Virus record (IMG/VR): IMGVR_UViG_3300013285_000061
Location: 1-27,098 of that record
Strand: one strand, 5' to 3'
Source: a virus
Length of the DNA stretch: 27,098 bases
Shown: positions 1 through 27,098 of the stretch, one piece after another
Layout of the letters: every line of letters starts with the position of its first letter
How positions within the stretch are numbered: position 1 is the stretch's first letter
Notes under the pieces: generated by a model
The model's database searches: none
The model's input: the letters and a program-made list of their open reading frames with translations, nothing else
Told to the model about the DNA's origin: nothing
Position numbers and translations under genes: made by a program

Positions 1-1233
1 ATTTTAGACATTCAAAGAACCACGGTATCATACTCGGCAAATTACAACTTGGCTCCAGGTACCAGTTTGTTCTATACCTATAATAACATATTAGGCGGGT
101 ATATTACACTTGATAGATCTGTGCTTGATCCAAGTTATGTATGGGTAATTAAAAATGGCAATCTGTTAACGCCAAGTATTGATTACAAGTTGAATGATGA
201 TTTACAAAGTATACAAATACAAAAATCACTGGCAAAAACTGATACTGTTGAAATCATAACTTTCCCCAGCATGCCTTTACCGCAACAAAAAGTATCCTAC
301 ATGCAGTTCAAGGACATGTTGAATAGAACCAATTACATTAGATTAAATGCCAAAAAAGTCACAACTTTGGCCGCAGACTTGTATTGGAACGACTTGACCA
401 TAACAGTTGATGATGCTAGTAATTTTGACACTCCAAATCCAAGCGGCAACAAACCAGGTGTGATTGAAATAAGAGGAGAGCGTATTGAATATTTCTTCAA
501 GAGCGGAAATGTCTTGGGACAATTGCGTAGAGGAACGCTGGGCACTGGTATCACTAACATAAATCCCAGAGGCGAGATTGTACAATTTATAGGTTACAGT
601 GAAATTATTCCCTACAAAGACAGCATCAATAATACCGTACTAATTTCAACAGGTGCCACTACCATGCCTTTGACATTTGTACCAAAGTCATCTGATGCAA
701 TTGAAGTTTTTGTAGGTGGTTGGAATGTACAAATGTGGAAAGCAGGTGTACCTTATGCCATGGAAGATATAGTGCAAGCAGGCAGTTACACTTATGTTTG
801 TCAAACTGATCACACCAGCAGTACAGCTTTTTCCACAGACTTAGCCAACTGGGAATTCTTTATAGCCAATACTAGATTGAGAAAAACCGCCTATGATGTG
901 TTCAACATCAACAATGCACCAGACAGTCCTGCCGGTGATGTTACGTTCCCAGCTGACTTCACAGTTGATGGCACAACTGCCTCTATAACGTTTGCAAACG
1001 CACCAGCATTTGGTACACAAATAAATGTTGTGCAGAAAACTGGCATTGACTGGGACGGAAAACAATCAAACAGTATTATCATGGATAACGGAGCAGTTGC
1101 CAGCTATGTTAAAGCAGTGCCCGGAGTATGGTATACCGGCTATAAACAAATAAGTAATATATCGAACCCAACGTTTGACACCTCAAATGCCACAGTTGAT
1201 GCAGGTAATATAACGTTTGACCAAGGAAATTAA
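1..1233 (+). CDS. virion structural protein (tail/baseplate type), 5' truncated
   Basis: The reading frame is open to the left window edge, so the gene begins outside; the first internal TTG (position 49) is not needed as a start. About 410 codons are visible. The product is rich in Thr, Asn, Val and Gly with short beta-strand periodicity and has no catalytic motif, as in phage tail or baseplate proteins. A segment around DNA 380-590 (ITVDDASNF, then IEIRGERIEYF, then LRRGTLGTGI) resembles a module I associate with T4-like marine phage structural proteins. A second segment at about 735-860 (Y...EDIVQAGSYTYVCQTDH...DLANWEFF) has the spacing of small aromatic carbohydrate-binding modules of the CBM5/12 type, suggesting glycan contact. 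The next gene starts one base after the stop, so the two are co-transcribed. Exact structural role is unknown. Confidence 0.75.
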   Translation: MLDIQRTTVSYSANYNLAPGTSLFYTYNNILGGYITLDRSVLDPSYVWVIKNGNLLTPSIDYKLNDDLQSIQIQKSLAKTDTVEIITFPSMPLPQQKVSYMQFKDMLNRTNYIRLNAKKVTTLAADLYWNDLTITVDDASNFDTPNPSGNKPGVIEIRGERIEYFFKSGNVLGQLRRGTLGTGITNINPRGEIVQFIGYSEIIPYKDSINNTVLISTGATTMPLTFVPKSSDAIEVFVGGWNVQMWKAGVPYAMEDIVQAGSYTYVCQTDHTSSTAFSTDLANWEFFIANTRLRKTAYDVFNINNAPDSPAGDVTFPADFTVDGTTASITFANAPAFGTQINVVQKTGIDWDGKQSNSIIMDNGAVASYVKAVPGVWYTGYKQISNISNPTFDTSNATVDAGNITFDQGN

Positions 1234-1234
1234 A

Positions 1235-3811
1235 ATGACGCAACAGATAATCAATACGGGAACATCAGCCAATTCAGGCACTGGCGATACACTTCGCACC
1301 GCCGGCACCAAGATAAATGCCAACTTTACTGAATTGTACACTACTCAGTATCAGTTGCCCAATCAAACAAACAACGCTGGCAAAGCTCTTGTAACCAATG
1401 GTGCTGTAGCCACTTGGCAGCCTATTACTGTGACCAATGGAGTATTGACCACTGGCAACTACAATGACCCCAGCTGGATCGTTAGTCTAAGTTATGGTAA
1501 AATTTCTGGAGCACCGGGCGCTTACACGTTGCCAACTGCTACCACAAGCACACTAGGCGGCGTCAAAATAGATGGTACATCTGTGGTCATAAACAGTAAC
1601 ACTGGTACAATAAGTGCAGTGGTTCCCACAGCAACAACGGCCACAATTGGCGGTGTCAAAGTAGACGGAAGCAGTATCACTATTAATAACGGCACTATAA
1701 GCAGTGCGCCCTACAATTTACCCACTGCAAGCACAAGCGTCCTGGGTGGTGTGAAAATTGATGGCACCAGCATCACAATCAGCAACACTGGAGTCATAAC
1801 AGCAACACCCTATGCTTTACCTTTATCCACAAGTCAAACTCCAGGCGGAGTTATAGTTGACGTCAGCAGTATCAATATCAATAACGGTGTGATTTCTGCT
1901 GTGCCAGCCAATATTAGATCTGTAGCAGCCGCTATGTTGTCGGGAGGTTCTCAAACAGGCATAACATTTAGTTACAATTCAACAACGGGTTTGATGACTT
2001 CAACGGTAACAGGCGGAGCAGGAGGATCGGGTATATCGGGGGTCACTGTGCAACAAGCTGGCAGCACACAAGGCAGCGCTACTTCAATTACCACATTGAA
2101 TTTTACTGGCGCAGGTGTTACAGCAACAGCGTCTGGCAGTGTGGCAACTTTGAATATTCCCAGCACATCCTATACTCTGCCCACTGCAACAGTTGGTACC
2201 AGCATATCAGGAACTCTTGGCGGCGTTAAGGTTGACGGTAGCACAATCACCATAACATCTGGCGTTATCAGTAGTGTGTTTCCTGTTGCCAGCACCAGCA
2301 CTGTCGGAGGTGTAAAAGTAGATGGCACCAGCATTACAGTCAACAACAGTATCATCAGTGCAACACCTTATTCACTGCCCACAGCTAGTACAAGTGTATT
2401 GGGTGGAGTCAAAGTAGATGGTGTCTCCTTGGTTATCAATTCTGGAACCGGCATTATCAGCAGTGTGGTTCCAGTGGCCACTACCACGTCTATAGGAGGC
2501 GTAAAAGTGGACGGCTCCAGTATCACAATCAATAATGGTGTGATAAGTGCTCCCACCGGATATGTTTTGCCAACATCCAGTCCCACAGTGCTGGGAGGAG
2601 TCAAAGTTGACAACAGCACAGTAACCATCAACGGATTCGGAGTAATCAGTGCGGCACAATACATCTTGCCTTCAGCTACTGATACCACCTTGGGAGGTGT
2701 TATCATTCCTGCGGTTACTGCTTCCGGCATTATACAAAGTTCAGGATCAATTATCATAGCCACAGCCAGTGCAACACAACTGGGTGGTGTAAGAATTCCC
2801 GCAGTTGGCACCAGTGGCATAACCAATGCCAGCGGCACTTTGGGCTTGGCCGTAGCCAGCACCACCCAAATAGGTGGTGTGAAAGTTGACGGTACAACTA
2901 TTACAGTCAATAACGGAGTGATCAGTGCTCCGATAGGTTATGTGTTGCCAATTGCTAGCACAAGCACTCTGGGTGGTGTGAAAATTGATGGCACCAGCAT
3001 AACAATTACCAATGGTGTGATAACTTCCAACATCACATACAGTCTCCCAACAGCCGGTGTTACCACGCTGGGAGGTGTTTATATTCCCGCAGTGGCCACC
3101 AGTGCTATCAATAATTCAGCAGGCACAATCAGTGTTGCAACTGCTAGTACGTCGCAACTGGGCGCTGTTAAAATTGATGGTACAACAATTAATATATCCA
3201 GTGGCACAATATCAGTACCCATAGCCAGCGCACTCACATTGGGTGTGGTCAAGGTGGATGGCTCCAGCATCACAATTAATCCAAGCACTGGTGTCATCAG
3301 CGGAGCCAGTACATACACTTTGCCTACTGCCAGTACAAGTGTGCTAGGCGGTGTAAAAGTTGATGGATCCAGTATCACTATTAATAATGGTGTGATAAGT
3401 TCCTCGGGCGGCGGCGGTGGCACACTCAGTAGTAGAACAACCGTACAAGTGACTACAGCTACTTTGGCAGTTGGATCCAGTTCACCAGCCACAGTTACCG
3501 CTGCCAAAGGATATGCCTTGTACAATATATCTTGCACATCAGGAGCATGGGTCACGGTTTATACCAGCAGTACAGCGCAGGCTAACGATAGCTCAAGAAC
3601 AATAACCACTGACCCCACACCAGGCAGTGGTATAGTTGCAGAATCAATAACAATTGGTAATACTGCCACGTCGACAGATTTTACTCCGGCCGTTATGGGA
3701 TTCAATAACGACGCTACCCCAAGCGCAAACATGTATCTGAAGATTTATAATAATGGTGGAGTAACTGGTGCTATCACAGTTACAATTACATATCTTAAAC
3801 TAGAAGCATAA
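1235..3811 (+). CDS. repeat-built tail fibre protein, 858 aa
   Basis: The start is ATG 1235, 7-8 nt after AAGGAA; an in-frame TTG at 1217 inside the previous gene is less likely. The N-terminus (residues about 5-36: INTGTSANSGTGDTL, then KINANFTELYT) is the attachment-type motif common on fibres of T4-like cyanophages. Residues about 99-725 are roughly 17 degenerate repeats of about 31-33 aa with core LGGVKVDGSSITINNGVIS, preceded by LPTASTS. One long non-repeat insertion lies after repeat 4. A Gly-rich hinge (SSGGGGG) leads to a distinct C-terminal domain of about 130 aa that lacks repeats and is the candidate receptor-binding tip. This is most likely a long trimeric beta-fibre. It lies directly upstream of the S53 peptidase gene, one base apart. 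Family-level call only. Confidence 0.8.
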   Translation: MTQQIINTGTSANSGTGDTLRTAGTKINANFTELYTTQYQLPNQTNNAGKALVTNGAVATWQPITVTNGVLTTGNYNDPSWIVSLSYGKISGAPGAYTLPTATTSTLGGVKIDGTSVVINSNTGTISAVVPTATTATIGGVKVDGSSITINNGTISSAPYNLPTASTSVLGGVKIDGTSITISNTGVITATPYALPLSTSQTPGGVIVDVSSININNGVISAVPANIRSVAAAMLSGGSQTGITFSYNSTTGLMTSTVTGGAGGSGISGVTVQQAGSTQGSATSITTLNFTGAGVTATASGSVATLNIPSTSYTLPTATVGTSISGTLGGVKVDGSTITITSGVISSVFPVASTSTVGGVKVDGTSITVNNSIISATPYSLPTASTSVLGGVKVDGVSLVINSGTGIISSVVPVATTTSIGGVKVDGSSITINNGVISAPTGYVLPTSSPTVLGGVKVDNSTVTINGFGVISAAQYILPSATDTTLGGVIIPAVTASGIIQSSGSIIIATASATQLGGVRIPAVGTSGITNASGTLGLAVASTTQIGGVKVDGTTITVNNGVISAPIGYVLPIASTSTLGGVKIDGTSITITNGVITSNITYSLPTAGVTTLGGVYIPAVATSAINNSAGTISVATASTSQLGAVKIDGTTINISSGTISVPIASALTLGVVKVDGSSITINPSTGVISGASTYTLPTASTSVLGGVKVDGSSITINNGVISSSGGGGGTLSSRTTVQVTTATLAVGSSSPATVTAAKGYALYNISCTSGAWVTVYTSSTAQANDSSRTITTDPTPGSGIVAESITIGNTATSTDFTPAVMGFNNDATPSANMYLKIYNNGGVTGAITVTITYLKLEA
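1529..3405 (+). repeat. about 17 tandem degenerate protein-coding repeats
   Basis: In-frame repeats of about 90-100 bp encode the LPTASTSxLGGVKVDGxSITxNNGVIS unit. Conservation is clear in protein but degenerate in DNA; the best-kept stretches encode GGVKVDG and ITINNGVI. Three units replace KVDG by a I(I)PAV variant (around 2700, 2790 and 3080). One unit near 1850-1900 is followed by a non-repeat insertion reaching about 2175. Repeats of this kind can expand or contract by recombination, changing fibre length. Confidence 0.85.
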
Positions 3812-3812
3812 T

Positions 3813-5387
3813 ATGACCACAAGTACTTTAAAAAATCTTGATGATACTATATTGATTAGTGTCTATCTCAAAAGAGATTTGCATGAGAACGGCATGACTT
3901 TGCAACAGTATGCTGATGGAGTAATAGCCGGTACACATGCTGTATTAGATCATGACGAATACATTTATCAATTTGGTTCTACCGAAGATGCAACTATAGA
4001 AGTGAATGATTTTTTCTATCATAATAATTTTACTATTGTAGAAGCCAGTCGTGGTAGGGGTGTGGTACAGATTACAGGTACTGTAGAAAATTTTAATAAA
4101 ACATTTGGAATAACATTGTTAGATGTCACTGATGATACTGGCCGAATCTACATGATGTACGAAGGCGCCATAACAATTCCAAGTGAAATTGCCAGCCTAG
4201 TTGAACCTATTCAAGGGTTTGATCAAAGTTTTATAGCAGTAAAAAATGCAGTTATATGCGACGCCAATACTGTTGATCCGTTAGTATCAGTTAGTCCTGT
4301 ACAAATGGCAACTGCATATGGTATGCCGCCTGGAACTGGATATGGCGGGTGTATTGGCATATTTGAATTGACCTATAGCGGATTTGTTACCGGTTATAAT
4401 CAAACGGATGTTACCAATAGTTTTTCTCGTATTGGACTTACTGCTCCTAAAATAGTTAATATAAATGTAAATGGGGCTACAGTTAGTTCAACTAGTGATA
4501 GCGAAAGCATGTTAGATATCTACTGTGCAGGCGCAATATCTCCAAGATCTCGCATAGCATACTACACTGCCCCAAACAGCGGAACGCAAAATATTATTGA
4601 TAATATACTTGCTGCCGCAAATGATACAACAAATAATCCATCAGTACTTGATATTAGCTGGGGAATTGGTGATGGAACACAATACGATACTGCATTTCAG
4701 TCCTGTGTTGTAAAAGGTATAACAGTATTTGTAAGTTCGGGAGACAGCGGCGCTAACAATTTGAATATAACAGCTTCATGTTGTAGTGCCTACATGGTTT
4801 CGACAGGCGGCACCAGTGTTTTTCTAAATGGCAGTAATCAAATTACCAGTGAAGTTGCCTGGAGCGGCAGCGGCGGCGGCATCAGTGCGTCTGTATCATT
4901 ACCTAGTTGGCAAACTGGGCTTACTACAACAACTAAAACAGCCAGCTCAACAGGAACGCCAACAGCATTGCCTCGACGAGGAGTTCCAGATATAAGTGCT
5001 CCTGCTGATCCCAATACAGGGTTCGCATATTTTATTAACGGTGTTCTTAGTCAAGTTGGCGGAACAAGCGCCTCTGCGCCATTGTTGGCAGGCATGTGGG
5101 CAAGACTAAATGCCCAATTAGGATATCGGATACCGTTTAATATGACCACTTGGTATTCAAACAGAGCATTATTGTTCAACGATATTATCAGCGGTGATAA
5201 CAGGAACGGATTAACCACAGGATATACAACCACAGCAGGGTGGGATGCAGTAACTGGCCTTGGCACACCAAAAGCAGATCAGATTTACAAGTATTTCCAT
5301 ACAGGCAGTACTTTCCCAAAGCAAAATTATGGATTCAGACCCACTACAGGATTTGCCTATCCTAGGAAAACCACTGGTGTTAGATAA
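3813..5387 (+). CDS. S53 family serine peptidase (sedolisin/kumamolisin-like) with pro-domain, 524 aa
   Basis: Residues 1-147 look like a pro-kumamolisin activation domain (VVQITGTVENFNKTFG, later VEPIQGFDQ). The catalytic domain follows, opening with SPVQMATAYGMP (about 161-172). The catalytic residues of the family are all present in the expected order: E231 and D235 in ESMLDI (the ExxxD pair), D311 in SSGDSG (oxyanion Asp) and nucleophile S419 in GGTSASAP. The C-terminal calcium site is also recognisable (D457-I458 and the AGWDAVTGLGTP segment). Length matches bacterial sedolisins. There is no signal peptide or membrane segment, so export would need virion incorporation or release at lysis. 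It sits between a fibre gene and a structural-type gene on the same strand, suggesting a virion-associated or fibre-processing protease. Sedolisins typically work at acid pH. The enzyme class is well supported; the role is inference. Confidence 0.92.
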   Translation: MTTSTLKNLDDTILISVYLKRDLHENGMTLQQYADGVIAGTHAVLDHDEYIYQFGSTEDATIEVNDFFYHNNFTIVEASRGRGVVQITGTVENFNKTFGITLLDVTDDTGRIYMMYEGAITIPSEIASLVEPIQGFDQSFIAVKNAVICDANTVDPLVSVSPVQMATAYGMPPGTGYGGCIGIFELTYSGFVTGYNQTDVTNSFSRIGLTAPKIVNINVNGATVSSTSDSESMLDIYCAGAISPRSRIAYYTAPNSGTQNIIDNILAAANDTTNNPSVLDISWGIGDGTQYDTAFQSCVVKGITVFVSSGDSGANNLNITASCCSAYMVSTGGTSVFLNGSNQITSEVAWSGSGGGISASVSLPSWQTGLTTTTKTASSTGTPTALPRRGVPDISAPADPNTGFAYFINGVLSQVGGTSASAPLLAGMWARLNAQLGYRIPFNMTTWYSNRALLFNDIISGDNRNGLTTGYTTTAGWDAVTGLGTPKADQIYKYFHTGSTFPKQNYGFRPTTGFAYPRKTTGVR

Positions 5388-5411
5388 TTAAACTAGCACT
5401 TAATAAACACA

Positions 5412-5419
5412 GATAAATA
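5412..5419 (+). promoter_or_regulatory. T4 late-promoter-like element GATAAATA
   Basis: GATAAATA differs from the T4 late consensus TATAAATA at one base. It lies in the 52-base gap after the S53 gene, 20 nt before the ATG of the 203-aa structural gene, which is a suitable distance. The same octamer occurs in the gap before the fibre gene at 9680. No sigma70 -35 box is evident. Confidence 0.5.
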
Positions 5420-5439
5420 ATACATAAAGAGAGACCAGC

Positions 5440-6051
5440 ATGCAGAGCAAAGATCAAACAGGAATTCACATAGAAGGGCATATAAAAATATTCGATCCTA
5501 CTTCCAAGGAAGTATACATCGACAAACGCAATGCCATTCATTATGAAAACATGAGTTATGCTTTGGCACAAAGTTTGTCCAACAGCATTAACGGTGGATA
5601 CATTTATCAAATGAGCTTTGGTAACGGTGGCACAAGCGTTGACCCCACAGGAATTATTACATATCTCACTCCCAACACCAGCGGAACCAATGCCAGTTTG
5701 TATAATCCTACATACTCAAAAGTCATAGACCCTAATGCGGCTACCAATACGGATCCCACAAGAAATTTCACCGAAGTAAGACACACAACTGGATACAATT
5801 ACAGCGACATTTTCTGTACTTGTTTGTTAGACTACGGCGAGCCCAGTGGCCAGGCAGCATATGATACCACAAATACAGGCGAACAAACTTTTATATTTGA
5901 CGAATTGGGTTTGGTGAATTACAGTGCAACCGGTACCAATTTGCTATTGACTCATGTGATATTTCATCCTGTACAAAAAAGTCTCAACAGGCTTATACAG
6001 ATAGATTATACAGTTAGAATCCAAAGCCTTACAGGCTTGGTAAGTGTATAA
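5440..6051 (+). CDS. phage virion structural-type protein, 203 aa
   Basis: I do not assign a specific function. The N-terminal part (IEGHIKIFDPTSKEVYIDKRNAIH, read here as two pieces around residues 10-33) followed by ENMSYALAQSL and a segment IYQMSFGNGGTSVDPTG resembles a conserved structural-type protein of T4-like aquatic phages. The rest is beta-rich with polar turns and ends in a strand-rich region (LIQIDYTVRIQSL). The start is ATG 5440, after a purine-rich GAGAGA and a late-promoter-like octamer. It is followed after 10 bases by the collar-domain fibre gene, whose Shine-Dalgarno overlaps this stop codon. Probable baseplate or tail component. Confidence 0.65.
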   Translation: MQSKDQTGIHIEGHIKIFDPTSKEVYIDKRNAIHYENMSYALAQSLSNSINGGYIYQMSFGNGGTSVDPTGIITYLTPNTSGTNASLYNPTYSKVIDPNAATNTDPTRNFTEVRHTTGYNYSDIFCTCLLDYGEPSGQAAYDTTNTGEQTFIFDELGLVNYSATGTNLLLTHVIFHPVQKSLNRLIQIDYTVRIQSLTGLVSV

Positions 6052-6061
6052 GGAGAATTAG

Positions 6062-8350
6062 ATGCCATACACCGTTCCCTATACCGATTCAACTAATCCT
6101 GCCAAGCCAGCCATCACGGTAGCTGATGGTGCCTTGAACAATCAAACCAGTCTTACTTTTGTGGGCAAAAACTATGCAGGTTATGCTCCAATACATGCTG
6201 CCGACCTGCTACATTTGCTTGAAAATTTTGCATCACCTAATGCACCTGCTAATGCAGTACAAGGACAGTTATGGTATGACACAGCATTGGGCAACAACAT
6301 ACTAAGAGTATATGATGGTGCCGGTACCTGGAACGAAGCTGGTTCAATCAAACGAGCTGGTGTGACTACACTGGCAGCCACCGGTGGTGTGCCTGACATC
6401 ACCAATGCCACTGCCGGTGATTTATGGGTGGACACTGACAACAGCCAATTATATTTGTTCTCAGGCAGTAGCTGGCTGTTGATTGGTCCACAATTCAGTG
6501 CAGGTAAAGCCACAGGCCCGTTGGTTGAGTCAATAACTGACACTGCCAACGTGGTACACAGCGTGATAAGTTTGTATGCGGCCAGTTCGCAGGATAGTTC
6601 TGCCTATCGCATTGCTATTATCAGCAAAGATACCTTTACTCCTAAAACTACCATTACAGGTTTTGGACTTATCAACGCTGGATTAAATCTGTCATCTAGC
6701 ATTTCCACAGACTCATCGCAGACTCCTACCAACATTTGGGGCAACTCTCAAGCGGCCAATGCTTTGAATGTGAATGGTGTAGCTGTGTCGGCAGCAAATT
6801 TCCTTAGAGGTGATGCCAGTGCAGGCAACAGTCAAACTACATCTAATGTGCCTATCAATATCAGAAACACTGGAGGCTTGGGCATAGGTGGCGATCTAAG
6901 TTTTAATATCAGTCAAGCCACTTCTGGTTTTGTTTTCAACAGCACCAGCAGTACCAACAGCATTGATTTTATTCTAAGCGGAAACAATTTGGTGCATCTT
7001 GCTCCATCTGGCACCGTCGGTATAGGTAACGGCAACACTTCACCTTCGTCAACGCTGAGTGTGGCTGGAGTTATCACGTCCGGCGCGGTAAACACATCCG
7101 GAGGCATTGTGATCAAATCAGCTGCCAACGGCATACTAACAACTGTTTTTAATCTTGATACCACAGCAGGCATCGCAACAAGTTTACCTACCACAGTTAC
7201 AAACACAATTACCGCTAACGCCATAGTGATCAGTCCTACAGCTTTGCCAGGCACAGTAATCAGTCCTCCTCCGCTGACCAACAACACAACCAGCAACTAT
7301 GATATTGGAAGTCAAACTAATCCTTTTAGGAATGTATATGCCCAGTCATTTGTTGGTAGTTTCAACGGCAACTTTACAGGCAGTGTGACAGGAAGTGTGA
7401 GCGGTACAGCTGACAGTTTAAAAACGCCCATAGTATTTAAAGTGGCAGGCGATTTAATTTCCAGCGACACCGGCACGGTGTTCACTGGTCAAAGCCCTAC
7501 AGGTGTGGCCACGCTGAATGTTACAGCAAGCACTGCATTGATCGTAGGCACAGTTGCTTCACCCAGAACAGCTGCCACTTCAACGTCAACTGGTGACAAG
7601 TTCTTGGCTTATCAAACAGCAGGCGGCGGTCAATTGGTTTCCATGGACAAGGCCACTTATTTGAAGCTTGATGCCGCATTGTTGCACAGCGGCTATGGCA
7701 CACCAATTGGCTCAATAATTGCGTGGGGAGGATCCTCAATCAGTTTGAATGGGGTGCCTCCAGGATGGTTGCTTTGCGATGGAGCAGAAGTGAAACAAAC
7801 AGATTATCCGTCATTGTATAAAGTAATTGGACTTTCTTTTACTCCGCCAGGAGGACTGCAAGGTAAAAATACTTTTGCTTTGCCAGATCTTCGAGGAAGA
7901 TTTGCACTGGGCAGAGACAACATGAACAATCTCACTGACGTGGCAAACTTTGCGCAAGTGCTCAACGATGCAGGCACGAAAATTTTAACAGGCGGTCAAA
8001 AAGGTCCAGCTAATAGAGTACAGGACTCTAGTGCAATTGTTGTGGGAGGATACGGCGGCGGCCAATATGTCACATTGACTACAGCTAATTTGCCAGCTCA
8101 CAGCCACACATTGACCAGTTCAGCTGGTAATCAATATTATGCAGTTAGCAGTGTTACATCCGATGCAGACACCAACTCCGTACAAGGTTATGGCATAGCG
8201 GGCCAGCCGTCAGGCACTGCCAAAGGACTCAAGAGCAGCGGCAATGTGAATTATAGTGGTTCTGGTACTTCAACCGGATCAGCCGCTGTGAATGTCATGA
8301 ACAACTATCAAACAATAAACTATATTATATTTTCGGGATCTAATTTATAA
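6062..8350 (+). CDS. tail fibre with phage tail-collar domain, 762 aa
   Basis: AAGGAG overlapping the previous stop sets the start. Residues about 17-200 form a module shared with the next two genes (FVGKNYAGY, LLENFA, GQLWYD, GDLWVDTDNSQLYLF, GSSWLLIGP). The middle is Ser/Thr/Gly-rich fibre. A tail-collar domain occupies roughly 546-615 (GTPIGSIIAWGG, PPGWLLCDG, LPDLRGRFALGRD), followed by a His-containing tip (LPAHSHTLTSS). Collar domains are typical of C-terminal fibre ends of phages and R-type tailocins. The stop overlaps the next ATG by one base (TAATG), so translation is probably coupled. Likely one of three alternative or co-assembled short fibres. Confidence 0.88.
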   Translation: MPYTVPYTDSTNPAKPAITVADGALNNQTSLTFVGKNYAGYAPIHAADLLHLLENFASPNAPANAVQGQLWYDTALGNNILRVYDGAGTWNEAGSIKRAGVTTLAATGGVPDITNATAGDLWVDTDNSQLYLFSGSSWLLIGPQFSAGKATGPLVESITDTANVVHSVISLYAASSQDSSAYRIAIISKDTFTPKTTITGFGLINAGLNLSSSISTDSSQTPTNIWGNSQAANALNVNGVAVSAANFLRGDASAGNSQTTSNVPINIRNTGGLGIGGDLSFNISQATSGFVFNSTSSTNSIDFILSGNNLVHLAPSGTVGIGNGNTSPSSTLSVAGVITSGAVNTSGGIVIKSAANGILTTVFNLDTTAGIATSLPTTVTNTITANAIVISPTALPGTVISPPPLTNNTTSNYDIGSQTNPFRNVYAQSFVGSFNGNFTGSVTGSVSGTADSLKTPIVFKVAGDLISSDTGTVFTGQSPTGVATLNVTASTALIVGTVASPRTAATSTSTGDKFLAYQTAGGGQLVSMDKATYLKLDAALLHSGYGTPIGSIIAWGGSSISLNGVPPGWLLCDGAEVKQTDYPSLYKVIGLSFTPPGGLQGKNTFALPDLRGRFALGRDNMNNLTDVANFAQVLNDAGTKILTGGQKGPANRVQDSSAIVVGGYGGGQYVTLTTANLPAHSHTLTSSAGNQYYAVSSVTSDADTNSVQGYGIAGQPSGTAKGLKSSGNVNYSGSGTSTGSAAVNVMNNYQTINYIIFSGSNL

Positions 8351-9642
8351 TGACTTATGCTATAACATTAACAAACGGATCATCGTTGATACCAGGCGGG
8401 CTTACCGACGGCACTATAGACCAAACTCATACAGATTTGACATTGGTGGGCAAAAATACTTCCAACTATGGATTATATTTCAACGATAATTTTGTACACC
8501 TGTTGGAAAATTTTGCAAACGTAAGTCAGCCAAATCATCCTCTAACAGGTCAACTGTGGTTTGATACAAATTCTAATAGACTGTTGGTATATGATGGCAC
8601 AGCGTTTAAGGTCAGCGGCGGCACACTGGTTTCTGACACTGCTCCTAGCGGATTGACCACTGGCGATATCTGGATCAACAGTAGAACAGGCCAAGCGTAT
8701 TTTAATGACGGCACAGCAAACATATTGGCCGGCCCAATTTACAGCAAACTGGACGGACCATCAGGATTTATTGTTGAAAATATATTGGATGTGACTGGAC
8801 AGAGGCACACAATAATAAAACTACTGATAGCAAATAATCTAATGGGAATATTTGCCAAAGAAAGTTTTGTGCCGCAATCCAGCATCAGCGGATTTACCAG
8901 CACCTGTGTCTTTACTGCCAATCAAATTGGCACCAGCTTGGTTGTAACCAACGTAACTTCTGGTATTATTGGTATAGGTCAAAGTGTTGTGGGCGCAGGA
9001 GTGCCTCTCAATACTGTTATCACCGCATTTGTCTTAGGATCTGGTACAAACGGAGGTGTGGCAACATATACAGTTAGTACATCTGCTACTGTGGCAACCA
9101 GCACTATGAGCGCCATCTCTGGCACTATAAATGTAGGATTCAATTCAAGTACATACCCTAATATTAAATTCAATGTGCCAGTAACACAATCTACAAGTTT
9201 ATTGGCAGCTGATGGCTCATTGAAGAGTGCTGAGCAATTTTTATCAACAGACAGCTATCAGAATACCACAAGTGGTGCGTTGCAAATAACAAATGCAACT
9301 CCTCTTACATTGGGCACTGGCGGATATTCAGCTGTTAATGTGTCGGTGGGGACTTTTGAATTAACCAGTAAAGTTCCCAATCAGAATTTTCAAATATCCG
9401 TAAGCAACGGCTCTGGCTACAATCAGGCCTTGTTTGTGAATGCCGCAAACAGCACGGTGGGTATCTATCAAAGTTCGCCAACAACAACACTTGATGTTAA
9501 CGGCACATTCAGGGTTAATACACTTACGCCAGCAACAGCGTCAAGCGCGGGTGTTGCAGGACAAATTGCCTGGGATTCTAGCTATGTTTATGTGTGTACA
9601 GCTACAAATACGTGGAAAAGAGCCGCTATAAGTACCTGGTAA
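8350..9642 (+). CDS. tail fibre, paralogue 2 of 3, 430 aa
   Basis: It shares the N-terminal module of its neighbours (TLVGKNTSNYG, NDNFVHLLENFAN, PLTGQLWFD, GDIWINSRTGQAYF). Inserted at residues about 184-257 is a module absent from the other two paralogues (see the separate entry). After it come a fibre region and a C-terminus (TTLDVNGTFRVN, GQIAWDSSYVYVCTATNTWKRA) typical of fibre ends that stop at a Trp-rich strand. There is no collar domain, so its tip differs from the gene before it. The start codon overlaps the previous stop by one base; the Shine-Dalgarno is weak, which fits translational coupling. Confidence 0.85.
   Translation: MTYAITLTNGSSLIPGGLTDGTIDQTHTDLTLVGKNTSNYGLYFNDNFVHLLENFANVSQPNHPLTGQLWFDTNSNRLLVYDGTAFKVSGGTLVSDTAPSGLTTGDIWINSRTGQAYFNDGTANILAGPIYSKLDGPSGFIVENILDVTGQRHTIIKLLIANNLMGIFAKESFVPQSSISGFTSTCVFTANQIGTSLVVTNVTSGIIGIGQSVVGAGVPLNTVITAFVLGSGTNGGVATYTVSTSATVATSTMSAISGTINVGFNSSTYPNIKFNVPVTQSTSLLAADGSLKSAEQFLSTDSYQNTTSGALQITNATPLTLGTGGYSAVNVSVGTFELTSKVPNQNFQISVSNGSGYNQALFVNAANSTVGIYQSSPTTTLDVNGTFRVNTLTPATASSAGVAGQIAWDSSYVYVCTATNTWKRAAISTW
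8899..9120 (+). other. in-frame inserted domain within fibre paralogue 2
   Basis: In the paralogues a GF(G/D) segment runs almost directly into the following strand (ITGFGLINAGLNLSS in the 762-aa fibre). Here SISGFT is followed by about 74 extra residues and then TINVGFNSS. The extra block (SLVVTNVTSGIIGIGQSV, then TYTVSTSATVATSTM) looks like a recurring module I associate with unrelated phage and bacterial surface proteins. The boundaries are estimated from comparison of the three genes in this window only. Confidence 0.6.
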
Positions 9643-9645
9643 CAT

Positions 9646-9653
9646 GATAAATA
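9646..9653 (+). promoter_or_regulatory. T4 late-promoter-like element GATAAATA
   Basis: The octamer is identical to that at 5412-5419 and lies in the 37-base gap between two fibre genes, 26 nt upstream of the next ATG (9680). That gene also has AAGGAAAG as a Shine-Dalgarno. The recurrence of the same octamer in two structural-gene gaps supports a late-transcription signal. Confidence 0.5.
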
Positions 9654-9679
9654 CACTGAAATAAGGAAAGATCGACACC

Positions 9680-11167
9680 ATGTCATATACAATTAATCAT
9701 TATAATGGAACGTTATTAGCTACAGTTGCAGATGGCACGGTAGATACCTCTACTGATCTTACACTTGTTGGTAAGAATTATGCTGGATACGGCCAAGCAC
9801 AGAATGACAATTTCATTTGGTTACTAGAAAACTTTGCAAACACTACACAACCTCCTAATCCTTTAACAGGTCAAATTTGGTATGACAGTGCAAATAAGAA
9901 AATCAAATTCTGGGACGGCAATTATTGGAGAACTGGTAATGGTTCAGAAACTGCCACAGTGGCTCCAGCTGGTTTAACAGCAGGTGATTTCTGGTTCAAC
10001 ACTTCCAGCAACCAATTGTATGTTTACAATGGAAGCAGTTCTATCCTCATCGGACCACAAGAAGTAACAAATTTTGGAACTACACAGATGTTGTCAACAT
10101 CTTTGTTGGATTCCAGTAACAATCCTCATGCAGTTATACAAGGTATTGCGGCAGGCAATGTTATTTTTGTAATCAGCAGTGATTCTTTCACTCTCAGCGG
10201 CACCAATCCTATTAATGGATTCGACAATATTGTACAGGGTTTGACACTTGTAAATACGGTAGCAGCCAACAATGGAGTAACCAGTAACGGATATAGATTT
10301 CAAGGTACCGCCAGTAATGCAGACAAGTTGGGTGGTTTGAGTGCAAGTTCATATGTTACGGCAGGCACCGCATCATTCAGCAGTGTTACTAACTTCAGTG
10401 ACGGCGGTTATACTATAGGTAGTCCTAATGTTAAACTAACAGTATCTAATGTAAGCGGGGTCCCTACCCTTTCAAGTGCTGGCAACATTGTATTTAATAC
10501 AACCACAGCCCTGGGCTCTGTTAAGAACCCACTTGTACTAAACGGATTAGATGTATTACCAGGCGCCAGCGGTGTAAGTAATCTAGGAAGTAGCGGATAC
10601 CAATGGCAAAACATTTATGCAGGCTATGTGTGGGCAACTGCAAACAAGGCAGACCAACTAAATGTTGGCGGCAGTTATGTACAAGCCAGTGTTGCAAGCA
10701 ACCCAACCACAGTGGTAGCAAGAGACAGCAATTCAAATATCAATGCCAATTTGTTTAATGGAACTGCAACTGCGGCTCAATATGCTGATTTGGCAGAAAA
10801 GTATCTACCAAGTCCTGAATTTGGTGAACTAATAGCAGGCACAGTTGTAACTGTTGGGGGTTCTGCAGAAATTTGCCCATGCAATGAATTTGGAGCACAG
10901 CCTATCGGAGTGATAAGTACTAATCCAGGCTACATGATGAATAAGGATTTGGTTGGCGGAGTTTACGTGGCATTGAAAGGCCGCGTACCTGTGAGAGTTA
11001 TCGGAGGATGCAGTAAAGGCGATCAAATGGCACCCTATGGCAACGGATTGGGAGCCAGCGTAACTGTAACATTCCCAGGAGCCCAAGTACAGCCTATTGT
11101 GTTTGCAGTAGCCTTAGAAGATTGCGCAACAACTGAAGAAACTCTTGTAGAGTGCGTGATTCTTTAA
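9680..11167 (+). CDS. tail fibre, paralogue 3 of 3, with C-terminal YADLAEKYL domain, 495 aa
   Basis: The N-terminus is the clearest copy of the shared module (LTLVGKNYAGYG, NDNFIWLLENFANT, PLTGQIWYD, GDFWFNTSSNQLYVY, SILIGPQEV). A middle fibre region (SNLGSSGYQWQNIYAG) leads to a C-terminal domain at about 368-495 (QYADLAEKYLPSPEFG, GTVVTVGGSAEI, PIGVISTNPGYMMN, VYVALKGRVPVRV). This resembles the C-terminal chaperone-type or auto-cleaving domains (Peptidase_G2-like) of fibres and spikes, but I cannot show a catalytic dyad. The domain contains several Cys residues (around the CPCNEF segment and near the C-terminus). A late-promoter-like octamer precedes the gene. Confidence 0.85.
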   Translation: MSYTINHYNGTLLATVADGTVDTSTDLTLVGKNYAGYGQAQNDNFIWLLENFANTTQPPNPLTGQIWYDSANKKIKFWDGNYWRTGNGSETATVAPAGLTAGDFWFNTSSNQLYVYNGSSSILIGPQEVTNFGTTQMLSTSLLDSSNNPHAVIQGIAAGNVIFVISSDSFTLSGTNPINGFDNIVQGLTLVNTVAANNGVTSNGYRFQGTASNADKLGGLSASSYVTAGTASFSSVTNFSDGGYTIGSPNVKLTVSNVSGVPTLSSAGNIVFNTTTALGSVKNPLVLNGLDVLPGASGVSNLGSSGYQWQNIYAGYVWATANKADQLNVGGSYVQASVASNPTTVVARDSNSNINANLFNGTATAAQYADLAEKYLPSPEFGELIAGTVVTVGGSAEICPCNEFGAQPIGVISTNPGYMMNKDLVGGVYVALKGRVPVRVIGGCSKGDQMAPYGNGLGASVTVTFPGAQVQPIVFAVALEDCATTEETLVECVIL

Positions 11168-11190
11168 AGACAACCAAAAAAGGAAATTAA

Positions 11191-12621
11191 ATGGCTAGTG
11201 TAGGATCAAACATAACAGCGGCAGATTATAATGCAGTACAAAACATTATAGCCCCAATCTTGGGCACCGCGGCCACTGGATACGGACAAATTTTACAAAG
11301 CAATCAAGTTCTTGTAAACAACAAAATTACACAGGCAGATTGGAACGCATTGCAAGCTGATATTACTAAAACATTTTATCATCAGATAGGCACAGCTCCT
11401 AGTCCATCACTTACAACAGCCACAACGCTGATTAAAATTGCATATTCCGACTTGAATGCCTATTCTGTAATGTCATCTGCTTTGGCAAACACATCAAGTA
11501 ATACCAGTAATGCAGTAACTTATCCAGGTGCTTACAATCAAATAGCCAGCAATCAATATATAACTCCAACCTCAGGAGCATCCATCCAAGGATTTCCACA
11601 TCAAGTTACAAGAGATGGTGCCAGCAGACCATGGGGCGGAACTACAACACCTAATGCTGGTCCAGGTTATAATTTTCAATCAGTAAAAAGCGGCATACCT
11701 ATTATCAGTGAGCAAATGAGCGTTACATGGAACGCAGGAACTGGTTATACAGGAGCCCAGGCAGCACAATATTTTTTCAATTCAGGCGGGCAAGTCCAAT
11801 TCAGCGCCAGTTTAGGCGATACAGGCAGTACACCAACATCCACAATCGTGCCACCTGCAGGAACAAAAAACAATTCCTGGTGGAATCTGTTGGACAAAAT
11901 GGGCGTGATAACATTTGATTACAACGGTGTACGCTACAGTGGCACTGGCGGTACAGTCACATCTATAGGATGGACCTATTTACAGTCCAACAAAGGACAG
12001 CCCTTAGTGCCTATCTTCACAGCCAGCTTGGGAGCAGCCGGTAGTTCAATATATGCACCTAATCAATACACCATATGGGCTGGATTGAATACTCAAGGAA
12101 ATGTATTGACCTTTCAAGTATTTTTCGAAGATCTATCAAGCGGTTTTCCTGTAGTAACTGGTACAGTGAATAGTATATCAGGCACAAACACCATCAACTT
12201 GCAGTCAGTATCAAATATTGCACAAGGAACAATAATAATATTCAAAGGTACACCAGGCACTGCAAATGGACTAACTGTGTCCACAACTGGTGTGGCTTAT
12301 TATGTAGCAAGTGTAAATGTGCCAGCCAATGCCATTACCATTTCAAGCAGTTATAACAATGCTACAGCCTCAGTTCCTATCACGATTAACACATTGACAG
12401 CAGGCGTACTGAGCGGCATCACGTATCAGGCAGCTGGTACGGAAGACTTTTTCCGTAATAACACCAATCCCTACGATATTGATGAGGACGTTTCGGGTTT
12501 CTTAACCAATAATGTCAACATGAACTATTCAGGCGGTACAAACGGTGTTCAAATGGCATTTACCAACGGTGGCATTACCTACAATTACTTGCCAACTATC
12601 GCCAGTTTGACCACACTTTAA
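11191..12621 (+). CDS. virion structural protein, 476 aa
   Basis: AAAGGAAA lies 5 nt before ATG 11191. The N-terminus is helical (ITAADYNAVQNIIAPILG, GYGQILQSNQVLV, ITQADWNALQADITK), a pattern I associate with structural proteins of T4-like aquatic phages; the remainder is beta-rich. Residues about 324-410 look like an inserted recurring tail-protein module (INLQSVSNIAQGTIIIF, YYVASVNVPANAITISSSYN). The C-terminal region (FFRNNTNPYDIDEDVSGFL, then a Gly/Asn-rich strand region) is unrecognised. It is the last gene before a sigma70-like promoter and the glycosyltransferase operon. Tail or fibre accessory protein is the best guess. Confidence 0.7.
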   Translation: MASVGSNITAADYNAVQNIIAPILGTAATGYGQILQSNQVLVNNKITQADWNALQADITKTFYHQIGTAPSPSLTTATTLIKIAYSDLNAYSVMSSALANTSSNTSNAVTYPGAYNQIASNQYITPTSGASIQGFPHQVTRDGASRPWGGTTTPNAGPGYNFQSVKSGIPIISEQMSVTWNAGTGYTGAQAAQYFFNSGGQVQFSASLGDTGSTPTSTIVPPAGTKNNSWWNLLDKMGVITFDYNGVRYSGTGGTVTSIGWTYLQSNKGQPLVPIFTASLGAAGSSIYAPNQYTIWAGLNTQGNVLTFQVFFEDLSSGFPVVTGTVNSISGTNTINLQSVSNIAQGTIIIFKGTPGTANGLTVSTTGVAYYVASVNVPANAITISSSYNNATASVPITINTLTAGVLSGITYQAAGTEDFFRNNTNPYDIDEDVSGFLTNNVNMNYSGGTNGVQMAFTNGGITYNYLPTIASLTTL

Positions 12622-12634
12622 TCTATCTAAAGCA

Positions 12635-12664
12635 TTGACAAGATAACTACTGTAGTGTTATTAT
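12635..12664 (+). promoter_or_regulatory. sigma70-like promoter for the glycosyltransferase operon
   Basis: TTGACA (12635-12640) and TATTAT (12659-12664) are separated by 18 bases, in the 61-base gap after the last structural gene. The ATG at 12683 follows with CAGGAG at 12671-12676. The -35 is perfect and the -10 matches five of six. This suggests host polymerase reads the glycosyltransferase genes, independently of the late genes upstream. Confidence 0.65.
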
Positions 12665-12682
12665 AACATACAGGAGTTTTCT

Positions 12683-13033
12683 ATGGATGAAAAAATTGAA
12701 AAAGCATTTGCTGTGGCTAATTTTGCTGCCACACTATCGAATCAAAGACGCATTATTTTAGAAGAATTTAATCAAAAGCTGTCCTATTACACCAACGGCG
12801 CAACCTTTAAAATAAGCCCGGAGCTAATCAATTTTGCAAAAACTGTAGTTGATCTTGGTCACACTGAGGATACTGCATTTATTGACAGCAATAATTATCC
12901 TGTGGTAATATCAAATGTAAGAGAATTTTTGGACAACATAGTGTCTATCTACTTTGAAGCATTGAACGAATACACAGTGAGATATGCAGAAATAAAAAAC
13001 AAAAGAAAAATCGCTGATATTGTTGAACTATGA
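12683..13033 (+). CDS. conserved-type phage protein of unknown function, 116 aa
   Basis: No function recognised. The protein is mostly helical, with an N-terminal helix (FAVANFAATLSNQRRIILEE) and a C-terminal helix rich in Tyr, Arg and Lys (YFEALNEYTVRYAEIKNK); it has no signal peptide or catalytic motif. I have the impression of similar short proteins in T4-like aquatic phages near structural genes. It has a good Shine-Dalgarno (AGGAG, 7 nt before ATG) and its stop overlaps the next start as ATGA, so it leads the glycosyltransferase operon. Confidence 0.65.
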   Translation: MDEKIEKAFAVANFAATLSNQRRIILEEFNQKLSYYTNGATFKISPELINFAKTVVDLGHTEDTAFIDSNNYPVVISNVREFLDNIVSIYFEALNEYTVRYAEIKNKRKIADIVEL

Positions 13034-13878
13034 CTGTTGGTGCAATCTTATTCGCGCAAAATAATCAAGCCATAGATTACACGCAAATGGCAGTGTTTGC
13101 CGCTGACAGAATCATGCAGTATCTTGATATTCCTGTGTCTATTATCACAGATGATAGAACTTATTTGCTGGAAAAATTTCCCCATCACAAATTTCAAAAT
13201 ATTATTGATATCCCGTTGACAGGAACAGCACAGCATAGAAAGTTTTTTGACGGTAGCCTAACAGCTAAAACAGCAACTTGGAAAAATCTAACAAGAAGCA
13301 ATGTTTATGATCTAACTCCTTATGATACCACAATTGTGTTGGATACTGACTATATCTTGAATTCGTCAGTATTGAAACCAGCACTTGATCTTGATCATGA
13401 CTTTCAGATATACAAACACGCATTTGATCTAGCAGGATATAGATCCAGCTCTGCATTTGCCAGAATCAATCCCTACTCGATTCCATTTTATTGGGCAACT
13501 GTTTTTATCTTTCAAAAAAATACAATCATGCAGTCGTTTTTTGTTCTCTTGGATCACATAAAAGACAACTGGATATATTTTAGAACTTTGTACACTGTAG
13601 ACAGCCCTATATTTAGAAACGACATAGCGTTCAGCATAGCCATACACATCATGAATGGAAAAAGCAACGGAGAATTTGCAGTTGAGCTGCCTGGAAAAAT
13701 GACGTTTGCAAGTGATAAAGATTATCTCATCAGCACTAATGGAAGTACTATGAAATTTCTAGTAGAAAAAGAAAAATATCTTGGAGAATACACAGCTCTG
13801 AATACCAAAGGTCTAGATGTACATATCATGAACAAATACAGTTTGAGTAGATATATCAACGGAGGCACAGGTGTCTAA
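13030..13878 (+). CDS. DXD glycosyltransferase-like protein (pair A, copy 1), 282 aa
   Basis: The N-terminal GAILFAQNNQAIDYTQMA begins a GT-A-like fold, and IVLDTDYIL carries a DXD motif (D105, D107) for metal and nucleotide-sugar binding. The next gene shares both features (LLFAQNTDNVNYVDQA and IVLDADMLL), so the two are probably diverged tandem duplicates. Size fits small single-domain phage glycosyltransferases. The ATGA overlap with the previous gene and an 8-base overlap with the next show coupled translation. Substrate is unknown; candidates are virion proteins, host lipopolysaccharide or modified DNA. The glycosyltransferase call rests on DXD context and fold pattern, not on a close named homologue. 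Confidence 0.72.
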   Translation: MTVGAILFAQNNQAIDYTQMAVFAADRIMQYLDIPVSIITDDRTYLLEKFPHHKFQNIIDIPLTGTAQHRKFFDGSLTAKTATWKNLTRSNVYDLTPYDTTIVLDTDYILNSSVLKPALDLDHDFQIYKHAFDLAGYRSSSAFARINPYSIPFYWATVFIFQKNTIMQSFFVLLDHIKDNWIYFRTLYTVDSPIFRNDIAFSIAIHIMNGKSNGEFAVELPGKMTFASDKDYLISTNGSTMKFLVEKEKYLGEYTALNTKGLDVHIMNKYSLSRYINGGTGV

Positions 13879-14722
13879 AGGATTTTTATTGTTTGCACAA
13901 AATACTGACAATGTGAATTATGTTGATCAAGCATATGCACTTGCCCTCAGTATCAAACACAGCCAAACTGAAATAAAAAATGTTTCTCTTGTAACTAATA
14001 GCAAAGTGCCAAAAAAATATCAAGATGTGTTTGATCATGTTGTTCCAATCCCATGGTTTGATAAACATGATAATAGTGCTTTTGCAGGAGAACATCGTTG
14101 GAAAATATATGAAGCAACGCCATATGAGGAAACTATTGTGCTGGATGCCGACATGCTGTTGCTGGAAGACATAGGCATCTGGTGGGAGTATTGCAGTAGT
14201 TATGATATCAAATTTTGTTCCAAAATCTACAATTACAAACTGGAGCACATTCCCTACGATACATTTCACAGAAAAACCTTTTTGGAAAATCAACTGCCTA
14301 ATGCTTATTTTGCTTTACACTATTTCAAAAAGAATAGACCAGCATATGAGTTTTACAAAGTGCTTGAATTTGTGTGCAACAATTGGGAGGCCTGCTACGA
14401 CATATATGCTCCTGCTTATTATCAAAAATGGTTGAGCATGGACCTTGCCTCGGCAATTGCATTGGAAATTACAGGCATGACTGAGCAAGCCATTGACAAG
14501 TGTGACCCTCTTGGTTTTATACACATGAAGACTGCATTGCAGGCCTGGCCAGTTGGCATTGATAGCTGGCAAAACATGGTTCCTTACATATTGAACAGCA
14601 AGGGCGAATTGATAGTAGGCAACATAAAACAAACCAAACTGTTTCATTATGTGGAAAAGAATTTTGTGACCAAATCTCTTATAGCACGATTAGAGGAGTT
14701 GGCCCATGCCGAGAAAATTTAA
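13871..14722 (+). CDS. DXD glycosyltransferase-like protein (pair A, copy 2), 283 aa
   Basis: It starts at GTG 13871, with GGAGG a few bases upstream inside the previous gene. Shared landmarks with copy 1 are LFAQN near residue 8, a hydrophobic core and a DXD at D92/D94 in IVLDADMLLLED. The LDADMLLL segment is close to that of GT8-like and GT-A enzymes. Other conserved-looking parts are HRWKIYEATPYEETI before the DXD and SMDLASAIALEIT near 200. No membrane segment or signal peptide is visible, so it acts in the cytoplasm. It overlaps the following gene by 17 bases. Confidence 0.75.
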   Translation: MSKGFLLFAQNTDNVNYVDQAYALALSIKHSQTEIKNVSLVTNSKVPKKYQDVFDHVVPIPWFDKHDNSAFAGEHRWKIYEATPYEETIVLDADMLLLEDIGIWWEYCSSYDIKFCSKIYNYKLEHIPYDTFHRKTFLENQLPNAYFALHYFKKNRPAYEFYKVLEFVCNNWEACYDIYAPAYYQKWLSMDLASAIALEITGMTEQAIDKCDPLGFIHMKTALQAWPVGIDSWQNMVPYILNSKGELIVGNIKQTKLFHYVEKNFVTKSLIARLEELAHAEKI

Positions 14723-15302
14723 ATTGGTTCTAGAGCCACAAAAATACTATCTACACTATGATAAAAAAACAGGAGTTATAGTAAGCATCAGCAACCAGTT
14801 GTGGATTCTAGGTAATCCTCCTGCCTTTGAAATTTCAGAAGAAGATCATAGGCAATTTAGGGCAGGAGAAAAAAAAGCTCATGACTATATCATTGGTTAT
14901 GCCAAAGGTTTATCTGGCAAGACTGAGCTCAGCTTGATACCTGTAACCACACAGTTGTACGGATTTAGGCACAATATATTTGAGTGGATCAAGGCAGCTC
15001 CTGATGCAAATACAGAATGCATAGTTACTTGGGATGCCAGTCGTCAAGCATGGTTTTTCTCTTTGTCAAAAAAAGCCAAGGAGAGACTGGCGGATGGTGT
15101 AATGCAAAACACAATATTTTTTGTCATGCTTCAGGATGACTTTGATTTCTTGATAAGAAGCATAATTATTGATATCAAAGAACTAGTAAAAGAGGATCAA
15201 ATAATGATTCCTTTTTCAAGCAACATAGAGTCCAAGATCAACAGGATTTCTATATCAAGTAGAATATTTTTTCAAAGTTATGGATTGATAATCAATGATT
15301 AA
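14706..15302 (+). CDS. protein of unknown function in glycosyltransferase operon, 198 aa
   Basis: Not recognised. The start ATG 14706 lies inside the end of the previous gene and follows GAGGAG closely; the end overlaps the next gene by 8 bases. The N-terminal third is polar with beta character (KLVLEPQKYYLHYDKKTG). A central segment (IFEWIKAAPDANTECIVTWD) and a hydrophobic C-terminal half (FVMLQDDFDFLIRSIIIDI) follow. It has no DXD or other catalytic signature and no signal peptide. Its position between two glycosyltransferase pairs suggests a role in the same modification pathway, possibly as a scaffold or acceptor, but that is only context. Confidence 0.65.
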   Translation: MPRKFKLVLEPQKYYLHYDKKTGVIVSISNQLWILGNPPAFEISEEDHRQFRAGEKKAHDYIIGYAKGLSGKTELSLIPVTTQLYGFRHNIFEWIKAAPDANTECIVTWDASRQAWFFSLSKKAKERLADGVMQNTIFFVMLQDDFDFLIRSIIIDIKELVKEDQIMIPFSSNIESKINRISISSRIFFQSYGLIIND

Positions 15303-16185
15303 AATTATAGAACAAGACATTGTGTTTCTCAGTTATGATGAACCAAATGCAGAAAAAAACTATGCGGATTTGCTTACGAAAGCTCCGTGGGCCAAACGAA
15401 TTCATGGAGTTAAAGGCAGTGATGCCGCGCACAAGGCCTGTGCGGCTATTAGTGACACTGAATATTTTGTCACAGTGGACGCTGACAACATTGTGGATCC
15501 AAGGTTTCTTGAAGTCGAAATTGATCTAGAAGCATTGGGACTATCAGACAGCAATGTGTTTTCATGGTGTGGCAAAGTACATGTTAATGGTTTGATGTAC
15601 GGCAATGGCGGATTAAAATTGTGGACTCGTAAATTTGTAAACCACATGCGCACTCATGAAAATAGTGATCCCAACGATATTAAAGGCAAAGTTGAATTTT
15701 GTTTTGACGACAAATATTATCAATTCAACGACAATTACAGTGAAAGTTATACCAACGCCACACCGTTCCAAGCATGGCGGGCAGGGTTTCGCGAAGGTGT
15801 TAAAATGAGCCTGGACCAGGGCGGAAAAACAAACGATTTGAAAAAAATCTGGTGGCAAAATTATCACAGATTGCTGATTTGGTGCAGTGTTGGTGCAGAT
15901 GTAGAAAATGGTATTTGGAGTGTGTTAGGAGCAAGGGAAGGCTGTTACAATACCATGTGTACAGAATGGGACTACAGCCAAGTGAGAGATTTTGAATACC
16001 TAACTGACTACTGGAACAAGAAACATAGAGATGCTGACAGTAAAGTAACCACTGCGTATATTAATTTTTTAGCAAAAGAATTAAAAGACAAATGCAGTTT
16101 AGATATTGCAAATCTGGATTCCGCAGGCAGTAAGTTTTTCAAAACTGTGTATCAAAATACACCTCGCATTATAAGAAGAAGATAA
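15295..16185 (+). CDS. DXD glycosyltransferase-like protein (pair B, copy 1), 296 aa
   Basis: The N-terminus IVFLSYDEPNAEKNYADLL, then AKRIHGVKG and FVTVDADN (DXD at D62/D64), forms a GT-A-type start. Later landmarks are YGNGGLKLW and PFQAWRAGFREG. All of these recur in the next gene in the same order (FISYNEPDADENY, AKRVNGVTG, VVDADA, YGYGGVKLL, PFSTWRSAFREC), which makes the two diverged duplicates. The family pattern is one I associate with small glycosyltransferases of T4-like aquatic phages. Copy 1 carries about 70 more residues, mostly at the C-terminus. Start and stop overlap both neighbours, so the operon is translationally coupled. Substrate unknown. Confidence 0.75.
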   Translation: MIKIIEQDIVFLSYDEPNAEKNYADLLTKAPWAKRIHGVKGSDAAHKACAAISDTEYFVTVDADNIVDPRFLEVEIDLEALGLSDSNVFSWCGKVHVNGLMYGNGGLKLWTRKFVNHMRTHENSDPNDIKGKVEFCFDDKYYQFNDNYSESYTNATPFQAWRAGFREGVKMSLDQGGKTNDLKKIWWQNYHRLLIWCSVGADVENGIWSVLGAREGCYNTMCTEWDYSQVRDFEYLTDYWNKKHRDADSKVTTAYINFLAKELKDKCSLDIANLDSAGSKFFKTVYQNTPRIIRRR

Positions 16186-16865
16186 TGTACGATATTGTTT
16201 TTATCAGTTACAATGAGCCAGATGCAGACGAAAATTATACTGTTTTAAAACATAGATTTCCACTTGCAAAACGTGTGAATGGTGTGACGGGAATTCATCA
16301 AGCACACATAGCGGCAGCAAGAAAATCCATGACAAAAATGTTTTGGGTTGTAGATGCTGATGCAGTGATTGTTAACAATTTCAATTTTGATCATCAAGTG
16401 AGTGAATGGGACATGGACGTGGTACACGTGTGGCGCAGTTTAAATCCTGTAGTTGATTTGAGTTACGGTTATGGAGGCGTGAAATTACTGCCTAAACAAT
16501 TGGTATTGCAAATGGATACTAGTTCAATAGACATGACTATGAATATCAGCAACAAATTCAAGGCCATGGATACAGTGAGTAATATCACAGCTTTTAACAC
16601 TGATCCATTCAGCACTTGGCGCAGTGCATTTAGGGAATGTTGCAAATTAACTGCCATTAATAACGATGAATCTTTATCTAGACTGCGCACATGGTGTGAA
16701 TTAAACGACAATGCTCCGTACGGATTTTATGCTTATATGGGTGCAGTTGCTGGCCGTGCATACGGTGAAAAAAATGCCTCCGACAAGGAGGCATTGGCAA
16801 AGATAAATGATTTTACGTGGCTAGAAGATCTGTGGCTAGCGGAAAAATCTCAGATATCACCTTAG
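16185..16865 (+). CDS. DXD glycosyltransferase-like protein (pair B, copy 2), 226 aa
   Basis: This is a shorter relative of the preceding gene, with DXD at D57/D59 (VVDADAVI) and the same YGYGGVKL and WRSAFREC landmarks. The start shares one base with the previous stop (TAATG). It is the last plus-strand gene. Its last 53 bases overlap the convergent thyX gene, and its codons around residues 195-204 double as the intrinsic terminator of the opposite strand. It has no membrane segment. Function is inferred from the DXD context and the paralogue; acceptor and donor unknown. Confidence 0.72.
   Translation: MYDIVFISYNEPDADENYTVLKHRFPLAKRVNGVTGIHQAHIAAARKSMTKMFWVVDADAVIVNNFNFDHQVSEWDMDVVHVWRSLNPVVDLSYGYGGVKLLPKQLVLQMDTSSIDMTMNISNKFKAMDTVSNITAFNTDPFSTWRSAFRECCKLTAINNDESLSRLRTWCELNDNAPYGFYAYMGAVAGRAYGEKNASDKEALAKINDFTWLEDLWLAEKSQISP
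16768..16795 (-). terminator. intrinsic terminator of the minus-strand thyX unit
   Basis: Read on the minus strand, a perfect 9-bp stem (AATGCCTCC / GGAGGCATT, loop TTGTC) is followed at once by a run of seven T (complement of the A run at 16768-16774; the stem is 16773-16795, sharing its last two bases with that run). It lies 17 bases beyond the thyX stop. On the plus strand there is no T run after the stem, so it works in one direction only. It is embedded in the coding sequence of the convergent glycosyltransferase gene. Confidence 0.88.
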
Positions 16866-17481
16866 CACAAGCAACAGCAACTTCTTGGTGTTCTTTCTGC
16901 GTGCCATTTGCACTGCGCAATTCAATAAAATGAATCCAACTGCGTAGTGTACCGTTCATATACAATCTGCTTTCTATTAAACCTTCAGGCAGTACTGCAC
17001 GAGCTTGTTCTTTAGCAATACCTTTTTCAATAGCCTGCTCGTAGATTAAACGACTATGTTCAACGATGAATTTTTGTTTGGCATCCCACCATGCTTGTAA
17101 CTCTGCATCGCTCGTAGAGATACTGTTTTGTCTGTTTTGATTATCTTGGAGTCGTGCTTCTCGCAATACAAACGACAGATCTCTAGTAGGGTCAGCATAT
17201 CGCTGACTGAATTCTTGAAAGCTGAAGCTACGATGTCTAAGGATCTGTCGTGCAATATCTCGTGTGGTGGTAATTTCAATGCAGGCTGACACCATTTCAA
17301 GTGGGCTCCAGTGTTGGTGTCGTATGAGGTATTGTATGAGTTTTTTGGATGTATCTGTGTTGAGTTGATTGGAGGGATTGCTGACACGGGCGCAATACGC
17401 AATGAGTTCCTGTGCATCTTGGATGCCAAGATCTGCAAATTCCTGTGTGGGTTTGGAATAACTGAGTAATCGAACATGCAT
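16813..17481 (-). CDS. thyX: flavin-dependent thymidylate synthase ThyX, 222 aa
   Basis: ThyX methylates dUMP to dTMP using methylene-tetrahydrofolate, FAD and NADPH. The signature RHRxxSxxExSxR is complete at residues 82-94 (RHRSFSFQEFSQR), with Q at the position often held by N. The C-terminal region (SRLYMNGTLRSWIHFIELR, then KEHQEVA) matches the nucleotide and flavin-binding end of the family. Length is normal for ThyX. It is the last gene of its minus-strand unit, with a terminator 17 bases beyond its stop, and it converges with the glycosyltransferase operon with a 53-base overlap. It begins 3 bases after the previous stop, without a clear Shine-Dalgarno, so coupling is likely. A phage ThyX supplies dTMP for replication and can replace a host ThyA. 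Confidence 0.97.
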   Translation of the reverse strand: MHVRLLSYSKPTQEFADLGIQDAQELIAYCARVSNPSNQLNTDTSKKLIQYLIRHQHWSPLEMVSACIEITTTRDIARQILRHRSFSFQEFSQRYADPTRDLSFVLREARLQDNQNRQNSISTSDAELQAWWDAKQKFIVEHSRLIYEQAIEKGIAKEQARAVLPEGLIESRLYMNGTLRSWIHFIELRSANGTQKEHQEVAVACAKVISEIFPLATDLLAT

Positions 17482-17484
17482 TAT

Positions 17485-17805
17485 TTATAGTTTCTTTTTC
17501 TTTAGAAATTTTTGCGTGGATTTTTCAATATCTTTTTTAACACGCTCTGTGTCCAATTTGAAATCTACGTTGTCCACAGCATCATCATATTGGGTCACAA
17601 GCTCAGACAGATTCTTTTCAAAGGCAATCCATCCCTCTTTTCTTGTCTGAGCTGTAATTTTTATTTCCCAGGTTTTGCCGTCTTTAAAATTGACCAATAC
17701 AGAGCTGAGATACCCTAAAGGTAATACATTTAAATGTACGTCTCCGAATACTTCTGGCCAATGTTGAACTACATCCTTGGGAAGATGTCTTCCCGATTTT
17801 GTCAC
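17485..17805 (-). CDS. conserved-type phage protein of unknown function, 106 aa
   Basis: Function not recognised. The N-terminus RHLPKDVVQHWPEVFGDV, with LNVLPLGYLSSVLVNF and DGKTWEIKI following, resembles a short protein I associate with T4-like cyanophages and related phages. The C-terminus is helical and strongly basic (five Lys in the last six residues), which could suit nucleic-acid contact, though this is inference. The start overlaps the previous stop as ATGA. It lies between a 215-aa unknown and thyX in the unit that begins with the VWA gene. Confidence 0.65.
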   Translation of the reverse strand: MTKSGRHLPKDVVQHWPEVFGDVHLNVLPLGYLSSVLVNFKDGKTWEIKITAQTRKEGWIAFEKNLSELVTQYDDAVDNVDFKLDTERVKKDIEKSTQKFLKKKKL

Positions 17806-18449
17806 TTGGTTTTTTTGGTCGGAACCAACTCCTCAGCTTTGCGACGCATTGCAGCCGCATCTTTAGCCAACTTGTCTGCTTGACTACGATAGAACTTGGC
17901 TTCAGCTTCAGGACTGTCAAAACTTGTGGGTTGAACAGCTTCAACACTAGCACTAGTTGTTTTGCCTGCATCCGGCGCGGCTTTGCTTGTGTCTGGAGAT
18001 TTGGCTTCATTCACCATTTTCTCTTTAGCTACATTGGCTGTGGTTGGGTCAATGGTTTTGCCATCACTAATCGCTAAGTCGTCAACTGCTACACCACGTT
18101 GTTCGGCAATGATCTGATTGAGTTCTGACAACAAAATGCTGTAGCCAGGAGTAGGAGTCATTTCAACTGAAGCTGTAGGAGCTTTAATCAAACGACCACT
18201 CGCATGCAAAGAAGGAAGCATTCTTGCGCCGTCTGGGAATTGTGTACGATCTAACACTTCGGCAAATTCATAAGCATCTTGGCCGGAACTACTTTCTACC
18301 AAATTGATTATGGCATCATGATAGATGTCTGGTAGATTTTCTGTAGGGATGATCAAACAGTTGTGAGCATCTCCAGGTATAGTACGATAGGCCACAAGGA
18401 CCTTTTTATTGGTGGATTTTACCCGACCAATATGCTTTAATTCGGCCAT
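17802..18449 (-). CDS. conserved-type phage protein with Ala/Lys-rich coiled-coil tail, 215 aa
   Basis: Not assigned a function. Residues 1-130 are globular (RVKSTNKKVLVAYRTIPGD, ENLPDIYHDAIINLVES, LDRTQFPDGARMLPSLHASG), resembling a protein I associate with T4-like aquatic phages. A low-complexity linker rich in Ala, Thr, Ser and Pro (about 140-175) connects to a charged C-terminal helix (about 180-215) likely to form a coiled coil. AGGAGT stands 6 nt before ATG 18449. It overlaps the next gene as ATGA. A structural or scaffolding role would fit the coiled coil, but its early-strand location argues for an intracellular role. Confidence 0.68.
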   Translation of the reverse strand: MAELKHIGRVKSTNKKVLVAYRTIPGDAHNCLIIPTENLPDIYHDAIINLVESSSGQDAYEFAEVLDRTQFPDGARMLPSLHASGRLIKAPTASVEMTPTPGYSILLSELNQIIAEQRGVAVDDLAISDGKTIDPTTANVAKEKMVNEAKSPDTSKAAPDAGKTTSASVEAVQPTSFDSPEAEAKFYRSQADKLAKDAAAMRRKAEELVPTKKTK

Positions 18450-18450
18450 A

Positions 18451-18705
18451 TTAGACTCCTGCTACAGTATTAGCAACTGCTTCGTCAGCGGCTGTTTGCT
18501 GTGGTTGTTGTGCTGATTGTTGTTTTGACACATAAGTCAAGAAAGCGTCTAGCTTGCTGTATGTTGTGCCGACCGCAACCATTTCGTTTGGTTTAAATGC
18601 ACCACGTGAACTGGCAATATCGATAATCACTTTTAGTGAGTTCAAATCGTTAATCGTAAGATCTGTGCTTTCTGCACCTTGTGGTTGTTGTGTTGCTTCT
18701 GTCAT
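18451..18705 (-). CDS. small conserved-type phage protein, 84 aa
   Basis: Function unknown. The central core (LTINDLNSLKVIIDIASSRGAF, with KPNEMVAVGTTYSKLDAFL after it) matches the pattern of a small helical protein I recall from T4-like cyanophage and pelagiphage genomes. N- and C-terminal tails are Gln- and Ala-rich and probably disordered. AAAGGAG lies 7 nt upstream of the ATG, the strongest Shine-Dalgarno of this unit, so it may be abundantly made. The next gene starts immediately after (1-base gap). Confidence 0.65.
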   Translation of the reverse strand: MTEATQQPQGAESTDLTINDLNSLKVIIDIASSRGAFKPNEMVAVGTTYSKLDAFLTYVSKQQSAQQPQQTAADEAVANTVAGV

Positions 18706-18732
18706 GGTATCTCCTTTGAAGTACGTATATAA

Positions 18733-19020
18733 TTATCTCGAATCTAAATGCGGACAGGCAATTGTGAAAAAACTAAGTTCTTTTTCGTTCTCAAATCCAA
18801 TGGTTGTATTGTATATTATGGTATTATTGTTGTCTAATTCTATGCCCTGTCCAATATAATACCTATGATTCAAATTTTGCTTGATCCATAAATTGAGCTG
18901 TCTTATCAGATTGGGATTGTATTTGTCTATGGTTGTGTATTTGAAATGTGGGCAAGCAAAATCCACTTTGCGTAAATCAAAATAATTGAGTTGATTGGGC
19001 TTGCCCGTTTTCAATGCCAT
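18733..19020 (-). CDS. small protein of unknown function with two ACPH motifs, 95 aa
   Basis: Not recognised. It contains ACPHF near residue 25 and ACPHL near residue 90, a repeated Cys-Pro-His motif that could bind metal. Between them lie a helix (LIRQLNLWIKQNLNHRYYIG) and a beta segment (IIYNTTIGFENEKELSFF). The start shares one base with the stop of the VWA gene (TAATG), so it is translated by coupling. A 27-base gap with a good Shine-Dalgarno separates it from the next gene. Confidence 0.62.
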   Translation of the reverse strand: MALKTGKPNQLNYFDLRKVDFACPHFKYTTIDKYNPNLIRQLNLWIKQNLNHRYYIGQGIELDNNNTIIYNTTIGFENEKELSFFTIACPHLDSR

Positions 19021-20207
19021 TAAGCAGGCACCTTGGCTTGATCGTAATATGCAAATTCGCCAAATGGTGGAACAATTTTGTCGTTGCCATGAATAATAAA
19101 CACGGTATCACAGTAGTCCTCGTCGCCCCAACTGCCCCAAGGATAACCGTCAGTGAACATGATAAATTTCTTGGGTTGTATATCATGTTCTTTCATGTAG
19201 TTCCAGTTGGCATCAAACTCGGTGCCGCCGCCACCGATTGGCTCGTAGTTATCAAACTCGTCAATTGAGTAGCCATCGAATTCTGCTTCGTTGTAAACTC
19301 GAGTATCAAAGCACCATACTTTAATTTTAAAGTCAACATACTCTTGCATAATACCTTTAATTTCACTCAAAAAGTCTTTTGCTTGTTCATCACCGATTGA
19401 ACCAGACATATCAATACCAATACAAATATCGATAGTTTCTTGGAATTGTGTTCCTGGCAAGATTGCATTTATGTGCCAACCTTTACGGTTAGGACGCATG
19501 AACGAATAATCGTTTCGAATTGTACTTTGAATTTGTTGGCGCAAAATTTCACGCCAATTCATTTTCGGTTCTGTTAAGTCTTTAATCATACGTGCCACAT
19601 TTGCAGGAACATTGCCTGCGCCTGCGGCTTGAGCGGCCGCAATAGTAGCTTCACGCATTTCGTCACGAATCTGTTTTAGTTCGTCTTTGGTGTAGCTGGG
19701 ACGGTTGCCATTGGCATCACCTTCTCCCCAATCAATATGCTCATCCAACAATTGACCAAGGGCATTTAATTCTTCTTCGTCCATTTCGTCAAAAATCCTG
19801 TCATAGACTTCTTCTGCGCCCATGCCATAATATTTGCTGTCATGAAAGATTTTGATATCGGGAATGTTGTGATCGCCAATTCTATCACGTACCAATTGTC
19901 CGTTCACACAATAGTCAGCGGCAATATTGAAAATCTTTGCATCCCGGCCTTCTTTACGGCTCATGTGATCAAACACGTTGTGTAAAATTTCATGCGCAAT
20001 AACAAATTCAACTTGTTTGTTTGTGAGTTTTTCAAAGAATTCACGATTGAAATAAATGTGGCGTCCGTCAGTTGCGGCAGTAGGCAACCAATCTGTACCC
20101 TCTTTGATTTGCAAGCGAGTTGCCAAATTGCCAAAGAACGGATGTCGTAACAGTAGGCCCACACGGGCTACAATAATTTTGTCAATAATCGGATCTAAAT
20201 GTGCCAT
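19020..20207 (-). CDS. VWA-domain protein with HExxH metallopeptidase-like N-terminus (DUF2201-type), 395 aa
   Basis: The N-terminal half has HEILH (H72, E73, H76) in VEFVIAHEILHNVFDHMSR, typical of the putative zinc metallopeptidase half of VWA-like proteins. The C-terminal half is a von Willebrand A-like domain with the MIDAS motif DMSGS (D266, S268, S270), GGGGTE (T329) and FTDG (D353). The acidic middle (EMDEEELNA) fits this family. The start is ATG 20207, with AGGAG 5 nt upstream; a longer in-frame start at 20267 would lie inside the promoter and is rejected. It follows the MoxR gene, its usual partner. MoxR-VWA pairs act as chaperone-like remodelling systems; whether the peptidase site is active is unknown. 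Confidence 0.88.
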   Translation of the reverse strand: MAHLDPIIDKIIVARVGLLLRHPFFGNLATRLQIKEGTDWLPTAATDGRHIYFNREFFEKLTNKQVEFVIAHEILHNVFDHMSRKEGRDAKIFNIAADYCVNGQLVRDRIGDHNIPDIKIFHDSKYYGMGAEEVYDRIFDEMDEEELNALGQLLDEHIDWGEGDANGNRPSYTKDELKQIRDEMREATIAAAQAAGAGNVPANVARMIKDLTEPKMNWREILRQQIQSTIRNDYSFMRPNRKGWHINAILPGTQFQETIDICIGIDMSGSIGDEQAKDFLSEIKGIMQEYVDFKIKVWCFDTRVYNEAEFDGYSIDEFDNYEPIGGGGTEFDANWNYMKEHDIQPKKFIMFTDGYPWGSWGDEDYCDTVFIIHGNDKIVPPFGEFAYYDQAKVPA

Positions 20208-20238
20208 CTCTGCTCCTAAATGTTTACTGTATGTATAT

Positions 20239-20267
20239 ATTATAACACCTCCCAAAGGAGGTGTCAA
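20239..20267 (-). promoter_or_regulatory. perfect-consensus sigma70 promoter of the VWA unit
   Basis: On the minus strand TTGACA (20267-20262) and TATAAT (20244-20239) are separated by exactly 17 bases, the ideal sigma70 arrangement. The VWA ATG lies about 32 bases past the -10, with TTTAGGAGCA as leader Shine-Dalgarno. It sits in the 76-base gap after the moxR stop. The spacer is an inverted repeat (separate entry). Confidence 0.9.
20245..20264. repeat. 8-bp inverted repeat inside the promoter spacer
   Basis: ACACCTCC and GGAGGTGT flank a four-base loop (CAAA), a perfect palindrome-like stem. It spans nearly the whole spacer and the last three bases of the -35. Neither side carries a T run, so it is a poor intrinsic terminator. 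It could be a repressor or activator operator, or a hairpin that trims read-through RNA from the MoxR gene, whose stop is 19 bases away. Confidence 0.8.
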
Positions 20268-20283
20268 ATGGTATCAAACTGTA

Positions 20284-21387
20284 TTATTTACGTTTGTCGT
20301 CTTTGTCAGTGGCGGCACTGATGTACTTGCCATACTTGGCATGGAACTCATCAAAACACTTGATTTCGTCTGGATCCAGTGGTAATTTGTAAGTGCTCAA
20401 TGCCAACTTGGTGCCCATGATAACCAATTCGGTTTCAAAATTGTCCATGATAAATTGGAAGAAGTTGTTGACCTGTGTGTCCCAGTTTTTGGCTTTCTTT
20501 TCACAGGCGTCTTTCAGTTCATAGCACAAGCTCACAGTCAAAGAGTACATGGCGGAAATTTCTTTGGAATCCATCTTTTTGACCTTGCCGCTCAAAATGT
20601 CAGTAGGATTAGGCATTTTGCTGGCATGTTTACGATGTGCCATAAATTTAACTGCCAAGCCTTCGCCAATTGAACCTGACACCAAATCAGTCAATGTGTC
20701 GTGGTCAGTGTCGTCATCTGTAAGCAGTTCGCTTACAAAACTCCAGGAGCGTGGAGTGGCAAATGCACGGCTTGAACTTTTTGGATCAAAATCGTACAAG
20801 TCTTTTTTGGCAAAGGTCAGATAACCAACTACATCTTGGTGAATCTTGTTTTCAACCGCCCACTCAAAGTAGTCATCCCAATCCACTGTCATTTCCAGGT
20901 GAACAAAACGATTTGCCAAAGGAGCTGGCATACGGAACGTAACACCCTTGTCAGTTTCACGATTGCCTGCGGCAACCATTACCACGTTGTCTGGCAACGT
21001 GTATGTACCGACCTTACGATTCAAAATCAATTGATACGCCGCGGCTTGTACGCTAGGTGCGGCACTATTCAATTCGTCCATGAACAAAATGATAGTTTTG
21101 TGTTTTTTGGCTAGCTCTGCATCTGGCAGTTCGCTAGGAGGAGCCCAAACCATTTTACTTGTGTTTGAGTCAAAATATGGAATACCTTTGATATCAGTGG
21201 GTTCCCACAAACTCAAACGCACATCAATAACATGTGCATCCAACTCGGAGCCAAGTTGTTTAATGATATCTGATTTGCCAATTCCTGGAGGACCCCATAT
21301 AAAGATTGGACGCTGATTTTTAAATGCTTTACGCAAGGATTTTTTAGCACCTTGGGGGCCTACTGTACGACTTACTAACTCTGCCAT
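20284..21387 (-). CDS. MoxR-family AAA+ ATPase, 367 aa
   Basis: AAA+ motifs are clear: Walker A GPPGIGKS (residues 32-39), Walker B IILFMDELNS (D104, E105), sensor-1 Asn in AAGNR (N142) and a candidate arginine finger in LANRF (R160). The order and the MPAPLANRF segment are those of the MoxR branch. The C-terminal part is less recognisable. AGGAG lies 6 nt before ATG 21387, and a near-perfect promoter lies upstream. The next gene encodes the VWA partner but has its own promoter, so the pair can be made in different amounts. Likely role: ATP-driven remodelling or metal insertion into a protein complex, recruited by the VWA protein. Confidence 0.92.
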   Translation of the reverse strand: MAELVSRTVGPQGAKKSLRKAFKNQRPIFIWGPPGIGKSDIIKQLGSELDAHVIDVRLSLWEPTDIKGIPYFDSNTSKMVWAPPSELPDAELAKKHKTIILFMDELNSAAPSVQAAAYQLILNRKVGTYTLPDNVVMVAAGNRETDKGVTFRMPAPLANRFVHLEMTVDWDDYFEWAVENKIHQDVVGYLTFAKKDLYDFDPKSSSRAFATPRSWSFVSELLTDDDTDHDTLTDLVSGSIGEGLAVKFMAHRKHASKMPNPTDILSGKVKKMDSKEISAMYSLTVSLCYELKDACEKKAKNWDTQVNNFFQFIMDNFETELVIMGTKLALSTYKLPLDPDEIKCFDEFHAKYGKYISAATDKDDKRK

Positions 21388-21432
21388 TTTTTGCTCCTAA
21401 AAAGTTAATGGAATTTTGCAGTTCATGCTAGT

Positions 21433-21461
21433 ATTATAGCGCAATTACAAAAAGACGTCAA
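21433..21461 (-). promoter_or_regulatory. sigma70-like promoter of moxR
   Basis: On the minus strand TTGACG (21461-21456) and TATAAT (21438-21433) are separated by 17 bases. The -35 contains the TGA stop codon of the upstream 132-aa gene. The MoxR ATG is about 46 bases past the -10. The leader ends in TTTAGGAGCA, the same as at the VWA gene. Confidence 0.87.
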
Positions 21462-21856
21462 TGGTGTTTTAGATCTTTTTCACGTTCAGTCATGGCTTTT
21501 ATTAGCCCAAATTTTCTTATGTCGTCTGAAAACAACATGAGCTCAAAACTCTTACGTTCTGAAAATACTGTGATTGACATATTGGTAAGATGATAAGGGC
21601 AGTCTATGTAGCGTTCCAAAAAAATAATTGTTTGGGGACTAAGTTCAATAGGTTCAGTAAATGGAATTTCGTAACATCTCAAATCCAATTCGTTTGTCAA
21701 AAATTCATAACCTTCGTCGCTTAACCGAAAGGCGTTCTTTTTGTTCACTCGATTTGATTGCCACCATTTACGTGAGAAAAGTTGCAGGTTAGCACTGTCT
21801 GTGCTTTTGCCCCATTCACGTAAAAATATTTTGGTTAGTGTGTCACGATCAGTCAT
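21458..21856 (-). CDS. protein of unknown function, 132 aa
   Basis: Not recognised. The N-terminus is helical ([13 protein letters not shown]), followed by [20 protein letters not shown] and a segment [20 protein letters not shown]; the end is highly charged with HH. The middle ([19 protein letters not shown]) has a winged-helix-like look, so DNA or RNA binding is possible, but this is weak. The start overlaps the preceding stop as ATGA and the stop codon lies in the -35 box of the moxR promoter. Confidence 0.62.
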
Positions 21857-22137
21857 TTTACCAGAGTGCCAGTAGTCAATTTGACCACTTGGAAATCGTT
21901 ACAACCAAATGTGAGATTCAACTTTTTTGCCAGATTGTGTGCATGTCCAGGATTTGAAAAACTGACTTTTTTGTATTTGGGGCCAGGATAGCTGGTAAGA
22001 CTGTTGAACGATTTGAGATTGAATGGCTCGTTCTTGTAGAACACAGCCCAAATTGCTTCGGCTTCTAGTATCTGTTCAGCTTTATAAGTTTTCTTGTTTA
22101 TATTTTCAAGAAGAACTTGTGGTTTAGGTCTAGACAT
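21853..22137 (-). CDS. small conserved-type phage protein, 94 aa
   Basis: Function unknown. The pattern [21 protein letters not shown] in the middle resembles a short protein I associate with T4-like aquatic phages. A GTG at 22158 would extend it by seven residues, but ATG 22137 is preferred: it has TTGGAT upstream. It is coupled with the next gene by ATGA. It has basic character and no membrane segment. Confidence 0.6.
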
Positions 22138-22161
22138 AGCGTATCCAAATATATACACATA

Positions 22162-22169
22162 TATTTATC
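22162..22169 (-). promoter_or_regulatory. possible late-promoter-like octamer GATAAATA
   Basis: The same octamer as at 5412 and 9646 occurs on the minus strand in the gap between the 80-aa and 94-aa genes, 24 bases before ATG 22137. It could start a short transcript for the two small genes, but the region is AT-rich and chance is not excluded. Confidence 0.35.
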
Positions 22170-22173
22170 CTAA

Positions 22174-22416
22174 TTATTCCTTGAAACTGCCACCATCTAT
22201 TTCAATGCTAACTGCACTGTTATCAGCAGTTTTTCTCAGTTGATTGAACATTGTTTCGTAGTCTTGTAGTAACTTATCTTGAATTTCGTTAAGTGCAAGA
22301 CTCAACATCCTGGCCTGTTGAATGGGTATCTTAATTTCTTTATTTTGTACTAGTTCGGCAGATCTCAGCAGTTGAGCAAACTGTGATATTGGCCCTAAAT
22401 TAATCTGATTTTGCAT
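22174..22416 (-). CDS. small helical protein of unknown function, 80 aa
   Basis: Not recognised. It is almost entirely helical with heptad-like spacing of Leu and Ile (ISQFAQLLRSAELVQ, QQARMLSLALNEIQDKLL), so it may dimerise or bind a partner. Start ATG 22416 has CAGG 8-9 nt upstream and overlaps the previous gene by 17 bases. It has no membrane segment. Confidence 0.6.
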   Translation of the reverse strand: MQNQINLGPISQFAQLLRSAELVQNKEIKIPIQQARMLSLALNEIQDKLLQDYETMFNQLRKTADNSAVSIEIDGGSFKE

Positions 22417-22879
22417 TTGACAATACCTGTTTCATTTCAAACTCTGTTTTGAACGGACCTTTAAATTCGTTGCGTTCTAGTGTTATCAACTTGGGACAAA
22501 AACTGCGTACCCAACCTTTATTGAATTTGATTGTGTAATAGCCTGCGCAATACAAACTCTTGCTTGCACTGCTCTTGGTAAACAATGGCAGTTTGTGTCT
22601 CACATCATACATGTTGTTGTAAGGTTCTACGCTGGTTGGAAATCCATGACATTCATGAACGTCTGGTTTGGTAACCTTTACCTTGGTGCTGGTCAAAAAG
22701 AAACCTTCACCGAACTGTTTCGTTAAGTCTTGTTTCCTATTGAACATGACTTCACCATTGGTGCTACTAAGCACAAATTTGTTGTTGTCTTTTTTGTGAA
22801 GCGTGGCAATTTTATTACCACCTTCTTCTACTATCCAAAATTTACCATCTACGATTGGCTTTGCGTGTATGTCTGTCAT
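22400..22879 (-). CDS. protein of unknown function next to the exonuclease gene, 159 aa
   Basis: The chosen start is ATG 22879: AAAGGAAA lies 4 nt upstream and it overlaps the exonuclease stop as ATGA. A longer frame to 22960 lacks such a signal and overlaps more of the exonuclease. The N-terminus (KPIVDGKFWIVEEGGNKIATL) is a small beta module resembling short proteins I recall from T4-like cyanophages. The C-terminal half is basic with Cys residues (CAGYYTIKF, FCPKLITL). Function not known; its link to the FEN nuclease suggests replication or repair, by position only. Confidence 0.65.
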   Translation of the reverse strand: MTDIHAKPIVDGKFWIVEEGGNKIATLHKKDNNKFVLSSTNGEVMFNRKQDLTKQFGEGFFLTSTKVKVTKPDVHECHGFPTSVEPYNNMYDVRHKLPLFTKSSASKSLYCAGYYTIKFNKGWVRSFCPKLITLERNEFKGPFKTEFEMKQVLSNAKSD

Positions 22880-23871
22880 GCTGTTTCCTTTTCTGGGTAT
22901 CTTGCTTGGAATGGTTCCGCATAGATTTGTATGTTGTCTGCAATTTTTTGCATGTCCCATGTATTACAAAATTTTAGCATACGAATGCCTACTTGCGTAA
23001 CTTCTTTGGGCTTGGCATTTGTTTCAATAGTTTCTGTAATGAAAGTTTTAATATGATCAGGCTGTGCGGTAAGGTCGCACAGTTGTACATTGCGTTGATA
23101 ATCCTCTAGCACACGATGTTCTTCACCATTATGATCTACCCAACGTTGCAACATGAGGTTGTTCCAACAATATCCGCGAGTTTTACGATCGTCAAATGCC
23201 TCTTGGAGACCAACTTTATTCTTTGTTCCTTTCGTTCGTACACCTGGATAAGCCGAAAAGACATTATCGCTTGTGTCACCCCGCATGCATTTTTCGAACA
23301 GCATCCATTCTGGATCTTGTGCAGGCTTAGGCTCGCCTGTTTTTTTGTCTTTAACAGGTTTACCTTTAGCATCAAAGATTCCTTCATGTGTAATATGCAA
23401 ATCGCCTACGCCGTTGTATTGGCTAACTGTTGGACTTACTAATTGTGCAAAGTCTCCGTCTGTTGAAATGATGACGTGTTTGGCTTCTGGATGTGCTTGA
23501 ACCCAGCCTGCAATCAAGTCATCTGCTTCTAATTGTTTATGTTGTAACACAGTACAATTGGTTTTTTCTGCAACAAAATCTTTGAACTGATCAAACGCTT
23601 CCCAGAACAACTTGTCTTCTTCTTGCTGTTTTTCCGTCATAGCCGCGCGAGTTTCTTGCCTGTTGGCTTTATAAGGCTTGTAAAAGTCCTTGCGCCACGA
23701 GCGACCTTCGAGGCAGAATACCACATGGGTGCCTCCAAAGTCTTGCCATGCTTTCTTGATACTGTTAAAAGTGATATGAAAGGCCATGCCCAACTTGATG
23801 TCAGCAGAGCCTTGAACAACGTGTCTAGCACGGAAAAATGTATTTGCAGTATCAACAATAATATATGTCAT
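22876..23871 (-). CDS. 5'-3' exonuclease / RNase H, T4 Rnh-FEN family, 331 aa
   Basis: This is a FEN-type nuclease that would remove RNA primers and flaps during phage DNA replication. Metal-binding acidic residues sit in the usual blocks: D7 in IIVDTANTFFRAR, E55 in VVFCLEGRSWR, the YKANR helical-arch segment (about 67-71), E115/D117/D118 in LEADDLI, D138/D140 in ISTDGDF, and D199/D202 in MRGDTSDNV. Length is close to T4 Rnh. It overlaps both neighbours as ATGA, so it belongs to one coupled run. An insertion-like lysine-rich stretch (about 168-185) precedes the last acidic block. Confidence 0.93.
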   Translation of the reverse strand: MTYIIVDTANTFFRARHVVQGSADIKLGMAFHITFNSIKKAWQDFGGTHVVFCLEGRSWRKDFYKPYKANRQETRAAMTEKQQEEDKLFWEAFDQFKDFVAEKTNCTVLQHKQLEADDLIAGWVQAHPEAKHVIISTDGDFAQLVSPTVSQYNGVGDLHITHEGIFDAKGKPVKDKKTGEPKPAQDPEWMLFEKCMRGDTSDNVFSAYPGVRTKGTKNKVGLQEAFDDRKTRGYCWNNLMLQRWVDHNGEEHRVLEDYQRNVQLCDLTAQPDHIKTFITETIETNAKPKEVTQVGIRMLKFCNTWDMQKIADNIQIYAEPFQARYPEKETA

Positions 23872-24299
23872 TCAACTTCGGCTCTGCCGTTTCCTAATCT
23901 GTTTACGTTAATATAACCACCAATTGTTTTTTGCGGATCCTGTCCTGCTTCGGCTAGCATATTGCCGGCAAGATCTCTAAACCAACGATCAACAATCTCT
24001 TCGTCTGGATCTCCATCAAAACCATATCCAGCTTGTTTCAATTGTACTATAAACAAGTCATTCCAGTCAAGCTCAAAGAAGCCATTTCTTACATTATCGG
24101 GATTAACTTTGGTTTCCAAAACAGTTACATATGGTTCACCGCGAGCTGTAGCACGTTCTTTTGGTGAAGCCTTGGCTTGCTCTTCCGCCAGCTGTGCTTC
24201 GGCTGTGCTTGCAACGGCTTTGGCTTCCATGGCTTTGAGAATTTCCAAGTTCTCTTCTATTTTATCAATTCCAAACAATCTTTTAATAAACTTTTTCAT
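23868..24299 (-). CDS. conserved-type phage protein of unknown function, 143 aa
   Basis: The start is ATG 24299 (AGGAAA 8 nt upstream; overlaps the miniprotein stop as ATGA). A TTG six codons upstream is less likely. The N-terminus is a basic amphipathic helix (MKKFIKRLFGIDKIEE) and an Ala/Glu-rich coiled helix (about 20-50). A conserved-looking core follows (NGFFELDWNDLFIVQL, then GYGFDGDPDEEIVDRWFRDL). The core pattern is one I associate with T4-like cyanophages and pelagiphages. Function unknown. Confidence 0.68.
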   Translation of the reverse strand: MKKFIKRLFGIDKIEENLEILKAMEAKAVASTAEAQLAEEQAKASPKERATARGEPYVTVLETKVNPDNVRNGFFELDWNDLFIVQLKQAGYGFDGDPDEEIVDRWFRDLAGNMLAEAGQDPQKTIGGYINVNRLGNGRAEVE

Positions 24300-24433
24300 T
24301 GTGTTTTTCCTGTACAATTACAATCTCTGCCTTGTCTGCAATTTCCAGTGCATGCCGAATCGTTTGTTGTTAATACAATTATTGCTGTTACCAGCACCCC
24401 GATCAACGCCAGTGCTACGATCATTTCCAGCAT
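24296..24433 (-). CDS. 45-aa membrane miniprotein with Cys-rich tail
   Basis: This gene fits exactly between two others: its ATG is one base after the queE stop (TGATATG) and its TGA overlaps the next ATG as ATGA. Residues 4-23 form one hydrophobic segment (MIVALALIGVLVTAIIVLTT). The rest is a polar tail with four Cys in the pattern CxxxCxxxxxCxC and the motif QGRDCNC. Tails of this QGRxCxC kind occur, as far as I recall, on tiny membrane proteins of many unrelated phages. The tail may bind metal or form disulfides. Exact fit between neighbours and composition support a real gene; function is unknown. Confidence 0.75.
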   Translation of the reverse strand: MLEMIVALALIGVLVTAIIVLTTNDSACTGNCRQGRDCNCTGKTQ

Positions 24434-24434
24434 A

Positions 24435-25292
24435 TCAAGTGCCCCATTCATTTTTAAACAACGGCACTTGCAGTCTATCGCTGTATCTAAAACCAGCCTT
24501 CATGGCCAGTTCTGCCACTCTGCGATTATTCAAGTTGTAAACACTTTCTACACCGCCCACAGGCATTAGATATATTGGACCTGTAAATCCTGCAAGTCGA
24601 TATAGGTCTGATACTTCAATGGCTTCATAGGCATCATCTTCAGTTGCTACCACAAATTTCAAATATGTAAAGCCCACTTCTTGATATTCGCAAACAATGT
24701 CCGGACGAATAGCTTCTTCGCGCTTCTCACCACTACAGCTCAATTTAGCACTTACACTAAATGTAACATCACGGGCTACTGTAGCATTTGCATCAGTTTG
24801 CCACTGCATAAGATAGCGTTTGAAATCTTCTGTTAATTTCTGCGTGCCATTTGTTTCAAAAGTTATTTCTTTCAAGCTGGTCATTTTTTCATGATCCAGT
24901 AAATCTGGATAAGCACGTTGCCAACCCAGCAAGGGTTCGCCGCCTGTAATAACCAAGTGAGCGTCGCTCCATTGATTGTAAGGTAGCATTTCAATAATGC
25001 GATCTGCAATTGCATCACTAGTAAGCATGGGACTTAGATCCTTGAATCTTGGATCCCACGAGGCATAACTGTCACACCCTGTGGATACCAATGGTAAATC
25101 TTCATACTTGTTAAACATGTGAACAACTTCTGCAATGTCTTCTACTTCTGTGCTCATCTTGCCTCTAGGCATACCAAAGCCTGCACATCGGAAATTACAG
25201 CCGAAAGTTCTAAGGAACACGCTGGGCACCCCCATATATCTACCCTCGCCCTGTATACTATAAAATAATTCCGCTATTTTGATTTTACTCAT
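24435..25292 (-). CDS. queE: 7-carboxy-7-deazaguanine synthase QueE (radical SAM), 285 aa
   Basis: QueE converts 6-carboxytetrahydropterin to 7-carboxy-7-deazaguanine, the ring-forming step towards queuosine and phage 7-deazaguanine DNA bases. Seen: LFYSIQGEGRYMGVPSVFLR at the N-terminus, the GGEP SAM motif (117-120) and FETNGTQ. The cluster motif is unusual: C32 and C36 keep the x3 spacing, but the third Cys is at C73 in GCDSYASW, after a 36-residue stretch. That segment matches the usual third-Cys CDSxxxW. The start is ATG 25292 (AGGA upstream) rather than ATG 25298, and it overlaps the previous gene. QueC and QueD are not in the window. Strong assignment; whether the product goes to tRNA or DNA is open. 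Confidence 0.93.
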   Translation of the reverse strand: MSKIKIAELFYSIQGEGRYMGVPSVFLRTFGCNFRCAGFGMPRGKMSTEVEDIAEVVHMFNKYEDLPLVSTGCDSYASWDPRFKDLSPMLTSDAIADRIIEMLPYNQWSDAHLVITGGEPLLGWQRAYPDLLDHEKMTSLKEITFETNGTQKLTEDFKRYLMQWQTDANATVARDVTFSVSAKLSCSGEKREEAIRPDIVCEYQEVGFTYLKFVVATEDDAYEAIEVSDLYRLAGFTGPIYLMPVGGVESVYNLNNRRVAELAMKAGFRYSDRLQVPLFKNEWGT

Positions 25293-25515
25293 CTTCATCC
25301 TGTTCTAAAAACTTGCTTACTTGGTCTTCGGCATCTTGATACAATTCCGCCCATATTGTGAATGTAGCAATGCCATCTTTGGCAGTGATATCAAAAGGCA
25401 CAGTGCCTTGTGGCAGCCAATTAGGACCAACTTCGCGTTTGATTTCAAATTTATTTAGGTCAGTGGTTTTCATACGAAAAATTAATTCATCAGTTAATTG
25501 TTTTGCTGTGTCCAT
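25285..25515 (-). CDS. small protein of unknown function, 76 aa
   Basis: Two adjacent ATG codons (25518 and 25515) are possible; AAGGA is best spaced for 25515. The gene overlaps the end of the previous gene by 26 bases and its acidic C-terminus (EQDEDE) overlaps the start of queE. The middle (LPQGTVPFDITAKDGIATFTIW) is beta-rich. No family recognised. Because its stop lies inside queE, the two are translationally linked. Confidence 0.6.
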   Translation of the reverse strand: MDTAKQLTDELIFRMKTTDLNKFEIKREVGPNWLPQGTVPFDITAKDGIATFTIWAELYQDAEDQVSKFLEQDEDE

Positions 25516-25846
25516 CATGTTCCTTTTTAAACTGTTCTAAATCGTCTATTGCACTTATTAGTGTTTGAGCATAATTGAAAGCCTGCTGTCGTGTCAAGTG
25601 AACTGACGATTCAGTATCAATATATCCCTTAGTTAGCAAAGTCCAAATGTGATACCAGCGTGTTTTTGACCACCAGTTTGTTTTGCCTGTAGTATAAATG
25701 GTTACTTGAATATCCCCATCATCTGCTTCCACCCACATGTTATGATTATGATCCTCATCTCCACAATTACAAGCAATTCGGTAGACTTTGCTGTCTCCCC
25801 AATCGTTTGTTTTCATAATGCCTTCGGCTGGCGTTTGTGCAATCAT
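25490..25846 (-). CDS. small protein with CxC...HxH cluster, 118 aa
   Basis: GGAGG lies 7 nt before ATG 25846, which overlaps the previous stop as ATGA. ACNCGDEDHNHNMWVE places two Cys and two His in a pattern suggesting a metal-binding site, on a beta-rich core (DGDIQVTIYTT). Trp-rich segment (NWWSKTRWYHIWTLL) and a C-terminal helix follow. I associate similar CxC-DH proteins with other phages, but function is unknown. Confidence 0.65.
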   Translation of the reverse strand: MIAQTPAEGIMKTNDWGDSKVYRIACNCGDEDHNHNMWVEADDGDIQVTIYTTGKTNWWSKTRWYHIWTLLTKGYIDTESSVHLTRQQAFNYAQTLISAIDDLEQFKKEHDGHSKTIN

Positions 25847-26160
25847 CGCAGTACCTCCAGTGTTGAAATCTTAGCAATCTTTTCGCCAAAATCTTCTTCC
25901 TTGCCAACAATATAAATCTGACGATCAGTTCTATCAGACTTTGGATCGTAGCGATGGAATTCCACAATCTTACCACCAACTGCACTGTACACTTTGAATT
26001 GAAGTGTGGGTTCGCTGTCTATTTGCGCACGACCACTAATAGTGCTAATAGCATTGCCGCGGCCTTTCATAGGACTAGGATAGCAATCATCTTCTTCTAT
26101 CCTAACATTATTCCAATCTTCTTTGACCCACCCAACTATTATTCGTTTAAGCCAGTTCAT
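25843..26160 (-). CDS. conserved-type phage protein of unknown function, 105 aa
   Basis: It is coupled to folE (ATGA overlap) and to the next gene (ATGA). The N-terminus MNWLKRIIVGWVKEDW is an amphipathic or weakly membrane-associated helix; the remainder is beta-rich (ISGRAQIDSEPTLQFKVY, then GGKIVEFHRYD). The ISGRAQIDS...LQFKVYSA pattern is one I recall from other aquatic phages. Function not known. Confidence 0.65.
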   Translation of the reverse strand: MNWLKRIIVGWVKEDWNNVRIEEDDCYPSPMKGRGNAISTISGRAQIDSEPTLQFKVYSAVGGKIVEFHRYDPKSDRTDRQIYIVGKEEDFGEKIAKISTLEVLR

Positions 26161-26921
26161 TTTGAAGCGTACTCCTGTTGCATCTTGATATTGTCGAAGA
26201 ATTCTTTCTTTGCACCTGGATCAGTTTTAAATGATCCTTGTAGCACTGTGGTCTGTGTTAGACTGGAGTGTGCCATAATGCCTCGGTTTTCACAACAACC
26301 GTGTGTGGCTTGTATGTATACACCTAGGTTTTCGGCTCCAGTGGCTTTTTGGATTTCCCTAGCAATATCATTACAAAGTTCCTCCTGGAGAGTACCTCGA
26401 CGGGCACACCACTGTGCAATTCTTGTATACTTAGATAAGCCAATAAGTTTTTGAGCGGCAATGATGCCAATATAAGCAACACCAACAACGGGTTGGTGAT
26501 GATGACTACACATACTACGCAACTCACTGCGAACAACCAACATGCCTTCATATCTATCATCACTATCATTTGGAAACGCTGTAGCGTCTGGTGCAGGTTC
26601 ATATCTTCCTGCCATTATTTCGTTGAAATACATCTTGGCCAATCTCTCAGCTGTGCCCTTGCTGTTAGGATCTGTTTCACGATCAATAAGCAAGCGATCA
26701 AGCACTTGCTCAAATGCTTCTGTTGCTTCGTTGATTAGAATTTCTTTATCTGCTTCATTGACATAATCGCTAATATTATCGCCAGCCCAGAAACGTTTCT
26801 TATCACGTTTCATTTGAAAGCGAATAGCATCACCGAGATAGCCTTCTTCATAGCTTTTATCGCTCATGGTATTTGCACCTTTTAGTACATTTTGTAGGTC
26901 TTCTGTTGTAAATGTGGTCAA
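26157..26921 (-). CDS. folE: GTP cyclohydrolase I (FolE), 254 aa from a TTG start
   Basis: FolE converts GTP to 7,8-dihydroneopterin triphosphate, the first step of folate and 7-deazaguanine synthesis. Zinc ligands appear as C138 and H141 in MCSHHHQP, with C209 in ATHGCCENRG. Catalytic-core landmarks are GTAERLAKMYF, LIGLSKYTRIAQWCARRGTLQEEL and GVYIQATHG. The family's CEHH is CSHH here. The start is uncertain: TTG 26921 has AGGAG ideally 6 nt upstream and the promoter just beyond, while ATG 26867 has AAGGTG 8 nt upstream and would give 236 aa. Four genes later is queE; thyX at the end of the minus block also needs folate. First gene of its transcription unit. Confidence 0.92.
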   Translation of the reverse strand: MTTFTTEDLQNVLKGANTMSDKSYEEGYLGDAIRFQMKRDKKRFWAGDNISDYVNEADKEILINEATEAFEQVLDRLLIDRETDPNSKGTAERLAKMYFNEIMAGRYEPAPDATAFPNDSDDRYEGMLVVRSELRSMCSHHHQPVVGVAYIGIIAAQKLIGLSKYTRIAQWCARRGTLQEELCNDIAREIQKATGAENLGVYIQATHGCCENRGIMAHSSLTQTTVLQGSFKTDPGAKKEFFDNIKMQQEYASK

Positions 26922-26940
26922 TTGATTCTCCTATTCATAT

Positions 26941-26969
26941 ATTATATAGGTTTATTTAGGTTTATTCAA
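26941..26969 (-). promoter_or_regulatory. sigma70-like promoter of the folE unit
   Basis: On the minus strand TTGAAT (26969-26964) and TATAAT (26946-26941) are separated by 17 bases. The -35 lies inside the last codons of the upstream gene. The expected transcript start is only about 10-15 bases before the TTG start of folE, close to the Shine-Dalgarno. Confidence 0.75.
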
Positions 26970-27098
26970 GATATTTTCTGCTCGAAGTTTTCTACAGGCA
27001 TCTTTGACGGCAACGGGAAAATCTGGACTTATCTCAGAAATAGAGCAATCGTACTTTACAGTGATATGAGGATGCTCAGTCACATACCATGCTGTATA
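26952..27098 (-). CDS. 3' end of an unrecognised gene, at least 48 codons
   Basis: A minus-strand frame is open from the right edge to a TAA at 26954-26952. The visible C-terminus has a beta segment (EHPHITVKYDCSISE) and a basic helix (AVKDACRKLRAENIL). No family is recognised. It is not visibly QueD or QueC. The folE promoter overlaps its last codons. It is called coding because the frame is open across the segment and ends just before folE in the same direction. Confidence 0.5.
   Translation of the reverse strand, partial: YTAWYVTEHPHITVKYDCSISEISPDFPVAVKDACRKLRAENILNKPK

Follow-up and report, generated by a model that had tools for sequence, protein, structure and literature searches.

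A sedolisin-family (S53) peptidase gene directly behind a phage fibre gene and its possible role as an exchangeable fibre-tip enzyme

What use does a phage have for an S53 (sedolisin) peptidase, and why does the gene for it begin one base behind a fibre gene? The locus that raises this question belongs to a virus of freshwater bacteria, and the window analyzed here is the entire IMG/VR virus record of 27,098 bases. The S53 gene lies on the plus strand at 3813-5387 and encodes a kumamolisin-type protein, of the acid-protease kind, of 524 amino acids in one uninterrupted frame from an ATG start. An initial annotation had described a complete peptidase gene within a cluster of structural genes and suggested a protease that is either carried on the virion or matures the fibre.

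The S53 identity of the protein is clear. Pro-kumamolisin (1t1e) was the best solved match in a phmmer search of the PDB (E=9.7e-59, residues 13-488), and a viral relative lacking the pro-domain matched 1t1g (E=1.6e-37). The pro-domain spans residues 12-137 (3846-4223) and is recognized by the Pfam model Pro-kuma_activ (PF09286, 1.1e-10). Since Pfam gives the catalytic region (about residues 160-492, 4290-5288) a weaker subtilase match only, the family assignment rests on solved structures and on the set of catalytic residues. Alignment to kumamolisin placed E231, D235, D311 and S419 just as the initial annotation had, and all four are invariant among the viral relatives (70/70, 70/70, 70/70 and 69/69, respectively). 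The calcium site near the C-terminus, also named there, is predicted from D457 and D478, which are kept in 68 and 69 of 70 viral relatives and in all bacterial proteins compared. The absence of a signal peptide was likewise borne out: in a simple hydropathy test, none of the viral S53 proteins showed a hydrophobic stretch at its N-terminus (highest 12-residue mean 1.67), while 36% of the bacterial S53 proteins exceed a 12-residue mean of 1.8 at the N-terminus. Judged by its sequence, the gene encodes an intact peptidase of the active type. An AlphaFold2 model of the protein, built from a 14-sequence alignment, was poor (pLDDT 57) and was set aside.

Where a pro-domain is present, it would help the enzyme to fold and would inhibit it, as the kumamolisin pro-domain does. 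The initial annotation had the pro-domain keep the enzyme inactive until assembly or contact with the host. The window protein does have the domain, but the idea does not extend to all relatives: one viral S53 clade (SH-aLRT 100; about 408-425 amino acids) consists of the catalytic domain alone with all catalytic residues kept, and therefore pro-domain control holds at most for part of the family. No separately encoded pro-domain was detected in 15 partial contigs of these phages by a query that was positive on controls. It is worth asking how the enzymes of this clade fold, since S53 peptidases are usually helped by their pro-domain. Two S53 genes without the pro-domain, L181:2459-3691 and L186:6411-7643, the latter in a 345 kb contig, were seen 35 nt behind a fibre gene with the tip domain described below.

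Relatives of the S53 protein were found in 71 IMG/VR loci at 28-92% identity; many are near-copies, and 39 were left after collapsing. None of this kind occurred among 50,697 GenBank phage records, and hence none in the isolates represented there. The bacterial S53 proteins that we fetched are at most 36% identical to the viral ones, and a tree built from the catalytic domains of 39 viral and 25 bacterial proteins places the two sets on opposite sides of a single branch (SH-aLRT 99). Since the bacterial proteins were selected with patterns derived from the viral alignment, the selection may have passed over a closer relative among bacteria. A gp23-type capsid gene was present in eight of 15 large contigs, which identifies these phages as T4-like; the tail sheath model PF04984 gave no matches in the same contigs. 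The photosynthesis gene psbA was found in none of 13 contigs, and a cyanophage bearing photosynthesis genes is therefore not indicated as the source.

Several other genes of the window were recorded in passing. On the minus strand, it carries a ThyX-type thymidylate synthase (16813-17481) and a vWA/DUF2201 metallopeptidase beside a MoxR AAA ATPase (19020-20267 and 20284-21387), a pairing known from one jumbo phage group (PMC7824862). A QueE-like radical SAM protein (24435-25298) and a GTP cyclohydrolase I (26157-26921), both also on the minus strand, possibly belong to a deazaguanine DNA-modification pathway. Four plus-strand proteins at 13030-16865 look like glycosyltransferases and form two related pairs (13030/13871 and 15295/16185); neither Pfam nor PHROG gave a match for any of them.

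The gene upstream of the peptidase encodes a fibre with phage-head-fibre-like repeats (PF11133, phrog_15343, phrog_958). Its open reading frame was drawn from TTG 1217, but it probably starts at ATG 1235, one base after the stop of the preceding gene, which ends at 1233, and it runs to 3811. With the peptidase ATG at 3813, a single base separates the two genes, in agreement with the initial annotation. The junction CTAGAAGCATAATATG (3800-3815) holds a Shine-Dalgarno-like AGAAG in the last codons of the fibre, then TAA, one base and ATG. The surroundings are structural as had been claimed: in addition to the PF11133 repeats there is a Phage Tail Collar domain (PF07484), and PHROG tail families lie nearby. 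Further downstream, three consecutive plus-strand fibre genes (6062-8350, which carries the Tail Collar domain, 8350-9642 and 9680-11167) have an N-terminal motif in common (LLENFA...GQLWYD-like).

The arrangement recurs widely. For 69 viral S53 genes, the contig includes the preceding gene. In 62 cases, that of the window among them, this is a fibre gene whose product ends with the same domain of about 127 residues, and in 61 of these the spacing is exactly +1 nt. Conversely, wherever a tip gene of these loci has a gene behind it, that gene is S53 (62 of 62). When fibre and S53 genes are left out, gene sharing sorts the loci into three main groups of 48, 14 and 7 loci plus three singletons, and the pair is thus conserved beyond its neighbors. 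Loss of synteny with structural genes had been named as an argument against a tail role; we looked for it, and the synteny holds. The fixed spacing would be explained by translational coupling, since the Shine-Dalgarno-like stretch lies in the last codons of the fibre. In L046 and L066, which have no tip gene, a Fe/Mn superoxide dismutase-like protein is encoded upstream of the S53 gene (L046:9059-9661 and L066:9032-9583), and the peptidase is fused to Ig- or cadherin-like domains.

The fibre-tip domain occupies about the last 127 residues of the fibre (3425-3808, plus strand) and appears jelly-roll-like from our alignments A2 and A4, from an AlphaFold2 model and from matches to cyanophage tail-fibre proteins. 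The model, built from 66 sequences, is all-beta (pLDDT 96.2, pTM 0.90), and Foldseek found the same fold in cyanophage tail-fibre proteins with a TM of about 0.9. Against the PDB, Foldseek gave weak jelly-roll-type matches (best E=1.3e-3) and a sequence profile of the domain gave none. Because the fold matches in the PDB are weak, we read no function from the tip fold.

With the tip domain alone as a query, at least 599 matching stretches were found in IMG/VR, and the best 80 were analyzed. Directly behind the tip in these best 80 of at least 599, we found S53 in 31, an S8 subtilase of the cyanophage type in 41 and neither in eight, so that 72 of 80 carry one protease or the other; this survey, like the contigs, is biased towards relatives of the window. 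These counts use blastp classes since the S8 model also gives weak matches to some S53 proteins: of the 27 proteins in alignment A3, four of which are S53, Pfam assigned 22 to S8. The exchange occurs even within one backbone. Phages with the backbone of the window hold in this slot an S53 with the pro-domain, an S53 without it (L048-L055), an S8 protein of 879 amino acids (L171), or nothing. The slot is empty in L205, L209, L211 and L212, where the tip gene is immediately followed by a homolog of the next conserved backbone gene of the window (5440-6051, plus strand, phrog_11259); a search of these four partial contigs turned up neither an S53 nor an S8 gene, and the positive control worked. 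Slot proteins of 745-747 amino acids in L200, L203, L208 and L233 are akin to the S8 kind and are possibly inactive; simple catalytic motifs were not found in L200 and L208.

The S8 counterparts can also be traced to isolated cyanophages. In S-CREM1 and S-H9-1, an S8 subtilase with catalytic motifs begins 1 nt behind this tip; in S-CAM1 the tip is followed after 1 nt by a divergent S8 protease, and in S-H38 the tip and protease genes overlap by 1 nt. In P-SSM2, an S8 gene of the tail-fibre cluster overlaps the gene before it by 4 nt. A PF00082 domain is present in the tail-fibre cluster of the P-SSM2 record, and S8 genes there had therefore already been seen at the annotation level. Sf-CH1b and S-SCSM1 have an unrelated protein behind the tip, as does S-H9-1 at its other tip gene. 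In some cyanophages (L153:6566-8863, L155:6575-8878, L157:6322-8292) we noticed an unrelated protein of 650-770 amino acids ending in GIAFCARTT, perhaps another exchangeable tip protein. The published virion proteome of S-CREM1 comprises 14 detected proteins; S-CREM2 and S-SZBM1, which also have published virion proteomes, were not among the tip or S8 matches listed and thus do not bear on the matter.

S53 and S8 slot proteins alike end in a common pattern, roughly R-x-[TS]-G-x-x-[YF]-P-R. In the window it falls within residues 500-524 of the peptidase (TFPKQNYGFRPTTGFAYPRKTTGVR, 5310-5384, plus strand); examples are NYGFRPTTGFAYPRKTTGVR in the window, YRQRPTTGHIFPRIRNRR in S-CREM1 and LARPSSGTVYPRIRMRIHK in L171. 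A loose version, [YFW]P[RK] in the last 60 residues, occurs in 62 of 63 complete slot proteins. Among the remaining proteins encoded in the S53 loci, 10 of 806 have it, and none of the 59 bacterial S53 proteins does. The only other occurrence of the strict pattern in the loci was in L031, which duplicates the S53 gene of the window. The tag stands behind the S53 catalytic domain in 60 of 60 genes with an upstream tip gene and in 0 of six without one (Fisher test 1.1e-8, which ignores relatedness and was not relied on alone). L066 is nested in the tip-bearing part of the tree and has neither tip nor tag, carrying Ig-like repeats. One S53 protein, L045:1-1683, has collagen-like GPQGPTG repeats and two YPR copies of the tag. 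Given this co-occurrence, the simplest reading is that the tag is a docking element for the tip domain. Neither the S8 subtilases in the same slot nor the common tag figured in the initial annotation.

These findings are best read as an association of the S53 protein with the fibre, and we infer its presence on the virion. It seems reasonably probable to us that the peptidase is a structural passenger of the tail, a tag-docked and exchangeable fibre-tip enzyme that cuts a host surface protein, because its active site is invariant, its gene is coupled to that of the fibre, the tag is common to both protease families, and the slot is exchangeable or dispensable. The enzyme would be made by coupled translation right behind the fibre, would dock by its C-terminal tag on the jelly-roll tip domain, and would ride on the virion as one of several alternative tip enzymes. 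During adsorption it may then cut pili, S-layer, an outer-membrane protein or another envelope protein of the host.

Another possibility is a protease of assembly or maturation, which would process a tail protein, the fibre or another, while the particle is being built and could be absent from the finished virion. Phages do have dedicated maturation proteases of the T4 gp21 type, and coupled translation with the fibre would suit such a role. The fibre-maturing alternative of the initial annotation has nevertheless lost ground and is, in our judgment, unlikely, because in several phages no protease accompanies the tip, which is followed by an unrelated protein or by nothing. Also, the slot takes either S8 or S53, which differ in specificity and pH habits, so no conserved cleavage appears to be needed, and a common tag would be expected of a bound component more than of a free enzyme.

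A third explanation is a tip adhesin comparable to the T-even gp38 type, in which the protease fold acts mainly as a binding scaffold and proteolysis is secondary or lost. The gene stands directly behind the fibre gene, as would be expected, and in some relatives the S53 domain is joined to adhesion modules, which are Ig-like, cadherin-like, glycine-rich or collagen-like; gp38 of phage PP01 is reported to sit at the tip of the long fibre and to bind OmpC (PMC12892980). A mere scaffold, however, would be expected to lose the Glu, Asp, Asp and Ser residues, which are invariant at 28-92% identity, and we consider this explanation rather improbable. A soluble enzyme that is only transcribed together with the fibre, and that either leaves the cell at lysis or works in the host cytoplasm in takeover or peptide scavenging, would agree with the late operon and the missing signal peptide. 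It is very improbable given that the gene is linked so exactly to a single family of fibre domains in different backbones and that the tag co-occurs with that domain.

Whether the fibre-tip enzyme reading extends beyond the window is a more evenly balanced matter: T4-like phages of both freshwater and the sea may share a widespread socket at the fibre tip, into which interchangeable S53 or S8 proteases fit by way of one C-terminal docking tag, with proteolytic depolymerases as a general class of entry enzymes. Known phage entry enzymes mostly cut sugars or peptidoglycan. If these proteases are virion-borne, protein receptors or coats would become targets that are cut as well as bound. Such a socket would also account for the unexplained subtilisin-like genes in cyanophage tail clusters, and the tag predicts a docking site that is directly testable in isolated cyanophages such as S-CREM1 and S-H38. 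Among the full-text papers covered, we found no account of a phage S53 peptidase or of a cyanophage S8 protease as a fibre-tip enzyme.

With the kumamolisin and sedolisin peptidases (PDB 1t1e, 1sio, 1ga1), the window protein has in common the pro-domain, the Ser-Glu-Asp set, the oxyanion Asp and the calcium-site Asp. It differs in the additional C-terminal tag and in the location of its gene behind a phage fibre gene. The viral proteins as a set lack a signal peptide, a secretion signal being usual but not defining in S53; they are separate from the sampled bacterial proteins, and one clade has no pro-domain. The cyanophage cassette of tip and S8 protease (S-CREM1, S-H38, S-H9-1), annotated as "peptidase" or "subtilisin-like serine protease", has the tip domain, the coupled junction, the C-terminal tag and the structural cluster in common with the window but a different pro-domain and an S8 catalytic domain. 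S8 and S53 are different families of one clan. Since the window has S53 and no S8 catalytic domain, it is a variant of the cyanophage cassette that lies outside its S8 kind.

The likeness to gp38-type tip adhesins of T-even phages such as PP01 is one of position: there too, the gene behind the fibre gene supplies the tip protein (PMC12892980). However, gp38 is a receptor-binding protein, and the window protein belongs to an enzyme family. The polysaccharide depolymerases of tailspikes and fibres would share with it the role of a virion-borne enzyme acting on the host surface, and the tip protease may be regarded as their proteolytic counterpart. Unlike them, it would cut protein, and it is a separate polypeptide that would dock on the fibre.
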